Of a DNA stretch of 64,000 nucleotides, positions 1-64,000 are shown one piece after another. Both the position numbers and the translations under genes were made by a program. Every line of letters starts with the position of its first letter. Position 1 is the first letter of the stretch. Source of the stretch: Azospirillum ramasamyi (GTDB taxonomy: Bacteria > Pseudomonadota > Alphaproteobacteria > Azospirillales > Azospirillaceae); the NCBI RefSeq assembly GCF_003233655.1, contig NZ_CP029829.1:1808978-1872977 (forward strand), read 5' to 3'. The notes beneath the pieces were generated by a model that saw only the letters and a list, made by a program, of their open reading frames with translations, was not told where the DNA came from and ran no database searches.

Positions 1-1
1 A

Positions 2-232
2 GCCGGCGCCAAGTCGGTCCACGCCTTCTGCACCCACGGCGTCCTGTCCGGCGGTGCGGTCGCCCGCGTCGCCGTCTCGCCGCTGGTACAGCTGGTCACC
101 ACCGACAGCATCCAGGCGACCGAGGCGGTCCGCGTGTCCCGCAACATCCGTCAGCTGACCATCGCCCCACTGCTCGCCGAAGCGATCATGCGCATCAGCG
201 AGGAGCGGTCGGTGTCGAGCCTGTTCTCGTAA
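2..232 (+). CDS. prs: Ribose-phosphate pyrophosphokinase, C-terminal part
   Basis: The last 76 codons of a gene that enters from the left edge. The product makes PRPP from ribose 5-phosphate and ATP in the cytoplasm, for purine, pyrimidine, His, Trp and NAD synthesis. The visible end carries the segment [14 protein letters not shown], the TDSI segment after strand LVTT, and the tail RSVSSLF, all typical of bacterial PRPP synthetase C-termini. The catalytic flexible loop and PRPP-binding loop would lie in the missing part. A strong terminator follows directly, so this is the end of its transcription unit. The family call is firm; the start is outside the window. Confidence 0.93.
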
Positions 233-250
233 CGAGCGGCAGCTTCACGG

Positions 251-286
251 AAAAGGCCCTTTCCCGATGGGAAAGGGCCTTTTTTG
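251..286 (+). terminator. Rho-independent terminator after prs
   Basis: A long perfect stem with arms AAGGCCCTTTCCC and GGGAAAGGGCCTT closes on a short GAT loop and is followed by a T run. It lies about 20 bases after the prs stop. The A run on the left means it can also act on the minus-strand gene ending at 304. Confidence 0.9.
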
Positions 287-303
287 TTGCGCCCGCTATG
301 CCC

Positions 304-504
304 TCAGCCCTCCCCCGCCAGCCCATGGAAGTCGTTCGCCGTCACCTGCCCGCCGGTCGCGGCGGCGATGCGCGCCATCACCGCCGGACGGGGAACCCGG
401 CGGCCATGGCGGTAACGGTTGACCGTGGCCTGACTCGTCCCGATCAGGGCGGCGAAGGCCTCTTCCTTGGTTACGGTCCGGGTGAGCCAGTCATCGAGCG
501 TCAT
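304..504 (-). CDS. Small Cro/YdaS-like HTH protein
   Basis: A 66-residue protein that is almost entirely one helix-turn-helix domain. EEAFAALIGTSQATVNRYRHGRR is the HTH core (given here in two overlapping parts: EEAFAALIGTSQ and TSQATVNRYRHGRR), followed by a helix ending ARIAAATGGQVTANDF. The TGGxVTxxDF ending is typical of YdaS/Cro-type phage regulators. It is divergent from the CI-like repressor starting at 598, with only 93 bases between the two starts, as in phage lysis-lysogeny switches. The start at 504 is the only ATG that gives a compact HTH domain. No other phage genes are nearby, so this may be a relic or a domesticated switch. The exact role is unknown. Confidence 0.68.
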   Translation of the reverse strand: MTLDDWLTRTVTKEEAFAALIGTSQATVNRYRHGRRVPRPAVMARIAAATGGQVTANDFHGLAGEG

Positions 505-511
505 GCCGCAA

Positions 512-599
512 TGGTTTAGACCAAGCCGGCTTCTGCCCGCAACTGGATTTATTCCGAAGCGATGGACTTTCCAAAGCCGTTTTGGTATGAACGGTCCAT
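512..599. promoter_or_regulatory. Divergent control region between Cro-like and CI-like genes
   Basis: This short gap between two divergent HTH genes holds nested inverted repeats. CCAAA (571-575) pairs with TTTGG (581-585), the outer arms ATGGAC (562-567) and GTCCAT (594-599) bracket it, and a smaller TGGT/ACCA pair sits at 512-522. Their location suggests operators for one or both regulators. The outer right arm overlaps the ATG of the CI-like gene, so binding there could block its own expression. The repeats are seen in the sequence; the operator role is inferred. Confidence 0.4.
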
Positions 600-1260
600 G
601 ACCACCATGCGCGAACTGCGGCAAGCCGCCGGGCTGAGCCAGGAGAAGCTGGCCGAGCTGGCCGGCACCTCCCAGCCCCAGATCAACAAGCTGGAGACCG
701 GCCAGCGCAAGATGACCGTCGATTGGGCGGTCAAGCTCGCCCAGCCGCTGGGCGTGGAGCCGGCGGCGCTGCTCGGCCTCGACCTGCCGGCCGCCCCTGT
801 GACGGCGCGCCCGGCACGGCCTGCGATGCCGGCGCTGCTGCGAACCCCGCCGGCCGGAGCACAACCGGTCCTGGCGGCCGCGTCCATGCCGGTGCGGGCG
901 GCGGCGCGCGGCGGCGTGGACCAGGAGATGTTCCTGGAGGATGGGCCGATCGACTGGATCGCCCGACCCGACTATCTGAAGAACGCGCGCGATCCCTATG
1001 CCATGTATGTCGTCGGCGATTCGATGATGCCGCGCTTCCGGCCGGCCCAGCTGCTGCACGTCAACCCGCACAAGCCGCCGGCGCCGGGCGCCGGGGTGGT
1101 GGTGGTCAAGCGCAACAAGGCGGTGCTGGTGAAGGAGTTCGTGCGCCGCAGCCCCGACGCCGTCGTTCTGCGCGAATACCGGCCTGCCGACCGCGAATTC
1201 GCCGTTCCGCTGGAGGAACTCGACACCCTGCACACCGTCGTCGGCCTGCAGGAGCCCTGA
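598..1260 (+). CDS. CI/LexA-like repressor (XRE HTH plus S24 peptidase)
   Basis: A 220-residue protein from ATG 598. Residues about 4-58 form an XRE helix-turn-helix (LRQAAGLSQEKLAELAGTSQ core, then INKLETGQ). A Pro/Ala-rich hinge follows. Residues about 120-215 match the S24 peptidase fold, with YVVGDSMMPRFRPAQ carrying the catalytic serine and the strand around KRNKAVLVKEF supplying the lysine region. Such proteins cleave themselves in the hinge when RecA is activated by DNA damage. An upstream in-frame ATG at 562 would add 12 residues, but the HTH starts properly at 598. Paired with the divergent Cro-like gene it resembles a phage switch. DNA binding is near certain; the targets are unknown. 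Confidence 0.82.
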   Translation: MTTMRELRQAAGLSQEKLAELAGTSQPQINKLETGQRKMTVDWAVKLAQPLGVEPAALLGLDLPAAPVTARPARPAMPALLRTPPAGAQPVLAAASMPVRAAARGGVDQEMFLEDGPIDWIARPDYLKNARDPYAMYVVGDSMMPRFRPAQLLHVNPHKPPAPGAGVVVVKRNKAVLVKEFVRRSPDAVVLREYRPADREFAVPLEELDTLHTVVGLQEP

Positions 1261-1264
1261 GGCT

Positions 1265-1316
1265 ATACCGATCCGGTATCGGTATTCGCTGGCTCTTATA
1301 ATCCAATTCGGATTAT
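1265..1316. repeat. Two adjacent palindromes after the CI-like gene
   Basis: Two hairpins lie back to back: arms ATACCGAT/ATCGGTAT (1265-1285) and arms ATAATCC/GGATTAT (1298-1316). No T run follows either, so they are not classic terminators. They resemble the GGATT/AATCC-containing palindromes at 5425-5536 and may be extragenic palindromic elements. Confidence 0.5.
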
Positions 1317-1377
1317 TCCTTGCTGCACGGACCACCGGACAGTCCCGGTGCGCCGCCCCAGCCAAGGAGAAACGGCC

Positions 1378-1689
1378 ATGCCCCAGCCCTACCCCCGCTT
1401 TCATCCCGGCCCGTGCGGCGGGCGGCTCGACGGCTTCAGCGAGCGCGGCGCCCGCGAACTTGCCCGCCGCATCCGGGAAGCCTGGGCGAAGATCGGCTGG
1501 GATGTCGAGGTGCGGGTCGAACGCATCGCCAGCGAGGAGTTGGAGGATGGACGCAGCATCGCCCATTTCACCGTCCGCAGCGACCTGGTCAACGGACTCC
1601 CGCACCGCCGCCTGGAGACGCGTTCGGAGAAACCTACGGAAACACCCATGAACGGGGCGGCGGCCCGACCGCAGAGGCGGGCCGCCTGA
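1378..1689 (+). CDS. Hypothetical protein, 103 residues
   Basis: ATG 1378 is preceded by a good AAGGAGA site seven bases upstream, which decides the start. The protein has a short N-terminal stretch rich in Pro and Gly, then an amphipathic helix (ARELARRIREAW), then two strand-like segments (DVEVRVERIAS and AHFTVRSDLVNGLP), and a basic disordered tail. The pattern suggests a small alpha/beta fold. I do not recognise a family. It sits downstream of the CI-like repressor and ends six bases before the convergent gene at 1696. Confidence 0.55.
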   Translation: MPQPYPRFHPGPCGGRLDGFSERGARELARRIREAWAKIGWDVEVRVERIASEELEDGRSIAHFTVRSDLVNGLPHRRLETRSEKPTETPMNGAAARPQRRAA

Positions 1690-1695
1690 CGCCGC

Positions 1696-2085
1696 TCACT
1701 TCAGCCGCTCGTCCAGTTCCACCTGATAGCCGACGGCGAGGCGGTTGGTCTCGTTGGCCATTCCCACCACCGCCATCAATTCGCCGAACTGCGCGTCGGT
1801 CATGCCCAGCCGGCGCGCCGCCGCCTCGTGCGAGCGGATGCAGTACTGACAGTTGTTGGTCACGCTGACCGCGACGAAGATCATCTCCTTCACCAGCGGA
1901 TCCAGCGCGCCGGGGGCCATCACCTCCTTCAGGCTGTCCCAGGTCCGCGCCAGCGTCGGCGGGTGGTGGGCGATCATCTTCCAGAAATTGTTGACGTCCG
2001 GGACGTCGCGCGTCGCCTTGATGTCGTCGTAGACGGCGCGCACCTCCGGTACGGCATCGGTCTGTTCGATGGGGGGAAGCGGCAT
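1696..2085 (-). CDS. Carboxymuconolactone decarboxylase / AhpD-like protein
   Basis: A 129-residue cytoplasmic protein of the CMD/AhpD superfamily. The key region is NNCQYCIRSHEAAARR (residues about 77-92), which holds the CxxC pair followed by the downstream His typical of peroxidase-active AhpD-like proteins. Members use this disulfide to reduce peroxides or serve ring-cleavage pathways, so the substrate here is open. An AGGAG site lies ten bases before ATG 2085 and excludes longer upstream starts. It is transcribed away from the TorD-like gene, and the gap between them carries three 16-bp iterons. Confidence 0.85.
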   Translation of the reverse strand: MPLPPIEQTDAVPEVRAVYDDIKATRDVPDVNNFWKMIAHHPPTLARTWDSLKEVMAPGALDPLVKEMIFVAVSVTNNCQYCIRSHEAAARRLGMTDAQFGELMAVVGMANETNRLAVGYQVELDERLK

Positions 2086-2417
2086 GGCGGCCGGGCTCCT
2101 GCACGGGGTTTGGGATCCGTCGATATGGCCGGACATCGCGCCGCAAGGCAACCGCCGGCCTAATCCCGCCGCCGTCCGGATCATGTCAATCCGCCGCGTT
2201 GACCATTGATCTCCCCACTGGTAGTAAAGATACCGAACAAGATCGCGCAAACGTTCGGCCCGCCGATCGGCTGCGGACGGCACCAAGCGCCAACGGTACC
2301 ACGCACCAACGGTACCAGGCCAAAAGCCGACAAGACACGAAGCCCATTCGTGCAACGTTCCCATGCGGCCCGCTTCCGGCACACGCCCGGTCAGGCCCGA
2401 CTGCCGGGAGGAACAGC
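2086..2417. other. Divergent intergenic region with iterons
   Basis: A 332-base gap between the CMD-family gene (minus) and the TorD-like gene (plus). It holds no convincing reading frame with a ribosome site. It contains the three-copy direct repeat described separately and presumably both promoters. It is less GC-rich than its surroundings around 2200-2260. Confidence 0.5.
2277..2324. repeat. Three 16-bp direct repeats (iterons)
   Basis: The core ACGGYACCA occurs at 2277, 2293 and 2309, exactly 16 bases apart; the unit consensus is ACGGTACCANGCNCCA. The first copy has C for T in the core and the last diverges at its end. Regular spacing of about one and a half helical turns between two divergent genes suggests a cooperative binding site, but no regulator is identified. 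Confidence 0.65.
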
Positions 2418-3182
2418 GTGGAGAGCATGGTTCTCGAAACGGCCGAATGTCCTGGAACGGCCACCCCCCCGGCCGCGCCTGCGAACGACGCGCGTCTCCG
2501 CGACTCGGCCGATGCCCTGCGCCGCCTCGCTCATTTCCATGCGGAGGAGCCGACGCCGGCCCTGCTGGCGGCGCTGCGCGCGAGCCCCGCCGGCCGCGGT
2601 CCGCTGGCGCTCGACCGTGACGACGCCCTGCAGGCCGCCGCCCTGGTGGACGAGGTGGTGAGCGATCTGCCCGATCGGATCACCCGCCACTGCCTCATCC
2701 CGCTGGCCGTCGATTTCACCGCCATCCACCACGGCGGCGACGTGCGCGCCCACCCGACCGAAGGGGCGTGGATGGACGAGCGGTTCCGGGCCGACACCGC
2801 CGCCTCGCTCCAGCGCTGGCGGATCGGGCTGGAGGCGGAGCTGCGCAGCCCGCCCTTCGACCGGCTGCCCGACGACCATGTCGCGGTGGAGCTGGCGTTG
2901 CTGGCCACACTGCTCGACCGTGGCCGGGCCGCCGACGCGGTCCGCTTCCTCGACCGCCATCCGTTGCGCTGGGTGCCGAATTTCTGCAGCCGGGTCGCCA
3001 CCCGCTGCCGGGAACCCTTCTTCGCCGGCATCGCCATCCTGACCAACGCCCATCTCGACCATCTGCGCGACCTGCTGGGTGCCGCCTGCAACATGCCGCG
3101 TTCCGGCGAGGACGAGGCCGACATCCGCCGCCGCCGCTGGACCGAGGGGCGGTTCCCGCGCGCCTGCGCCTGCGACTCCTAA
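2418..3182 (+). CDS. TorD/DmsD-family molecular chaperone
   Basis: About 254 residues from GTG 2418, which has a GGGAGGA site six bases upstream; ATG 2427 is a weaker alternative. The protein is all-helical with the TorD-family landmarks: a mid-protein YEL-like region (HVAVELALLATLLDRG) and the downstream FLDRHPLRWVPNFCSRV, matching the conserved F-x-x-H-x-x-W-x-x-F signature. Family members bind twin-arginine signal peptides or fold molybdoenzymes in the cytoplasm before export. No molybdoenzyme gene is next to it, so the client is unknown. The C-terminus is Arg- and Cys-rich (RACACDS), which is unusual. Confidence 0.75.
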   Translation: MESMVLETAECPGTATPPAAPANDARLRDSADALRRLAHFHAEEPTPALLAALRASPAGRGPLALDRDDALQAAALVDEVVSDLPDRITRHCLIPLAVDFTAIHHGGDVRAHPTEGAWMDERFRADTAASLQRWRIGLEAELRSPPFDRLPDDHVAVELALLATLLDRGRAADAVRFLDRHPLRWVPNFCSRVATRCREPFFAGIAILTNAHLDHLRDLLGAACNMPRSGEDEADIRRRRWTEGRFPRACACDS

Positions 3183-3283
3183 CGCCGGACCGGCCGGAAG
3201 TCGGAATTGCCCCGGCTTCAGTGCATCGTCCAAGGTGACTGAGGCGGTGCCCCTCGGCCGCCTGCTCCGTTTCCCAACATTGG

Positions 3284-5425
3284 ATGGCAATGCCCTTTCG
3301 CAGCCTCGAAAGCCGGACCGACCGCAAGGGATCCCTTCGGCTGCTTCGCCTCCTGCTGGCGGTGTCGGTGGCCTTGCCCCTTGTGCTGTTCGCCGGGATC
3401 GGATGGCGCGAGCGGGGCGAGACCCAGGGGGAGGCGGAACGGAACAGCCGCAAGAACGCGCTGATTCTGCACGAACATGTGCTGAAGGTGTTCGACACCA
3501 TGGCGCAGGTTCTGGACCGGGTGGACGAGCGCGTCCAAGGCCGGAGCTGGGGCGAGATCGGCGAGTCGGAGTCGCTGCACCGTTATCTGCGGACCATGGT
3601 GGGGGAGTTGGATCAAGTCGGCGCCATCGGCCTGACCGATTCCACCGGCACCGTGCGCAACTCCAGCCGCGTTTTCCCGTCGCGCAACAGCGATATCGGA
3701 AGCCGCGCCGATTTCCGGGAACAACGGGAAAACGGCGCCGACCTGCTCATCGCCGGACCGATCACGGATGCGGCCACCGGCAAGGTCACCTTCGGCATCA
3801 GCCGGCGCCGCAGCAGCCCCGACGGTTCCGAGGGCGGCTTCGACGGGATGATCGCCGCCATCGTCAATCCCGACTATTTCTACAGCTTCTACCAGCAGGT
3901 CATCGGTTCCGAAGACGAATCCATCTCGCTGATCCGCGACGACGGCGTGATCCTGATGCGTTACCCGCCGCTGGAAGGGCGGGAAGGGCCGGGAGCGCTC
4001 CCTACCCTGCCGCCCGACCGCGGCCTGCGCGGCGAAATCCGCAAGCAGCCGGTCGAAGGGCTGTTCCGCGCCGAGGTCAGCCATGTGCAGGGTCTGGCCC
4101 GCGTGTTCGCCTACAAACGGGTCGGCGATTTCCCGGTCTATGTCGTCTACGGGCTGAATCAGTCGCAGATCACCCGGTCCTGGTGGCGCAACATGGCGCT
4201 GGACGGCGCCTTCGTCGCCCCGGCCACACTGGCGCTCGCGCTGATCGCCTGGCTGGCCTACAGCCGTGCCGCCTCCGAGAATGCGGCGGTGCGCCGCTGG
4301 GCGGAGGAGGTGCGCAACCGCGAGAGGCTGGAAGAGGCCCTGCGCCAGAGCCAGAAGATGGAGGCGCTGGGCCAGCTGACCGGCGGTGTCGCCCACGACT
4401 TCAACAATCTGTTGACCGCGGCGATGGCCAACATGCATCTGCTGGGCCGCCATCTGCCGCCGGAGGGACAGCGCTTCCTGACGGGCGCCACCACCGCGCT
4501 GGAACGGGCGGAGAAGCTGACCCGCCAGCTGCTGTCCTTCTCGCGCCAGGACGCGGTGAATCCGACCGTGGTCGATCTGGGCGACAGCCTGCGCCGGATG
4601 GGTGACCTGCTGGAACGGTCGATCCGGGCCGACGTCGCGCTGGAATGGGACATCGCGCCGGTGCCGATGGCGGTCGCCGTCGATTCCGTCCAGCTTGAGA
4701 TGGCGGTGCTGAACCTGGTTCTGAACGCCCGCGACGCCATGCCCGGCGGCGGACGGATCCGCATCGCCGCGTTTCCCGGACCGGAACCCCGCAGCGCGCG
4801 CATCGAGGTGGCGGACACCGGGGCCGGCATGCCGCCGGAGGTGCTCGCCCGCGCCTTCGATCCATTCTTCACCACAAAGGGCATCGGCAAGGGCACCGGG
4901 CTCGGCCTGTCGATGGTCTATGGCTTCGCCCGCCAGTCCGGCGGCAATGCGAGCATCGACAGCCGGCTGGGCGGGGGCACGCGCGTCCGCATCGACCTGC
5001 CGCTGACCGAGGCGAAGCCGCCGGAACCCGCCCCCGCCCCCACGGCGCCTGCGGCCGAACACCGCCCGCTGCGCATCCTGGTGGTGGAGGACAATCCGCT
5101 GGTCCTGATGGCGACGGTGGAAGGGCTGACCCAGGAGGGATTCACCGTGGAAACCGCCGAGGACGGCGTGGCCGCCCTGGAACGGCTGGAAACCGACCGC
5201 GACTTCGATCTGGTCGTGTCCGACGTGGTCATGCCCCGCGGCGTATCCGGCATCGACCTGGCACGGCACATCCGCGAACGCTGGCCGGAGCTGCGCGTCC
5301 TGCTGGCCTCGGGCTACAGCCCGGAGTCGCTGGCGACCATGGGGGCGGATACCGCATCGGTGCTTGCCAAGCCCTTCACGCCCGACCAGCTGGCCGTCCG
5401 CATCAGATCCCTGGCGGGCGCTTGA
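3284..5425 (+). CDS. Cache-domain hybrid sensor histidine kinase
   Basis: A 713-residue inner-membrane sensor. A membrane helix at about 22-40 is followed by a periplasmic Cache (PAS-like) region to about 305, then a second membrane helix (about 308-328). The cytoplasmic part has HisKA with the phospho-acceptor in GGVAHDFNNLLTA (about 367-379), an HATPase_c domain with DTGAGMPPE and GKGTGLGLS, and a C-terminal receiver (about 596-713) whose acceptor Asp lies in DLVVSDVVMP. The HDFNN box marks the HWE/HisKA_4-like hybrid kinases common in alphaproteobacteria. No partner regulator is adjacent; the receiver is on the same chain. The ligand is unknown. ATG 3290 is an alternative start. Confidence 0.92.
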   Translation: MAMPFRSLESRTDRKGSLRLLRLLLAVSVALPLVLFAGIGWRERGETQGEAERNSRKNALILHEHVLKVFDTMAQVLDRVDERVQGRSWGEIGESESLHRYLRTMVGELDQVGAIGLTDSTGTVRNSSRVFPSRNSDIGSRADFREQRENGADLLIAGPITDAATGKVTFGISRRRSSPDGSEGGFDGMIAAIVNPDYFYSFYQQVIGSEDESISLIRDDGVILMRYPPLEGREGPGALPTLPPDRGLRGEIRKQPVEGLFRAEVSHVQGLARVFAYKRVGDFPVYVVYGLNQSQITRSWWRNMALDGAFVAPATLALALIAWLAYSRAASENAAVRRWAEEVRNRERLEEALRQSQKMEALGQLTGGVAHDFNNLLTAAMANMHLLGRHLPPEGQRFLTGATTALERAEKLTRQLLSFSRQDAVNPTVVDLGDSLRRMGDLLERSIRADVALEWDIAPVPMAVAVDSVQLEMAVLNLVLNARDAMPGGGRIRIAAFPGPEPRSARIEVADTGAGMPPEVLARAFDPFFTTKGIGKGTGLGLSMVYGFARQSGGNASIDSRLGGGTRVRIDLPLTEAKPPEPAPAPTAPAAEHRPLRILVVEDNPLVLMATVEGLTQEGFTVETAEDGVAALERLETDRDFDLVVSDVVMPRGVSGIDLARHIRERWPELRVLLASGYSPESLATMGADTASVLAKPFTPDQLAVRIRSLAGA

Positions 5426-5536
5426 AGCGGATTGCAATCCGCTTTGGACTGCGACGGCGGCCCCGGCCGCTCATGCGGCCGAAGCCCGACCGGCGAATGA
5501 GGTCATGTAACTTTAAAGCGAATGCGAATTCGCTTT
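5425..5536. repeat. Pair of related extragenic palindromes
   Basis: AAGCGGATTGCAATCCGCTT at 5425-5444 is a perfect 20-base palindrome that begins in the stop codon of the kinase. A relative at 5515-5536 has arms AAAGCGAAT and ATTCGCTTT. Both are followed by GG. Two copies of the same design 90 bases apart in a non-coding gap suggest a REP-like element or a repeated operator. Neither ends in a T run. Confidence 0.6.
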
Positions 5537-5569
5537 GGGATCGATGCGCTGATCCGGCGGCTGCCGGAA

Positions 5570-5794
5570 TCAGGTCAGGGCGCTGACGAACATCGGCGTC
5601 CACATCGCCATGCACCAGACGAGGCCCAGGCAAAGGCCGCGGGTCAAATCGTCGAAGGTCGGCTGTTCCAGGCGGTGCAGCTTCCACATCGTGTTCAGGT
5701 CGCCGGGCGTCGGGGCGGCGTTATCGGCGGCGGTGGGGAGGTTGGCGGGTTCACGGCTTGCTGCTGCGCGCCGGTCGGGGTCGGGTGACGGCAT
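5570..5794 (-). CDS. Small single-span membrane protein
   Basis: A 74-residue protein from ATG 5794, chosen because GAGG lies seven bases upstream; ATG 5809 has no such site. The N-terminal half is hydrophilic and rich in Pro, Ala and Asp. The C-terminal 22 residues (GLCLGLVWCMAMWTPMFVSA) form one membrane helix, so it is probably tail-anchored in the inner membrane. Family unknown. Reality of the gene rests on the ribosome site and the clean hydrophobic segment. Confidence 0.48.
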   Translation of the reverse strand: MPSPDPDRRAAASREPANLPTAADNAAPTPGDLNTMWKLHRLEQPTFDDLTRGLCLGLVWCMAMWTPMFVSALT

Positions 5795-5896
5795 GGCTGG
5801 GCCTCGCATCGATGGCGGGATTCCCAGAAAGTTTGTGCCCTCCGCCGCCGCCCGCCACCCCTTCTTCCGTCATCGGTGGAATTTTATCGGCATACG

Positions 5897-5934
5897 AAAA
5901 AAGGCCGCCACCCGCTGGACGGATGGGGCCTTTT
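5897..5934 (-). terminator. Terminator for the small gene at 5968-6192
   Basis: AAAAGGCC (5899-5906) pairs with GGCCTTTT (5927-5934) around a 20-base loop. On the minus strand the stem is followed by a U run, so it ends the gene read from 6192. It can also serve the opposite direction. Confidence 0.65.
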
Positions 5935-5967
5935 CGTCGAAGATCCGGCGAGATCGGCCGGATGCGC

Positions 5968-6192
5968 TCACTTGCCGGGACGGATCACCGGGGTGAGCTG
6001 ATCGCCCCAGTTGCCGGCTTCGTTGTGATAGCGGGCAGTGCGCATCAGTTCCACCGTCACGCCGGCCTCGACCGCCTTGACGACCGCGTCGTTCAGACGG
6101 TGCAGGTTGTTGGCGACGATGCGGATGGCGCTCTCCTGCTCCGGAGTCATTTCCGACCGGTCATCCGGCGGCGCGTCCTTGAATCCCGACAT
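5968..6192 (-). CDS. Conserved hypothetical protein, 74 residues
   Basis: ATG 6192 has a GGAAGGA site eight bases upstream. The protein is soluble and mostly helical: an acidic start (FKDAPPDDRSEMTPEQE), a central helix (IRIVANNLHRLNDAVVKAVEAG), here described as about residues 24-45, and a TVELMRTARYHNEAG segment. The composition and good expression signals argue for a real gene. No family is recognised. It has its own terminator, so it is monocistronic. Confidence 0.62.
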   Translation of the reverse strand: MSGFKDAPPDDRSEMTPEQESAIRIVANNLHRLNDAVVKAVEAGVTVELMRTARYHNEAGNWGDQLTPVIRPGK

Positions 6193-6565
6193 GCGTTGTT
6201 CCTTCCCCTGGATTGGGACCGCCCCGGCGGGACCGGCAGCGGTCCGGTACTTGGTCATGATCTTGCCCGGCGTCCGGTGCCGGTTTTCATCATGTATCAT
6301 ATCGTGTGCGCCGCGACAAAGTTCCCGACGCGCCAAACGCTTGCGACCATTGGCCTCTTGCAACCGGCAAACAGCGCTGAAGCACCTCCCGGCCGGCAAT
6401 GAGACCGAAGATGCGGCTGGCACGGCGCGGATTTCATCACAAGCAATCATTGATTGCCATCCGCCGTCATAAGGACACAACCAAGAATGCGGCGGCGTTT
6501 TGTTTCAGCCTTGCAAAACAAGCTTTCGTTCAGAGGCTGACATAACTTTTGGATTAACTCGACTG
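6193..6565. other. Non-coding gap upstream of the secreted protein gene
   Basis: About 370 bases with no supported gene. Reading frames here are short and lack ribosome sites. The right half (6420-6565) is notably richer in A and T than the rest of the window, which fits a promoter-containing leader for the gene at 6630. Confidence 0.4.
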
Positions 6566-6595
6566 TTGACGGCTGTCGATTGCGATGCCCAATAT
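6566..6595 (+). promoter_or_regulatory. Possible sigma70 promoter
   Basis: TTGACG at 6566-6571 and CAATAT at 6590-6595 are separated by 18 bases, in an AT-richer stretch. Transcription would start near 6602, about 28 bases before the TTG start of the secreted protein. The match is decent but untested. Confidence 0.4.
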
Positions 6596-6629
6596 TCGAC
6601 ACAAACTTACTTTTCCCACGGAGATCATC

Positions 6630-6998
6630 TTGAAGAACGTTGCCGCCAAGGCCCTGCTGGTTGCGTCCTCGCTGTTCCTGATGCACGGCGCGGCGCTCGC
6701 CGGCCAGCAGGACTTCACGATCGTCAACAAGACCGGCTACCCGCTGAAGCACATCTATGTGTCCGAGAGCAAAAGCAACAGCTGGGATGAAGACATTCTC
6801 GGCCGTGACATGCTGGAGGACGGCGAGTACTTCGAAATTGCCTTCGCCAAGGCCGAAAAGACCTGCAAGTGGGACATGAAGGTCATCTATGACGACGGCG
6901 AGTCGGCGGTTTGGGACGGGCTGAACCTGTGCCAGATCTCGAAGCTGACGCTGAAGTGGAACAAGAACACCGGCGTCACCTCGGCCCAGACCGAGTAA
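6630..6998 (+). CDS. Small secreted protein of unknown function
   Basis: A 122-residue protein with a classical Sec signal peptide (LKNVAAKALLVASSLFLMHG, then cleavage after AALA). I chose TTG 6630 because GGAG sits six bases upstream and the signal peptide then starts correctly; ATG 6585 would add a hydrophilic extension. The mature part has NKTGYPLKHIYVSES, SWDEDILGRDMLEDGE and CKWDMKVIYDDGE, a pattern shared by small periplasmic proteins often mislabelled argininosuccinate lyase. Two cysteines may form a disulfide. The function of this family is not known. Its 3' end overlaps the decayed ABC gene on the other strand. Confidence 0.75.
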   Translation: MKNVAAKALLVASSLFLMHGAALAGQQDFTIVNKTGYPLKHIYVSESKSNSWDEDILGRDMLEDGEYFEIAFAKAEKTCKWDMKVIYDDGESAVWDGLNLCQISKLTLKWNKNTGVTSAQTE

Positions 6999-7345
6999 GT
7001 TTCTCGGCGGATGTGCCGGTGCTGCGGTTCATCAGGTGGATGAAGACGTCTTCCAGCGTCGGATCCGCCGCGGTGATCCGCAGTTCCAGCCGCCCGGCTT
7101 ACTCAAGCGTGTCAGCGATGCGGTGGCAGCGCTCCGCCCCATCCATGTAATCGGCCGCATCCATGTAATGAGTGCTGACCAGCACGGTCAGCCCTCCCCC
7201 GGCCAGCCTCCGGCAATCCCCGGCCCGCTGCCCGCCGCGGACACCGACAGGTCATCCAGGGTTCCGGCACTGGGAGCGGCGATGCGCAGATACTTCCCCC
7301 TCGACATATCCGTGGGCGAGCGGCGGTGCCAGCGCGCCGGGTGTT
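6976..7345 (-). pseudogene. Remnant of an HlyD / ABC-exporter operon
   Basis: Read on the minus strand, two fragments are recognisable. At about 7345-7210 is an HlyD-family adaptor N-terminus, GYVEG then YLRIAAPSAGTLDDLSV, with a frameshift between the two parts. At about 7200-6976 is the C-terminal end of an ABC ATPase: LTVLVSTHYMD (the H-loop region), GAERCHRIA, then an internal stop, then LELRITAADPTLEDVFIHLM. A short duplication has turned the usual YMDEAERC into YMDAADYMDGAERC. Walker A, signature and permease are missing. Known export operons have this gene order, so a deletion has fused the front of one gene to the back of the next. Confidence 0.7.
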
Positions 7346-7414
7346 CCGGTTCGGGACCGGTAATGCGACCGGCCCTGGGGCAACTCCCTACACAACTGTA
7401 TGTTATTTGTTTAC

Positions 7415-7430
7415 GGCAGATGGATCTGCC
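7415..7430. other. Palindrome upstream of nifA
   Basis: GGCAGATGGATCTGCC has 7-base arms and a 2-base centre, lying in the AT-rich stretch about 300 bases before the nifA start. It could be an operator. No NifA activator site (TGT-N10-ACA) or sigma54 promoter was found between 7380 and 7728. Confidence 0.35.
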
Positions 7431-7728
7431 AAAAATAGCAAGTTCCATTTTGCGGCGCAACAAAGTCTATGCAAAAGGTCTTGCCTTTCGGCGAGTAGTC
7501 ACAGACACTTTCCACCAGCCGGCAGCGTACGAACGGGCCGTAGCCGGGCTCGGCCCACAAGGTGGGCATCAACAATAACAGGGCGCGAACAGCGCGGCCG
7601 GACCAACGGTCGCCGCGGTTTTCGGGAGGGAGGGATCAAGGCGCTGACGCCAGGACCCGATGCTTTGCGATGCCCGGATCATTCCGTCCGGCGCGCGGCC
7701 GGGTCGCAAGCCGAGCGAGGGAACGACC
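7431..7728. other. nifA leader region
   Basis: About 300 bases before nifA, without a supported gene. No sigma54 element (GG-N10-GC with flanks), Fnr-type box or perfect Anr-type box was found by eye. The left third is AT-rich, the rest returns to normal GC. This agrees with nifA transcription from an ordinary promoter. Confidence 0.4.
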
Positions 7729-9615
7729 ATGCCGAGTTCTGCCCAGTCCGCGTCATCTTCCAGCCTCGAGCTGCTGACGATCTATGAAGTCAGCAAAATC
7801 CTCGGGTCGTCGCTGGATTTGGAGCAGACCCTGCGCGAAGTTCTGCGCGCTTTGTCCTATCAGCTGCAGATGCACCGTGGCCGCGTCTACCTCCAGGGGG
7901 AGGACAACGCGTTGCGTCTGGTCGCGGCCCTGGGACTGCCGAAGGATTCGACGGCGCAGGAGATCGACTACAGCCAGGGCGAAGGCATCAGCGGCCGCAT
8001 CCTGAAGACCGGCATGCCGGCCGTCGTCCCCAATCTGGCCGAGGAGCCGCTGTTCAACAACCGCTCCGGCGGGCGCGACGACCTGGACGAACAGGTGGCG
8101 TCGCTGGTCGGAGTTCCGATCAAGGCCGCCGGCACCGTCGTCGGCGTGCTGACCATCGACCGCATCTCCGACGACGGCCCCAGGGGCCATTTCGGCTCCG
8201 ATGTCCGCTTCCTGACCATGGTCGCCAACCTGATCGGCCAGACCGTGCGCCTGCACCGGACGGTGGCGGAGGAGCGGCGCTTCATGATGCGCGAGACCTT
8301 CCGCGTCCAGAAGGAGCTGCGGCCGGTGGTGGCGCCGGTCAACGACGTGGTCTGCACCAGCCCCAACATGGTCGATGTGCTGGCCCAGGTGCACCGGGTG
8401 GCGCCCTTCAAGTCCACCGTGCTGATCCGCGGCGAGAGCGGCACCGGCAAGGAATTGATCGCGCGGGCCATCCACAACCTGTCGCCGCGCAAGGATGCCC
8501 CCTTCATCCGCGTCAACTGCGCCGCCCTGCCAGAATCGCTGTTGGAGTCGGAGCTTTTCGGCCACGAGAAGGGATCCTTCACCGGCGCCCAGAAGGACCA
8601 CAAGGGCCGGTTCGAACTGGCCTCCGGCGGCACGCTTTTCCTGGACGAGATCGGCGACATCTCCTCCAACTTCCAGGCCAAGCTCCTGCGCGTCCTGCAG
8701 GAACAGGAGTTCGAGCGGGTCGGCGGGTCGAAGACGATCAAGACCGACGTCCGCCTGATCTGCGCCACCAACCTGAACCTGGAGGAGGCGGTCGGCCACG
8801 GCAAGTTCCGCGCCGATCTGTATTTCCGCATCAACGTGGTGACGATCCACCTGCCGCCGTTGCGCGAACGGCGCGGCGACATCGCCATGCTGGCCAAGCA
8901 TTTCGTCGGCAAATTCGCCCGCGACAACGGTCTGAACCTGGACATCGATCGTGACGCGCTGGAAGTTCTGAACCGCTGCACCTGGCCCGGCAACGTGCGC
9001 GAACTGGAAAACTGCATAGAGCGCGCGGCGACCCAATGCCGCAACGGCACCATCCGCGTGCCCGACCTGTCCTGCAGCATGAATCTCTGCAACTCGTCGG
9101 TGCTGTTCCAGTACCGCACCATGGGGGCCGCCGTCGGCGGGCTGGCCCCGTCGATGAGCGGCACTCCGACCAACCCGTCGGGCGCCAACCCGGCGACGGG
9201 CCGCCCGCAGCCGGCGACCGGCGCCGGCATGCCGCCGTCGGTGCCGACCGCCGGGGCGCCGAATGCCGCGCCGAACGGGGCACAATGGCCGGCCTGCGCG
9301 TCGGGCTGTTCCGCCAATCCGGCGCCGGTCTGCGGCGCGTCCAAACCGCTGCCGCCGACCGCCATCGCCCCGCTGCCCACTCCCCAGCCGGCCGCCGCCG
9401 CCCCTGCAATTCCCTCCGCCCCGGCGCCGCAGCCCGCCGATGTTCCCGACCTGCCGCTGGACGAACCGGAGTCGGGTCCGCTGCGCGACCGTCTGGTGTG
9501 GGCGATGGAGCGCACCGGCTGGGTGCAGGCCAAGGCCGCCCGCCTGCTGGGAATGACCACCCGTCAGGTCAGCTACGCGCTCCGCAAGTACAACATCGAG
9601 ATCAAGAGGTTCTGA
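7729..9615 (+). CDS. nifA: NifA, sigma54-dependent activator of nitrogen fixation
   Basis: A 628-residue enhancer-binding protein. ATG 7729 has GAGGGA six bases upstream. Residues about 20-170 are the GAF domain. The AAA+ domain (about 205-440) has Walker A GESGTGKE (235-242), the sigma54-contact loop GSFTGA (282-287) and Walker B FLDEIGD. Cysteines 417, 429, 449 and 454 fit exactly the C-x11-C-x19-C-x4-C motif of oxygen-sensitive rhizobial NifA. A long Pro/Ala linker (about 465-590) holds an extra cysteine group (ACASGC, then C). The C-terminal HTH is [20 protein letters not shown]. It should activate the nifB promoter at 10830. Oxygen sensitivity is inferred from the motif. Confidence 0.98.
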
Positions 9616-9814
9616 TACCGGCGCGGCGGCCCATGCCGCCGAAGCTCCCGATCCTGATGGGGCGGGATCGGAATCCGCTGCTGCAAGTGCGCCGGCTGAC
9701 GGATGCCACAACTTGGCGGGGAGCGGCCAGCGACGTCGCGCCCCGCCGCAGTTTCATGCTACCCTGCCGCGCCTTCGGTTCGATGGCATCTTTCCGATCG
9801 AACGGATTTCCGTC

Positions 9815-10711
9815 TTGCCCTCGCTTGAGAAGCCCCTCGCCCTGTTGTTCGTCGACATCGCGGACAGCACGATGCTGTACGAGCGCATCGGCAACGCCAC
9901 CGCCGCGGCGCTGACGCAGCAGGTGCTGGCCCATCTGCGCCAACTGGTCGAGGAGCACAGCGGCAGGGTCATCAAGAGCCTGGGCGATGGGCTTCTGGCC
10001 GCCTTCCCGGCCTGCGACGACAGCGTCCGCACCGCCTGCGCGATGATCGACGGACAGAACCGGCATGGCCTGCGGCTGCGCATCGGCATCCATCACGGGG
10101 CGGTGATCGAAGGGGTGGGCGACCTGTACGGCGACGCCTGCAACGTCGCCGCACGGGTGCAGCAGATCGCCAGGCCCGGCGAGATCCTGGTGACCCAGGC
10201 ATTGGTGGACGGCCTGTCGCCCGGCCTGCGCGACCGGACCAGACCGCTGAACAACGTCGCCATGAAGGGCAAGACGGCGCCGATCCGCGTCCACCGGGTC
10301 CGCGACGCCGACGATGCCGACGACGCGATCGAAAGCACCACGCTCGGCTTCTCCTTGGTGACGGAGGCCGGCGATGCCATGGTGACGCTGCATCTGTCCT
10401 ATCGCGGACAGGAAATCGCGATGAGCCGCGCGTTGCCCCGCGTCACCATCGGGCGGGAGGACAGCAGCGGCCTGCGCATCGCCTCGCGCCAGACCTCGCG
10501 CCAGCATGCAGTGATCGACTTCACCCGCGAGAGCTTCCTGCTGACCGACCATTCCACCAACGGCACCTTCATCCGCAGCGGCGGATCGCCGCCGCTGGTG
10601 CTGCGCCGCGATTCGACCAAGCTGGTCGGCAGCGGCCTGATCGGCTTCGGGGCGGAGGCGCTGGACGAGGGCCAGGACCATGTCGTCGCCTTCCGGGGCG
10701 AACTGGCCTGA
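9815..10711 (+). CDS. Class III nucleotide cyclase with FHA domain
   Basis: About 298 residues. The catalytic domain starts almost at once with LALLFVDIADST, which carries the first metal Asp, and continues with VIKSLGDGLLAAF (second metal Asp), IGIHHGAVIEGVGDLYGDACNVAARVQ in two conserved parts, and ARPGEILVTQ. Residues about 205-285 are an FHA phosphothreonine-binding domain (VTIGREDSSGLRI, SRQHAVI, DHSTNGTFI). It should make cAMP or cGMP in the cytoplasm and dock on a phosphorylated partner. No Ser/Thr kinase is nearby. The start is uncertain: TTG 9815 gives a natural N-terminus, TTG 9713 a longer one. It separates nifA from nifB, and its stop lies just before the NifA sites. Confidence 0.85.
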   Translation: MPSLEKPLALLFVDIADSTMLYERIGNATAAALTQQVLAHLRQLVEEHSGRVIKSLGDGLLAAFPACDDSVRTACAMIDGQNRHGLRLRIGIHHGAVIEGVGDLYGDACNVAARVQQIARPGEILVTQALVDGLSPGLRDRTRPLNNVAMKGKTAPIRVHRVRDADDADDAIESTTLGFSLVTEAGDAMVTLHLSYRGQEIAMSRALPRVTIGREDSSGLRIASRQTSRQHAVIDFTRESFLLTDHSTNGTFIRSGGSPPLVLRRDSTKLVGSGLIGFGAEALDEGQDHVVAFRGELA

Positions 10712-10717
10712 CCGGTT

Positions 10718-10772
10718 TGTCGGCACCCCGACAATGCCCCCGGCCAGTCGCGGCATTGTCGCAATGACGACA
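10718..10772 (+). promoter_or_regulatory. Two NifA upstream activator sites
   Basis: Two perfect TGT-N10-ACA motifs: 10718-10733 (TGTCGGCACCCCGACA) and 10757-10772 (TGTCGCAATGACGACA). They lie about 110 and 70 bases before the sigma54 promoter, the usual distance for NifA enhancer binding, and 39 bases (nearly four helical turns) apart. NifA recognition of this motif is established; use of these copies is inferred. Confidence 0.9.
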
Positions 10773-10795
10773 GGGTCCGCAATGCCGACAAATCC

Positions 10796-10808
10796 GATCA
10801 AGCCATTG
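10796..10808 (+). promoter_or_regulatory. Probable IHF site
   Basis: GATCAAGCCATTG matches the IHF consensus WATCAA-N4-TTR except at the first base. It lies between the NifA sites and the sigma54 promoter, where IHF bends the DNA in other nif promoters. Confidence 0.5.
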
Positions 10809-10829
10809 TAAACGCTGAACTTCCGCTTC

Positions 10830-10845
10830 TGGCCCCGAACTTGCT
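10830..10845 (+). promoter_or_regulatory. Sigma54 (-24/-12) promoter of nifB
   Basis: TGGCCC-N5-TTGCT at 10830-10845 keeps the invariant GG and GC ten bases apart and differs from the consensus TGGCAC-N5-TTGCW at one position. It is about 55 bases before the nifB start. With the two NifA sites upstream this is a complete nif promoter, probably for the whole run to 18654. Confidence 0.92.
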
Positions 10846-10898
10846 TTTCTCCACTTCGTCCAACGGTGCCGCAGGGCACGGCAGGGAAGGAGTGGATG

Positions 10899-12461
10899 AT
10901 GAGCAACGTGGTTTCGCTCGACAGCATCTTCGGGCTGGGGGAACTGGCCCCGCCCTCGACGATGCCGGCAGCGCCCGAGGCGGCGTCCGGCTGTTCGTCG
11001 TCGTCCTGCGGATCGTCGGACGGCCCCGCCGACATGGATCCGGCGGTGTGGGAGAAGGTGAAGAACCACCCCTGCTATTCCGAAGAGGCGCATCACTACT
11101 TCGCCCGCATGCATGTCGCAGTCGCCCCGGCCTGCAACATCCAGTGCAATTACTGCAACCGCAAATACGATTGCTCGAACGAGAGCCGGCCGGGCGTGGT
11201 CTCCGAAAAGCTGACCCCCGACCAGGCGATCAAGAAGATCCTCGCCGTCGCCCAGGAAATCCCGCAGTTGTCGGTGATCGGCATCGCCGGCCCCGGCGAC
11301 AGTTTGGCGGCGAACGGCAGGAACACCTTCGCCACCTTCGAAATGCTGCAGAAGAAGGCGCCGGACCTGAAGCTCTGCCTGTCCACCAACGGCCTGGCCC
11401 TGCCCGGCCATGTGGACAGCATCGCGCAATACAACATCGACCACGTCACCATCACCATCAACATGGTCGATCCCGAGGTCGGCGCGCGGATTTACCCGTG
11501 GATCTTCCACAAGCACAGGCGCTGGACCGGCCTGGACGCCGCCAAGATCCTCCATGAACAGCAGATGCTGGGGTTGGAGATGCTGACCTCGCGCGGCATC
11601 CTGGTGAAGGTGAACTCCGTCATGATCCCGGGGATCAACGACGAACACCTGCTGGAGGTGAACAAGGCGGTGAAGAGCCGCGGCGCCTTCCTGCACAACA
11701 TCATGCCGCTGATCTCCGACCCCGCCCACGGGACCTATTTCGGCCTGAACGGCCAGCGCGGCCCGACCGCGCAGGAGCTGAAGGTGGTGCAGGACGCCTG
11801 CGAGGGCGGCGCCAAGCTGATGCGCCACTGCCGCCAGTGCCGCGCCGATGCGGTCGGCCTGCTGGGCGAGGACCGCGGCGAGGAGTTCACCGCCGACAAG
11901 ATCGAGGCGATGGGAGACATCGGCTATGACGACGAGGCCCGCCGCAGCTACCGCGAGCATGTCGAGGCCGAACGCGCCGGCCGCCATGCCTCCAAGGCCG
12001 CCGCGCAGGCCGATGTCCGGGACAGCGTCGGCACCATGGTCGACCCGATCCTGATCGCCGTCGCCACCAAGGGCGGCGAGCGCATCAACGAGCACTTCGG
12101 CCACGCCAAGGAATTCCAGATCTACGAGGTCGGCCCGAACGGCGCCAAGTTCGTCGGCCATCGCCGCGTCGACCAGTATTGCGAGGGCGGTTCCGGCGAC
12201 GCCGACACGCTGGACGGCGTGCTGGCCGCCATCAACGACTGCACCGCAGTGTTCGTCGCCAGGATCGGCGGCTGCCCGTCCAAATCCCTGACCGAGGCCG
12301 GGATCGAGCCGGTCGACCGCTTCGCCTTCGACTACATCGAGGAATCGGCGCTGGCCTACTTCAAGGACTACGCCGAGCGGCTCAGCCAGGGCGCCGTCCA
12401 GTCCCGCGCCGGCCAGGACGCGGTGATCCGCACCGGGGCGCTGACCGCCCGCCGCGCCTGA
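10899..12461 (+). CDS. nifB: NifB, radical SAM FeMo-cofactor maturase
   Basis: A 520-residue protein that builds NifB-co, the carbide-containing [8Fe-9S-C] core of the nitrogenase cofactor, from two [4Fe-4S] clusters. The SAM-cluster motif is CNIQCNYC (C79, C83, C86), and further Cys and His residues ([22 protein letters not shown]) fit the substrate-cluster ligands. The C-terminal 120 residues form the NifX-like domain ([20 protein letters not shown]). AAGGAG lies six bases before ATG 10899 and three before ATG 10896, so the second ATG is preferred. The N-terminus has an unusual Ser/Cys run ([10 protein letters not shown]). It is the first gene of the operon behind the sigma54 promoter. Confidence 0.98.
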
Positions 12462-12511
12462 CGCCTTCCCTTTTCCTTTCCACAGCCATCCCATCACCCA
12501 AGGAGAGAGCC

Positions 12512-12703
12512 ATGGCCTACAAGATCAAGTCCGCCGAATGCACGGTCTGCGGCGCCTGCGAGGCCGAGTGCCCGAACATCGCCATCAGCCTGAAGAAGGG
12601 CACCTACGTCATCGACCCGGCCAAGTGCACCGAATGCCAGGGCCAGTTCGACAGCCCGCAATGCGCCGCCGTCTGCCCGGCCGACTGCTGCGTCCCGGCG
12701 TGA
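12512..12703 (+). CDS. fdxN: 2[4Fe-4S] ferredoxin FdxN
   Basis: A 63-residue ferredoxin. The first cluster set is C10, C13, C16 and C20 ([11 protein letters not shown]). The second is C39, C42, C51 and C55, with the eight-residue insertion ([11 protein letters not shown]) typical of nif-linked FdxN. Two more cysteines (C59, C60) follow. It carries low-potential electrons in the cytoplasm; FdxN next to nifB is known to support NifB-co synthesis. AAGGAG lies six bases before the ATG, and the gene is 50 bases after nifB, so it is in the same operon. Confidence 0.96.
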
Positions 12704-12711
12704 TGTTGACG

Positions 12712-12735
12712 CCCCTCTCCCCCGCGGGAGAGGGG
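12712..12735 (+). other. Intra-operon hairpin after fdxN
   Basis: CCCCTCTCCC pairs with GGGAGAGGGG around a CCGC loop, nine bases after the fdxN stop. There is no T run, so it probably protects or attenuates the upstream nifB-fdxN message rather than ending it. Confidence 0.55.
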
Positions 12736-12756
12736 GAACCCCAGGAGCACCGCGCC

Positions 12757-13272
12757 ATGCTGGACGAGGTGGATGAGGACTGGCTCGCCCGCCGCTACTA
12801 CGGCGGGGATCTTCCGCCCGAAGCGGAACGCTGCCTGCATCTGGCCGCCGCCAGCTATGCCGACAGCGGGACGGCGCTTGCCCATCTCGCCCGCGCGGCG
12901 GAGGTCGCCCCCGGCCATCATCTCGTCGATCTCGGCCATTACAAGTTCCACTTCTACAAGGCCGATCTCGACCAGGCCCTGGTCTATGGCGAACGCATGA
13001 TCGGACACGCCATGGCCGCGCTCGGCGTCAACCACACCGACTGGCGCGCCGTCACCCCCGCCACCGCCGATTTCCGCGGGCTGGAGCCCGCGCCCCGCCT
13101 GTTCCTGTTCGCCCTGGTCGCCATCGGCTACCTGCTGCTGCGCACCGGCCGGCTCGATGCCGGGCGGGAGGCGCTGGGCAAGGTCAGCCAGCTCGACCCC
13201 GACGACCGCTTCGGCGCCGCCCGCCTGATCGCCATTGCCGACCGGCATGAGTGCGAGGAGGCCGGCGCATGA
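12757..13272 (+). CDS. Nif-associated TPR-like protein
   Basis: A 171-residue cytoplasmic protein. ATG 12757 is preceded by AGGAG ten bases upstream. It is built of helical hairpins resembling tetratricopeptide repeats, for example GTALAHLARAAEVAPGHH, DLDQALVYGERMIGHAMA and AGREALGKVSQLDPDDRFGA. Such proteins recur between fdxN and the LRV gene in diazotrophs of this group, but no biochemical role is established. Its stop overlaps the next start (ATGA at 13269), which indicates translational coupling with the LRV protein and perhaps a joint complex. Confidence 0.8.
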   Translation: MLDEVDEDWLARRYYGGDLPPEAERCLHLAAASYADSGTALAHLARAAEVAPGHHLVDLGHYKFHFYKADLDQALVYGERMIGHAMAALGVNHTDWRAVTPATADFRGLEPAPRLFLFALVAIGYLLLRTGRLDAGREALGKVSQLDPDDRFGAARLIAIADRHECEEAGA

Positions 13273-14093
13273 GCGACGACATCCTGGAATCCCTGGATTG
13301 GCGCGGCGCGCCGGTGGACTGCACCGTCTGTGCCCACCGCGACCGCCGCCTCGACCCCGGAACCGCCGCCCTCCCCTCAGGCGGCAAGCTGGACGGCCGC
13401 TGCCTGCCGCTGAAAGCCTGCGTGCAGGACCGCTATGCCAAGCGCATCCAGCGCTTCTTCGAATGGAACCCGGATCTGTCCGCCGACCATCTCGACCATC
13501 CCTATTTCGAAGTGCGGGCGAACGCCGCGCGTTTCGCCCCGATCTTCCAGCTGCCCCGGCTGATGAGCGACCCGGACGAGACGGTGCGCTCGGTCCTGGC
13601 CCGCCGGCTGCCGCGCCGGCTGCTGCTGAAGCTGCGCGACGATCCCGACCGCGAGGTGCGGATCGCCGTCGCCTCCCGGCTGGAGGATGCCGACCTCGCC
13701 CCGCTGATGCGCGACCGCGACTGTTCGGTGCGGCTGCGCGTGGTGCGGCGGATCCCCGACGGCATGCTGCCGGCGATGATGCATGACGAGGACCCGGAGG
13801 TGCGGGTGGAGGTCGCCCGCCGCCTTTCGATGGACTGGCTGCCCAGCCTCGCCTGGGACGACAGCCCGCGGGTGCGGCTGGTGGTGGCGCAACGTCTGCC
13901 GCCGTCGAAGCTGCATGTCCTGCAGCAGGATACCGATTGGATGGTCCGCCTCGCCGTCGCCGGGCGGATCGACGCCGGGCAGCTCGGCCCTCTGCTCGAC
14001 GACCCGGAGGAGGAGGTGCGCGCCATCGCCCGCCAGCGCGCCGCCGGCTTCGCCGCGGGCCTCACCATCGCCAACGACCTTCCGCCGCTGTAG
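13269..14093 (+). CDS. LRV iron-sulfur protein
   Basis: A 274-residue protein like the leucine-rich-repeat-variant (LRV) protein of Azotobacter vinelandii. The N-terminal domain has four cysteines (C18, C21, C45, C51) for a [4Fe-4S] cluster. From about residue 75 onwards come tandem units of about 24 residues with the pattern DPDxxVRxxLARRL (SDPDETVRSVLARRL, DDPDREVRIAVASRL, HDEDPEVRVEVARRL), forming a right-handed helical superhelix. The substrate is unknown. The gene sits in a nif operon and overlaps the TPR gene by four bases. I prefer ATG 13269 over 13251 because of that overlap. Confidence 0.9.
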   Translation: MSDDILESLDWRGAPVDCTVCAHRDRRLDPGTAALPSGGKLDGRCLPLKACVQDRYAKRIQRFFEWNPDLSADHLDHPYFEVRANAARFAPIFQLPRLMSDPDETVRSVLARRLPRRLLLKLRDDPDREVRIAVASRLEDADLAPLMRDRDCSVRLRVVRRIPDGMLPAMMHDEDPEVRVEVARRLSMDWLPSLAWDDSPRVRLVVAQRLPPSKLHVLQQDTDWMVRLAVAGRIDAGQLGPLLDDPEEEVRAIARQRAAGFAAGLTIANDLPPL

Positions 14094-14123
14094 CGGCCTC
14101 TCGACCGACGGAGCGCCAGCGCC

Positions 14124-14456
14124 ATGACTGAGACCGAAACCGAAACTGCCGCCCCGTATCGCCGCGAACGCGCCCGCAACGCCGAGGACGCCAACGAACT
14201 GGTCGGCCCGCCGGTGCTGGAACAGGGCTTCAAGGTCAAGGCCCTGCGCGACGTGCGCAACGACGGAACCTATCCCGGCCGGCCGGTCGGCGACTTCCTG
14301 ATCCGCGAGGGCGATGTCGGCTACGTCATCTCCATCGGGACCTATCTGCAGATGCATTACATCTACGCCGTTGATTTCTATGAGAAACGGGTCGTCGTCG
14401 GCATGCGCGCGCGCGAGCTGGAGGTGATCGACTCCCATTGCAACGACCCCCAATGA
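14124..14456 (+). CDS. nifZ: NifZ
   Basis: A 110-residue protein. Residues about 30-100 form the NifZ domain (LEQGFKVKALRDVRNDGTYP, then GDFLIREGDVGYVISIGTYL and YAVDFYEKRVVVGMRARELE). NifZ helps form the second P-cluster of the MoFe protein from paired [4Fe-4S] clusters. The first 25 residues are acidic and disordered (TETETET). It is the first of two NifZ-type genes in a row, 31 bases before the second. Confidence 0.93.
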   Translation: MTETETETAAPYRRERARNAEDANELVGPPVLEQGFKVKALRDVRNDGTYPGRPVGDFLIREGDVGYVISIGTYLQMHYIYAVDFYEKRVVVGMRARELEVIDSHCNDPQ

Positions 14457-14487
14457 CCAGCCGGTCCCACCGATAAGGAGCCTCGCG

Positions 14488-14793
14488 ATGTCCGACGTCG
14501 AAGCCGCCGCCAAGCCCGGTTTCATCCCGCCGCGCGAACCGCTGTACGACTGGGGCCTGCGGGTCACGGTGCAGGAGGATCTGTTCAACGACGGCAGCCA
14601 TCCGCAGGTGCCGGACGGTGCGCTCCTGGCGCCGAAGGGCACGCCGGGCGTGATCGTCCGCGTCGGCCGCACCGAGGAGGGCAGCCTGCCGGTCTATCTG
14701 GTGGAGTTCCCCGGCGGCACCGTCGTCGGCTGCCTGGAGGAGGAGATCGTCCCGGCCGACGGGTCGCGGCGCGGCGTGCCCGGTGTGATGTGA
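14488..14793 (+). CDS. nifZ: Second NifZ-domain protein
   Basis: A 101-residue paralogue of the preceding NifZ. It keeps the SH3-like core (WGLRVTVQEDLFNDGSHP, ALLAPKGTPGVIVRVGR, LVEFPGGTVVGCLEEEI), but the middle strand that matches host NifZ loops is shorter. AAGGAG lies seven bases before the ATG. Two adjacent NifZ copies occur in several diazotrophs; one may act in P-cluster maturation and the other in an accessory step. Its last codons and stop lie in a triplicated 15-bp repeat. Confidence 0.85.
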   Translation: MSDVEAAAKPGFIPPREPLYDWGLRVTVQEDLFNDGSHPQVPDGALLAPKGTPGVIVRVGRTEEGSLPVYLVEFPGGTVVGCLEEEIVPADGSRRGVPGVM

Positions 14794-14829
14794 AGGGGTG
14801 TGATGTGAAGGGGAGTGATGTGATGGGGG
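14785..14829 (+). repeat. 15-bp tandem repeat at the nifZ2/nifS junction
   Basis: Three copies of GTGATGTGAAGGGGT (14785, 14800, 14815), the last diverging after nine bases. Each copy contains ATG-TGA, so the stop of nifZ2 and several ATG codons for the next gene are all supplied by the repeat. The purine run in each copy also provides a ribosome site. Confidence 0.85.
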
Positions 14830-14837
14830 GCGACTTG

Positions 14838-15989
14838 ATGACCATTTACCTCGACAACAACGCCACCACCGCCCTGGCCGCCGAGGTGCGGGAAGCGATG
14901 CTCCCCTACCTGTTCGGGGAATTCGCCAACCCGTCCAGCCCCCATTCCGCCGGCATGGCCGCCCGCCGCGCGGTCAGCGAGGCCAAGGCGCAGGTCGCCG
15001 CCCTCATCGGCGCCAAGCCCGCCGATCTGGTGATGACCGGCAGCGCCGCCGAGGCGACCCACGCCGCGATCCTCGGCGCGCTCCGCGTCATCGAGGAGAC
15101 CGACCACCGCCGCGACCACATCGTCACCACGGCGGTGGAGCATCCGGCGACGCTGGCCCTGTTCGGCGACCTGCGCCAGCGCGGCTGGCGCATCAGCATC
15201 CTTCCGGTGAACCGCGACGGCCTGCCCTCGCTGGTCGATCTCGCCGCCGTGGTGACGGAGGAGACGGCGCTGGTCTCCATGATGTGGGCCAACAACGAGA
15301 CCGGCGTGCTGATGCCGGTGGAAGGCGCGTCGGCCATCGCCCACGCCCATGGCGCACTGTTCCACAGCGACGTGGTACAGGCCGCCGGCCGGGTGCCGGT
15401 CGATTGCGGCATCGTCGACTACCTCACGCTGTCCGCCCACAAGATGCACGGGCCGAAGGGTGTCGGCGCGCTCTATGTCCGCAAGGGCGCGCCCTTCCAC
15501 CCGCTGATTCACGGCCATCAGGAACGCCGCCGCCGAGGCGGGACGGAGAATGTGCCGGGGATCGTCGGCTTCGGCGCCGCCGCCTCGCTGGCGTCGCTGT
15601 GGCTCGATGAGGCGGACCTGACCGCCTTCCTGCGCGACCGGCTGGAACAGGGCATCCTCGCGCGCTGGCCGGGCACCGTCGTGAACGGCGCCGGCGCCGC
15701 CCGGCTGCCCAACACCAGCAACATCCGCTTCGCCGACGGCTGCGGCCATCCGGTGGATGCCGAAGAGTTGCTGATGCGGCTCGACCGCGCCGGCATCGCC
15801 GTGTCGATGGGGGCCGCCTGCTCCTCCGGCGGCAACGAACCGAGCCATGTGCTGACCGCCATGGGATTGAGCGGCGCCCAGGCCGCCGCCAGCCTGCGCT
15901 TCTCGCTCAGCCGCTACACCACGGCGGCCGAAGTGGACGCGGTCCTGGCGGAACTGCCGGCGCTGCATGCCAGGTTGGTCGCCGCGTAA
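14838..15989 (+). CDS. nifS: NifS-like cysteine desulfurase
   Basis: A 383-residue PLP enzyme that takes sulfur from cysteine for Fe-S cluster building. The PLP lysine is K202 in LSAHKMHGPKG, with H101 in TAVEHPA stacking on the cofactor and N152 in WANNETG. The sulfur-accepting cysteine is C328 in GAACSSGGNEPSH. This loop is the NifS/IscS class I form. Several upstream ATGs (14790, 14823) exist because of the tandem repeat; I chose 14838 since GGGGGG lies seven bases before it and the conserved IYLDNNATT follows at once. Genomes of this group usually have another nifS in a nifUSV cluster, so this may be a second, nif-specific copy. Confidence 0.92.
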   Translation: MTIYLDNNATTALAAEVREAMLPYLFGEFANPSSPHSAGMAARRAVSEAKAQVAALIGAKPADLVMTGSAAEATHAAILGALRVIEETDHRRDHIVTTAVEHPATLALFGDLRQRGWRISILPVNRDGLPSLVDLAAVVTEETALVSMMWANNETGVLMPVEGASAIAHAHGALFHSDVVQAAGRVPVDCGIVDYLTLSAHKMHGPKGVGALYVRKGAPFHPLIHGHQERRRRGGTENVPGIVGFGAAASLASLWLDEADLTAFLRDRLEQGILARWPGTVVNGAGAARLPNTSNIRFADGCGHPVDAEELLMRLDRAGIAVSMGAACSSGGNEPSHVLTAMGLSGAQAAASLRFSLSRYTTAAEVDAVLAELPALHARLVAA

Positions 15990-16028
15990 CGCAAAAGATA
16001 GCCAGAACAACAGGTTGGAGTGTCGGTG

Positions 16029-16238
16029 ATGAAGGTGATGATCCGTAAGGCGTCGGAGCAGTACACGATCTACGTCGCCAAGAAGGACTTGGAGGAACCC
16101 ATCGTCGAGATGGAGAAGCCGGGCCTGTGGGGCGGCTGGATCAAGGTCGCCAACGGCTGGACGCTCGACCTGCCGGAAATGCCGGCGGACACCCGCCTGC
16201 CGATCACCGTCGAAGCCAAGAAACGCGGAACGGAGTGA
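16029..16238 (+). CDS. nifT: NifT/FixU family protein
   Basis: A 69-residue protein matching the short NifT/FixU family over its whole length: MKVMIRKASEQYTIYVAKKD, then LEEPIVEME and WGGWIKVANGWTLDLPEMP. Family members are small beta proteins found only in nif clusters; deletion in other organisms gives little phenotype and the role is unknown. ATG 16029 has GGAG eight bases upstream and gives the usual family N-terminus; a GTG at 16020 is also in frame. Five bases separate it from the next gene. Confidence 0.93.
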   Translation: MKVMIRKASEQYTIYVAKKDLEEPIVEMEKPGLWGGWIKVANGWTLDLPEMPADTRLPITVEAKKRGTE

Positions 16239-16243
16239 CGCCG

Positions 16244-16528
16244 ATGGCCCTGTCCCCCGAGCGCATCGACAGCATCGCCACGCTGGCCGGCCGGCTGTTC
16301 GCCGGGGGCGGCAAGCTCGACGCCGTGGTCCGCGGCGTGCGCGAGGCCAACCCGGACCTGAAGACCGTCACCGGCGCCATGGCCGCGGTGATGGCCGAGG
16401 ACCCCTTCCGGGAGGAGGCGGGATTCGACCTGCATCTGGTGGACGGCAACAACCACTGCTGGCTCATCACCGACAAGCCGGAGCTTGCCACCGGCGTCGT
16501 GATCGCCCAACGGGACGAGGACGAGTGA
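16244..16528 (+). CDS. Small nif-cluster protein of unknown function
   Basis: A 94-residue cytoplasmic protein. The N-terminal half is helical (ERIDSIATLAGRLFAGGGKL and VRGVREANPDLKTVTGAM), the C-terminal half has strands (FDLHLVDGNNHCWLIT and GVVIAQRDEDE). I recognise it as a type found near nifT in diazotrophs, without a known role. The stop is followed immediately by the next ATG (16529), which signals tight coupling to the DegT-like gene. Confidence 0.78.
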   Translation: MALSPERIDSIATLAGRLFAGGGKLDAVVRGVREANPDLKTVTGAMAAVMAEDPFREEAGFDLHLVDGNNHCWLITDKPELATGVVIAQRDEDE

Positions 16529-17743
16529 ATGAGCGAGGCCGCCGCAGCCCTTCCCCATCCCTCCGCCGCCGATGACGACGAGGTTGACGACTACATCCCG
16601 CTGTCGGACCCGGACATCTCCGGTGCCGAGGTCGAAATGCTCGGCCGCCTGCTGTCGTCCGGGGGCATGAGCGACGGGCGGATGGTGCGGGCGTTCGAGG
16701 ACGCCTTCGCCGCCTATGTCGGCCGCGACCATGCGGTGGCGGTGTCGAGCGGCACCATGGCCACGCTGCTGATGCTGAAGGGCTATGGCATCGGCGAGGG
16801 GGACGAGGTGCTGTGCAGCCCCTTCGGCTGGCATCAGGCGCAGCATGCGGTGGCGCTGTCCGGCGCCACGCCGGTGCTGGTCGACATCGACTATTGGCAG
16901 CACACCATCAACCCGGCGAAGGCGGCGGCCCTGGTCACGCCGAAGACGAAGGCGATCCTGGCCGCCAACGTCAACGGCCACCCCGCCCATTGGGACGAGC
17001 TGCGCGCGCTGGCCGATGCCAAGGGCCTGACCCTGCTGGAGGATTCCACCGAGGCCATCGGCTCCACCTACAAGGGGCGGCTGGTCGGCACCTTCGGCGA
17101 CGCCGCGGTCTTCGACTTCTCCGAGCCCGCCATCCTCCTGGCCGGCCAGGGCGGCATGATCGTCACCGACGACCGCGACCTCGCCCACCGGCTGCGCTAC
17201 ATGCGCCGGCGCGAGACGGAGCACCGCAACACGGTGGTCATCACCCGTACCCTGCCCTGGCAGGCGGGGATGAGCGACCTGAACGCCGCGCTGGCCCTGG
17301 TGCAGTTGAAGCGCCTGCCGGAAATCCTCACCCGCCGCAATCTGGTGATCGCCTTCTACGACGCGGCGATGGCGAGCTTCGAGGGGATCAAGCCGCCCTA
17401 TCGCGGGCCGGGGGCCGAGGTGGTCAACCCGATGGTCTATTGCGTCCATCTCGGCACCCGCTTCACCGCGTCGGGGCGCCGGTCGATCATCGAGGATCTG
17501 GATACCCACGACATCGACGCCAGCGACTACGGCCAGCCCCTGCACACCCAGCAATACTACATCGAGGCGCTGGGCGAGGAGCGCGCCGGCCGCGGCGCCT
17601 GCCCGGTCTGCACCAAGACGGCCGACCGCGTGCTGGCCCTGCCGCTGCACCGCAAGATCACCCGGGATCAGGTCGCCTTCATCGTGGAAACGCTGAAGGA
17701 CGCCAGCGTCAACACCGGTGCCGGCGCCGCGATCTATCTGTGA
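16529..17743 (+). CDS. DegT/DnrJ/EryC1-fold protein lacking the PLP lysine
   Basis: A 404-residue protein with the full DegT sugar-aminotransferase fold: FEDAFAAYVGRDHAVAVSSG, then PFGWHQAQHAVALSGATPVL, and LLEDSTEAIGSTYKGRLVG keeping the pyridine-binding Asp (D172). In active members the Lys that binds PLP lies in a FxFxxxKxxxxGEGG motif. Here residues 195-209 read FDFSEPAILLAGQGG, so Ala201 is at the lysine position. It is therefore probably not an aminotransferase; it could bind PLP-like ligands, act like the lysine-less dehydratases of the family, or be a scaffold. It is coupled to its nif neighbours. Confidence 0.86.
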   Translation: MSEAAAALPHPSAADDDEVDDYIPLSDPDISGAEVEMLGRLLSSGGMSDGRMVRAFEDAFAAYVGRDHAVAVSSGTMATLLMLKGYGIGEGDEVLCSPFGWHQAQHAVALSGATPVLVDIDYWQHTINPAKAAALVTPKTKAILAANVNGHPAHWDELRALADAKGLTLLEDSTEAIGSTYKGRLVGTFGDAAVFDFSEPAILLAGQGGMIVTDDRDLAHRLRYMRRRETEHRNTVVITRTLPWQAGMSDLNAALALVQLKRLPEILTRRNLVIAFYDAAMASFEGIKPPYRGPGAEVVNPMVYCVHLGTRFTASGRRSIIEDLDTHDIDASDYGQPLHTQQYYIEALGEERAGRGACPVCTKTADRVLALPLHRKITRDQVAFIVETLKDASVNTGAGAAIYL

Positions 17744-17766
17744 AGACCCGAAGGGAAGAGCCCCCC

Positions 17767-18654
17767 ATGACCGTCACCACGCTTGCTACCGATCCTGAGT
17801 CCGTCACGGTGCCGGATGCCGCGGCGGCGCTGGCCGACATCGCCGCCGCCCTGACGGCGAAGCAGGTGGTGCCCTATCTCGGCCCAGGCGCCTTCGCCAT
17901 GCTGCCGCCCGACCAGTGCCCGATCCCGCGCAATTCGGCGGAGCTGGTGCAGCGCCTGAACGCCAAGGTCGCCGCCCCCGGCCGCATCCGCTCCAACCTG
18001 ACCGCCGTCGCCCAGTTCATCGAGACGCGCAAGCACCGCAAGACGCTGGAGAGCATCCTCAACGGGATTTTCCGCCAGAGCGTGCCTGCCACCCCGGTCC
18101 ATGCCCTGCTGGCGGCGATCCCGGCCCCGCCGCTGCTGGTCGACGTCTGGTACGACAACGTTCTCGACAGCCTGCTGTGCGCCGCGGCCGACCGGAAATG
18201 GGGCCAGATTCAAGGCGTGTCGCACCCGCAATCGACCGGCGAATGGGTGCGCTGCTACGCCCCCGACGGCGCCGAGACGACGGCGGAGACCGCGGCCGGC
18301 TGGGACACCGTGCTCTACAAGCCGTCGGGCGCGGTGACGCCGGCCGGCAACTACCTGATCTCCGACAGCGACTATGTCGAGATCCTCACGGAGATCGACA
18401 TCCAGACCCCGATCCCCGCCGTCGTGAAGGAGCGCCGTGCCGGCCGCCATTTCCTGTTCCTGGGCTGCCGCTTCGATCACGAGATCCAGCGCACCTTCGC
18501 CCGCCAGATCGCCAAGCGCTCCTCCGACTGCCATTGGGCGGTGATCTCCGGCGAGCTGTCGAAGAACGAGGCGCGCTTCCTGGCGCTGCACGGGATCAAG
18601 CGGATCGACATCACGCTGGAGGAAGCGGTCGAGGGATTGCGGGCGCGGATGTGA
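17767..18654 (+). CDS. SIR2-like domain protein of the nif operon
   Basis: A 295-residue protein related to SIR2-like NAD-binding proteins. The first Rossmann loop is VVPYLGPGAF (in place of GAGxS), LLVDVWYDNVLDSLL matches the TTNYDxLLE region, and RHFLFLGCRFDHEIQRTF plus KRIDITLEEAVEGL match the distal SIR2 segments. It lacks the Cys zinc finger and clear HG catalytic pair of sirtuin deacylases, so it may be an NAD- or ADP-ribose-binding enzyme of another kind. It is the last gene of the apparent nif operon, 23 bases after the DegT-like gene. The role in nitrogen fixation is unknown. Confidence 0.8.
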   Translation: MTVTTLATDPESVTVPDAAAALADIAAALTAKQVVPYLGPGAFAMLPPDQCPIPRNSAELVQRLNAKVAAPGRIRSNLTAVAQFIETRKHRKTLESILNGIFRQSVPATPVHALLAAIPAPPLLVDVWYDNVLDSLLCAAADRKWGQIQGVSHPQSTGEWVRCYAPDGAETTAETAAGWDTVLYKPSGAVTPAGNYLISDSDYVEILTEIDIQTPIPAVVKERRAGRHFLFLGCRFDHEIQRTFARQIAKRSSDCHWAVISGELSKNEARFLALHGIKRIDITLEEAVEGLRARM

Positions 18655-18716
18655 TACCGCCGGGCGCAAGTTCCGACTTACGCCCGCCGTTTGAGGACGA
18701 GCATGAAGGAGTTCGT

Positions 18717-18762
18717 GGGGAGGGGGTGTTCGCCGGCCGAAACTCTCCCACCCCCTACCCCC
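18717..18762 (+). terminator. Possible end-of-operon hairpin
   Basis: GGGGAGGGGGTG (18717-18728) pairs with CACCCCCTACCCC (18749-18761) with one bulge and a 20-base loop. It follows the last nif gene by about 60 bases. There is no strong T run, so it may pause or stabilise rather than terminate. Confidence 0.35.
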
Positions 18763-18835
18763 AAATAAGCTGGACCTCGGCGCAACACACATTCTATCCA
18801 TCCGTTATCTCGCGGAACGGATGGAGCGTGCCGGA

Positions 18836-19879
18836 ATGCTGACGAAGAGCGGCCCCACCTTGGCCGCGGCATTTGCAACCCTGCTGCTGGCGGCGTCGGC
18901 GGCGACCGCACAGGAAACCACCCCGCTGCCGGTCGATGCGCCCGCCACCTCCGGCCCGGTCATCGGCTTCTGGATCGACAACGACCTGTTCGGCGGCGGG
19001 ACCGACCGCTACTACTCGAACGGTTTCCAGTTCTATTACTTCTCGGGCGCGCGGCCGCCCTACGGCAACATCGACCTGCTGGCGAATCTCGTGCCCTGGA
19101 TCGAACCGGGCGGGGTGCGGCGCTACGGCTTCGCCTTCGGCCAGAACATCTATACACCCAGCAACCTCACCGCCCGCAATCCCGACCCCACCGACCGGCC
19201 CTATGCCGGCTGGCTCTATGGCCGATTTTCGGTGCTGAACGAGGCTCCGACGGCGGTGGACCGCATCGACCTCGACCTCGGCATGGTCGGGCCGGCCTCG
19301 CTGGCTGAACAGACGCAGAAGGCGGTCCACAGGATCGTCACCGGCGCCACCTACCCGGAGGGCTGGAACTACCAGCTGCGCGACGAGCCCGGCGTGGTGC
19401 TGAGCTATGAGCATGTCTGGCGAAGCGTGAAGCCGAACACGCTGGGGCCGCTGGAATGGGATTTCAGCCCCCATGTCGCCGGCAGCCTGGGCAATGTGCT
19501 GACATTCGCCGCTCTGGGAAGCACGGTCCGGCTTGGCGGAAACATGCCGCCGCCGGTGGGCGCCCTGGTGACCCGCCCGACATCCAGCATCCCCTACCAG
19601 GACTCCCCCTATTCGCAGCGGCAGGGGCGCTTCTCCTGGTATGTCTACGCCAGCGCCGAGGGGCGTGCGGTGGCGCGGAACATCTTCCTGGACGGCAACA
19701 CGTTCCGGGATAGCCGATCGGTCGACAAGCACCCCTTCGTCGGCAGCGTGCAGGCCGGGCTCACTCTGCGCTACGACCGCTTCGGCCTGACCTATGCCCA
19801 GACCCTGCAGACGCCGGAGTTCCGCGGGCAGAAATCGCTGACCAATTACGGCTCGCTCCGGCTGTCGGTGCAGTTCTGA
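18836..19879 (+). CDS. LpxR-family outer-membrane lipid A deacylase
   Basis: A 347-residue beta-barrel enzyme. It starts with a signal peptide (about 1-26, ending ATAQE). The LpxR signature motifs are present: WIDNDLFGGGTDRYYSNGFQ with the conserved Asn, Asp and Thr-Asp, GQNIYTPSNLT, DRPYAGWLYG, and GWNYQLRDEPGVVLSYE. Known members remove the 3'-linked acyl chains of lipid A in a calcium-dependent way. The final residue is Phe (LRLSVQF), as expected for an outer-membrane barrel. ATG 18836 has GGAG nine bases upstream; ATG 18821 is the alternative. It is probably monocistronic. Confidence 0.85.
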   Translation: MLTKSGPTLAAAFATLLLAASAATAQETTPLPVDAPATSGPVIGFWIDNDLFGGGTDRYYSNGFQFYYFSGARPPYGNIDLLANLVPWIEPGGVRRYGFAFGQNIYTPSNLTARNPDPTDRPYAGWLYGRFSVLNEAPTAVDRIDLDLGMVGPASLAEQTQKAVHRIVTGATYPEGWNYQLRDEPGVVLSYEHVWRSVKPNTLGPLEWDFSPHVAGSLGNVLTFAALGSTVRLGGNMPPPVGALVTRPTSSIPYQDSPYSQRQGRFSWYVYASAEGRAVARNIFLDGNTFRDSRSVDKHPFVGSVQAGLTLRYDRFGLTYAQTLQTPEFRGQKSLTNYGSLRLSVQF

Positions 19880-19961
19880 TGGCCGGCATCATCCATCCGA
19901 ATGCCCTGCCCGCCACCATTCGCCCCTTTCACGGGCGGCCGGTTCGGGCTATGTCAGGGGA

Positions 19962-20528
19962 ATGAACCAGTTCACACGCTTGGCGATCGAGGCCGGTCCG
20001 CTCGCCGCCTTCTTCATCGCCAATTCCCAGGCCGGCATCATGGCCGGCACCGCGGTCTTCATGGTCGCCATCACCATCGCGGTCGCGGTGTCGTGGCGGC
20101 TGGAACGCCGCATCCCGGTGATGCCGGTGGTCGGCGCGGGATTCGTGCTGCTGTTCGGCGGCCTGACCCTGTGGCTGCAGGATGACCTGTTCATCAAGAT
20201 CAAGCCGACGCTGGTCAACCTGCTGTTCGCCTCGGTGCTGTTCGTCGCCCATGTGATGCGGCGCAACGTGATGAAGCGGCTGCTGGGCACCGTGCTGAAC
20301 CTGTCGGACGAGGGATGGCGCACGCTGAGCATCCGCTGGGCCTGGTTCTTCCTGGTCCTGGCCGTGTTGAACGAGATCGTGTGGCGGAACTTCTCCACCG
20401 ACATGTGGGTAAACTTCAAGGTGTTCGGCATCATGCCGCTGACCCTGGTCTTCAGCGCGTTCCAGGCGCCGCTGATCATGCGCCACCAACTGCCGGACGA
20501 GCCGGCGGAAAGCGGGCCCGCCGCCTGA
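19962..20528 (+). CDS. ispZ: YciB/IspZ inner-membrane septation protein
   Basis: A 188-residue protein with five or six membrane helices: GPLAAFFIANSQAGIMAGTA, ITIAVAVSW, VVGAGFVLLFGGLTLWLQ, LVNLLFASVLFVAHV, WAWFFLVLAVLNEIVWRNFS and PLTLVFSAFQAPLI. The NEIVWRNFSTDMWVNFKVFG stretch is the most conserved part of the family. YciB affects cell envelope and septum formation; the molecular role is unclear. AGGGGA stands directly before the ATG. It is unlinked in function to its neighbours. Confidence 0.93.
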   Translation: MNQFTRLAIEAGPLAAFFIANSQAGIMAGTAVFMVAITIAVAVSWRLERRIPVMPVVGAGFVLLFGGLTLWLQDDLFIKIKPTLVNLLFASVLFVAHVMRRNVMKRLLGTVLNLSDEGWRTLSIRWAWFFLVLAVLNEIVWRNFSTDMWVNFKVFGIMPLTLVFSAFQAPLIMRHQLPDEPAESGPAA

Positions 20529-20647
20529 CGGCGCCGCCTTATTCGGCTTCGTTCCGTGCCTGCCTCTTGCGTGGCACGGAAGGGGCACTCACATTGGTGG
20601 CGACCGCGACGGCATCCGCTCCGACCGATTTTCAGAGGTATTGATCG

Positions 20648-20998
20648 ATGGGCACTTTCAGCATTTGGCATTGGTTGATCGTTCTGATCATCGTGCTTCT
20701 CCTGTTCGGCGCCGGCAAGCTGCCCAACGTGATGGGCGACATCGCCAAGGGCGTGAAGGCCTTCAAGTCCGGCCTGAAGGACGAGGAGGACGAGACGCAG
20801 CCGGCCCCCACCCAAACCGCCGCCCAGGCCCCCCCGGCCGCGATCAACCCGGCGCCGGCCCAGCCCGCCGCCCAGCCGGTCACGCCGGCTCCGGTGCCCC
20901 CGGCCGCTTCCCCGGCCTCGTCTTCGACCGTCCCGCCGGCGGCTCCCGCGGCCACCCAGCCGCAACCGGCCGATCCGGCCAAGCCGCATCAGGGTTGA
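20648..20998 (+). CDS. tatA: TatA, twin-arginine translocase subunit
   Basis: A 116-residue protein. The N-terminal helix [20 protein letters not shown] spans the inner membrane and leads into the amphipathic helix [20 protein letters not shown], the full TatA signature with the FGxGKLP hinge. A long Pro/Ala-rich disordered tail (about 48-116) follows and is longer than in E. coli. GAGGT lies seven bases before the ATG. TatB and TatC are not visible in this window, so tatA is separate here. TatA oligomers form the pore for folded proteins, including clients of TorD-type chaperones such as the one at 2418. Confidence 0.95.
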
Positions 20999-21257
20999 CC
21001 GGCACACCGGGACGCCGGCCCTAATTTTGCCTCGCCCGTCCGCCGGGCGCGACCGCTTGACGGTTTGATGAGGCGGCAAAATACGATAAAGAAAAGGGGC
21101 TTTCCACAGCCGGTCCGTGTCCCGCGGAACGGCCGCCGGAAGGCCCCTCGTTGTTTCCAGCCGGCCCGCCATGACGGGCAAGCGCAGGTCGACCGTGACG
21201 CTCAAGCCACCGCCCCGGCAGGCTCCCACCCTGTCGACACCGACGTTCAAGGACCAG

Positions 21258-22319
21258 ATGAAAGCAAACGGCAACCCTTCCGAGACTCCGCCTTCGGAGA
21301 ACGAGGACATCGCCAAGCTGCTTCGTGCCTTGAACGAGGATCTGCACGCCGAGCAGCAGGACGAGGTCGAGGACGACGAGGAGGAGCCGGCAAGCCGCGG
21401 CCTGCCGCTGGGCAAGATCGCGCTCGCCCTGCTGGCGGCGGGCGGCATCGCCGTCGGCGTCGTCTATCTCGGCTCGGGCGACCCGGAGCCGGTGACGACG
21501 GCGGCCAACAACTCCTCGCCGATGCTGCCGGCCCCGGCCATCACCCGCGCGCCGCAAAACGCCGCGCCCCAGAACGCCGCGCAGCCAAATCCGAGGCCGG
21601 CCAATCCGGCACCGGCCGGCACGGCGGCCGAAGGCGCGCCGGCCGCGTCCGCCACGCCCCCCACCCAGACACCTCCCGCCCAGACAGCCCCGGCATCACC
21701 GCCGGCCGCGTCCTCCGCACCGCCGCCGCCGGTCGCCGCCCTGCCCGCCAGCCCGCCGCCGGTGCTGAAGGTGCCGGAGCCACCGGCCGTCCCGGCGACG
21801 GCGCCCGCCGCCGCGCCGAAGCCGCGCGCCACGGCCCCGGCCGAAAGCGCACCGCCACCGGCCGCCCAAAAGCCGGAAGCCCCCAAGCCCGGGCAGCCGA
21901 CCGCCGGCGAGCCTGCCGATACCGGCTCCCTCCAGGCGATGCTGTCACCGCCGAAGGATGCCGGCAAGCGTCCGCCGGCCGCTCCCGCCGCGACTCCAGC
22001 CGCCCCGCCGGCTCCCCCTTCCGCCAATGGCGAGGCGAAGCCCCCGGCCAGGGCCGCCACCCCGCCGGCTGCGATGCCGGCCGGGCGCTATACCGTGCAG
22101 GTCGGAACCTTCTCGGTGACGGCGAACGCCGATTCGCTGGCGCAGCGTCTGCAAGGCAGCGGTTTCCAGGCCTATACGGTGGACTGGACCGACAGCTCCA
22201 ACCGGTCCTGGCGGGCGGTGCGCGTCGGCGGATTCGCCGAGCAGAGCGCGGCCCGACGCGAGGCGGAACAGTTGAAAACGAAGATGGGCCTCAACCCGGT
22301 CGTGATCACGGCCCGCTGA
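21258..22319 (+). CDS. SPOR-domain membrane protein
   Basis: A 353-residue bitopic protein from ATG 21258, which has AAGGA just upstream. After an acidic cytoplasmic start (about 1-50) a membrane helix follows ([20 protein letters not shown]), then about 190 residues of Pro/Ala-rich linker, and a C-terminal SPOR domain ([20 protein letters not shown] and [18 protein letters not shown]). SPOR domains bind denuded peptidoglycan at the division septum, so this protein probably acts at the septum in the periplasm. In-frame GTG 21117 and ATG 21171 would add an unconserved basic extension. A terminator follows. Confidence 0.85.
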
Positions 22320-22386
22320 TCCCCTGCCCGACCGGCGGAGGCACGGCGACAGGCCCCTACCCTGCGACAACCTGTCTTCAAGTGAT

Positions 22387-22423
22387 AGCCCGGCGGCGAC
22401 ATTTGGTCGCGGCCGGGCTTTTT
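22387..22423 (+). terminator. Terminator after the SPOR gene
   Basis: AGCCCGGC and GCCGGGCT form the outer stem, with an inner GCGAC/GTCGC pair, followed by TTTTTC. It lies about 70 bases after the SPOR gene stop. Confidence 0.85.
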
Positions 22424-22585
22424 CTTGTGATGACCACCCCGTTCTTTGGTCGGGGGAGCCGGGAGCGGCGCTTGATCCCCGCTTGTCTTTGCTCGTACTA
22501 TGGACATTCCAGGGCACGAATGCATTGCCCCGGCCACAAGTTTGGGAAGCCGGCAGCAGACCGGCGCACCGGAGGACGCCCCGCC

Positions 22586-22984
22586 ATGAAGCCGACCATT
22601 CTGGTCGTCGACGACGAACCCAGCATCGTCCTGTCGCTCCAGGTCCTCATGCAGCGCGCCGGGTTCGACGTGCGCATCGCCCGCGACGGGGACGAGGCGC
22701 TCCGCTCGGTGGAGAACTTCACCCCCGACCTGATCCTGCTCGACGCCATGATGCCGAAGCGCGACGGCTTCGACGTCTGCCAGACCCTGCGGACCAACCC
22801 GGCCTGGAAATCCCTGCCCATCATCATGCTGACGGCGCGCAGCCGCGACGTCGAACGGCAGAAGGGGCTGGCGCTGGGCGCCACCGACTACATCACCAAG
22901 CCCTTCTCCACCCGCGACCTGCTGACCACCGTCCGCCGCCATCTCGGCCTGCCGGCGGCCGGCGGGGCGGAGCCGGCGCCGTGA
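22586..22984 (+). CDS. Single-domain response regulator
   Basis: A 132-residue receiver-only protein. The acidic pair is in [11 protein letters not shown], the phospho-acceptor Asp in [14 protein letters not shown], the conserved Thr in [10 protein letters not shown] and the Lys in [16 protein letters not shown] lies ten bases before ATG 22586. It has no output domain. Its stop overlaps the GTG start of the exonuclease-sensor fusion (GTGA), so the two are translationally coupled. It heads a run of four genes ending with the SLC5-kinase at 28223, which may phosphorylate it. Confidence 0.93.
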
Positions 22985-25191
22985 CCGGGTCCGCGGCCAC
23001 CCCGGCCCCCCAGCCCCAGCCCCGGCCCCGGCGGATGATCCCGCTGGCATTCCGTGCCGCCGGGCTGGGCCTGGTGGCGTTATCGGTCGGGCTGGCGATG
23101 GCGGTGCGCGGGTCGGATGCCGCCGATCCGCTGCTGACCTATGCCGTGGTGATGACGGCGGCCTGCGCGGCGGCGGTATGGGGGCTGTGGCTGGCGGTCG
23201 ACCGCTACCTGCTGCGCGCCGCCGAAACGCTGAGCCGGGAGGCGGGGCTGATCGCCCACGGCAATGCGGAAGGCGCGGTCGGCGGCCGGGTGCCGCTGGC
23301 GCGCTACGGCGACCTGCAGCCGATCGCCCGCGCGGTCAACGATCTGTCGGACAAGCTGGCCCTGGTCCGCCGCGACATCGCCCGCACGGTGGCCGAGTCG
23401 ACGGCCAAGGCGGAGGAGCAGAAGACCCAGCTCGCCGCCGTGCTGCGCGACCTGCATGAAGGCGTCCTGGTCTGCAACACCCGGCACCAGATCCTGCTCT
23501 ACAACCAGACCGCCCTCGACATCCTTCACCTGACGGGGGAGCTGGGGCTCGGCCGCTCGCTGCTGCATTTCGTGGTGGCGGAGCCGCTGACCCACACGCT
23601 GGAACGGCTCTCCCTGCGCGTGCGCGAAGGCCGCCACATCAATCACGAGCACGGCACCACCGCCCAGTTCGTCGGCGCCACCACCGACGGCCGCATCCTG
23701 CTGGAAGGCCGCATGAGCGCCATCCTGCAGGACCCGGAACCGGGATCGGACGAGACGCCGGGCATCAACGGCCCGATCATCACAGGTTATGTGCTGACCC
23801 TGTCCGACGCCACCAGCGAACTGGCGGCGCTGGGCCAACGCGACGCCCTGCTGCGCGAGGCGACGGAGGGGTTCCGCGCGCCGATCGCCAACCTGCGCGC
23901 CGCGGTGGAGACCCTGTACGACGCGCCGGACCTCGGACCCGGCGACCGTGCGGCTTTCGAAAGCGCGATGCTGGACTCCTGCGACAGCCTGTCCCGCCGG
24001 CTGGAGCAGGTGACCGCCGCCTACCGCAGCATCGTCACCGGCAGCTGGCCGATGAGCGACATCCACTCCAACAACCTGATCGGCCTCGTCGCCCACCGGG
24101 TCGGGACCGAATCCCCCACCACGGTCACGCTGACCGGCCTGCCGCAATGGGTCCATGGCGACAGCCATGGGCTGGTCCTGCTGTTCGCCTACCTGATCGA
24201 GAAGGTTCACCACCTGACCGGCGCCACCGCCTTCGACCTGGAGGCCGCCGGCCCGCAGGACGGGGACCGCTGGGTCTATCTGGATCTGGTGTGGGAGGGG
24301 CCGGCGGTGCCCAGCGCCACGCTGGACGGCTGGCTGGAACAGACCCTGCCCGGCGGGCTGGGGGGCCTCAGCGCCGGCGACGTGCTGCAGCATCACCGCA
24401 GCACCGCCTGGAGCGAGCCGCTTGCAACCTCCAACGGGACCGCGATGCGCGCGCGGCTGCGCGTGCCGCTGCCGCCGGCGCAGTCGCCGCGCTCCGCCCT
24501 GCCGCGGCCGCGGGCCGGCGCCCGGCCGGAATTCTTCGACTTCGGACTGCTGCACCAGCCGCTGGCGACCAGCGAGCTCGGCCGCACGCCGCTCGACCGG
24601 CTGCATTACGTGGTGTTCGACACCGAGACCACCGGCCTGTCGCCCAGCACCGGCGACGAGATCATCCAGATCGCCGCCGTCCGCGTCGTCGGCGGGCGCA
24701 TCCTGACCGGCGAGACCTTCAACACGCTGGTCGACCCGAAGCGGCCAATCCCGCCGGAATCGGTCCCCTTCCACGGCATCACCGACGGCATGGTCGCCGG
24801 CCAGCCGACCATCGACGCCGTGCTGCCCCAGTTCCGCGGCTTCGTCTCCGGCGCGGTGCTGGTGGCGCACAACGCCGCCTTCGACCTGAAATTCCTGAAG
24901 ATGAAGGAACGGGCGGCGGGCGTCTGCTTCGACTGCCCGGTGCTGGACACCATGCTGCTGTCGCGCATGCTGCTGGGCAATGACGGCGACCACACGCTGG
25001 ACGGCATCGCCGAGCGGCTGGGCATCGAGGTGGTCGACCGCCACACCGCGCTGGGCGACAGCCTGGTCACCGCCGCGGTCTTCCTGCGCATGATCGAGAT
25101 GCTGCGCGAACGCGACGTGCGGACGCTGGACGACGCCATCCGCGGCGCCAACATCCTGGTCGAACTCGCCGCCCGGGAACGCGCCTTTTGA
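22981..25191 (+). CDS. Membrane PAS sensor fused to a DnaQ-type 3'-5' exonuclease
   Basis: A 736-residue fusion. Two membrane helices lie at about 20-75, followed by a HAMP-like helix, a coiled coil (about 125-155), a PAS domain (about 160-290) and a kinase-like region. At the position of the phospho-acceptor His the sequence reads [17 protein letters not shown], where active kinases have HELRTP, so the His is missing. The C-terminal 190 residues are a complete DEDDh exonuclease: [20 protein letters not shown], and the HxxxxD motif in [13 protein letters not shown]. The exonuclease should be active on DNA or RNA ends, perhaps gated by the sensor. It overlaps the regulator before it and the small membrane gene after it. 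Confidence 0.9.
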
Positions 25192-25403
25192 CCGCGCCGT
25201 CCCGCGAGGAACCGCCCGCCCCCCGCCGCACGGAGCGCATGGCCGGGCTGTTCCTGCTGGCCGCCGTGCTGTTCAGCCCGCCGCTGCTCGACCTGTTCGG
25301 GGTGGAGGGCACGGTTCTTGGAGTGCCGGTCCTCTATGCCGGCGTCTTCGGCATCTGGGCGGCGGTGATCCTGCTGGCGGCGCTCGCCAGCCGGACCCGG
25401 TAG
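25188..25403 (+). CDS. Small two-helix membrane protein
   Basis: A 71-residue protein starting at TTG 25188, which overlaps the stop of the exonuclease fusion. After a basic, Pro-rich start two membrane helices follow (MAGLFLLAAVLFSPPLLDLF and VLYAGVFGIWAAVILLAALA), and a basic tail. It stands 15 bases before the SLC5-kinase gene. Small two-helix proteins accompany many SLC5-type transporters as accessory subunits, and that is the most likely role here. Confidence 0.75.
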   Translation: MTAPSREEPPAPRRTERMAGLFLLAAVLFSPPLLDLFGVEGTVLGVPVLYAGVFGIWAAVILLAALASRTR

Positions 25404-25418
25404 GAAGTGGGGGGCGGC

Positions 25419-28223
25419 ATGGGCGTCGGGCTCGATTGGGGCACGGTCCTGGTCGTCGCGCTGGCCTACCTGTCCGCCCTGTTCGCCATCGCCCATTGGG
25501 CCGACCGGCGCGAGGCGGCGGGGCGCAGCGTCATCGCCTCCCCTACCATCTTCGCCCTGTCCCTGGCGGTCTACTGCACGACCTGGACCTTCTACGGTTC
25601 GGTCGGGCGGGCGGCGACGCTGGGGATCGGCTTCCTGCCGGTCTATCTCGGCCCCACCCTGCTGATGCTGCTGGCCCCGCTGCTGCTGCGCAAGATCCTG
25701 CGCATCGCCAAGGCGCAGCGCATCACCTCCATCGCCGATTTCCTGTCCAGGCGCTACGGCCACAGCCCCCTGCTGGGCGGGCTGGTGGCGCTGACCGCCA
25801 CCGTCGGCGTCACCCCCTACATCGCCTTGCAGCTGAAGGCGGTCGCCGTCAGCTTCGACGCGCTGACCGGCGGCGGGGTGGAAACGACCCATGCCCTTTT
25901 TCTCGACCAGGGATTCCTGATCGCGGCGGTGATGGCGCTGTTCGCCGTCGTCTTCGGCGCCCGCCAGATCGACGCGGCGGAGCATCACCCCGGCATGGTC
26001 GCGGCAATCGCGCTTGAATCGCTGGTGAAGCTGGTCGCCTTCCTGGCGGTCGGCATCTTTGTGGTCTGGGGCCTGCACGGCGGGCTGGACACGCTGTTCG
26101 CCGCCGCCGGCGCCCGCCCGGATCTCGCCCGGCTGTTCGGCGGGGACATCGCGCTGGAAGGGGCGGCCTCCGGCGTGTGGGTCACCACCATCATCCTGTC
26201 GGCGGCGGCGATGCTGTGCCTGCCGCGCCAGTTCCAGGTGATGGTCATCGAATCGGTCAACGAACGCCAGCTCGACCGCGCCATCTGGCTGTTCCCGCTC
26301 TATCTTCTGCTGATCAACCTGTTCGTCCTGCCGGTGGCGCTGTCGGGATTGCTGACCTTCGGCGAGCGGATCGACCCGGACCTGTTCATGGTCGCCCTGC
26401 CCCTGCATGGCGGGGCGGAGTGGCTGGCCCTGCTGGCCTTCCTCGGCGGATTGTCGGCGGCGGCGGGGATGATCGTGGTGGAGTCGGTCGCGCTCTCCAC
26501 CATGCTGTGCAACGACCTCGTGGTGCCGGCGCTGCTGCGTTTCCGGCCGGCGGCGCTGGCCCGCTCGGCCGATCCGGCGCCGCTGCTGCTGACGATCCGG
26601 CGGGTCGCCATCGTCGCGATCCTGATGTTCGGCTACGGCTATCACCGGCTGGCGGGGTCGGCCTATGCGCTGGTGTCGATCGGGCTGATCTCCTTCGCGG
26701 CGGTGGCGCAGTTCGCCCCGGCCCTGATCGGCGGGCTCTATTGGCGCGGAGCGACCCGGCGCGGCGCCATCGCCGGGGTGGCGGCCGGCACGCTGGTCTG
26801 GGCCTACACGCTGCTGCTGCCCAGCTTCGCGCGGTCGGGCTGGCTGCCCACCAGCTTCATCGCCGACGGGCCGTGGGGCATCGCGGCGCTGCGTCCCTAT
26901 GCCCTGTTCGGGCTGGAGGGCTGGGATCCGCTGGCCCACGCCTTGTTCTGGAGCGCGCTCGCCAACATCGGCGCCTATGTCGGGCTGTCGCTGTTCGACC
27001 GGCCGGACGCGGCGGAGCGGGCGCAGGCAGCCGCCTTCGTCGACGTGTTCGAGCCGGGCGCCGCCGCCATGCCGCCGACCTCCCCGGCGGACTGGCGCAG
27101 CGCTGCCAGCGTCGGCGATCTGACCCGCGTGGTCGCCCGGTTCCTCGGCCCGCAACGCGCCGAACAGGCTTTCGCTGGCGCCGACCCGGACGAGCCGGCG
27201 GGACCGGAACGGCTGCGGCTGGCCGAACGGCTGCTGGCCGGTGCCATCGGCGGGGCGTCGGCGCGGGTGGCGCTCGCCTCCTCCGTTTCGGCGGGGGCGG
27301 TCGAGGCGGCCGAGCTTCTGCGCATGCTGGACGAAACCAGCGACGTCATCGCCCACAGCCGCCAGCTGGAGCTGAAGACGGCGGAGCTGGAGCGCGCCAC
27401 CGACGCGCTGCGCGCCGCCAACGACCGGCTGACCGAACTCGACCGGCTGAAGGACGATTTCCTGTCGACGGTGACGCATGAGCTTCGCACGCCGCTGACC
27501 TCGATTCGCGCCCTCAGCGAGATCCTGCACGACGATCCCGACCTGGAAACCGAACAGCGGCAGGAGTTCCTGGCCGTCATCATCAAGGAGAGCGAGCGGC
27601 TGACCCGCCTGATCAACCAGGTGCTCGACATGGCGAAGATCGAGGCCGGCGCGCTCGACTGGCGGATCGGGGTGATCGACCCGGCCCTTCTGCTGACCCA
27701 GGCGGTCGCGGCGACGGAAGCGCTGTTCCGGGAGCGCGGCATCGTCCTGTCGGTGGACATCCCCGGCAACCTGCCGCCGGTGCGCGGCGACGAGGACCGG
27801 GTGATCCAGGTGGTGGTGAACCTGTTGTCCAACGCCGCGAAATTCACGCCCGCCGACGGCCGGACCCGGCTGGAGGCGAAGCTGGACGGGGACGCGCTGC
27901 GAATCACCGTGATCGACAGCGGCCCGGGGGTGGCGCGGAAGGACCGCAACATCGTGTTCGACCGTTTCCGCCAGGCCGGCGACATGCTGACGGGCAAGCC
28001 GGCCGGCACCGGCCTGGGACTCGCCATCGCCAAGCGCATCGTCGAGCATCTGGGCGGCCGGATCGGGGTGGAGGACGCTCCCGCCGGGCTCGACGCCGAA
28101 TCGGGCAAGGGAGCCGCCTTCTGGTTCACCCTGCCGCTTGCGGGGCAGCTAGCGGAACCGCTTGCCGCACAGCCTGCCGATCCGCTCCCCGATGCGCGGC
28201 CGCCACGGAGCGTCGCCGATTGA
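25419..28223 (+). CDS. SLC5-type symporter fused to a histidine kinase (CbrA-like)
   Basis: A 934-residue inner-membrane protein. About 13 membrane helices of the solute:sodium symporter fold take up residues 5-510 (FALSLAVYCTTWTFYGSVGR and RITSIADFLSRRYG are family hallmarks). A STAC domain follows (about 570-640: LTRVVARFLGPQRAEQAF), then a coiled coil and an intact kinase core with the acceptor in VTHELRTPLTSIRALSEI (about 686) and HATPase boxes DSGPGVARKD and GTGLGLAIAK. It resembles CbrA, which links carbon-source uptake to gene control. It ends the coupled run from 22586. ATG 25419 is preferred; GTG 25407 is in frame but has its purine-rich site too close. Confidence 0.93.
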   Translation: MGVGLDWGTVLVVALAYLSALFAIAHWADRREAAGRSVIASPTIFALSLAVYCTTWTFYGSVGRAATLGIGFLPVYLGPTLLMLLAPLLLRKILRIAKAQRITSIADFLSRRYGHSPLLGGLVALTATVGVTPYIALQLKAVAVSFDALTGGGVETTHALFLDQGFLIAAVMALFAVVFGARQIDAAEHHPGMVAAIALESLVKLVAFLAVGIFVVWGLHGGLDTLFAAAGARPDLARLFGGDIALEGAASGVWVTTIILSAAAMLCLPRQFQVMVIESVNERQLDRAIWLFPLYLLLINLFVLPVALSGLLTFGERIDPDLFMVALPLHGGAEWLALLAFLGGLSAAAGMIVVESVALSTMLCNDLVVPALLRFRPAALARSADPAPLLLTIRRVAIVAILMFGYGYHRLAGSAYALVSIGLISFAAVAQFAPALIGGLYWRGATRRGAIAGVAAGTLVWAYTLLLPSFARSGWLPTSFIADGPWGIAALRPYALFGLEGWDPLAHALFWSALANIGAYVGLSLFDRPDAAERAQAAAFVDVFEPGAAAMPPTSPADWRSAASVGDLTRVVARFLGPQRAEQAFAGADPDEPAGPERLRLAERLLAGAIGGASARVALASSVSAGAVEAAELLRMLDETSDVIAHSRQLELKTAELERATDALRAANDRLTELDRLKDDFLSTVTHELRTPLTSIRALSEILHDDPDLETEQRQEFLAVIIKESERLTRLINQVLDMAKIEAGALDWRIGVIDPALLLTQAVAATEALFRERGIVLSVDIPGNLPPVRGDEDRVIQVVVNLLSNAAKFTPADGRTRLEAKLDGDALRITVIDSGPGVARKDRNIVFDRFRQAGDMLTGKPAGTGLGLAIAKRIVEHLGGRIGVEDAPAGLDAESGKGAAFWFTLPLAGQLAEPLAAQPADPLPDARPPRSVAD

Positions 28224-28233
28224 TCGAACCCGT

Positions 28234-28248
28234 ATAATTATCATTCAC
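28234..28248. promoter_or_regulatory. 15-base motif shared with 38953
   Basis: AATTATCATTCACAA occurs here, just after the SLC5-kinase stop, and again identically at 38953-38967. Its complement (TTGTGAATGATAATT) contains GATAAT as in Fur-type boxes. A 15-base AT-rich identity is unlikely by chance in such GC-rich DNA. The role is unknown. Confidence 0.4.
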
Positions 28249-28478
28249 AACCATCTCGCCGCGTTGCAATCCCGTGTTATCCTCCCGGCCGGCCGATCGT
28301 GATGATCGATTGGGGGATTGCCGTCATGCAGCCTGATCCAGGCTTGCGGCCACAGTGCCATGCAACCGGTGGGGCACCGTACGCCACGGTGCTTCCCGTA
28401 TGGGCTATCCACGCATATGGTGGTGCGCCCGGATCCGGTTGCGGCACGGGCCGGGCGGGTTGGCGGTAGGAAGGCGGG

Positions 28479-30146
28479 ATGGGAAAGATTCTGGTTGTCG
28501 ACGACGAGAGGGACGTCGAAACGCTGATCATGCAGCGTTTCCGTCGCGCCGTCCGGGCCGGTGAACTGGAGTTCCTGTTCGCCCATGACGGGCAGGAGGC
28601 GCTGGAAACCCTGCGCGCCCAGCCCGACATCGACATGGTGCTGAGCGACATCAACATGCCGGGGATGGACGGGCTGACGCTGCTCGACCATCTGCCGCAG
28701 GTGAATGCCGACATCCGCGCGGTGATGGTCTCGGCCTATGGCGACCTGGGCAACGTGCGGGCGGCGATGAACCGCGGCGCCTTCGACTTCATCATAAAGC
28801 CCATCGATTTCGGCGATTTGGAAGCCACCATCCACAAGACGCTGGAGGCCTGCCGCGCCGTGCGGCGGCTGCGCGACGCACTGCAGGAAACCAGGACGGC
28901 GGAAGCCGCGTCGCGCGCCCAGGCCGCCCGCCTGCGCCGGGTGCTGGACGGCAGCCCCATCGGCGTGTCGATCATCACCGAAGCCGGCGAGCTGCTCTAC
29001 AGCAACCAGCGCTGCACCGACCTGTTCGGCGTGCCGGCGGAGGCGATGCAGCAATGCTGCTCCCCCACCCTGTTCCGCCATGTGCAGGAAAGGCTGCCCG
29101 ACCGCCCGCCCGGGGCCGTGCCCGCGGCGGACGAAATCCACTTCTTGCGCAAGGACGGGCGGACGGTGTGGATGGCGATGTCCGTCGACCGCACCACCTA
29201 CGAGAACCAGCCCGTCTTCATCGTCTGGCTCTACGACATCACCGAACGCAAGGTGCAGGCGGAGGCGTTGCGCAGCGCCAAGGATTCGGCCGAACAGGCC
29301 CTGGCCGATCTGGAGCGCATGCAGTCCGACCTGATCCGGGCGGAGAAGATGGCGGTGATCGCCCAGCTGATCGCCGCGGTCGCACACGAGATCAACACGC
29401 CCGTCGGCATCGCGCTGACCGCCGCCACCCATCTGCAGACGGCGTCGGAAGCGATCATCATGACCTTCAACGGCGGCCAGCTGCGCAAGAGCGACTTCCA
29501 GGACTATGTCGGTACGGCCAGCGAGGTTTCCACCCTGCTGGTCGCCAACATCGAACGCGCCGCCGCCCTGATCCAGAGCCTGAAGCTGGTGACGGAGGGC
29601 AAGGCCAATTCGCCGCGCAGCCGCGTCGGCCTGCGCGACTACCTGTCGGACATCGTGCTGGCGGTGCAGGTGCAGGCGTCGGCGGCGGGGCACCAGCTGT
29701 CCCTCGACTGCCCGGACGGGCTGGCGCTGGACACCTATCCCGGCGCGCTGACCGAGGTGCTGCTGGCCCTGCTGACCAACGCCTTCGCCCATGCCTTCGA
29801 TCAGGCGCCGGCGGCCGCCGACATCGGCGCGGATGCCGGGTATGGGATGCTGGAGGATGCGACCGCCCGCCGGCCCGGCGGCAAGGTAACGGTTTCGGTG
29901 CGGATGCTGGAAGAGGACCGGGTGGAACTGCGCGTGTCCGACAACGGCCGCGGCATCCCGGCCGACATCCGGCCGCGGCTGTTCCAGCCCTTCACCACCA
30001 CCCGCCGCGGTGCCGGCAGCATGGGGCTGGGGCTCTACGCCGTGTTCAATCTGGTGACCGGCAAGCTCGGCGGCGAGATCGACATCGACAGCGAGCTCGG
30101 CTGCGGAACCAGCGTCGTCCTGCGGCTGCCGCTGGATGCGCCCTGA
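28479..30146 (+). CDS. Receiver-PAS-histidine kinase
   Basis: A 555-residue soluble protein. An N-terminal receiver (1-125) has ILVVDDERDV, the acceptor Asp in DMVLSDINMPGMDG and Lys in FIIKPID. A PAS domain follows (about 150-265, ending FIVWLYDITERK), a coiled coil, and a kinase core whose acceptor is in AAVAHEINTPVGIA (about 302). The HATPase has SDNGRGIPADI and GLGLYAVFNLVTGKLGG. The receiver-first order is typical of kinases inside phosphorelays. AAGG precedes ATG 28479. It has no membrane part, so its input probably comes from another kinase, for instance one of its neighbours. Confidence 0.93.
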   Translation: MGKILVVDDERDVETLIMQRFRRAVRAGELEFLFAHDGQEALETLRAQPDIDMVLSDINMPGMDGLTLLDHLPQVNADIRAVMVSAYGDLGNVRAAMNRGAFDFIIKPIDFGDLEATIHKTLEACRAVRRLRDALQETRTAEAASRAQAARLRRVLDGSPIGVSIITEAGELLYSNQRCTDLFGVPAEAMQQCCSPTLFRHVQERLPDRPPGAVPAADEIHFLRKDGRTVWMAMSVDRTTYENQPVFIVWLYDITERKVQAEALRSAKDSAEQALADLERMQSDLIRAEKMAVIAQLIAAVAHEINTPVGIALTAATHLQTASEAIIMTFNGGQLRKSDFQDYVGTASEVSTLLVANIERAAALIQSLKLVTEGKANSPRSRVGLRDYLSDIVLAVQVQASAAGHQLSLDCPDGLALDTYPGALTEVLLALLTNAFAHAFDQAPAAADIGADAGYGMLEDATARRPGGKVTVSVRMLEEDRVELRVSDNGRGIPADIRPRLFQPFTTTRRGAGSMGLGLYAVFNLVTGKLGGEIDIDSELGCGTSVVLRLPLDAP

Positions 30147-30202
30147 TCCCGTGGCCCCTGATCTTGCAGGCCCTCATCCTGCCGCACCCTGATCCTGCCC
30201 GG
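30143..30202 (+). repeat. 15-bp tandem repeat across a stop codon
   Basis: Four units beginning CTGATC, CTGATC, CTCATC and CTGATC at 30143, 30158, 30173 and 30188, with consensus CTGATCCTGCNGGCC. The first unit contains the TGA stop of the receiver-PAS-kinase gene. The next gene starts 55 bases later. Its possible effect is on mRNA between the two kinase genes. Confidence 0.7.
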
Positions 30203-30257
30203 TAACCGGCAGGAGCCGGCAGAAGCCCTGTGGACGACATCTTCGGGATCCTTGCCC

Positions 30258-31979
30258 ATGCATGACAAGACCGAGTTGCTGCGATCCCTGCCCCCGCTGT
30301 CGTCCTATTCCCCGGAGGAGTCGGTGGCGCATTCTCTGGACCGGGCGCGGCTCTACCATGACCAGCTGGTCGCGGCGATGCCGGGCCTGATCGTCCACCG
30401 CGACGGCGTGATCCTCCATTGCAGCGGCACACTGGCCCGCCTGCTGGGCTACCAGTCGGCCGAACAGGTGATGGCCCTGCCCGATGTCATGGCTCTGGTC
30501 CCGGACGATGCCCGTCTGGCGGAGCGCAACGCCTATGCCCGTTGCCTGGAAAGTCCGGCCCAGCCGCTGGCCCGCCGCATCAAGCGCCACCGCGCCGACA
30601 CCAGCATCCAGTGGTTCGACCAGTTGCTGGAGCCCGTGGATTGGGGCGGCACCCCCGCGGTGATGGAGATGCTGACCCAGATGCGTCCCGAGGCCGCCAA
30701 TGCCGAGGTGCCGCATCAGGGGCAATTGCTGCAGGCGGCCATCGACGCCATGCCCAACGGCGTGCTGATGCTGGACCGCGACCTGCGCCTGGAAGGGGCC
30801 AACAGCGAGTATTTCCGGCTGTGGGACTATCCCCCCGGCATGTTCCCCCCCGGCACCCCGGTGGCCGAGACGCTCTATTACAATCACCGGCGCGGCGATT
30901 ACGGCGACGTGCCCTGCGAGGAGACAGTGGCGGAGCTGTGTACCCGCTTCCTGGTCAAGGGCGTCATCAATTCCGAACGCCAGGTGCCGACGAACGGCCG
31001 CATCCTGGACATCCGCACCGCACCGCGCGCCGACGGCGGTTACGTCATCACCCAGCACGACATCACCGACCGCAAGCGCATCGAGGATGAATTGCGGGAG
31101 GCCAAGGAGCGGGCCGAAGCGATCCTGAAGGAGCTGCGCGAGACCCAGCAGCAGCTGATCGTGCAGGAGAAGATGGCATCGCTCGGCCAGCTCACCGCGG
31201 GCATCGCCCACGAGCTGAAGAACCCGCTGAACTTCGTCAACAACTTCGCCGAACTGTCGGAAGAGTTGCTGGACGAGACGCTGGCGCTGCTGGAGCCGCT
31301 GAACGACCATCTGGACGATGCGACCCGCGCCGACGTGGACGAACTGGTCGGCAACCTGCAGAGCAACCTGCGCAAGATCGCCGACCATGGCCGGCGCGCC
31401 GACAACATCGTCAAGAGCATGCTGGCCCATTCGCGCGGCGGCGGCGGCGAATGGCAGACGACCGACCTGAACGCTTTGGTGGAAGAGGCGCTGTCGCTGT
31501 CCTACCACGCCGTACGCGCCCAGGACCGTAACTTCAATGCCACGTTGGAGCGTCGATTCGCCGGGGATGTGGGTGAGGTGAAACTGGTTCCGCAGGACAT
31601 GTCGCGTGTCCTGGTCAACCTGTTCACGAACAGCTTTTACGCGATCCGCAAGCGGCAGCTGACCAGCGGCGATCCGGTTTACGAACCGACTCTGACGGTT
31701 TCAACCGAAGCGAGAGGAACTGAGGTCTCAATAATAATTCACGACAATGGCGTCGGCATGTCACCCGCCGTGATCGATAAACTGTTCACGCCTTTTTTCA
31801 CCACGAAGCCCACCGGCGAGGGAACCGGCTTAGGACTTTCGCTCAGCTATGACATCGTGGTACATCAGCACAGAGGCCGTTTCGACGTATTCAGCATCGA
31901 AAATGAGCACTCCGAGTTTACGATCACGCTGCCACGAACCGTGACGGCTATGTCGCTAGGGGAGCGCCGAAAGACATGA
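30258..31979 (+). CDS. PAS-domain histidine kinase
   Basis: A 573-residue soluble kinase. Two PAS-like regions come first (about 35-130, and about 155-275 starting LLQAAIDAMPNGVLMLDRDL and ending VITQHDITDRKR; the second is of the PAS_7 type seen with FRLWDYP). A coiled coil leads to the acceptor region AGIAHELKNPLNFVNNFAEL (about 315) and an HATPase with HDNGVGMSPAVI and GEGTGLGLSLSYDIV. ATG 30258 is chosen over TTG 30252; neither has a strong ribosome site. The last 300 bases are visibly less GC-rich than the rest. The stop overlaps the next start (ATGA), coupling it to the receiver at 31976, its likely partner. Confidence 0.92.
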   Translation: MHDKTELLRSLPPLSSYSPEESVAHSLDRARLYHDQLVAAMPGLIVHRDGVILHCSGTLARLLGYQSAEQVMALPDVMALVPDDARLAERNAYARCLESPAQPLARRIKRHRADTSIQWFDQLLEPVDWGGTPAVMEMLTQMRPEAANAEVPHQGQLLQAAIDAMPNGVLMLDRDLRLEGANSEYFRLWDYPPGMFPPGTPVAETLYYNHRRGDYGDVPCEETVAELCTRFLVKGVINSERQVPTNGRILDIRTAPRADGGYVITQHDITDRKRIEDELREAKERAEAILKELRETQQQLIVQEKMASLGQLTAGIAHELKNPLNFVNNFAELSEELLDETLALLEPLNDHLDDATRADVDELVGNLQSNLRKIADHGRRADNIVKSMLAHSRGGGGEWQTTDLNALVEEALSLSYHAVRAQDRNFNATLERRFAGDVGEVKLVPQDMSRVLVNLFTNSFYAIRKRQLTSGDPVYEPTLTVSTEARGTEVSIIIHDNGVGMSPAVIDKLFTPFFTTKPTGEGTGLGLSLSYDIVVHQHRGRFDVFSIENEHSEFTITLPRTVTAMSLGERRKT

Positions 31980-32371
31980 CCCTGGGAATCCTCGTCGTCG
32001 ATGACGAACCGGATATCGAGGATCTGTTCCGTCAGCGCTTTCGCGCAGAATTGCGCCGTGGAGAACTGGCCCTTCATTTCGCTTCTTCTGGAGAGGAGGC
32101 GCTCGAATGCTTGTCCACCGGCCTGCAACCGGAGGCTGTTCTTGTCCTGAGCGATATCAATATGCCCGGCATGAGTGGGCTTGACTTTCTGCAGCGCCTC
32201 CGCGCGGACGCCCCGCAGGTGCCGGTCATCATGGTCACCGCCTATGGCGACACCGAAAACCGCCAGCGCGCGCTGGACATCGGCGCGACCGAGCTTGTGA
32301 CCAAGCCCGTCGATTTCGTCGCCCTGAAAAAGCTGGTCCAGAGCGTCATCGTCCAGAAGACGGCGGCTTAA
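31976..32371 (+). CDS. Single-domain response regulator
   Basis: A 131-residue receiver. Motifs are [18 protein letters not shown], the acceptor Asp in LVLSDINMPGMSG, Thr in VIMVTAYGD and Lys in LVTKPVDF. It is similar in style to the receiver at the front of the 28479 kinase, including the QRFRAELRRGEL segment, which suggests that the two arose by duplication. It overlaps the preceding kinase by four bases. With no output domain it probably passes phosphate onward or binds a protein target. Confidence 0.93.
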   Translation: MTLGILVVDDEPDIEDLFRQRFRAELRRGELALHFASSGEEALECLSTGLQPEAVLVLSDINMPGMSGLDFLQRLRADAPQVPVIMVTAYGDTENRQRALDIGATELVTKPVDFVALKKLVQSVIVQKTAA

Positions 32372-32383
32372 CGCCCTCCCCGT

Positions 32384-32431
32384 CAGCGGCTTCAAGTGAA
32401 GCACACATCCAAGGCAATCGTTAAGCCGCTG
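32384..32431. terminator. Possible shared hairpin between convergent operons
   Basis: CAGCGGCTT (32384-32392) pairs with AAGCCGCTG (32423-32431) around a 30-base loop, in the 79-base gap between the convergent regulator and sulfur-transfer genes. The loop is large and T runs are weak, so function is uncertain. Confidence 0.3.
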
Positions 32432-32450
32432 GAATCAGCCGACCCTTGCG

Positions 32451-33608
32451 TCATCCCGCACAGACCGCCGCGATGTCGCTCAACTCCGGCCGTGCGCCCG
32501 CCGAACAGGACGGGCAGTCCGGATCGGCCGGAACCGCGATCTCGTTGAACTCGCCGCGCAGGCCGTCATAGAGCAGCAGGCGGCCGGCCAGCGGTTCGCC
32601 CAGGCCCAACAGCAGCTTGATCGTCTCGGCCGCCATGATGGTGCCGATCACGCCGGGCAGCACGCCCAGCACGCCGGCCTCGGCGCAGGACGGCGCGTAT
32701 TCGGCCGGCGGCGGTTCCGGGAACAGGCAGCGATAGCAGGGCCGCAGCCCCGGCGCGGCGCCGCCGAACACCGACACCTGCCCCTCGAAGCGGAAGATCG
32801 CGCCATAGACGTTCGGCACACCCAGCCGCAGGCAGGCGTCGTTGACCAGGTAGCGCGTCGGCAGGTTGTCGGACCCGTCGACCACGACATCGTGCCCGGC
32901 CAGCAGGTCCAGCACATTGGCGGCCTCCAGCCGCGTGTCGTGCGACACCACCTCGATGGTCGGGTTGAGGTCGAGCAGGGCGGCGCGGCCGCTTTCCACC
33001 TTGCGCTGGCCCAGCCGGCTTTCGGCATGGAGGATCTGGCGCTGCAGGTTGCTGCGCTCCACCCGGTCGTCGTCGATCAGGGTCAGGCGGCCGACCCCCG
33101 CGGCGGCGAGATAGAGCGCGATCGGCGATCCCAGCCCGCCGGCGCCGATCAGCGCCACGCGGCTGCGCAGCAGCCTGTGCTGACCGGCCTCCCCCACCTC
33201 CGGCATGGTCAGGTGGCGGCGGTAGCGCTCGCGCTGGGCGGCGTCGAACTGCGGCGGCACCTCCACCGGCAGACCCGCGGCCTTCCAGGCGGAAAAGCCG
33301 CCGGCGACCGACCGCACATCCTCATAGCCCAGCCGCAGAAGATCCTCCGCCGCGAACAGCGACCGGGTGCCGCCGGCGCACATCAGCAGGACGGGGCACG
33401 CCGGGTCGGGAGCCTTCTCCTCGATCCGCAGTTCCAGGAAGCCGCGCGGCAGGCGGAGCGCTCCGGCGGGGCTGCCTGTCGCCGTCTCCTCATCCTCGCG
33501 GACATCGACGAGCACGGCGCCGTCCCGTTGCAGGGCGAGCGCGTCGGCGGCGGTCACCTCCGCGATGCGGGCGCGCAGATCGGCAAGGCGCCGGTCCTTC
33601 AAGCTCAT
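32451..33608 (-). CDS. Rhodanese-E1 fusion (MoeB/ThiF-like sulfurtransferase-adenylyltransferase)
   Basis: A 385-residue protein. The N-terminal rhodanese domain (about 15-115) has its active cysteine C77 in LLMCAGGTRS. The E1-like domain (about 122-370) has the nucleotide loop VALIGAGGLGSP (155-160), ERSNLQRQI with the adenylation Arg, GSDN with the metal Asp, and zinc pairs C291/C294 and C365/C368. The known MoeBR and Uba4 proteins carry the rhodanese at the C-terminus, so the order is reversed here. It should adenylate the Gly-Gly end of the carrier made by the upstream gene (33622-33906) and give it sulfur. The gene is last in the YcaO/TfuA operon, 13 bases after the carrier gene. Confidence 0.9.
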   Translation of the reverse strand: MSLKDRRLADLRARIAEVTAADALALQRDGAVLVDVREDEETATGSPAGALRLPRGFLELRIEEKAPDPACPVLLMCAGGTRSLFAAEDLLRLGYEDVRSVAGGFSAWKAAGLPVEVPPQFDAAQRERYRRHLTMPEVGEAGQHRLLRSRVALIGAGGLGSPIALYLAAAGVGRLTLIDDDRVERSNLQRQILHAESRLGQRKVESGRAALLDLNPTIEVVSHDTRLEAANVLDLLAGHDVVVDGSDNLPTRYLVNDACLRLGVPNVYGAIFRFEGQVSVFGGAAPGLRPCYRCLFPEPPPAEYAPSCAEAGVLGVLPGVIGTIMAAETIKLLLGLGEPLAGRLLLYDGLRGEFNEIAVPADPDCPSCSAGARPELSDIAAVCAG

Positions 33609-33621
33609 GTCGAGACGCTCC

Positions 33622-33906
33622 TCAACCGCCCGCCAGGGCGACCATCAGGGTCAGGGTGGCGCCGGCCGGCAAGGCCGCCTCCAGCCCGCCCAGCCGCCGC
33701 ACGTCGTCCCGGCCGAGATAGACGTTCACGAAACGGCGCAACTCGCCTTCGGCGGTGAACAGCCGGTCACGGAAGGCGTCCTGCCCGGCGGTCAGCGTCG
33801 ACAGCGCCTCGCGCACCGTGGCACCCGGCACCGTCACCTGATCGCGCCCGCCGACGAATCCGCGCAACGGGGTCGGCAGGCGGATGGTCACCTCTGCGGT
33901 CGTCAC
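33622..33906 (-). CDS. ThiS/MoaD-like sulfur carrier
   Basis: A 94-residue ubiquitin-fold protein. It has the beta-grasp pattern AEVTIRLPTPLRGFVGG, VTVPGATVREALSTL, RFVNVYLGRDDVR and AGATLTLMVALAGG. The exposed C-terminal Gly-Gly is the required site for adenylation and thiocarboxylate formation. Its length and the INxN-like FVNVY segment place it nearer to MoaD/CysO-like carriers than to ThiS. Start ATG 33906 overlaps the TfuA stop by four bases. Next to a YcaO-TfuA pair, its most likely job is to carry sulfur for thioamide formation rather than for thiamine or molybdopterin. Confidence 0.88.
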   Translation of the reverse strand: MTTAEVTIRLPTPLRGFVGGRDQVTVPGATVREALSTLTAGQDAFRDRLFTAEGELRRFVNVYLGRDDVRRLGGLEAALPAGATLTLMVALAGG

Positions 33907-35330
33907 GTCTGTATCTCCTCTTCCGGCACCGGCTCCCGAGACGCCGCCTCGGCCTGGGTCTGGGTCTGGGCCAGCACCGCCTCCGCCTCCACCGCCAATT
34001 GGCGGAACAGGTCGCGCACCTGCTTGGCCCGCATCAGGTCGATGCGCAGATCCAGCAGATCCTTGAAACCATATTCATAGGACCAGACGTCGGCCGGCGC
34101 ATCGACCCGGCAGGCGGTGTTGGCGACATGCTCGGCCAGCAACTGTTCCACCGTTTCCTTGGGCTGGCGGCTGGCATCACCGAAATGCAGCTCCATCACC
34201 CGGTCGACCAGCGCCGCCTCCTCGGCGGTGGACTCATAAAGCCCGCGCAGCCGCAACTCGTTCAGCACCGGCTTGGTCGTGCGCGCCAGGAAACGGCGCG
34301 GGATCAGCCACAGCCGCATCGCCCGCTCGATGGCCAGTTCGGTCATCAACTCGCTGAACTCGGCATCGGTCAGGTCGTTGCGCCGGCACCAGTCGGCCAG
34401 CGCCTCCGCCCCGGCTAGGCCGCGCATGGCGCAGAAACGTTGGGTTTCCTTGCGCACCGCCGCCTCGTCCACCGTGACGCCCATGACCTCGGCGAACTGG
34501 CGGATCAGCAGGCGGCCGAGTGCGGCATTGTTGATCTCGGCGAAGTCGGCCCGGTGCAGGGCGGCGTGGGACGCGATCTCAGACAGCGGCACGGTGTTGC
34601 CGCCATGGCAGACGCGGCGGTCGCGCTCGTACAGCACGTCGAAGTAATGGGACGCGTTGAAGTCGAAGGGCGCCGGCCGCGGCGGCGTGATCAGGCTGGC
34701 GAGATGGCCGAGCAGAACCTCCGCGTCGCGGCGCTTCTGGTCGACCGCGCCGGTTTCCAGGAAGCGTTCCAGCCGGTCGGTCTCCTCCCGGCTCAGCCCG
34801 GCCTCGGCAAGGACGCGGTCGCGGGTGCGTTCGGTGAAGTACAGCGCCTTCGCGGCGGCGATCACCCGGTCGTGCAGGCTCCGGTCCACCGCATCGGCGG
34901 CCAGCGCCGCGGCCATGCTCGCACGCAGGTTCACCAGCGGCTCCGACAGCGGGAACCAGCCGTCTTCCGGCCCGGCATGGGCCAGCGCCACCTCGTCGTC
35001 ACCGGTCAGCCGGCCGTCGATATAGCCGCGGGCCACCTCGCCGACCGGCACCATGCCGAATGGATGGCATTCGGCCGCCCGCAAGGCGCCCATGCTGGAC
35101 GCGCCGTAGACCGCCACGCCCTTGTGCAGGGCATAAAGGATTTCCTTGTGCCAGACCGACAGCGACTGGCCGAACACCCCGTCGATCAGGGCGATCACGT
35201 CCGGCCGGTGGATGGTCATGGCGCTGATGATGTCGGCCTGCGCCGCCGGCGGCAGAAAGACCGCCCCCGGCAGGATGGCACGGGCATCCTCCACCGGCAT
35301 GGTGGGCCCCAGGAACACACAGATCTTCAT
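33903..35330 (-). CDS. TfuA-domain protein
   Basis: A 475-residue protein whose first about 190 residues are a typical TfuA domain: KICVFLGPTMPVEDARAIL, FLPPAAQADI, VIALIDGVFGQSLSVWHKEI, YGASSMGALRAAECHPFGM and ARGYIDGRLTGDDEVALAH. TfuA is named after trifolitoxin and partners with YcaO in thioamidation of peptides and of methyl-CoM reductase. The remaining 280 residues are helical and not recognised; they are much longer than in minimal TfuA proteins and could bind the repetitive substrate. The start overlaps the YcaO stop by four bases (ATGA). Confidence 0.9.
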   Translation of the reverse strand: MKICVFLGPTMPVEDARAILPGAVFLPPAAQADIISAMTIHRPDVIALIDGVFGQSLSVWHKEILYALHKGVAVYGASSMGALRAAECHPFGMVPVGEVARGYIDGRLTGDDEVALAHAGPEDGWFPLSEPLVNLRASMAAALAADAVDRSLHDRVIAAAKALYFTERTRDRVLAEAGLSREETDRLERFLETGAVDQKRRDAEVLLGHLASLITPPRPAPFDFNASHYFDVLYERDRRVCHGGNTVPLSEIASHAALHRADFAEINNAALGRLLIRQFAEVMGVTVDEAAVRKETQRFCAMRGLAGAEALADWCRRNDLTDAEFSELMTELAIERAMRLWLIPRRFLARTTKPVLNELRLRGLYESTAEEAALVDRVMELHFGDASRQPKETVEQLLAEHVANTACRVDAPADVWSYEYGFKDLLDLRIDLMRAKQVRDLFRQLAVEAEAVLAQTQTQAEAASREPVPEEEIQT

Positions 35331-36643
35331 GCCACCGATCCCACTTGCGCCTGCGATGCGTGCGCCTTCAGCGCCTCCGCGAAAGCCAGCGGACGCGCAC
35401 CCGGAGTGTAGAAGTCGAACTGATAGCCTTCCAGCCCCGGCACCAGCACGCGCACCACCGGAATGCCGATCTCCGGCAGGGTCAGGTCGAAGACGAGCGC
35501 CTGCCCGATCCCGGCGCGGCGCAGCACGGTCAACAGGATGGTGATGTCGCCTTCGAAGGTCGGGGTGGCATGGTTGAGGTGGCGCCGGCCATCGGTGTTG
35601 ATCGGCGTCGCCTCCAGCGCCGCGATCTCGGCACTGCCGTCGGCATTCTGGTTGCGGACCAGATCGCGGCGGAAGAAGTCGTCGCGCGATCCGGCGATCA
35701 GGACCAGCCGCGACTGCACCGCTTCGGTCAGGGCGCGGCACATGGCGACCGCCGGCTCCAGATGGCTGCCATAGCCGCGGTTCATGCCGGTCTTGCGCAG
35801 TTCGCGGTCATAAACGATGGCCATGTAGCTCGGCACGCCCATGTCCGTGGTGACGTCGAACAGCAGCGGACGGATACCGGCCAACTCGAAGCGGTGCAGC
35901 AGATCGCGGACGGACGGCGCGTCGATGCTGGCCAGATCGACCCGCGGCGTCGGCCAGTTCAGCCGGTCGCCGGCATAGCGCCAACAGGCGACGGAATCGC
36001 GCTCGATCACCTCGTAAAGGCCGGCGGCGATCGCCTCCAGGATATGGTTGCCGCTGGCCAGCCCGTTGGTGCCCATGGCGTAGAAGCTGCGGGCGCCCGG
36101 CTTGGTGCCCGGCGGCATGCTGTGCAGCCCGACCGAGGTCCAGGGCGCGGCGACCGGACGGCCGCTCATCAGATCCCAGCCCCAGGTCCAGATTTCCGGC
36201 CGGTCGGGGCGGAAGGCGCCGTGCTTGGTCCCCGGCAGCCGGTCCAGCGGGATGCGGCCATCCGCCGGCAGGTCGTTCCACGCCGCCTCGACATGGGGCA
36301 GGCGCAGATGCTCGGCATGGTGGAACTCGATCGCCTCCATCGCGGCGGAAACGGTCGCGGCGGCGAGGCTGAAGCCCTTTCCGGCGCTGCCCGATAGGGT
36401 CGGACTGTTCGGCCGGTGCCCGATGACGGTGTGGATGCCCAGGCGGTCCAGCCCGGTCACGTCGGCCAGCCGCGTGATGCCGCAGCGGGCGAAATGGGGC
36501 GAGATGCGGGCCAGCGTCTCTTCCGGCGTCGCCGTGCGGTGGGTGCCTAGGAAGAAGCGCTTGGCGGCGCGGTGGACGGTGTCGCCCAGGCGAATGCCGG
36601 GAAACTCCGGATAGACGGTATCGGGCGATGCGCTGTCAGCCAT
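35327..36643 (-). CDS. TfuA-type YcaO cyclodehydratase/thioamide synthetase
   Basis: A 438-residue YcaO enzyme, which uses ATP to activate a peptide-bond oxygen. ATP-site motifs are SAGKGFSLAAATVSAAMEAI (with E-x-x-E), LYEVIERDSVACW, and the late TEAVQSRLVLIAGSRDD helix. The C-terminus lacks the Pro-rich tail (PxPxP) of azoline-forming YcaO proteins, and the set of motifs matches the TfuA-associated thioamidating branch. No E1-like partner domain is fused. It overlaps the TfuA gene and lies 122 bases after the repeat-protein gene. ATG 36643 is chosen; GTG 36715 would add an unconserved 24 residues. Confidence 0.92.
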   Translation of the reverse strand: MADSASPDTVYPEFPGIRLGDTVHRAAKRFFLGTHRTATPEETLARISPHFARCGITRLADVTGLDRLGIHTVIGHRPNSPTLSGSAGKGFSLAAATVSAAMEAIEFHHAEHLRLPHVEAAWNDLPADGRIPLDRLPGTKHGAFRPDRPEIWTWGWDLMSGRPVAAPWTSVGLHSMPPGTKPGARSFYAMGTNGLASGNHILEAIAAGLYEVIERDSVACWRYAGDRLNWPTPRVDLASIDAPSVRDLLHRFELAGIRPLLFDVTTDMGVPSYMAIVYDRELRKTGMNRGYGSHLEPAVAMCRALTEAVQSRLVLIAGSRDDFFRRDLVRNQNADGSAEIAALEATPINTDGRRHLNHATPTFEGDITILLTVLRRAGIGQALVFDLTLPEIGIPVVRVLVPGLEGYQFDFYTPGARPLAFAEALKAHASQAQVGSVA

Positions 36644-36725
36644 GGGATGGGTCAGGACTCGCGGCTCCGGCCGGTTCGGGGGAGTTGGAATGCAATCCCG
36701 CGGAGTGCGGGACACCGAGGGGCGG

Positions 36726-36756
36726 GGCCGGCCGTCTCCCGCAGGAACGGCCGGCC
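36726..36756 (-). other. Strong hairpin between the repeat-protein gene and YcaO
   Basis: GGCCGGCCGT (36726-36735) and ACGGCCGGCC (36747-36756) form a perfect 10-bp stem with an 11-base loop, ten bases after the repeat-protein stop. No U run follows on the minus strand. Such a hairpin can stabilise the upstream mRNA and lower read-through, giving more substrate than enzyme. Confidence 0.65.
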
Positions 36757-36765
36757 TTCATCCTA

Positions 36766-37932
36766 TCACGCCTCGGTCGTGGGGTCGTCGCTCGCCGCCG
36801 CAGGCCCCTGCGACGCGGAGGCCGACGCCCCCGGAGTGGCCGCGGCGGAGGTGGCCGACGCAGAAGTCGCCGACGCGGACATCGCCGACGCGGAGTGAGC
36901 AGAGGCCGGAGCGGCGACCGCCGAGAAGGCCGGAGCCGGAACCGCGGACGCCGATTGCGCCGCAGCCGAGAAGGCGGATGCCGGAGCGGCGACCGCCGAG
37001 AAGGCCGGGGCCGGAACCGCGGACGCTGACTGCGCCGCAGCCGAGAAGGCGGATGCCGGAGCGGCGACCGCCGAGAAGGCCGGGGCCGGAACCGCGGACG
37101 CCGACTGCGCCGCAGCCGAGAAGGCGGACGCCGGAGCGGCGACCGCCGAGAAGGCCGGAGCCGGAACCGCGGACGCCGATTGCGCCGCAGCCGAGAAGGC
37201 GGATGCCGGAGCGGCGACCGCCGAGAAGGCCGGGGCCGGAACCGCGGACGCTGACTGCGCCGCAGCCGAGAAGGCGGATGCCGGAGCGGCGACCGCCGAG
37301 AAGGCCACCGGGGTCGGAACCGCGGACGCCGACTGCGCCGCAGCCGAGAAGGCGGATGCCGGAGCGGCGACCGCCGAGAAGGCCGGGGCCGGAACCGCGG
37401 ACGCCGACTGCGCCGCAGCCGAGAAGGCGGATGCCGGAGCGGCGACCGCCGAGAAGGCCGGAGCCGGAACCGCGGACGCCGACTGCGCCGCAGCCGAGAA
37501 GGCGGATGCCGGAGCAGCGACCGCCGAGAAGGCCACCGGGGTCGGAACCGCAGAGGCCGACTGCGCAGAGGCCGAGAAGGCGGGTGCAGGAGACGCCGAC
37601 GCGGAGGTAGCCGAAGCCGAGGTGGCCGAGGCTGAAGTCGCCGAGGCGGAAGTCGCCGAAGCGGAAGTCGCCGAGGCCGATGTGGCCGAAGCGGAAGCAG
37701 CCGTGGCAATCGATTCGACCGCCACGCCGCTGTCCAAGCCGCTCTCCTTGCCGGTCAAGGAATTGAAGGCATCGGCGGCGGCGCTGCGGACATGGTCGGG
37801 AAGAACCCCGCCGAAGCCGCTCTGCGCCAGCAGCGCCTGTTTGCCCTGAATATCGAGGGCGTTCAGCTGATTACGGAATTCGCCGTCGGTGGCGAGACGC
37901 TTAATGAGGGCGAGTGCCTGTTCCTTGGCCAT
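36766..37932 (-). CDS. Nif11-like leader plus giant Ala/Ser/Pro repeat; candidate RiPP precursor
   Basis: A 388-residue protein. Residues 1-52 resemble a Nif11-type leader: MAKEQALALIKRLATDGEFR, NQLNALD, then LLAQSGFGGVLPDHV, with the Gly-Phe near the end of the domain. A short linker follows (to about 76), then seven SASAT-type units (about 79-113), then eight complete 25-26-residue units (129-330) flanked by partial ones, then a SASAT-like tail and an acidic end (SDDPTTEA). There is no Cys, Lys or Arg after residue 62. A very good AGGAGGGG site precedes ATG 37932. It lies first in the operon with YcaO and TfuA, so it is the obvious substrate. It could instead be a structural or surface protein; no export signal is visible. 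Confidence 0.82.
   Translation of the reverse strand: MAKEQALALIKRLATDGEFRNQLNALDIQGKQALLAQSGFGGVLPDHVRSAAADAFNSLTGKESGLDSGVAVESIATAASASATSASATSASATSASATSASATSASATSASASPAPAFSASAQSASAVPTPVAFSAVAAPASAFSAAAQSASAVPAPAFSAVAAPASAFSAAAQSASAVPAPAFSAVAAPASAFSAAAQSASAVPTPVAFSAVAAPASAFSAAAQSASAVPAPAFSAVAAPASAFSAAAQSASAVPAPAFSAVAAPASAFSAAAQSASAVPAPAFSAVAAPASAFSAAAQSASAVPAPAFSAVAAPASAFSAAAQSASAVPAPAFSAVAAPASAHSASAMSASATSASATSAAATPGASASASQGPAAASDDPTTEA
36898..37593 (-). repeat. 75/78-bp tandem repeats in the precursor core
   Basis: Copies of GCCGAGAAGGCGGA-type sequence recur at 36965, 37040, 37115, 37190, 37265, 37343, 37418, 37493 and 37571, i.e. a 75-base period with two 78-base intervals. Each protein unit is itself a doublet, FSAVAAPASA plus FSAAAQSASA, joined by VPAPA, or by VPTPVA in the two longer units. 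Copies differ by only a few mostly synonymous bases, so they were amplified or homogenised recently. Confidence 0.95.
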
Positions 37933-38250
37933 TTTCGGGCCCCTCCTGCAATCGGTCAGCCAATAAGGATTGCTGCGAATTGGTTACAACAACTAAACCA
38001 TTAGCATAGGCAATAATTAAAAATTCCAGCTAAACAGATAAGAATCTATGCGCAGTATCGAAATTTAACGTCCATGCCGAGCCTGACCCGGCCCTGAGAC
38101 GGCCGTGAGGCACGCAGATGGCGCAGAACAGGCGCAGCGGCCCCCGATCATGGGCCGCAATCGTCATCGGGAGCGATGCGACCGCTTCAAACGCATACAT
38201 ATGGGGGGACATTGGGTGTCGCGGGCCGCGACTCGGACGGAAAAGCGGCC
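37933..38250 (-). promoter_or_regulatory. Leader and promoter region of the YcaO/TfuA operon
   Basis: A 318-base gap. Its left part (about 37960-38070) is the most AT-rich stretch of the region and lies 30-140 bases before the precursor start, so the promoter is probably here. On the minus strand TTGTTG is followed 17 bases later by a weak TCCTTA. No sigma54 element or NifA site was found. The rest (38070-38250) holds nothing I can support. Confidence 0.45.
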
Positions 38251-38805
38251 TCAGCCGGCCGGTACGGCCGCCCGCCTCCGCGCCCGCCATTCCTCGCGCG
38301 TCTGGTGCCAGATGTCCGCCTCCGGCGGCTTGACAGGTTCAGGCAGCAGAGTGGTTCCGCGCACCTCGGCCCCCAGCCTGCGCGCAACCCGCTGCGAGGC
38401 CGTGTTGCGGGGATGGATGGTGTGGATGACCTCGGTCCAGCCGAGATTGTCGAACACCCAGTCGATGGCCGCGACGGCACTCTCGACCGCATAGCCGCGT
38501 CCCCAGCAGTCCCGCATGATCGCCCAGCCGACCTCCGGCCCCGGCCATCCATCCGGCACCCAGGGCCCGACCCGGCCGACCCAGCGGCCGCTCTCCTTCT
38601 CGATGACGGAGAACATGGCGAAGCCCTGGATCGACCAGGCGCCCGCCATCGACAGGAAGCCGCGCCAGGCGACGGGGCGCGATTGCAGGCCGCCGATGAA
38701 CTCGGTCGCGTCCGGATCGGTCATCATCGCCGCCCAGCCATCGAAATCCTCCGCCCGGGTCGGCCGCAGGATCAGACGAGCGGTTTCCAGAATCGGTTCA
38801 TCCAT
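38251..38805 (-). CDS. GNAT-family N-acetyltransferase (RimJ/RimL type)
   Basis: A 184-residue cytoplasmic enzyme. It starts ILETARLILRPTRAEDFDGW, the common opening of the Acetyltransf_3 group. The acetyl-CoA region is VGWAIMRDCWGRGYAVESAV (with the R/Q-x-x-G-x-G/A-like RDCWGRGYA loop), and the late HPRNTASQRVARRLGAEVRG is the typical NxxSxxvaerlGf end. The substrate is unknown; relatives modify protein N-termini or small molecules. ATG 38805 gives the usual N-terminus; ATG 38817 is possible. It reads in the same direction as the RiPP operon but 318 bases separate them. Confidence 0.88.
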   Translation of the reverse strand: MDEPILETARLILRPTRAEDFDGWAAMMTDPDATEFIGGLQSRPVAWRGFLSMAGAWSIQGFAMFSVIEKESGRWVGRVGPWVPDGWPGPEVGWAIMRDCWGRGYAVESAVAAIDWVFDNLGWTEVIHTIHPRNTASQRVARRLGAEVRGTTLLPEPVKPPEADIWHQTREEWRARRRAAVPAG

Positions 38806-38952
38806 GGAGGCCATCATCCCACCGACTCGACCCTCAGCAAAAAGCGCAGCCATGCCGAGAATACCTTTTCATAAAATACACGGAAAAAATGATGCGCGGA
38901 TCATTTACAACTGAAACATGTTGACGGCATTGGCTTCATCAACGGCCGGAAG

Positions 38953-38967
38953 AATTATCATTCACAA
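38953..38967. promoter_or_regulatory. Second copy of the 15-base motif
   Basis: Identical to 28234-28248 over 15 bases (AATTATCATTCACAA). It lies about 150 bases from the GNAT start and 190 bases from the secreted protein start. A binding site is likely, for an unknown regulator; the Fur-like GATAAT core is only suggestive. Confidence 0.4.
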
Positions 38968-39055
38968 GCATCAAACCTGCGTCCAGAGCGAACTGCCGGC
39001 ACCACCCTTTGCGCAGCGCGGCCTTAACCGAACTCCCTAGGCTTTCTGGGCTAAG

Positions 39056-39084
39056 GCGACGGTGCGTATCGCATCCCATATAAT
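39056..39084 (+). promoter_or_regulatory. Likely promoter of the secreted protein gene
   Basis: A perfect TATAAT at 39079-39084 with GCGACG 17 bases upstream (39056-39061), which keeps GAC of TTGACA. Transcription would start near 39091 and give a leader of about 63 bases with a hairpin. Confidence 0.45.
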
Positions 39085-39153
39085 GGTGCGATGCCCGGCT
39101 GCCCTGCGTAGCCGGGCGGACCAAAGGCACTGAGACAAGTACGGAGTACAACG

Positions 39154-39603
39154 ATGTTGCGGTTTCGGATGGCGATCCTGGCCCTGGCGGCGGTAGGCAG
39201 CGCGACCCTGGCCGTCGCCGGCTTCAGCGGCGGTGCCGCGGCCCAGTCCAAGCTGGATTCCTCGGGCCAGCCCGTGTGGGACGAAAGCCATAACCAGCGC
39301 CCGACCGCAGAAAGCGACCGCGCGCTGCCCGCCGGCGTGATCACCCTGCGCACGGCGACCTCCGCCCCCGGCCTGCTCGGCGTCTACGCCCTCAACGGCC
39401 TGCCCTTCGACATCGTGCTGACCCGTGTGGACGCCAGCCAGTGCGTCAACGTCGTGCCGGAGGATTGCGGCCTGCTGGGCACCGACGTGCGTGTCGCCAG
39501 CGGCTCGGAGGTTCTGGTGCGCAGCCTGCGGCAGGCCGACATGACCCGCACCTACGGCGTCACCCCGGTCTACAGCTGGCGCCCGGCCGTCGCCGCGAAG
39601 TAA
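39154..39603 (+). CDS. Secreted protein of unknown function
   Basis: A 149-residue protein with a signal peptide (MLRFRMAILALAAVGSATLA, cleavage near GAAAQ). The mature part is mostly strands (GVITLRTATSAPGLLGVYAL, LPFDIVLTRVDAS, SGSEVLVRSLRQAD), with two cysteines (C-x6-C in SQCVNVVPEDCG) that could pair in the periplasm. I do not recognise a family. It has its own promoter and a hairpin after the stop, so it is monocistronic. Confidence 0.7.
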   Translation: MLRFRMAILALAAVGSATLAVAGFSGGAAAQSKLDSSGQPVWDESHNQRPTAESDRALPAGVITLRTATSAPGLLGVYALNGLPFDIVLTRVDASQCVNVVPEDCGLLGTDVRVASGSEVLVRSLRQADMTRTYGVTPVYSWRPAVAAK

Positions 39604-39618
39604 GCGACCGAACCGGCG

Positions 39619-39646
39619 GGACCGCCCCCATCCGGGACGGCGGTCC
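39619..39646 (+). terminator. Hairpin terminator
   Basis: GGACCGCC pairs with GGCGGTCC around a 12-base loop, 15 bases after the stop at 39603. The following TTCCC is a weak T tract. Confidence 0.45.
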
Positions 39647-39719
39647 TTCCCGCCCCTATTTCCTTGACTTCCCGTCGCCCGCGGGCTGTATGCGCGCAAG
39701 AGCAGACGGGTAGCCGGCG

Positions 39720-40001
39720 ATGATGTCCTTGTCCAAGATACTTCTCCTTGCGCTGGTGATCGGCGCCGTGTGGTTCGGCTGGCGCTGGATCAACCGCATC
39801 CAGGCGATCAGCCGCGCCCGCAACACCCCCCGCCGTACCGACGGCCGCCGCGATCCCGCCGCCGGCCCGTCGCCGCGCGAAGCCAAGCCCTATGCCGCCG
39901 CGGAAGCGGAGGACATGGAGAAATGCCCGGAATGCGGCGCCTATGTCGCCCCACGCTCCGCCGTGTCCTGCGGCCGTCCGGCCTGCCCCTACGGCCGCTG
40001 A
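39720..40001 (+). CDS. Membrane-anchored zinc-ribbon-like protein
   Basis: A 93-residue protein. One N-terminal membrane helix (SKILLLALVIGAVWFGWRWI) is followed by a basic linker and a C-terminal CPECGAYVAPRSAVSCGRPA segment plus CPY. The four cysteines (CxxC, then C-x4-C) look like a small zinc or iron site, of the kind annotated PP0621 family. ATG 39720 or 39723 may start it. It lies about 130 bases before glyQ and may share its control. The function is unknown. Confidence 0.72.
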   Translation: MMSLSKILLLALVIGAVWFGWRWINRIQAISRARNTPRRTDGRRDPAAGPSPREAKPYAAAEAEDMEKCPECGAYVAPRSAVSCGRPACPYGR

Positions 40002-40133
40002 CGGCACGACGCGCCCTGCCCCCGCCCCCGGCATGACGCCGCGGCGGCGCGATCCGCCGCGCTGCGGCTTGATTTGACGGTGGCGCCCGCCTATCGTGCG
40101 GCGCGTTTTCAACATTTCTATTGTGGACCGTCC

Positions 40134-41030
40134 ATGGCCTCCCAGATCGGGACTTCCGACGGCGGGAATTCCGCCGACCGCCGCGGCCTGTCGTTCCAGG
40201 CCCTGATCCTCAAGCTCCACCAGTTCTGGTCGGAGCAGGGTTGCGTGATCCTGCAGCCCTACGACATGGAGGTCGGCGCCGGCACCTTCCACCCCGCGAC
40301 CACGCTGCGCGCGCTGGGCCCCGATCCCTGGAAGGCGGCCTATGTCCAGCCGTCGCGCCGCCCGAAGGACGGCCGCTATGGCGAGAACCCGAACCGCCTG
40401 CAGCACTATTACCAGTACCAGGTCATCATGAAGCCCTCGCCGGCCAACGCGCAGGAGCTGTACCTGGAAAGCCTGCGCGCCATCGGCATCGACCCGGCGC
40501 TGCACGACATCCGCTTCGTCGAGGACGACTGGGAAAGCCCGACCCTGGGCGCCTGGGGCCTGGGCTGGGAAGTGTGGTGCGACGGCATGGAAGTGACGCA
40601 GTACACCTATTTCCAGCAGGTCGGCGGCATCGAATGCGACCCGGTCGCGGTCGAGCTGACCTACGGCCTGGAACGCCTCGCCATGTATGTGCAGGGCGTC
40701 GAGAACGTCTACGACCTGGACTTCAACGGCCAGGGCGTGAAGTACGGCGACGTATTCAAGCGCGCCGAGGTCGAATACTCGAAGCACAATTTCGAGTTCG
40801 CCAACACCGACATGCTGCTCCAGCATTTCAAGGACGCCGAGGCCGAATGCCAGGCGCTGGTGGCGCAGAACCTCGCGCTGCCCGCCTATGACCAGTGCAT
40901 CAAGGCCTCCCATCTGTTCAACCTGCTGGACGCCCGCGGCGTGATCAGCGTTGTCGAGCGCGCCGCCTATATCGGCCGCGTGCGCGCGCTGGCCAAGGCC
41001 TGCTGCGAAGCCTGGACGGGGGCGAAGTAA
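40134..41030 (+). CDS. glyQ: Glycyl-tRNA synthetase alpha subunit
   Basis: A 298-residue class II synthetase subunit that binds ATP and glycine. Strongly conserved parts are [58 protein letters not shown] and [20 protein letters not shown], all collinear with bacterial GlyQ. It forms an alpha2beta2 enzyme with GlyS. The stop is four bases before the glyS start. ATG 40134 gives the normal length with a short variable N-terminal extension. Confidence 0.98.
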
Positions 41031-41034
41031 TCCC

Positions 41035-43122
41035 ATGACCGAACTCCTGATCGAATTCTTCTCCGAGGAAATCCCCGCCCGCATGCAGGCGCGGGCCGCC
41101 GACGACCTGAAGCGCCTCGTCACCGACAAGCTGGCGGCGAACGGCCTGACCTTCACGACGGCCGCCGCCCATTCCACCCCGCGCCGTCTGGCCCTGGTGG
41201 TCGACGGGCTGCCGGAGCGCACCGCCGACGTGCGCGAGGAGAAGAAGGGTCCGCGCGTCGGTTCTCCCGAGCAGGCGGTCGCCGGCTTCCTGAAGTCGGC
41301 CGGGCTCGACAGCCTCGACCAGTGCGAGCAGCGCGACACCGGCAAGGGCGTGTTCTACTTCGCGGTGACCGAGAAGAAGGGCCGCGAGACCGCCGAGGTC
41401 CTGGCGGAGATCATCCCCGCCGCCATGGCCGAGCTGCCCTGGCCGAAGTCGATGCGCTGGGGCACCGGCACCGTGCGCTGGGTCCGTCCGCTGCACTCGA
41501 TCATCGCCCTGTTCGGCGGGCGCGTGCTCGACGGCGGCTATGACATCGGCGGCACCCAGGGCCGCGTCGTCTTCGGCAACGTCACCCGCGGCCACCGCTT
41601 CCTAGCCCCTGACGCCTTCACGGTGGAGAGCTTCGCCGACTACAAGGAGAAGCTGCGCGCCGCCAAGGTCGTGCTCGACCGCGAGGAACGCAAGGCCAAG
41701 ATCAAGGCGGACGCCGAGGCGCTGGCCAAGGCCCAGTGCCTGACCCTGTCGCCCGACGACGCGCTGCTGGAGGAGGTCGCCGGCCTCGTCGAATGGCCGG
41801 TCGTGCTGATGGGCGGCATCGACGAGAGCTTCATGGACGTGCCGTCGGAGGTGCTGATCACCTCCATGCGCACCCACCAGAAGTATTTCGCCGCGCTGGA
41901 CGCCAGCGGCAAGATGGCTCCGCGCTTCATCGTCGTGGCGAACACCGAGACGCTGGACGGCGGCAAGGCCGTGGTCGCCGGCAACGAGCGCGTGCTGCGC
42001 GCCCGCCTGTCCGACGCCAAGTTCTTCTGGGACCAGGACCGCAAGACCAAGCTGGAAGCCCGCGTTCCGGCGCTGGAGAAGATCACCTTCCACGCCAAGC
42101 TGGGCACGGTGGCCGAGAAGGTCACCCGCGTGCAGCTGCTGGCCGCCGAGATCGCCCGCGCCATCGGCGCCGACAGCGACGCCGCCAGCCGCGCCGCCCT
42201 GCTCTGCAAGGCCGATCTGGTGACCGAGGTGGTCGGCGAGTTCCCCGAGGTCCAGGGGATCATGGGCCGCTACTACGCTCTGGGCCAGGGCGAGAGCGCC
42301 GATGTCGCCAATGCCATCGCCGACCATTACAAGCCGCTGGGTCCGTCGGATTCCTGCCCGACCGCGCCGGTTTCGGTTTCGGTGGCGCTGGCCGACAAGA
42401 TCGACACGCTGGTCGGCTTCTTCGCCATCGACGAGAAGCCGACGGGATCGAAGGACCCCTATGCGCTGCGCCGCGCCGCGCTGGGCGTGATCCGGCTGGT
42501 GCTGGAGAACGGCCTGCGGGTGAAGCTGTCGGAGATCTTCGCCGCGGCCCATGGCGCCTACAAGGTCAGCGGCTTCGCCCCGGCCGGCAATGTCGGCGGC
42601 GACCTGATGTCCTTCTTCGCCGATCGCCTGAAGGTGGTGCTGCGCGAACAGGGCGTCCGCCATGATCTCGTCGATGCCGTGTTCGCGCTCGGCGGCGAGG
42701 ACGATCTGGTGCGTCTGCTGGCCCGCGTGAAGGCTCTGCAGGCCTTCGTCGGCTCCGACGAGGGCGCCAACTTGGCTGCGGCCTACAAGCGCGCCTCCAA
42801 CATCGTCCGCATCGAGGAGAAGAAGGACGGCGCGAGCTTCGACCAGCCGGTCGATGCCGCCCGTCTGGCCCAGGACGAGGAGAAGGCGCTGTTCGCCGCG
42901 CTGAACGAGGCCTCGGCCGCCGCCAGGCCGCTGCTGGACGCGGAGGACTTCACCGGCACCATGGCGGCGCTGGCGAAGCTGCGCGGCCCGGTGGACGCCT
43001 TCTTCGACAAGGTCACGGTGAACGCGGAGGACAAGGAGCTGCGGGCCAACCGTCTGCGCCTGCTGACGCAGATCCGCACGACTCTGAACGCGGTCGCCGA
43101 CTTCTCGAAGATCGAGGGCTGA
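41035..43122 (+). CDS. glyS: Glycyl-tRNA synthetase beta subunit
   Basis: A 695-residue subunit that recognises tRNA-Gly. It begins [18 protein letters not shown], the standard opening, and contains HTSxRRLA-like [65 protein letters not shown] and [18 protein letters not shown]. The C-terminal helical region with an anticodon-binding fold ends at [20 protein letters not shown]. It is co-transcribed with glyQ. A GC-rich hairpin follows at 43130 without a T run. Confidence 0.98.
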
Positions 43123-43280
43123 GGGCGGAGGGGGCCTCCGCGCCCCCTCTCCCGCCTCCCGATCCGCGAAACGCGTGCATCGCATGGCCGTCTGGAGGGG
43201 CGGGCGGCCATTTAACCTCTTCCCCGTTCCGCGTTGCCCTCCCATTTGCTAGACAGACAGGAGACCAACCGGAGAGCCTG

Positions 43281-44651
43281 ATGACCGTTTCGTCGAACGA
43301 CCAGCACCGGACGGATCCGTCCGGGGTCCTGAACCTGCTGGACGACCTGATCGCCAAGGCGCGTGCCGCCGGGGCGGATGCCGCCGACGCCGTGCTGTTC
43401 GACAGCGCGTCCGTGTCCCTCGCCCAGCGGCTGGGCAAGACCGAAAAGCTGGAGCGATCCGAATCCGGCGATCTCGGCCTTAGGGTGTTCGTCGGCAAGC
43501 GGCAGGCCATCGTCTCTTCCACCGACCGCAGCACCAAGGCGCTGGACGAGCTGGTCGAGCGCGCCATCGCCATGGCCCGCGTCGTGCCGGAGGACGGCTT
43601 CGCCGGCATCGCCGATCCCGAACAGCTGGCCCGCAGCTGGCCCGACCTCGACATCTGCGATTCCGAGGAACCGTCGTCGGAAACGCTGATCGAACGCGCC
43701 CGCATCGCCGAAGAGGCCGCCCTGGCGGTTCAGGGCGTCACCAATTCCGAAGGCGCCGATGCCGGCTGGAGCCGCTCGACCATCGCCATCGCCGCGTCCA
43801 ACGGCTTTGCCGGCACTTACGGCGTGTCGCGCCAGTCGCTGTCGGCCTCCGTCATCGTCGGCACCGGGACGGGGATGGAGCGCGACTACGACTATGACAG
43901 CAAGGTCTATGGCGCCGACCTGCGCGATGCCGCCGAGATCGGCCGCGAGGCCGGCGAGCGCGCCGTCCGCCGCCTGAACCCGCGCCGGGTCAAGAGCTGC
44001 AAGGTGCCGGTGGTGTTCGACCCGCGGGTGTCGCGCGGCCTGCTCGGGCACCTGACCGGCGCCATCAGCGGCCCCAGCATCGCGCGGGGCACCAGCTTCC
44101 TGAAGGACAAGATGGGGCAGCGAATCTTCGCTCCCTCCATCACCATCGTCGACGACCCGCATGTGAAGCGCGGCCTGCGCTCCCGCCCCTTCGACGCGGA
44201 GGGCGTCGAGGTGAAGCGCCGCACCCTGATCGAGGACGGCGTGCTGACCACCTGGCTGCTCGACCTGCGCTCCGCCCGGCAGCTCGGCCTGCAGACCACC
44301 GGCCACGCCGCCCGCGGCACCTCCGGCCCGCCCGGTCCGGCCCCGGCCAACGTCTATATGGCGGCCGGCAAGCGCAGCCGCGCCGACATCCTGGCGGAGA
44401 TCAAGGATGGCTTCTACGTCACCGACCTGATGGGCATGGGCGTCAACGGCGTCACCGGCGACTACAGCCGCGGCGCCGGCGGCTTCTGGATCGAGAACGG
44501 CCAGATCGCCTATCCGGTCAACGAGATCACCATCGCCGGCAACCTCAAGGACATGTTCCTGAACATGGAGGCCGCCGACGACCTGGAACTGCGCTTCGGC
44601 ATGGATGCGCCGACCGTGCGCATCGACGGCATGACCATCGCTGGCATGTAG
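43281..44651 (+). CDS. pmbA: PmbA/TldE metalloprotease subunit
   Basis: A 456-residue protein of the TldD/PmbA family. Typical segments are LGKTEKLERSESGDLGLRVF, GKRQAIVSSTD, GLLGHLTGAISGPSIARGTS, GTSGPPGPAPANVYMAAG and GAGGFWIENGQIAYPVNEIT. PmbA pairs with TldD, which carries the zinc site, to degrade unfolded peptides and mature peptides such as microcin B17. GGAGAG stands five bases before the ATG. No tldD is in the window. It is 5.3 kb from the YcaO/TfuA operon and reads the other way, so a role there is possible but not shown. Confidence 0.93.
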   Translation: MTVSSNDQHRTDPSGVLNLLDDLIAKARAAGADAADAVLFDSASVSLAQRLGKTEKLERSESGDLGLRVFVGKRQAIVSSTDRSTKALDELVERAIAMARVVPEDGFAGIADPEQLARSWPDLDICDSEEPSSETLIERARIAEEAALAVQGVTNSEGADAGWSRSTIAIAASNGFAGTYGVSRQSLSASVIVGTGTGMERDYDYDSKVYGADLRDAAEIGREAGERAVRRLNPRRVKSCKVPVVFDPRVSRGLLGHLTGAISGPSIARGTSFLKDKMGQRIFAPSITIVDDPHVKRGLRSRPFDAEGVEVKRRTLIEDGVLTTWLLDLRSARQLGLQTTGHAARGTSGPPGPAPANVYMAAGKRSRADILAEIKDGFYVTDLMGMGVNGVTGDYSRGAGGFWIENGQIAYPVNEITIAGNLKDMFLNMEAADDLELRFGMDAPTVRIDGMTIAGM

Positions 44652-44694
44652 GCGCGGGCATGTAGGCGCCGGGCTGTAGGCTCCGGCATGTGAG
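44643..44694 (+). repeat. 14-bp tandem repeat across the pmbA stop
   Basis: Units GGCATGTAGGCGCG (44643), GGCATGTAGGCGCC (44657), GGGCTGTAGGCTCC (44671) and a partial GGCATGTGAG (44685), with exact 14-base spacing. The TAG of the first unit is the pmbA stop, and further TAGs in the later units back it up in other frames. Confidence 0.8.
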
Positions 44695-44731
44695 AAGCGG
44701 GCGCGCCCTTGCGGGTTCGCCCGCTTTTTTT
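44695..44731 (+). terminator. Terminator after pmbA
   Basis: AAGCGGGCG and CGCCCGCTT form the stem, followed by seven T residues. It directly follows the 14-bp repeat. Confidence 0.9.
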
Positions 44732-44858
44732 GGCCCGGATGCGCAATGTGCCGCAGACAAGCCCGCCGCCCCTTGGCCGACTCTTGCTTTGCAGGGGCGG
44801 CGGCTTTAGTGTCCGGCGCGAACTCCTCCCCCTCACGACGCCGGATTTTGACCGCCCC

Positions 44859-45548
44859 ATGAAGGCCGCCATCGTCGTTTTCCCCGGCTCCAACCGCGAA
44901 CGCGACGCCGTCGCCGCGCTGGAGGCCGTCAGCGGAACCAAGCCGCAACTGGTCTGGCACCGCGACACCGAACTGCCCAAGGTCGACCTGATCGTCGTGC
45001 CCGGCGGCTTCTCCTATGGCGATTACCTGCGCTCCGGCGCCATGGCGGCGCATTCGCCGATCATGCGCGAGGTGAAGGCGCGGGCCGATCAGGGCGTCCG
45101 GGTGCTCGGCGTCTGCAACGGCTTCCAGATCATCACCGAAGCCGGGCTGCTGCCCGGCGCGCTGATGCGCAACGGCGGTCTGAAGTTCGTCTGCCGCGTC
45201 CAGCATCTGCGGGTGGAGAACACCGACAGCCCCTTCACGAAGAAATACGCGAAGGGCCAGATCGTCCGCTTCCCCGTGGCCCATGGCGACGGCAATTACT
45301 GGACCGACGCCGAGACGGTGAAGCGGCTGGACGGCGAAGGCCAGGTCGCCTTCCGCTATGTCGGCGACGAGGCCAGGAGCGACCCGCGCGGCAACCCGAA
45401 CGGCTCGGTGTCCGACATCGCCGGCATCTTCAACGCCAAGCGCACCGTGCTGGGCCTGATGCCGCACCCCGAGGACGCGGTGGAGGCCCTGCACGGCAAC
45501 ACCGACGGCAAGCCCATGTTCGAAGGTCTGGTGGAGGCCCTGTCGTGA
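44859..45548 (+). CDS. purQ: FGAM synthase glutaminase subunit PurQ
   Basis: A 229-residue class I glutamine amidotransferase that supplies ammonia to PurL in step four of purine synthesis. The nucleophile is in LGVCNGFQ, with the His and Glu of the triad in MPHPEDAVE near the end. [12 protein letters not shown] and [15 protein letters not shown] are family marks. The ATG has no strong ribosome site, and a small acidic PurS subunit is not found directly upstream, where it often lies. The stop overlaps the purL start (GTGA). Confidence 0.98.
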
Positions 45549-47782
45549 GCGCTGAAGCTACCAAGGCGCAGGAGCGTCCGGTCACCGTCGAGCTCGCCAA
45601 GGAGTTCGGCCTGTCCGCCGAGGAATACCGCAACGCCCTGGATATCCTGGGCCGTACCCCGACCTTCACCGAGCTGGGCATCATCTCGGTCATGTGGTCG
45701 GAGCACTGCTCCTACAAGTCGTCCAAGGTCTGGCTGAAGACCCTGCCGACCACCGGCCCGCAGGTGATCTGCGGCCCCGGCGAGAATGCCGGCGTGGTCG
45801 ACATCGGCGACGGCGACGCCGTGATCTTCAAGATGGAGAGCCACAACCACCCGTCCTACATCGAGCCCTACCAGGGCGCGGCGACGGGCGTGGGCGGCAT
45901 CCTGCGCGACGTGTTCACCATGGGCGCGCGCCCCATCGCCAACATGAACGCGCTGCGCTTCGGCTCGCCGGACCATCCCAAGACCCGCCATCTGGTGTCG
46001 GGCGTGGTTTCCGGCATCGGCGGCTACGGCAACTGCGTCGGCGTGCCGACCGTGGGCGGGGAGACCAACTTCCATCCGGCCTACAACGGCAACATCCTGG
46101 TCAACGCGATGACCGTGGGCGTCGCCAAGACCGACAAGATCTTCTATTCGGCCGCCGCCGGCATCGGCAACCCGGTCGTCTATGTCGGTTCCAAGACCGG
46201 CCGCGACGGCATCCACGGCGCCACCATGGCGTCGGCCGAGTTCACCGAGGATTCGGAGGAGAAGCGCCCGACCGTGCAGGTTGGCGATCCCTTCACCGAG
46301 AAGCTGCTGATCGAAGCCTGCCTGGAGTTGATGGAGACGGACGCCATCGTCGCCATCCAGGACATGGGCGCCGCCGGTCTGACCTCTTCCTCGGTCGAGA
46401 TGGCCGGCAAGGGCGGCCTGGGCATCGAGTTGACGCTCGACACCCTGCCGATGCGCGAAGAGGCGATGACGCCCTATGAGATCATGCTCTCCGAAAGCCA
46501 GGAGCGCATGCTGATCATCCTGAAGCCCGGCCGCGAGGAGGTGGCGAAGGCCATCTTCGACAAGTGGGAGCTGGACTTCGCCGTCATCGGCCATCTGACC
46601 GATACCGGCAACCTCGTCATCAAGATGTATGGCGAAACCTGGTGCGACATGCCGATCGCCCCGGTGTCCAATGCCGCCCCGGAATACAACCGCCCGTGGG
46701 AGCCCACGCCGAAGGCGTCCGATGTCGACGACAGCGTGCTGGCCGGCTATTCGGCCGATCTCGGCGACACCCTGACCAAGCTGTTCGGCTGCCCCGACCT
46801 CGCCTCCAAGCGCTGGATCTGGGAGCAGTATGACAGCCTCGTCGGCGGCGACACCCGCTTCATGTCGGGTCAGGCCGACGCCGCGGTCGTCCGCGTGCCG
46901 GGCCAGACCAAGGCGGTCGCCATCACCACCGACTGCACCCCGCGCTACTGCCTGGCCGATCCGGTCGAAGGCGGCAAGCAGGCGGTGGCCGAGGCTTGGC
47001 GCAACCTGTCGGCGGTCGGCGCCCTGCCGCTGGCCATCACCGACAACATGAACTTCGGCAATCCCGAGAAGCCGCGGATCATGGGCCAGTTCGTCGGCGC
47101 CGTTCAGGGCATCGGCGAGGCCTGCAAGGCGCTGGACTTCCCGGTCGTGTCGGGCAACGTCTCGCTCTACAACGAGACGAACGGCGAGGCGATCCTGCCG
47201 ACCCCGGCCATCGGCGGCGTCGGCATCATGCCCGATGCGATGATCGCGGTCGGCATCGCCTTCCGAGCCGAGGGCGACGTGATCCTCGCCGTGGGTGAGG
47301 CGACCAGCCCGAATGGGGGCCACATCGGCCAGTCGATCTTCCTGCGCGAGATCCTCGGCCGCGAGGAAGGGGCTCCCCCGCCGGTCGATCTGGCGGTGGA
47401 GCGCCGCAACGGCGACTTCGTCCGCCGCCTGATCCACGAGGGTCTGGTGGTGTCGAGCCACGACGTGTCCGACGGCGGCCTGATCGTCGCCATCGCCGAG
47501 ATGGCGCTGGCCGGCGGCGTCGGGGCCTATCTGACCGCCTTCGACGGTGCCGGACCGCGCGTGCTGTTCGGCGAGGACCAGGGCCGCTACGTCCTGGCCG
47601 TCCGTCCGGACGTCGCCGCGACGGTGCAGGAGAAGGCCAAGGCGGCCGGCGTCCCGGTCACCGTGCTGGGCGAAACCCGCGGCACGGCGCTGTCGGGCCG
47701 CGGCGGCGATATCGTGTCGCTGAAGCGCCTGCGCGAGGCCAACGAAAGCTGGCTGCCGGATTACATGGCCGCCGAGCTGTAA
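45545..47782 (+). CDS. purL: FGAM synthase subunit PurL
   Basis: A 745-residue small-type PurL, which needs separate PurQ and PurS. Conserved parts are [60 protein letters not shown] and [14 protein letters not shown] in the first half, and [11 protein letters not shown] and [11 protein letters not shown] in the second, showing the two AIR-synthase-like lobes. Start GTG 45545 overlaps purQ. A strong terminator follows. Confidence 0.98.
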
Positions 47783-47787
47783 GAACG

Positions 47788-47823
47788 GAAAAGGGGCTGC
47801 TTCGCATGAAGCAGCCCCTTTCG
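47788..47823 (+). terminator. Terminator after purL
   Basis: AAGGGGCTGCTTC and GAAGCAGCCCCTT form a perfect 13-bp stem with a GCAT loop. The A run before and T run after let it work in both directions, including for the convergent DedA gene. Confidence 0.9.
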
Positions 47824-47883
47824 ATTCATATGCTGTTTAAACTCGTGGACGTCCCCTTCCCACCGTTTCCGGCGGGGCGCCCC

Positions 47884-48471
47884 TCACTCCGCCGGATTGG
47901 TCGCGGCCAGCGCCCGGCGGCGGACCCACAGAATGCTCTTGATGGTGATCCACAGGGCGCCGATGGCCAGAGCGGACAGCACCAGGATCTTCGGCCCATC
48001 CTCGCCGATGGCGGCGGCGGCTTCACCGAACAGGTAACCCGCACCGGCGAAGCTCCAGGCCCAGATGCCGGCGGCGATGAAGTTCCAGAACAGGAAGCGG
48101 GACCACGGCATGCGCGAGGTGCCGATGGCGACCGATGCGATGTTCCGCACGCCGTAGAGGAAGCGGAAGACCAGGATGAACGCTACACCATATTTCTCGA
48201 GCCAGCGCAGCACCCGGCCGGCATGCACCTCGGCCGACGGGAAGCGTGCGAGCGCCTTGGTGCCCCAGCGGCGGCCGAGCCAGAACCAGAGCTGATCGCC
48301 CAGGAAGCTGCCGATCCAGACGGTGCCGACCAACCAATACAGATTGATGATCCCGAGTTTTGCCCCCATCCCGCCGAAGATTACAAATGTTTCACCTTCA
48401 AAAAAGGCCCAGACAAAGGCCAGCGGGTAAAAGGCATTCCCCCATTCCTGCAACCAAGTGATCCAGTCCAA
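47884..48471 (-). CDS. DedA-family membrane protein
   Basis: A 195-residue protein with about five membrane helices and the SNARE-associated/DedA core: VWAFFEGETFVIFGGMGAKL with the charged EGE, VGTVWIGSFLGDQLWFWLGR, FILVFRFLYGVRNIASVAIG and MPWSRFLFWNFIAAGIWA. The FRF-G-R motif and GD are the conserved charges. DedA proteins move lipid carriers across the inner membrane and support envelope homeostasis. I chose TTG 48471, because GGAGGGGG lies right before it; the longer GTG frame start at 48531 adds a basic, unconserved piece. Confidence 0.88.
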   Translation of the reverse strand: MDWITWLQEWGNAFYPLAFVWAFFEGETFVIFGGMGAKLGIINLYWLVGTVWIGSFLGDQLWFWLGRRWGTKALARFPSAEVHAGRVLRWLEKYGVAFILVFRFLYGVRNIASVAIGTSRMPWSRFLFWNFIAAGIWAWSFAGAGYLFGEAAAAIGEDGPKILVLSALAIGALWITIKSILWVRRRALAATNPAE

Positions 48472-48650
48472 AGCCCCCTCCGGGAGACGTCGCTTGTGGG
48501 TTCGGCGAGCCCGATGGCGTCTGACTGCCACTATATTGTGCGATGCGGCAGATAAAACACGGGCTGAGGCCGATCATGACATAAAAGCCCGCCGTTTGTC
48601 TCGGAAACTTTCCAGGCTAGGGAGCGGCCCTAAGAAGGTCATACCACCGG

Positions 48651-49100
48651 TTAGAAATCCTCACCCGACAGTTCCCCCACTGCCTGCCTTGCGGCGCGCA
48701 GCAAGGCAGGGTTCGGCTCCATCGGGATGTCGCCGTCCTCCCCGTCCGGATCACTGCGGTCGGGAGCGGCGCGGCGCTTCAATTCCCGCGCCGCCTCGAT
48801 CAGCAGATGCGCCAGCCGCTGGTCGGGCAAAGCCTGCACCAGCGCCCGCAGTTCCGGGTTGGACAGCGCGGCCGGGTCGAAGGCCGGCGGCGGAGGCGGA
48901 GGGGCTGGAGGGGCGAGCGGCAGCGTCGCGACGCCGGCCGCCAACGCCGCGGCGCTGGGCAGGGGGGCAGCCTCCCGCACCATGTCAACCGCCACCTGGG
49001 CGGCCATCGTCGCCGCGCCACCCGCCGCCCGCTGCCGGCGCGGCTTGCGCGTCGGTTCCGTCTCCGGCAGGTCGTCGAACAGAAGCCGTTGGACGCTCAT
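48651..49100 (-). CDS. Hypothetical Ala/Pro-rich protein
   Basis: A 149-residue protein from ATG 49100. It opens with SVQRLLFDDLPETEPTRKPR, has a disordered Ala/Pro middle with eight prolines in a row nearby, and a helical C-terminal part (LSNPELRALVQALPDQRLAH, then LLIEAARELKRRAAPD) ending acidic. The helical part looks like a protein-protein docking module. No family is recognised, and the start lacks a clear ribosome site. Codon use in this frame fits the genome better than the overlapping plus-strand frames. Confidence 0.5.
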   Translation of the reverse strand: MSVQRLLFDDLPETEPTRKPRRQRAAGGAATMAAQVAVDMVREAAPLPSAAALAAGVATLPLAPPAPPPPPPAFDPAALSNPELRALVQALPDQRLAHLLIEAARELKRRAAPDRSDPDGEDGDIPMEPNPALLRAARQAVGELSGEDF

Positions 49101-49245
49101 CGCTGCAGATGCCCCCTGCACTCCACCATCGGCGCGGCGCCATCGTCGCCGCAGCCGTTTTCGTTCACTCGCAGTTTGCGATGTGTTCTCTTTTCATTCT
49201 AGGAAGAGCGCCCCGTTTGTCGAGCGGATTCTGTGGGGCGCCCGA

Positions 49246-49746
49246 TCAGCGCAGCGCCTCCAAGGCCTCCAGGAAGCGTTCGGGCCGCAGAACCCTCGTC
49301 TCTCCGGCCCGGCGCACCGACAGGAGCTGGCGGTCGACGGTCACCAGCCAGGGCACCGACCCGCCGATTGCGGCGGCCAGGAACATGTCGTCCTCCGGGT
49401 CGCGGCACAGGCGCCCGACCGCCGCCGGCTCCACCAGAACGGTCTCCGCCCGGATGCGGTCGAGGAATGCACGGCGACCGGCAGCGGTGGCGTAGCGGTC
49501 GAAGGCCGGGCGCATCAGCACCTCCTCCAGCTCCGCCAGCGTTTCACCGCTTCCGGTCAGACCGCCATCCTCACGCACCCGTTCCACGCAGCGGCGGATC
49601 GCGTCCTGCCGCCGGATGGCGGCATCGCCCATCAGCGCATAGGCCACCAGGATGTTGGTGTCGAGCACGGCACGGACCGGAGTGCGGACCCGGCTGAGGT
49701 TCGGCGGGCGACCCGGCACCGGCTCTGTGTTATCCTGGGCGAACAT
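49246..49746 (-). CDS. PIN-domain putative ribonuclease
   Basis: A 166-residue protein. The PIN acidic site is formed by AVLDTNILVAYAL (first Asp), LAELEEVLMRPAF (the Glu), RDPEDDMFLAAAI and LVTVDRQLLSV (further Asp residues). The LAELxEVLxRPKF-type segment is characteristic of the PIN family 3 putative toxins (TIGR00305). No antitoxin-like gene overlaps it, so it may be solitary or part of RNA metabolism. Start ATG 49746 is chosen; an N-terminal extension of about 20 residues precedes the domain. Confidence 0.85.
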   Translation of the reverse strand: MFAQDNTEPVPGRPPNLSRVRTPVRAVLDTNILVAYALMGDAAIRRQDAIRRCVERVREDGGLTGSGETLAELEEVLMRPAFDRYATAAGRRAFLDRIRAETVLVEPAAVGRLCRDPEDDMFLAAAIGGSVPWLVTVDRQLLSVRRAGETRVLRPERFLEALEALR

Positions 49747-49876
49747 CGATATACCGGAAGTCTGCAAAGGTTAAAGAACTCAACCGCCCAACGAGGCCCC
49801 GTCGTTGTGGGGCGGAGCGGTTTGAGGTAAGAAATCCGCAAAACATGAACGGACTCTTTAGAACGGATTCATCGGC

Positions 49877-50236
49877 ATGACCAGCATCCTCGTCGTCGAC
49901 GACAGCCGATTGGCTCGCAACATGGTTTCCAGCGTTATCGCTTCGCTGCGGCCCGACTGGACCATCGTCACGGCGGCGAGCGGCGAGGAGGCCCTGGAGA
50001 TCGTCGGAGAGGTGCCGCCGGCCGCCGCCATCGTCGACTACAACATGCCGGGCATGGACGGTCTGGCCCTCGCCGAGCATCTGAAGGAGCGCTTCGCCGG
50101 CCTCACGATCGGCCTGCTGACCGCCAACGTCCAGGACGCCCTGCGCCGCAAGGCCGAGGCTCTGGGCGTCCGTTTCATCGCCAAGCCGATCACCTCGGAC
50201 AAGATCCGCGACTTCCTCGCCGCGGCCGGGCAGTGA
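49877..50236 (+). CDS. CheY-like response regulator
   Basis: A 119-residue receiver-only protein. Motifs are ILVVDDSRLARNMV, the acceptor Asp in AAIVDYNMPGMDGL, Thr in IGLLTANVQD and Lys in FIAKPITSDK. It overlaps the next gene (CheC-like phosphatase) by four bases. The pair is a self-contained module in which the phosphatase resets the regulator, as CheC or CheX does for CheY. No kinase lies nearby. Confidence 0.93.
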   Translation: MTSILVVDDSRLARNMVSSVIASLRPDWTIVTAASGEEALEIVGEVPPAAAIVDYNMPGMDGLALAEHLKERFAGLTIGLLTANVQDALRRKAEALGVRFIAKPITSDKIRDFLAAAGQ

Positions 50237-50868
50237 CGCCGATGGCAGAGCCCGTATCGGGGAATCCCCTGCGCCTGGACGACGACGAGGCCGACGCCAT
50301 CGCCGAACTGTTCAACATCGGCATGGGCGAACCGGCCGCCGCCCTCAGCTCCATGCTGGGGGAGGAGGTGCTTCTGTCGGTGCCGTCCTTCGCCGTATCG
50401 ACCCGCGCCAGCATCACCCGGGAGGTCAGCGGCGACCTGGAGGGCGACCAGCCGGTCTGCGCCGTCCGCGGCGCCTTCACCGGTCCGTTCACAGGGGAAG
50501 CGATGCTGATCTTTCCCGAACGCGGCACGCTGGCCCTCGTCGGCCGGCTGATCCCCGTCGATCCTGCCGCCGAGGCGCCGGGTGAGATGGAACAGGACGC
50601 GCTGACCGAGATCGGCAACATCATCCTGAACGGCTGCCTCGCCAGCCTGTCGAACCTGATCGGCGGCGAATTGTCGGGGGCGGTTCCGGGTTATGGCGCC
50701 GGTGCCCCGGCTGCGGTTATCGGCTCCGCCACCGATCCCGTGCTGTTCGTGCGCATCGACATGGCGCTGGCGGCGGGCGATGCGCGCGGGCATGCGCTGT
50801 TCCTGCTGGACATCGCCTCGCTAGACGCCTTCCGCGAGGCCATCCGCCGGGCCTTGGCGGGGCTTTAA
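50233..50868 (+). CDS. CheC/CheX-like phosphatase
   Basis: A 211-residue protein with the duplicated CheC active motif: DAIAELFNIGMGEPAAALSS (about 20-39) and DALTEIGNIILNGCLASLSN (about 118-137), each giving the Glu and Asn that act on phospho-CheY. Both halves keep the E-x2-N pattern, so both sites may work. GTG 50233 overlaps the regulator stop; ATG 50242 is the alternative. It should remove phosphate from the regulator made by the preceding gene. Confidence 0.87.
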   Translation: MTPMAEPVSGNPLRLDDDEADAIAELFNIGMGEPAAALSSMLGEEVLLSVPSFAVSTRASITREVSGDLEGDQPVCAVRGAFTGPFTGEAMLIFPERGTLALVGRLIPVDPAAEAPGEMEQDALTEIGNIILNGCLASLSNLIGGELSGAVPGYGAGAPAAVIGSATDPVLFVRIDMALAAGDARGHALFLLDIASLDAFREAIRRALAGL

Positions 50869-50941
50869 CGGAAAAGGGGGCGGCGGCACAGCGCCACCTC
50901 CCCCATTCCGCCCATCGCCGGGTGTCGTTCGTGTCCGTGGA

Positions 50942-51373
50942 TCAGGCCGGTTCGCGCCGGCCGGCGGCGGCGCCCAGCGCCGGAACCTTCACCGCGAGGG
51001 CGCCGTCACCCAGAAGCGACTGCACGACCAGCAGGACCGTCCAGAAGGCCGGAAACTCCCAGCCGCCGCCCTGCGCGCTGAACACCCAGCCATTGCCGAC
51101 ATGCTGCAGCGTGGCGCCGATCATGACAGGCAGCAGGGCCAGCGCGATCCAGCGGGTATAGACACCGGCGATCAGCAGAAGCCCGCCGCCGATCTCGGCC
51201 AGGATCACGAGATAGGCGAAGAGGCCGGGATAACCGATGCTCTCGAAATAGCCGACGGTGCCGGGGATGGTGAAGGTCATCACCTTCAGCACCAAGCCAT
51301 GGGCCAGGAACAGCAGGCCGAGGCCGACGCGCAGCAGGAAGGCGGCATAGGGAGCGGTGCGATTGTCGATCAT
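50942..51373 (-). CDS. DoxX-family membrane protein
   Basis: A 143-residue protein with four membrane helices (YAAFLLRVGLGLLFLAHGLV, LFAYLVILAEIGGGLLLIAG, WIALALLPVMIGATLQHVGN, and AFWTVLLVVQSLLGDGALAV). RVGLGLLFLAHG and the central E in ILAEIGGG are family marks. DoxX-like proteins are linked to quinone or thiosulfate redox and oxidative stress, but no reaction can be assigned. GAAGAGAG lies shortly before the ATG. It is preceded by cysS on the same strand with a hairpin between. Confidence 0.88.
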   Translation of the reverse strand: MIDNRTAPYAAFLLRVGLGLLFLAHGLVLKVMTFTIPGTVGYFESIGYPGLFAYLVILAEIGGGLLLIAGVYTRWIALALLPVMIGATLQHVGNGWVFSAQGGGWEFPAFWTVLLVVQSLLGDGALAVKVPALGAAAGRREPA

Positions 51374-51507
51374 GGTCGGGCTCTCTTCTTTCAGGCGGTC
51401 GGTAGCGGCCGCGTTGCGTCTGAAGAAGAGATTAGCCGGATCGGTCCGCGCGATAATCCGCGGATTTCCCGAAGGTTTGTTGTGTCGATAGGGACAATCT
51501 GAAGAGC

Positions 51508-51532
51508 GCCCTCTCCTGCCTTGGGAGAGGGC
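51508..51532 (-). other. Hairpin after cysS
   Basis: GCCCTCTCC (51508-51516) pairs with GGAGAGGGC (51524-51532), 12 bases after the cysS stop on the minus strand. It lacks a U run in that direction, so termination would be weak. Confidence 0.4.
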
Positions 51533-51543
51533 CTCCCCTTAAC

Positions 51544-52920
51544 TCACCCCCGCTTCCAGGTGGTGCCCTGCGGACCGTCTTCCAGAACGATGCCCTTGTC
51601 GGCCAGCTCCTTGCGGATGCGGTCGGCCTCCGCGAAGTTCTTCGCGGCGCGGGCCGCCTTGCGGTCGGCGATCAGCTGCTCGACATCGGCGTCGCTCAGC
51701 CCCTCGGCCCCACCGGCCGGCGCCCAGCGGAACCACGCCTCCGGGCCCTGCTGCAGCAGGCCGAGCTGCCGACCGGCCGCCAGCAGCGCGCCCTTGGCGG
51801 CGGCCTTCTCGGCATCGCTCTTCGCCTTGTTCACCGCGGTCGCCAGCTCGTGCAGATGCGCGATGGCGAGCGGGCTGTTCAGGTCGTCCTCCAGCGCCGC
51901 CAGCACCTCGAAGGGCAGCTCCGCCGCAATCGGCGCCGGCTCGCCGCGCAGGGCCTGATACCAACGGTCGAGCGCGCCTTTGGCCTGCCGGATGCCCTCG
52001 CGGGTGAAGTCCAGCGGCTGGCGGTAATGCGCGCTCAGCAGGGTCAGGCGGATCGCCTCGCCGGGGAATTCGTCCAGCAGGTCGTGGACGGTGAAGAAGT
52101 TGCCGAGGGACTTCGACATCTTCTCGCCTTCGACCGTCACGAAGCCGTTGTGGACCCAGGTGCGGGCCAGCCGGTCGGTGCCGTTGGCGCAGCAGCTCTG
52201 CGCGATCTCGTTCTCATGGTGCGGGAAGATCAGGTCCAGCCCGCCGCCATGGATGTCGAAGGTGGCACCCAGATGCTCCTTCGCCATGGCGGAGCATTCG
52301 ATGTGCCAGCCCGGACGGCCGCGGCCCCACGGACTGTCCCAGCCGGGCTGGTCCGGCGTGCTGGGCTTCCACAGGACGAAGTCCGAGGCGTCGCGCTTGT
52401 AGGGCGCCACCTCCACCCGCGCGCCGGCGATCATGTCCTCCAGCGAGCGGCGGGACAGCTGGCCATAGCTGGGCATCGACGGCACGGAGAACAGCACATG
52501 CCCTTCCGCGGCATAGGCGTTGCCGCGTTCGATCAGCGTGGCGATCAGCGCGATCATCTGGCCGATATGCTGGGTCGCCCGCGGTTCGATGGTCGGGCGG
52601 AGCGCGTTCAGCGCATCCATGTCGGCATGGAACAGGTCGGTGGTGCGCGCGGTCAGCGCGTCGATCGGCTCGCCGCTGTCCCGCGCGCGGTCGATGATCT
52701 TGTCGTCCACATCGGTGATGTTGCGGACATAGGTCACCGCCGGATAGAGCTGCGACAGCAGCCGGAACAGCAGGTCGAACACCACCACCGGCCGGGCGTT
52801 GCCGATATGGGCGGTGTCGTAGACGGTCGGACCACAGACATACATGCCGACATGGTCCGGGCGAAGCGGCTCGAAGCGCTCCTTACGGCGGGTCAGCGTG
52901 TTGTAGAGGTCCAACGGCAC
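51544..52920 (-). CDS. cysS: Cysteinyl-tRNA synthetase
   Basis: A 458-residue class I synthetase starting at GTG 52920 with GGGAG eight bases upstream. It has [20 protein letters not shown] (HIGH motif as HIGN and the zinc Cys), [34 protein letters not shown] with the second zinc Cys, HHENEIAQ, and [16 protein letters not shown]. The C-terminal helical domain ends with [20 protein letters not shown]. It runs in the same direction as gltX, 46 bases downstream. Confidence 0.98.
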
Positions 52921-52966
52921 GGTCCGAACTCCCGAAAAAAGAGGGATGTCTGTATGAAGAGTGGCT

Positions 52967-54310
52967 TCAGGCGGTTTCGCCGGCCAGTCGCCGGAGGCTG
53001 CGCGCCCGTCCGATCAGGGGTAGCAGGTTCTTCAATTCCGGTCCATGGTCGCGCCCGGTCAGCGCCCGGCGCAGAGGAAGGAACAGTTCCTTGCCCTTTC
53101 GCCCCGTCGCCCCCTTCACCGCATTGGTCCAGGCGCCCCAGGTGCCGAGATCCCACGGCTCTTCCGGCAGCAGCGCCGCCGCCTGGGCCAGGAAGCCGGC
53201 ATCCTCGACCAGCGGGGTCACCGGCGCATGGGTCACCGCCCACCAGTCCCGCGCGTCATTCAGCCGCGACAGATTGGGCCGCACCGCGTCCCAGAAGGCG
53301 GCGTCGGCGCCGGTCAGGCCAAGCGCCTCCAGCCGGTCGGCCACCGCGTCGAACGGCGTCAGGTGCAGGATGCGGGCGTTCAGCCGGCCCAGTTCCTCCG
53401 GATCGAATTTCGGCGTGCCCCGGGCGATCTTCGACAGGTCGAACTCCGCCACCAGTTCGTCCAGCGTCAGCCGCGCCTCGATCGGGTCGGAGGTGCCGAG
53501 CTTCGCCAGCAGGCTGTTGACCGCCATCGGCTCGATGCCGTCCTCGTCGCGCAGGCTGCCGACCGACAGGCTGCCCAGCCGCTTCGACAGCCCCTGCCCG
53601 CCGGCATCGGTCAGCAGCGGCAGATGGGCGAAGGACGGGACCGCGGCATTCAATGCCTCGAAAATCTGGATCTGCACCGCGGTGTTGGCGACGTGGTCCT
53701 CGCCCCGGATGATGTGGGTGATGGCGAAGTCGGCGTCGTCCACCACGCTGGTGAGGGTGTAGAGCGGCCGGCCATCCTCGCGGATCAGCACCGGATCGCT
53801 CAGCGCCGTGCCCTCGAACCGCACCGGCCCGCGGACGAGATCGGTCCATTCCACCGGAGTCGGGTTCAGCTTGAAGCGCCAATGGGCCTTGCGCCCCTCC
53901 CCTTCCAGCCGGGCGCGGTCCTCGTCGGTCAGGCGCAGGGCGGCGCGGTCGTAGATCGGCGGGCGGCCCTGCGACACCAGGCTGGCGCGCTTGAGGCTCA
54001 ACTCCTCCGGCGTTTCGTAGCAGGGATAGAGCCGGCCGGCCGCCTTCAGCGCGGATGCCGCCTCGTCATAGCGCGGATAGCGGTCACTTTCGCGGGCGAA
54101 ACGATCCCAGGTGAGGCCGAGCCAGGTCAGGTCGGCGGCGATGCCATCGGCGAACTCCTGGGTGGAGCGCTCCTCGTCGGTGTCGTCCAGGCGGAACATG
54201 AAACTTCCGCCGGTCTTGCGCGCGAACAGCCAGTTGACGAGCGCGAGGCGCACATTGCCGACATGGATGCGGCCGGTCGGGCTGGGGGCGAAACGGACGG
54301 CGGTGGACAT
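52967..54310 (-). CDS. gltX: Glutamyl-tRNA synthetase (second type)
   Basis: A 447-residue class I synthetase. The HIGH region is [20 protein letters not shown] and the KMSKS loop appears as [40 protein letters not shown] is the conserved middle. The LSKRLG form and [14 protein letters not shown] are typical of the second GltX (GluRS2) of Rhodospirillales and rhizobia; another gltX is expected elsewhere. The anticodon domain is shorter than in E. coli. It lies directly upstream of cysS on the same strand, so the two synthetases form an operon. Confidence 0.95.
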
Positions 54311-54486
54311 GGCTGGACTCGATCTGCAGACGGGACAGGCAGTCCTAGCACGGCCGGCGCATCTTCCGAAAGCTGTCCGGAACCGATGCATTCGCGCAAC
54401 AGATGGAGTGATGCGGCCGTTGGCATGGTAGGCGCGGCCGTCCGCCTGCGTTAGCTTGGCGGCAAATCCAAACTCGGAGACATCCT

Positions 54487-55155
54487 ATGGCGGACAAGAG
54501 CTTGCGCATCGGCGTCGTGCTGTCGGGTTGCGGCGTGTATGACGGCGCGGAGATCCACGAAGCGGTCTGCACCCTGCTGGCCATCGCCAAAGCCGGCGCG
54601 GTCGCGGTGTGCTATGCCCCCGACATCCAGCAGGCCCATGTCGTCAACCACCTGACCGGCCAGGAGACCGGCGAGAGCCGCAACGTGCTGGTCGAATCGG
54701 CGCGCATCGCCCGCGGCAAGATCACCCCGCTCAGCGAGTTCTCGGCCGGCGACGTCGATGCGCTGATTTTCCCCGGCGGTTTCGGCGCCGCCAAGAATCT
54801 CAGCGATTTCGCCTTCAAGGGGGCGGACTGCTCGGTCAACCCGCAGGTGGTGGCCGCCGTCGCCGCCATGCGCGCGGCCGGCAAGCCGATCGGCGCGCTG
54901 TGCATCGCGCCGGCCATTCTCGCCAAGATCCTGGGCCAGCAGGGGGTGGAGCTGACCATCGGCAACGATCCTGGCACCGCCACCGCGCTGGAATCGATGG
55001 GCGCGGTCCACCGCAACACCGGCCATGGCGAGATCGTGGTCGATCGGGGGCTGAAGGTCGTCACCTCGCCCTGCTACATGCTGGACGCCAATCTGGTCCA
55101 GATCGCCGAAGGGGCGGAGAATACCGTCAAGGCTCTGGTCGATTTGGTGAAGTGA
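54487..55155 (+). CDS. elbB: Isoprenoid-linked glyoxalase ElbB
   Basis: A 222-residue DJ-1/PfpI-superfamily protein. It has IGVVLSGCGVYDGAEIHEAV, SRNVLVESARIARGKITPL, FPGGFGAAKNLSDFAFKG and the nucleophile region GALCIAPAILAKIL with the Cys at the elbow. ElbB has weak glyoxalase activity and is tied to late isoprenoid synthesis. GGAG precedes the ATG. A clear terminator ends the gene. Confidence 0.95.
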   Translation: MADKSLRIGVVLSGCGVYDGAEIHEAVCTLLAIAKAGAVAVCYAPDIQQAHVVNHLTGQETGESRNVLVESARIARGKITPLSEFSAGDVDALIFPGGFGAAKNLSDFAFKGADCSVNPQVVAAVAAMRAAGKPIGALCIAPAILAKILGQQGVELTIGNDPGTATALESMGAVHRNTGHGEIVVDRGLKVVTSPCYMLDANLVQIAEGAENTVKALVDLVK

Positions 55156-55167
55156 AAAAGAGTGGCG

Positions 55168-55201
55168 ATGAAAAAGGGGGTAGAGATACCTCCTTTTTCA
55201 T
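55168..55201 (+). terminator. Terminator after elbB
   Basis: ATGAAAAAGG and CCTTTTTCAT form a perfect stem, with further G/C pairing inside, 13 bases after the elbB stop. A and T runs on both sides make it bidirectional in principle. Confidence 0.8.
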
Positions 55202-55291
55202 CCGAGATATCACAAAGCTGAGCAATAATTCATTAACCGCCTTCCCACACCCTTTCCCTCGGTTTTGTTTTTTTATCGGCGAGGGGTGGCG

Positions 55292-55861
55292 ATGACCTGC
55301 ATTGTTGGATTGGTGGACGGCGATCGGGTGTGGATGGGCGGCGACAGCGCCGGGGTGAACGGCCTGGATATCACCGTGCGCGCCGACACCAAGGTGTTCC
55401 GCAACGGCGATTGCCTGATCGGCTTCACCAGTTCCTTCCGCATGGGCCAGCTGCTGCATTACCGGCTGGAGATTCCGTCGCGCGACGGCGACACCGATCT
55501 CTTCCGCTACATGGTGGTGGATTTCGTCGATGCCGTCCGCAATTGCCTGAAGGACGGAGGATACGCCCACCGCTCCAACGACGTCGAGACCGGCGGCACC
55601 TTCATGGTGGGGCTGGAAGGCCGGCTGTTCACCGTGCAGTCCGATTATCAGGTCGGCGAGGCGGTGCGCGGCTATCACGCCATCGGCTGCGGCTCCGATT
55701 ATGCGCTGGGTTCGCTCGCCTCCACCGCCGGCCAGCCGCCGGAAGAACGCGTGCTGAAGGCCCTGGAATGCGCCGAGCTGTTCAACGGCGGCGTCCGCGC
55801 GCCCTTCACCGTCCAATCCATCCTGCGCCGTCCGCAGATGGTCCTCACCGAGGCCGCGTAA
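55292..55861 (+). CDS. Proteasome-like Ntn hydrolase
   Basis: A 189-residue protein whose second residue is Thr. MTCIVGLVDGDRVWMGGDSA matches the opening of proteasome and HslV-type N-terminal-nucleophile hydrolases, in which Met is removed and Thr attacks the peptide. The GGDSAG loop with Asp, NGDCLIGFTSSFRMGQLLHY and IGCGSDYALGSLAS follow the same fold. GAGGGG lies six bases before the ATG. No ATPase partner (HslU) is near. It could be a self-standing peptidase; the substrate is unknown. Confidence 0.78.
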   Translation: MTCIVGLVDGDRVWMGGDSAGVNGLDITVRADTKVFRNGDCLIGFTSSFRMGQLLHYRLEIPSRDGDTDLFRYMVVDFVDAVRNCLKDGGYAHRSNDVETGGTFMVGLEGRLFTVQSDYQVGEAVRGYHAIGCGSDYALGSLASTAGQPPEERVLKALECAELFNGGVRAPFTVQSILRRPQMVLTEAA

Positions 55862-55987
55862 CCTTCGACCAAAGACGAAAGCAACGGCCAGGCTGGGCTC
55901 TGGTCACCCAAAGCATCCTGAGGTATGTACCGATGTCCTGCTGCACTGCGGGACAGGGGATAACCACAATAACTTTGGGTATTAGAG

Positions 55988-56212
55988 ATGACGGACCAAG
56001 CGGTCACCGCCGATGCTTACTTCGGTGAAGACGAGAACCCGGCCGGGTTGCTGACCAACTGGGGCAACTCCCCTTATCTGGTCTTCCCCGCCATGCTGCT
56101 GATTTTCATCATGCCGCTGGCGATCATCTTCCATCCGACCTGGATCGTGCTGCCCGCCGTGCTGTGGGCCTTCGGCATGCTCGCCACGATCATCAAGCTG
56201 ACCCGCGGCTGA
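55988..56212 (+). CDS. Small membrane protein with two helices
   Basis: A 74-residue protein. The hydrophilic start (DQAVTADAYFGEDENPAG) is followed by two membrane helices (LVFPAMLLIFIMPLAIIFHP and WIVLPAVLWAFGMLATIIKL) and a short basic end. The ribosome site is weak. The clean topology and good codon use support it. It stands alone between the Ntn hydrolase and the convergent NadE-like gene. No function can be assigned. Confidence 0.68.
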   Translation: MTDQAVTADAYFGEDENPAGLLTNWGNSPYLVFPAMLLIFIMPLAIIFHPTWIVLPAVLWAFGMLATIIKLTRG

Positions 56213-56288
56213 CGCCCGCCCCGGCGCCGGGAAAGGGGAAGTGCAAGAGGAAGGGGGAACCGCTCACCCCCTTCCTGTCTCGATCCGC

Positions 56289-57944
56289 TCAAACCAGATC
56301 CATGGCCCCTCCACCGGCGGGAAGGCGCCGCAGCCGCGCGACGGCCTGACGCGAAACGCGCGGTGCCGGGGACGCCCGGCGGCGGTCCGCTTCCGCCCGA
56401 ACCACCATCCGCCAGACCGACTCCACCATCTCGGCCGCATGTCCGCGCCCAACGAGTTCGGCCGGCGAAAGGCCGTTGTCGAGCAGGCCGGACAGCAGAT
56501 CGTCCAGCGCCTCCACCGGTGGCAATCCGGCCGGAGTCGCGGTCTTCAGCCGGCGCGCCAGCACCCGTTCCGGAACCACCCGCCCGGCCGGGCCGCGCGA
56601 TCCCGCCGGCTGGTTGACATTGCGCCAGCGCGCCAGTTCCAGCACCTCGGTCTTCGGCAGGTCGCCCAGCACGGCATAGCCGCAGCCCGCCTCCTCGGGC
56701 ACGAGGCCGAGCAGCCGGTCGGTGCGGTCGGCGGTCGACAGAAGCAACGCCCCCATCCGCTCCGCCAGTGCCGCCAGGGTGGCGGAACGCAGGCGGGCAT
56801 GCAGCCGGCCCGCCGCCCCGACCGATTCGCGTCCGGCAAAGGCGGGCGCCAGCAGCGAGTCGGCAGCCTTCAGCACCGGGCCCAGCGCCACATTGTCCAG
56901 GCGGCACCCCAGCAGTTCCACGATTTCGGCCGCATCGTCCAGGCTGTCCGCCAGCGCATCGATCTCGCTGCCGGGCAGCGGAGCCCGGACGGCCAGCACC
57001 CGCTCCGGCCCCAGCGCGTCGACGGCGATGGCCGCGGTCAGCGCCGAGTCCAACCCGCCGGTCAGGCCGACCACCGCGCCCGGAGCGCCGCCTTTGGCCA
57101 CCGCGTCGCGCAGACCCAGCGTCAGCGCACTGTAGAGCGCCTCCGTCCCTTCGACCGGCGCAATCATTTCGGCTTCGGAACTGCCCCAGGAATCATCGTC
57201 GCCACGTTCCCAGCGGGATAACAGCAGATGCTCGGCGAACAGGGGGGCCTGGGCGACCAGCCGGCCGCCGGCTGCGAGGGCGAAGCTGCCGCCGTCGAAC
57301 ACCCGCTCGTCCTCGCCGCCGACCGCGTTCACCGCGACCAGGGGCAGGCCGCACTCCACCACCCGAGCGACGGCGGCTTGCACCCGCTCGTCGGCCCGGC
57401 CGGGGGCGAAGGGGCTGGCCAGCAGCGCGATCAGCATTTCGGCGCCGCTTTCGGCCAGCGTTTCCGTCACGTCGGCGCTCGTCAGGTCGCCGCCGACCAG
57501 CAGGCCGACACGCACACCGCGGACATTCATCGGCCCCGGCATCGGACCGGCATCGAAACGACCATCCTCCGGCGCGCCGATCTCTCCACCGCCCATTTCG
57601 GCCTGGAAACGAACCGCCGCGATCTTGCCCGCGTCGAGCAGCAGGGCCGCATTGTGCTGCTTGGCGCCGTCACGCCAGGGGGCACCGACCAGCAAGGCCG
57701 GTCCTCCATCGGCGGTATCCGCCGCCAGCGCCCGGGCCGTCGCCTCCACGGCGTCGAGGAAGGCAGGCTGGGCGATCAGGTCCAGCAAAGGAACGCCGGA
57801 CAGCGCGCCGGCCGGACAGACGACCAGATCGGCGCCGCGGGCGGCGGCCTCCGCCCGGGCGGCGCGGAGGAGGTCGGCATTCGCGGCGAGATTGCCGGCG
57901 GCCGGATCGGCCTGGGCGAGTGCGATGGAAAGTCGGTCGGTCAT
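56289..57944 (-). CDS. NAD synthetase-like protein with degenerate active sites
   Basis: A 551-residue protein with the layout of glutamine-dependent NadE: nitrilase-type domain (1-265), then a synthetase domain (from about 285). In the first domain the usual catalytic Glu is Ala45 (VVCPAGALSG) and the usual Cys is Gly151 (LLVGGDLTS); only the Lys (K107) remains. In the second, the PP-loop is LTGGLDSALTAAIAVDALGP, with Thr for the first Ser, and the TNKSE segment reads STADRTDRLLG. It probably neither hydrolyses glutamine nor makes NAD efficiently. It may be a regulator or a new amide-forming enzyme. Start ATG 57944. Confidence 0.82.
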   Translation of the reverse strand: MTDRLSIALAQADPAAGNLAANADLLRAARAEAAARGADLVVCPAGALSGVPLLDLIAQPAFLDAVEATARALAADTADGGPALLVGAPWRDGAKQHNAALLLDAGKIAAVRFQAEMGGGEIGAPEDGRFDAGPMPGPMNVRGVRVGLLVGGDLTSADVTETLAESGAEMLIALLASPFAPGRADERVQAAVARVVECGLPLVAVNAVGGEDERVFDGGSFALAAGGRLVAQAPLFAEHLLLSRWERGDDDSWGSSEAEMIAPVEGTEALYSALTLGLRDAVAKGGAPGAVVGLTGGLDSALTAAIAVDALGPERVLAVRAPLPGSEIDALADSLDDAAEIVELLGCRLDNVALGPVLKAADSLLAPAFAGRESVGAAGRLHARLRSATLAALAERMGALLLSTADRTDRLLGLVPEEAGCGYAVLGDLPKTEVLELARWRNVNQPAGSRGPAGRVVPERVLARRLKTATPAGLPPVEALDDLLSGLLDNGLSPAELVGRGHAAEMVESVWRMVVRAEADRRRASPAPRVSRQAVARLRRLPAGGGAMDLV

Positions 57945-58167
57945 GATGGCTGGTTCCCTTCTTGCGGGTCCTTTTGCCCGCAGGGTAGCAGCGCCCCCGG
58001 CCGGGCGAAAGCCGCCGCTCTTCACCGGTCGTCACGCAGACGGAACAAGTGGCGGAACGCTTAGATATAGAAGTTCCGAAGACTTCGACCATTCGTAAGG
58101 AAACGAAGTTATCTCAAATCTTCAAAGAAATATCCGAAATTAACGACTGGTAAAGATTACAGACGTC

Positions 58168-59202
58168 ATGCTTCCGCTTGCAGACAAACTACGCGATGCG
58201 GGGGCATCCATGTATTACGCGGAGCTCAGCGGCCCGAACGGCAAACCGTCGGTGCTGTCCACGGCTGTGCAGAACGGCTCGTCAAAGACGGCCGGCACGG
58301 CGAAGGACGCGCTGGCCAAATCGGACGCGAAATCGGTCGATGGCGACAAGGCGGAGAAGAAGAGCCAGTCGCCGGCCTATACCATCAGCCAGTCGATGGA
58401 ATCGCTGCTGGACAGCATGACCGGCAAGGGCGGCGCCCAGGGGGCGGGGGGAGGCAGCGCCCTGGCTGCCGGCAACAGCGGCCTCGACCGTGCCCGCCAG
58501 GCTCAGTCGCTGATGCAGTCGGCGCTGGATCATGGCAACGATCTGGCCGGCATGTTCGGCAAGGGCATCGACGCTCTGAAGCAGGGGCTGGGCGACACGC
58601 TGAGCGCGCTGGGCGTTCCGAAGAACCGCATCGACGATGCGGTCAACGGCTTCGGCGACAAGCTGAAATCCAAGCTGGGCGGCATGGACCTCAGCCAGAT
58701 GTCGGTGGACATGCAGGCCACCCAGTCGCAATGGTCGATCGAATCCCACGGGATCGAACTGGAGATCCAGGACGGCGACCGCAGCGTCCGCATCTCCTTC
58801 GCCAAATCGACTCTGGACTTCCGCCGCGACGACCAGCGGCTCCAGGCCTCGCTCGGCAAGGGCGGCGACATGGCGCTGAGCGCGACCGGCATGACCACCA
58901 CGGCCACCGGCAAGTCCACCGGCATGATCATCCGCTCCGAAGGCTTCAGCGAGGACGAGATCAAGGACATCCTCGGCAAGCTGAACGACATGGCCTCCAA
59001 GGCCGGCGGCGACGGGATGAAGGGGCTGGCGGTGTTGAAGCCGACCACCTCCAAGAACGGCGTCACCCACCTGACGCTCGACCTGTCCGCCCCGGTGGAC
59101 GGGCTGTCCGGCGGCAAGGACGGCGCGGCGGTGAAGGAAGCGGCTGCGGCCTCGTCGTCGGGCTCGGCCGCGAAGCCGCAGAGCGTCGACCTGACCGCCT
59201 GA
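58168..59202 (+). CDS. Hypothetical protein, 344 residues
   Basis: No family is recognised. The N-terminal third is low-complexity and rich in Ser, Ala, Lys and Gly (SKTAGTAKDALAKSDAKSVD). A helical part follows (LMQSALDHGNDLAGMFGKGI, ALKQGLGDTLSALGVPKNRI), then repeated strands (WSIESHGIELEIQDGDRSVR, ISFAKSTLDFRR). There is no signal peptide or membrane helix, so it is cytoplasmic or exported by a non-classical route; the composition is a little like flagellar or secreted proteins. ATG 58210 has a better purine-rich site (GGGGGC) and may be the real start. An AT-rich leader with a GGAAC/GTTCC hairpin lies at 58045-58075. Confidence 0.65.
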   Translation: MLPLADKLRDAGASMYYAELSGPNGKPSVLSTAVQNGSSKTAGTAKDALAKSDAKSVDGDKAEKKSQSPAYTISQSMESLLDSMTGKGGAQGAGGGSALAAGNSGLDRARQAQSLMQSALDHGNDLAGMFGKGIDALKQGLGDTLSALGVPKNRIDDAVNGFGDKLKSKLGGMDLSQMSVDMQATQSQWSIESHGIELEIQDGDRSVRISFAKSTLDFRRDDQRLQASLGKGGDMALSATGMTTTATGKSTGMIIRSEGFSEDEIKDILGKLNDMASKAGGDGMKGLAVLKPTTSKNGVTHLTLDLSAPVDGLSGGKDGAAVKEAAAASSSGSAAKPQSVDLTA

Positions 59203-59355
59203 GGCACATTTTCCCGCAACCAACTTGTCACAGCGCCGGCCCGGAACCGACCGGACCGGCGCTTGCCCATGCGGGACGGCTTCATTAAAAGCGGACTGGC
59301 GCCGGCCGGACAGCCGTGCCTCACCCGTTCCCGGAACCATCCCCGGACAGAAGTC

Positions 59356-59766
59356 ATGACCGACCGCGACACGCTGCTGGCCCTCAACCAGGCCTTCTAC
59401 CGCGCCTTCACGAACCGCGACGCCGCCGCGATGGAAGCGCTGTGGGCGGAGACGCTGCCCGTGTCCTGCATCCATCCCGGCTGGACCGCCCTGTTCGGCC
59501 GCGACGCCGTGCTGACCAGCTGGCGCGACGTTCTGCGCGCTCCCACCGGCATCACCGTCGAGGCGCGGAACGAGCGCGTCACCCTGCATGGCAACACCGC
59601 CCTGGTGGTCTGCGAGGAGACGCTGGGCGGTGCCGTGCTGGCCGCCACCAACCTGTTCGCGCGGGAAAACGGCAGCTGGCGCCTTGCCCACCATCAGGCC
59701 GGTCCGATCGCCGACGCCCGCGCCGACGTGGAGATCCCCGCCAAGGCGCCGCGCCACCTGCATTGA
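59356..59766 (+). CDS. SnoaL/NTF2-like protein
   Basis: A 136-residue protein with the NTF2-like cone fold: LALNQAFYRAFTNRDAAAME, ALWAETLPVSCIHPGWTALF with the HPGW motif, GRDAVLTSWRDVLRAP, VTLHGNTALVVCEETLGG and GSWRLAHHQAGPIADAR. The CIHPGW motif defines the subgroup often annotated nuclear transport factor 2 family. No reaction is established. It converges on the serine hydrolase gene with a 12-base gap. Confidence 0.85.
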   Translation: MTDRDTLLALNQAFYRAFTNRDAAAMEALWAETLPVSCIHPGWTALFGRDAVLTSWRDVLRAPTGITVEARNERVTLHGNTALVVCEETLGGAVLAATNLFARENGSWRLAHHQAGPIADARADVEIPAKAPRHLH

Positions 59767-59778
59767 GAACGGCTCGAC

Positions 59779-61011
59779 TTACGGCAAGCTCGCCACCTCC
59801 GGCCGGGCTTCCAGACGGCGGACGAGGTCGATCACGACCCGGTCGGCGATGACCTGATCGGGATCGCTGTTGGTCAGCGCCACCACCCCCCAGCGATGCG
59901 CCTTCGAAAAGGCGATGTAGGCGTTGAAGCCGCCGGTGGAGCCGGAATGCCAATGGATCGGCGTTCCATCCCCCGCCCAGGCGACGAACCAGCCCAGCGC
60001 CATCGCCCCTGCTCCCAGGCTTCCCGGATCGGCGAGTGTCCGGCCATCGACCTGCACCGTCTGCGCCAGCGCCAGGGTTGCCGACGCCGCGGAGGCGCAA
60101 CCCTGTCCGTCCGCTCCGGCGGCGCGGCCGGGACAGTCGCCCAGATTGGCGGACAGCCAGCGCAACATGTCGTCGGCGGAGGAATAAAGGCCGAAGGCCG
60201 GCAGCATCGCCGGCGCTTCCCAGTCCGGCACGACCCGGCCGCGGGCATGGCCGGCCGCCTTGCGCGCCCGCTGCTCCGCCGTCGGCTGCAGGGTGGTGTC
60301 GCGCAGGCCGAAGCGGTCGGTCACCACCCGCTTCAGGAGGGCTTCGAAGGATTGGCCGGCTGCGGCGGACAGCGCCTCCCCCAGCACCGCCATGCCGGCG
60401 TTGGAGTAGCTGAAACGCACGCCCGGCGGCACCGGCAGGTGATACCCCGACAGCCACAACCCGAGTTCGGCCCGCGACAGCGGCTTGTAGGGGTTGCGCG
60501 GATCCTCCAGCCGGTTCCAGGAAAAGCGTGGGGTTTCCGGCACGCTGGGCAGACCGGCCGTGTGGGTGGCAAGGTCGCGCAGGCGGATGCGCCCGCCGCC
60601 ATGGTCCGGCAGAGGGGCGATCTGCACCGGACCGACGCGCCGCAGATGGCGGTCCAGCGGATCGTCGGGCGACAGCCGGCCCTCCCGCACCAGTTCCGCC
60701 ATGATGGTGCCGGTGAAGGGCTTGGTGAGGGAGGCGATCTGGAACAGCGTCCGCCCATCCGCCGGTCCGCCGTCCGGTCGCCCGGCGTCGCCGCGCCCGA
60801 CCACCAGCGTCCGGCCGTCGCGGATCACGCCGACCACCAGACTGCCCGCCCCGACCGGCGGCTGGCGCTCCTCCACCGCCTGGGTCACCAGTTCGACCAG
60901 CGGGTCGGCGCCCCGATTGCCGGATCGGTCAAGTCCGATGGCCCCGGTCGGGCCGAAGGGAACGCTCCACAGCAGCAGACATAAAACGCCCAGCAGCAGC
61001 CTGCGCCGCAT
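59779..61011 (-). CDS. Beta-lactamase-fold serine hydrolase (AmpC/AmpH-like)
   Basis: A 410-residue periplasmic protein. It starts with a signal peptide (MRRRLLLGVLCLLLWSVPFG). The class C/penicillin-binding motifs are SLTKPFTG (Ser-x-x-Lys), the Tyr-x-Asn in VRFSYSNAGMAVLG, and WHSGSTGGFNAYI in place of KTG. The HSGxTGG form is usual for AmpH-like peptidases and esterases rather than true beta-lactamases, so cell-wall peptide trimming is more likely than resistance. About 175 bases separate it from the glycosyltransferase pair on the same strand. Confidence 0.88.
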   Translation of the reverse strand: MRRRLLLGVLCLLLWSVPFGPTGAIGLDRSGNRGADPLVELVTQAVEERQPPVGAGSLVVGVIRDGRTLVVGRGDAGRPDGGPADGRTLFQIASLTKPFTGTIMAELVREGRLSPDDPLDRHLRRVGPVQIAPLPDHGGGRIRLRDLATHTAGLPSVPETPRFSWNRLEDPRNPYKPLSRAELGLWLSGYHLPVPPGVRFSYSNAGMAVLGEALSAAAGQSFEALLKRVVTDRFGLRDTTLQPTAEQRARKAAGHARGRVVPDWEAPAMLPAFGLYSSADDMLRWLSANLGDCPGRAAGADGQGCASAASATLALAQTVQVDGRTLADPGSLGAGAMALGWFVAWAGDGTPIHWHSGSTGGFNAYIAFSKAHRWGVVALTNSDPDQVIADRVVIDLVRRLEARPEVASLP

Positions 61012-61187
61012 CCCCGCCTCCGCCCCCGCTTCAGAATCGCAGGTTCGGAGAGTGGGAGGAGGTCCGGCGGGCGGACAGGGCCGCGAAGGGCGATCCGGCG
61101 AAAGACGGCGGCAGGGCGGTCGGGGGTACTCCCCGGCCGGCCGCGCCGTCTCAACCGGTCACTTCAGTTGGTCATTCGGTTTGACGG

Positions 61188-62945
61188 TCACTCGGTTGGA
61201 ACCTCGGCCTTGGGCGGACGGCGGTCCTTGACGATGGACAGCGGCACGTCGTCGGCCGCGATCTCCAGGATCGGGTGGCCGTCCAGCAGCGACGGGCAGC
61301 GTTTCACCTGGGTGAAGGCCAGGAAGAAGTCGGCCTTGCGCCAATCCGGTTCGATCCCGTTGACCAGACGCAGCCAAGGCGGCAGTTCGAACCGCACCGC
61401 CAGCGTGTTGCCGCAGACGGTCAGGGTGTACTGCCGCGGCGGCGGGCGGCCGTCATTCTCACGCTCGACATATTCGATCAGTTCCTGCAGCGCCTCGTGC
61501 AGGGAATTGCCCCAGTAATCCAGCTCGAACTTGCCGTCGGCACCCCGTACGCCTCCGACGAACTGGTTGTAGTACACGTACTGGTTCGGATGCATGGCGC
61601 CCAGCTGCCACGCGTACACCACCGCGACCACGGTCATCGCAGCGGCGAAGCCCTGCCCCAGCGCCCGTCCGCCGCGCTGGCACAGCGTCCACAGCCGGTC
61701 GGCGGCAATGGCGGCCATCACCACGAAAGGCGGCACCAGGAACAGGAAATGGCGGATGCCGTTGTAGACCGACGGCCGCATCAGGATGAACAGCAGGATC
61801 GGCAGGAATCCTGCCAGCGCCAGCGGGGTGTAGCGCACCAGCGTGAAGGCTCCGGCCCGCCGCCAGCCGCCGCGGGCCAGCCAGACCCCGGCCAGCACCA
61901 CCGCCGCAGCGGCGCCGATCACCACCGCTTCCGGCAGCTTCACCGCCAGATAGACGGGCAGGTACAGGGCGGGCGGGTCGTTGGAATGGACAAGCTCGCC
62001 CATGAACAGGGTCTGGATGTCGATGGGGAAATGCGAGACGACGCGCAGCGCCTCCAGGGGATTGCGCAACGGCCTCTGCACCACCCACGGCCAGAACACG
62101 GCCATGATCGCATAGGCGACGGGAATCGCCGGCCACAAGGACAGGAAGGCGCGCCGCGCATCGGCAAGCGCCCAGCGATGCCCCTCCTGCCGGGTCACCA
62201 ACGCGAAATGCAGAGCCATGGCGACAGCGAGATAGAAACCGGCCAGCACCCCGCCGACGCGGATCGCCAGCGTCAGGCCCAGCACGAGCCCGAACTTCAG
62301 CACCGCGCTGCGGCTGGGCCGCGGCATCTGCTTGAGGATGCGGGTGGCGAAATAGAGCGTCCACACCATGCCGGCCGCGAACGGCACGTCCTTGGTGTTG
62401 TTGAACATCGCACCGTAATAGACGCCGGTCAGCGACAGCAGCGCCGCGGCGATGAAACCGGCGCGCGGCCCGGCCAGCAGCCGGGTGTACCGCCATGTCC
62501 CGGCAATGCCCAGCACGCCGACCAGCGCGCAGAGCAGATGCCGCGTCTCGTATTCCTCGAAGGGGGAAAAGGGCACGATGACGGCGGTGACGAGGTCGAA
62601 CAGGCCGCCGTAATAGGCCAGATCCTTGAAATGGAAGGCGGAGCGGTCCTGGAAGAAGCTGGTGTAGTAGGACAGCAGCTTCTTGCCGTAGATGTGCTGC
62701 ACCTCCTCGTCCGTGCTGATGCCGTAGCTGAGGAAGGTCAGGGCGGCGAGGATCAGCAGCCCCAGCAGCAGGGCGCGCGACAGCCCGTCCCACAGCGCCG
62801 CCTCGCTGCGGGGCAGCGCGAGGCCGGCGGCAGCGGCGGTGCCGGGGCCGGAGGATGGCGGGGCGGTTCCGGCGGGACGCCGGTCGGCAGGCACCCCGTC
62901 ACCGGCGTCTTCGTCGCCGGTGCGCAGGCGGGTCTCGATGCTCAT
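61188..62945 (-). CDS. ArnT/GT39-like membrane glycosyltransferase
   Basis: A 585-residue inner-membrane protein with about 11-12 hydrophobic helices, starting near ALLLGLLILAALTFLSYGIS. After the first helix comes TDEEVQHIYGKKLLSYYTSF, a periplasmic loop with the acidic DEE expected of GT-C enzymes. LTGVYYGAMFNNTKDVPFAA and FILMRPSVYNGIRHFLFLVP are further conserved-looking parts. Enzymes of this type move a sugar from a polyprenyl carrier onto lipid or protein in the periplasm. The start overlaps the GT2 stop by four bases, so the GT2 product probably makes its lipid-linked donor. Confidence 0.85.
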   Translation of the reverse strand: MSIETRLRTGDEDAGDGVPADRRPAGTAPPSSGPGTAAAAGLALPRSEAALWDGLSRALLLGLLILAALTFLSYGISTDEEVQHIYGKKLLSYYTSFFQDRSAFHFKDLAYYGGLFDLVTAVIVPFSPFEEYETRHLLCALVGVLGIAGTWRYTRLLAGPRAGFIAAALLSLTGVYYGAMFNNTKDVPFAAGMVWTLYFATRILKQMPRPSRSAVLKFGLVLGLTLAIRVGGVLAGFYLAVAMALHFALVTRQEGHRWALADARRAFLSLWPAIPVAYAIMAVFWPWVVQRPLRNPLEALRVVSHFPIDIQTLFMGELVHSNDPPALYLPVYLAVKLPEAVVIGAAAAVVLAGVWLARGGWRRAGAFTLVRYTPLALAGFLPILLFILMRPSVYNGIRHFLFLVPPFVVMAAIAADRLWTLCQRGGRALGQGFAAAMTVVAVVYAWQLGAMHPNQYVYYNQFVGGVRGADGKFELDYWGNSLHEALQELIEYVERENDGRPPPRQYTLTVCGNTLAVRFELPPWLRLVNGIEPDWRKADFFLAFTQVKRCPSLLDGHPILEIAADDVPLSIVKDRRPPKAEVPTE

Positions 62946-64000
62946 CGCTGCCGCTCCTGCCCAGCCGGGTTGTCGACCGGATCGAACCCGTGCCCGTGCT
63001 GATCGTCCGCCGTGGCGAAGCCGTGGGCGGAGCGCACGATGAACAGCGGCCTGCCCTTCACCTCGGCAAAGACGCGGCCCAGATAATCGCCGATGATGCC
63101 CAGCGTGATCAGCTGGATGCCGCCCAGGAACAGCACCGCGACCAGCAGCGATTCATAGCCGGGCACGTCGATGCCGTAGAACAGCGTGCGGACCAAGCGG
63201 ATCAGGATATAGACGAAGGCCACGCCCGACACGGCCATGCCCACCAGGCTCCAGACCCGCAGGGGGAAGGTAGAGAAGGCGGTCAGTCCGTCGAAGGACA
63301 GGCGCAGCAGCTTGACGAAGCCCCATTTGGTGTCACCGCCGGCGCGCTCCCCCTGTTCATAGGGGATGGCGGCCTGACGGAAGCCGACCCAGGCGAAGAT
63401 GCCCTTCATGAAGCGCGTGCGCTCCGGCATCCGGTTGATCACCTCGACCACGCGGCGGTCCATCAGGCGGAAATCGCCGACCTCGCGCGGAAGCTTGATC
63501 TCCGACAGATGGTCGAAAATCCAGTAGAACAGCTTGGCGAACAGCCGATGCTTCAGGCTCTGCCCGATCCGGGCGTGCCGCACGGCGACGACCACGTCGT
63601 ACCCCTCGCGCCACTTGGCGATGAAGGCCGGCAGCAGTTCCGGCGGATGCTGGAGGTCGGCGTCCATCGGCACCACGGCGTCGCCGGTGGCGTGGCTGAG
63701 CCCGGCTGACAGCGCCAGTTCCTTGCCGAAATTGCGCGACAGGTCGACCACCTTCACCCTGGGGTTGCGGTCATGGACGTCCAGCAGCCGGTCGACGGTG
63801 TCGTCGCGGCTGCCGTCGTTGACGCAGACCACCTCCCAATCCATCTCCAGCCCGTCCAGCACCGGGGTGAGGCGGGCGAACAGGGCGTCGATGTTGGCTC
63901 CTTCGTTATAGAAGGGGATGACGACCGACAATCGTCCGCGCCGCGGGCGGCATAGGCGATCGGCGGATGGTTGGGCTTCGCCGGGACTTGCGCCCGGACG
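62942..64000 (-). CDS. GT2 polyprenyl-phosphate glycosyltransferase, N-terminus at window edge
   Basis: At least 330 residues. The catalytic domain has LSVVIPFYNEGANIDALFAR, VCVNDGSRDDTVDRLLDV, NFGKELALSAGLSHATGDAV and MDADLQHPPELLPAFI, the signature of DPM1/GtrB/ArnC-type enzymes. Two C-terminal membrane helices follow (WSLVGMAVSGVAFVYILIRL and LLVAVLFLGGIQLITLGIIG). It loads a sugar onto polyprenyl phosphate in the cytoplasm. The reading frame stays open to base 64000. TTG 63931 is the only start inside the window and lacks a ribosome site, so the true start is probably outside. Confidence 0.92.
   Translation of the reverse strand, partial: RPGASPGEAQPSADRLCRPRRGRLSVVIPFYNEGANIDALFARLTPVLDGLEMDWEVVCVNDGSRDDTVDRLLDVHDRNPRVKVVDLSRNFGKELALSAGLSHATGDAVVPMDADLQHPPELLPAFIAKWREGYDVVVAVRHARIGQSLKHRLFAKLFYWIFDHLSEIKLPREVGDFRLMDRRVVEVINRMPERTRFMKGIFAWVGFRQAAIPYEQGERAGGDTKWGFVKLLRLSFDGLTAFSTFPLRVWSLVGMAVSGVAFVYILIRLVRTLFYGIDVPGYESLLVAVLFLGGIQLITLGIIGDYLGRVFAEVKGRPLFIVRSAHGFATADDQHGHGFDPVDNPAGQERQR

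Follow-up and report, generated by a model that had tools for sequence, protein, structure and literature searches.

To our knowledge, the thioamidated RiPPs known so far are short peptides. Excerpts of one paper (PMC13063428) already describe the supply of YcaO-TfuA by a thiocarboxylated ThiS homologue, and excerpts of another (PMC6511847) describe a smaller repeat precursor, that of the thiovarsolins, from the varAYT cluster of Streptomyces varsoviensis. In Azospirillum sp. B510, Haft et al. in 2010 gave AZL_022710 as a docking scaffold protein and AZL_022680 as a cyclodehydratase (excerpts of PMC2887384). These should be the YcaO and the E1 of the same locus as is described below, an assignment made by tag order because AZL_022700 is the long TfuA.

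Here, we describe an operon found in a stretch of 64,000 nucleotides from Azospirillum ramasamyi (the window). It combines a long repetitive protein with YcaO-TfuA and a ThiS/rhodanese-E1 set, and we think it probable that it turns backbone amides of the repeats into thioamides by means of a dedicated sulfur relay. Judged from sequence, the product is likely a new kind of sulfur-modified natural product, and it appears that nobody has isolated it. A preliminary description of this DNA had presented it as a candidate new RiPP system. As far as the parts are concerned, this novelty was overstated in view of the three papers cited above.

Organization of the locus

The five minus-strand genes first noticed as lying in a row are all present as open reading frames, with matches over cut-off for the domains of the four enzymes. 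The close packing of the last four holds as well: YcaO and TfuA overlap by 4 bp, TfuA and ThiS by 4 bp, and 13 bp separate ThiS from E1. The precursor gene is set off by some 120 bp from the likely start of YcaO, taken as the ATG at 36643; the open reading frame list begins at a GTG, 36715. The features are as follows.

30252..31979, plus strand: PAS-containing histidine kinase (Pfam), convergent neighbour
32451..33608, minus strand: rhodanese fused to ThiF/MoeB-type E1 (rhodanese and ThiF profiles)
33622..33906, minus strand: ThiS/MoaD-type sulfur carrier, 94 aa (ThiS profile, C-terminal Gly-Gly)
33903..35330, minus strand: long TfuA, 475 aa (TfuA profile and predicted fold)
35327..36643, minus strand: YcaO, 438 aa (PF02624)
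36726..36756, minus strand: G+C-rich stem-loop directly after the precursor stop codon (RNA fold)
36766..37932, minus strand: putative repetitive RiPP precursor, 388 aa (leader and tandem-repeat core)
36905..37600, minus strand: 75-bp (25-aa) tandem repeat, 9.2 copies, 94% matches, unit AFSAVAAPASAFSAAAQSASAVPAP
37594..37697, minus strand: SASAT-type short repeats with which the core opens, roughly 7 units of 15 bp
37993..38012, minus strand: conserved element TGCCTATGCTAATGGTTTAG ahead of the precursor gene

The histidine kinase is co-inherited with the system, being found in the identical 24 of 82 genomes, and is possibly its regulator. Nine genes flanking the operon in the window were compared between loci, and no transporter or protease was found among them. 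Rfam gave no RNA family in 32000-38900; in consensus scans of 32300-38300, no sigma-70-type promoter was found and terminators did not rise above shuffled sequence.

Distribution

The five-gene unit is conserved, with the repeat protein as part of it. This was judged in a set of 82 genomes, which the family and order-wide searches both covered. The preliminary description had named homologous operons consistently without the repeat protein as a case against it. For the TfuA type of the window we found the opposite: leader and full-length TfuA share an identical distribution, 24/82 genomes. A conserved leader with a variable core was seen beside YcaO at 15 of these 24 loci; the count is no higher because the other nine have assembly breaks or gaps within or close to the repeat. 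On a tree of MoeB, all carriers but one group into a single clade (23/24) and G029 (A. soli) falls outside it, so the co-occurrence rests on two changes rather than on 24 independent events. We therefore rejected the distribution match alone as proof of functional linkage.

No whole-length TfuA match was found outside the window's genus in samples of 385 genomes from the class and 398 from the phylum, where the longest matches reach residues 330-392. Plasmid records gave partial TfuA matches only and no tblastn match to the precursor. At 14 YcaO-TfuA loci outside the group (L060-L062, L085 and L112-L121, with L113 on a contig of only 4.6 kb), leader, ThiS and E1 gave no match at E<=1 in any of the 14, and the TfuA frame is well above the usual 250 aa in ten (L085, L060-L062, L112-L117). 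Of these loci, L112-L117 surround six of the sampled matches just mentioned and L118-L121 four shorter ones. There is one distant exception, L084, where a short peptide encoded next to YcaO and a long TfuA bears a related leader.

The putative repetitive precursor

The precursor opens with a leader of some 78 residues (37699-37932), which is followed by a core of roughly 310. The leader had been called Nif11-like, which stands as a resemblance; it does not extend to membership, since the window leader alone scores 22.7 bits against the Nif11 cut-off of 23.8, and in NCBIfam 17.9 against 32.3 and 15.8 against 34. Across 21 leaders, weak matches were obtained to the RiPP leader models TIGR04509 (20/21), TIGR03798 (16/21) and Nif11 (15/21). 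In the 21-row leader alignment, no Gly-Gly is conserved that could serve as a cleavage motif at the boundary to the core, and a protein search with residues 1-75 returned no homologue at E<=1e-3.

Nine of the 21 leaders also weakly match the N-terminal model of IniB, which is named for another protein; in open-licence PMC papers, IniB gave unrelated word matches only. These matches would suit a structural or surface Ala-rich protein that is not the substrate, with YcaO, TfuA, ThiS and E1 modifying another protein or peptide, and long low-complexity Ala-rich chains are unusual among known RiPP precursors. We give this reading little credence: the RiPP leader models match more leaders than IniB does, although all weakly, the distributions of leader and full-length TfuA coincide, and at L084 a related leader is carried by a short peptide next to YcaO and long TfuA.

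The giant repeat reported earlier was recovered as the 75-bp tandem repeat listed above. Eight successive units could be delimited, seven of 25 aa and one of 26 aa (...VPTPV). With the 26-aa unit left out, the 21 pairs of the seven 25-aa units contain 44 base differences, all synonymous and none non-synonymous. The repeat sequence itself varies among lineages of Azospirillum, a genus of soil bacteria.

Such rapid change in repeat number and sequence, together with frame-shifted repeats at L049, one of the 15 loci with the leader beside YcaO, might be expected of a clade-specific relic, unexpressed or decaying, whose repeats expand by neutral slippage. We consider this highly improbable. The differences between the seven units are synonymous only, the enzymes keep their motifs and an identity of 70-96% (TfuA) and 84-99% (E1) among the other carriers having each gene, and two flanking elements are conserved at most loci. 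The first, TGCCTATGCTAATGGTTTAG, is likely a promoter or regulatory site; 12 of the 15 leader-bearing loci carry it with no more than 4 mismatches, its first base lying 73-80 nt ahead of the main leader's start codon. The second is the post-stop stem-loop, possibly an attenuator. A comparable structure was seen at 18 of 23 loci (single folds, brackets read by eye; L039 was outside the set) and was absent at L041, L047, L049, L054 and L055; its z lies between -0.9 and -7.6 in these 18, with -1.4 in the window, against mononucleotide shuffles only. In RNAalifold, nine post-stop stretches chosen by hand aligned poorly and showed little covariation (2/10 pairs), so the evidence for this element comes from the single folds.

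The predicted modifying enzymes

As first proposed, a TfuA-type YcaO lies directly beside TfuA, and both proteins exceed the cut-offs of their profiles (PF02624, 251 bits; TfuA, 139 bits). The predicted role of YcaO is the ATP-dependent activation of peptide amides. Its top hit in NCBIfam, the model of the McrA-glycine thioamidation YcaO, stays under the cut-off of that model. Among solved structures, the cyclodehydratase TruD matches best in sequence (92.9 bits), slightly above MJ1094 (90.1 bits); MusD and LynD are also matched.

YcaO proteins are known as a family to make azolines and amidines too, and the repeat protein could be a YcaO substrate that receives azolines at Ser/Thr or amidine chemistry rather than backbone thioamides, with the sulfur relay serving another step. 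The cyclodehydratase-like matches favour this reading, as do the 85 Ser/Thr among the 310 residues of the window core and the presence at L084 of a DUF4135 (LanM-like) protein, by which side-chain dehydration may occur there. We nevertheless regard it as unlikely. Of the 14 main cores counted, a set without L049, 12 contain no Cys, and Ser/Thr are few in some (14/96 in L041), their share across the 14 running from about 11 to 31%. Excerpts of PMC13063428 link TfuA and a thiocarboxylated carrier to thioamides.

The TfuA model used was built from 76 rows (pLDDT 93.8), an earlier 12-row model (pLDDT 74.5) having been discarded. It comprises an N-domain with the TfuA fold (residues 1-216) and a helical C-domain (residues ~222-464). 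Ser79 and Lys199 are invariant in 76 sequences. Liu et al. in 2021 reportedly described a Ser-Lys dyad in TfuA; the window protein has both the fold and such a pair. Most VIA-align rows fall within residues 1-220 and so barely probe the C-domain. At E<=1, SurA_N_3 is matched in 8 of 76 TfuA sequences (best E 0.018) and Trigger_C in 4 (best E 0.014); among ten TfuA proteins searched singly, three match SurA_N_3 and one Trigger_C, all under cut-off, with a common stretch at 272-345. In hhalign, the C-domain reached 1.6% probability with the genome's own PpiD-like protein, the top of ten targets but no better than the unrelated N-domain control (1.5%).

The Gly-Gly-ending carrier seen in the window (...VALAGG) passes the ThiS profile (23.7 bits, cut-off 22.5), retains its C-terminal Gly-Gly at 24/24 loci and has 4n6e_B and 3dwg_C as its nearest solved structures. 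The rhodanese-E1 fusion is likewise borne out, with rhodanese (48.6 bits, residues 20-111) and ThiF (264 bits, residues 129-366) both over cut-off. The rhodanese loop CAGG[TA]RS and the E1 CYRC motif occur in all 21 E1 copies read, and a dedicated E1 is missing from two of the 24 genomes (G029, G044). As E1 exceeds the cut-off of the NCBIfam model named MoeB (585 against 449 bits), its name alone gives no tie to thioamides. That the system has its own sulfur relay is supported by the carrier and the E1 being extra to the genome's other copies.

Proposed pathway and significance

On the thioamide reading, the precursor would be made with its Nif11/NHLP-like leader, whose role is suggested by resemblance. 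By analogy with their families, the rhodanese domain of the fusion would accept persulfide sulfur and the E1 domain would adenylate the C-terminal glycine of the carrier, leading to a thiocarboxylate. The TfuA N-domain, if it acts as the published methanogen TfuA does, would free this sulfur for YcaO, which would activate selected amides with ATP so that sulfide substitutes for the oxygen. Modification would probably fall at recurring positions; one chain may therefore bear many thioamides. The long helical C-domain of TfuA might hold the disordered repeat chain in the manner of SurA or trigger factor, as the sub-threshold matches faintly suggest, and the stem-loop after the precursor gene may allow more precursor than enzyme to be made.

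More speculatively, and with doubt, we can imagine that Azospirillum makes genetically encoded poly-thioamides. Each would be a single chain with some 100-430 residues in its core and at least one backbone O-to-S exchange per repeat. The dedicated relay would supply the sulfur, a chaperone-like domain of TfuA would thread the chain, and the repeat would be freely re-invented between lineages on a constant machine. Such chains would form a new class of protein material with sulfur in its backbone, or of metal- or redox-active polymer.

If the thioamide reading is true, long repeating polypeptides with backbone sulfur already exist in nature, and a compact four-enzyme set with a self-contained sulfur supply acts on repeat cores that differ greatly in sequence. 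Such a set would be a tolerant means of introducing thioamides into designed proteins, and would point to a first function that could be sought in plant-associated Azospirillum species. How YcaO-TfuA chooses its sites, and how many of them one chain can bear, would become directly testable questions.

Comparison with known systems

In open-licence PMC, no paper was found for TfuA with Azospirillum; the matches listed for thioamid- with Azospirillum concern methanobactins and Acetobacteraceae, and those for TfuA with 'tandem repeat' are, by title, on other subjects. The Nif11/NHLP-leader precursors in excerpts of PMC2887384 resemble the window precursor in the leader; what becomes of the NHLP peptides of Azospirillum is left open in these excerpts, which do not describe the repeat protein, TfuA or the carrier. 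The excerpts of Malit et al. 2021 (PMC8120280) likewise pair TfuA-YcaO with Nif11-like precursors, with a MoeB gene in the legend of Figure 4, in Desulforegula, Anabaena, Rhizobium, Simkania and Ruegeria. A Gly-Gly motif is reported there, whereas none is conserved in our leader alignment, and neither 'Azospirill' nor 'repeat' occurs in the main text. In methanogen McrA thioamidation (YcaO-TfuA, structure 6xp8), the substrate is an enzyme in which one glycine is modified, whereas in the present operon the enzymes likely act on a dedicated repeat protein; the window proteins score under the McrA equivalog cut-offs.

The thiovarsolin cluster, in excerpts of PMC6511847, likewise has YcaO, TfuA and a repeating precursor, and its thioamides come from the repeats. 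That precursor has five imperfect repeats with an APR motif, whereas the window precursor, of 388 aa, has nine 25-aa repeats plus shorter ones and no APR in its sequence. Compared with the cluster as given in those excerpts, the window has another leader type, an additional TfuA domain, and its own ThiS and rhodanese-E1.

The operon and its conservation

Five consecutive genes make up the system in the window:

36766-37932, minus strand: repeat protein, 388 aa
35327-36643, minus strand: YcaO, predicted start codon
33903-35330, minus strand: TfuA, 475 aa
33622-33906, minus strand: ThiS/MoaD-type protein, 94 aa, Gly-Gly end
32451-33608, minus strand: rhodanese-E1 fusion

The tight spacing claimed in the preliminary description holds: among the enzyme genes there are two 4-bp overlaps and one 13-bp gap. 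The giant repeat it reported is likewise borne out, as an array of 9.2 copies of 75 bp (94% matches, score 1196). Among the seven 25-aa units of the precursor (the single 26-aa unit being excluded), 44 of 44 pairwise base differences are synonymous, which argues that the array is read in the precursor frame.

Full-length relatives of the window TfuA (70-100% identity) occur in 24 of the 82 family genomes, 62 of which have a TfuA match of any kind, and a separate search with the 79-residue leader, the conserved N-terminal part of the precursor, returned the identical 24. We extracted the 23 other loci and compared them with the window. The gene order that had been proposed for checking in other genomes recurs: YcaO, TfuA and ThiS are in identical order in all 24 loci, ThiS always ends in Gly-Gly, and rhodanese-E1 comes after ThiS in 21. 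At L039 the contig stops before E1, and residues 97-384 of E1 lie at the edge of a different contig of the same genome. By genome search, a dedicated E1 is present in 22 of the 24 genomes with the system (absent from G029 and G044) and in 0 of the 58 without it; of these, 56 match in the E1 part only (45-56% identity) and two not at all. The NCBIfam model for the operon E1 is named MoeB. Since the A. ramasamyi genome holds one more MoeB-type E1 and two more ThiS/MoaD genes elsewhere, the operon's ThiS/E1 pair is an extra one. The five-gene set is a conserved system.

In a tree of housekeeping MoeB covering 48 genomes, 45 of them from the genus and three others, 23 of the 24 genomes with the system form one clade (support 100/99), with A. 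soli (G029, named by way of L083) outside. Presence of the system requires two changes on this tree, so the shared distribution counts as two events rather than 24; it shows that the operon parts stay together. In a comparison of nine window genes with ten of the 23 other loci, the kinase/regulator side was kept in nine of the ten and the glyQ side in eight. With both flanks mostly kept, inheritance of the operon is mainly vertical.

Precursor leaders and cores

A leader-bearing gene adjoins YcaO in 15 of the 24 loci, one of them (L049) frame-shifted. The remaining nine have a contig end or gap within or near the repeat array. Eight of the nine still show a repetitive reading frame that stops at most 364 bp upstream of the assigned YcaO start, and in every one of the nine genomes the leader is present on a different contig or elsewhere. 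Assembly breaks or N gaps fall inside the array in L034, L035, L037, L044, L046, L048, L052 and L053, an obstacle that will often hide the precursor from gene finders and RiPP miners. In L049 (7625-10616; A. cavernae by its contig), with the sequence taken as assembled, a frame shift within or after the repeats apparently affects the main leader-bearing gene and perhaps also the second one, through either decay or sequencing error.

Leaders are conserved, at 59-94% identity between the window's own and the 11 other main ones aligned, whereas the core differs entirely between loci. The cores carry AFSAVAAPASA..., ATPATAMPATA..., GIFAGQPAA..., AGFAAAGAPSPAASAAGM..., SSLFAVPATAQ... or AMPATANPAA..., and truncated ones ASASMFGMPA or AIWSGAPAAS. 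Main precursors span 174-505 aa. In 14 main cores (L049 excluded), Ala/Ser/Gly/Pro/Thr make up 70-90%, charged residues number 0-7, leaving the cores nearly uncharged, and Cys is absent from 12. Single hydrophobic residues amid small ones (AFS, GFA, AMP, LFA, IFA) and x-Pro-Ala recur; judged by sequence, both are candidate modification sites. A second leader-bearing gene, mostly shorter, lies upstream in 10 of the 15 loci; the A. ramasamyi genome has a single leader only. An IniB N-terminal model weakly matches 9 of 21 leaders (best E 1.8e-4).

Expression signals and neighbouring genes

In 12 of the 15 leader-bearing loci, window included, a strongly conserved 20-nt element, TGCCTATGCTATTGGTTTAG (window 37993-38012, minus strand) with up to four mismatches, begins 73-80 nt upstream of the main precursor. 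There is no further match elsewhere in those loci, none in L049, L054 or L055, and a consensus scan found no sigma-70 site at the window element. Just after the precursor stop codon, 18 of 23 loci have a G+C-rich stem-loop; its statistical support is weak in several, window included. The operon is probably regulated, and the stem-loop may act by attenuation.

Three sensor-kinase genes and a single-domain response regulator (25407-32371, plus strand) converge on the operon. Relatives (E ≤ 1e-120) of the kinase at 30252-31979 are encoded by the 24 of 82 genomes that carry the system and by no others, a pattern of which ancestry explains much; in G013 the relative is on a separate contig.

Other YcaO-TfuA loci

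Beyond Azospirillum, L084, an uncultured alphaproteobacterial MAG, encodes in one direction (5109-13657) a leader peptide, two YcaO, a long TfuA (41-42% identical), a DUF4135 (LanM-like) protein, a ThiS ending in ALAGG and rhodanese-E1; the association of leader, long TfuA, carrier and rhodanese-E1 thus extends beyond the genus. Its 93-aa peptide combines a related leader (E 1e-7) with a short tail of Ser, Thr and Ala, a non-repetitive core in contrast to the long repeats of Azospirillum, and its product is possibly a thioamidated and dehydrated peptide. Fourteen other YcaO-TfuA loci, including L085 (an Actinomycetes MAG with two YcaO and a full-length TfuA), have no leader, ThiS or E1 match, so the relay does not always accompany long TfuA. 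TfuA relatives abound in metagenomes (at least 5,192 at E ≤ 1e-20 among the 7,994 closest candidates scored), with lengths of 443-491 aa among 120 matches listed.

The A. ramasamyi genome has a second YcaO with a short, 250-aa TfuA (L063, contig C5, 4064-6084), preceded by a small peptide with an RGADGRLYxV motif; akin peptides precede the short-TfuA pairs of L057, L058, L059 and L065. In L118 (5979-7019, minus strand) a frame adjoining YcaO-TfuA starts RGPDGVLYEVG and repeats AGRWA(I/V)(T/S)P, possibly a second, unrelated repeat-precursor family. Frames near YcaO-TfuA in L060 (10509-11357), L116 (10587-11189) and L119 (1969-2502) share an 'AR(I/A)YGF...GxY...(V/L)(H/D)GDG' region, that of L119 ending in VSGAR repeats; a frame in L120 (10007-10909) has a short tandem repeat (SRAVM), and shows no clear kinship to these.

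Proposed mechanism and known systems

According to a 2026 article (PMC13063428), thioamide-forming YcaO enzymes outside sulfide-rich habitats tend to use a thiocarboxylated ThiS homologue and a TfuA hydrolase. With every part of this scheme in the operon, plus a rhodanese that would load sulfur, thioamidation of the repeat core by the operon enzymes is the favoured reading. The gene content is conserved, the motifs are intact and the TfuA fold is seen. The repeat protein is the putative substrate, its N-terminus would serve as leader, and the TfuA C-domain may hold the chain; we infer the thioamide chemistry, the modified site and the thioamides per chain. None of the nine flanking genes compared from the window, two of which lack a Pfam match, is recognisable as a protease or exporter.

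Within the open-licence PMC text consulted, no description was found of a system that joins a giant, variable repeat protein to ThiS and rhodanese-E1. Two genes of Azospirillum sp. B510, AZL_022710 and AZL_022680, are mentioned by Haft et al. 2010 (PMC2887384); with AZL_022700 being this system's TfuA, they should, by tag order, be its YcaO and E1. Malit et al. 2021 (PMC8120280) describe Nif11-like precursors adjoining TfuA in other genera. YcaO-TfuA with a repeat precursor is known already: thiovarsolins arise from such a precursor and enzyme pair (PMC6511847), a combination that the Azospirillum operon shares.
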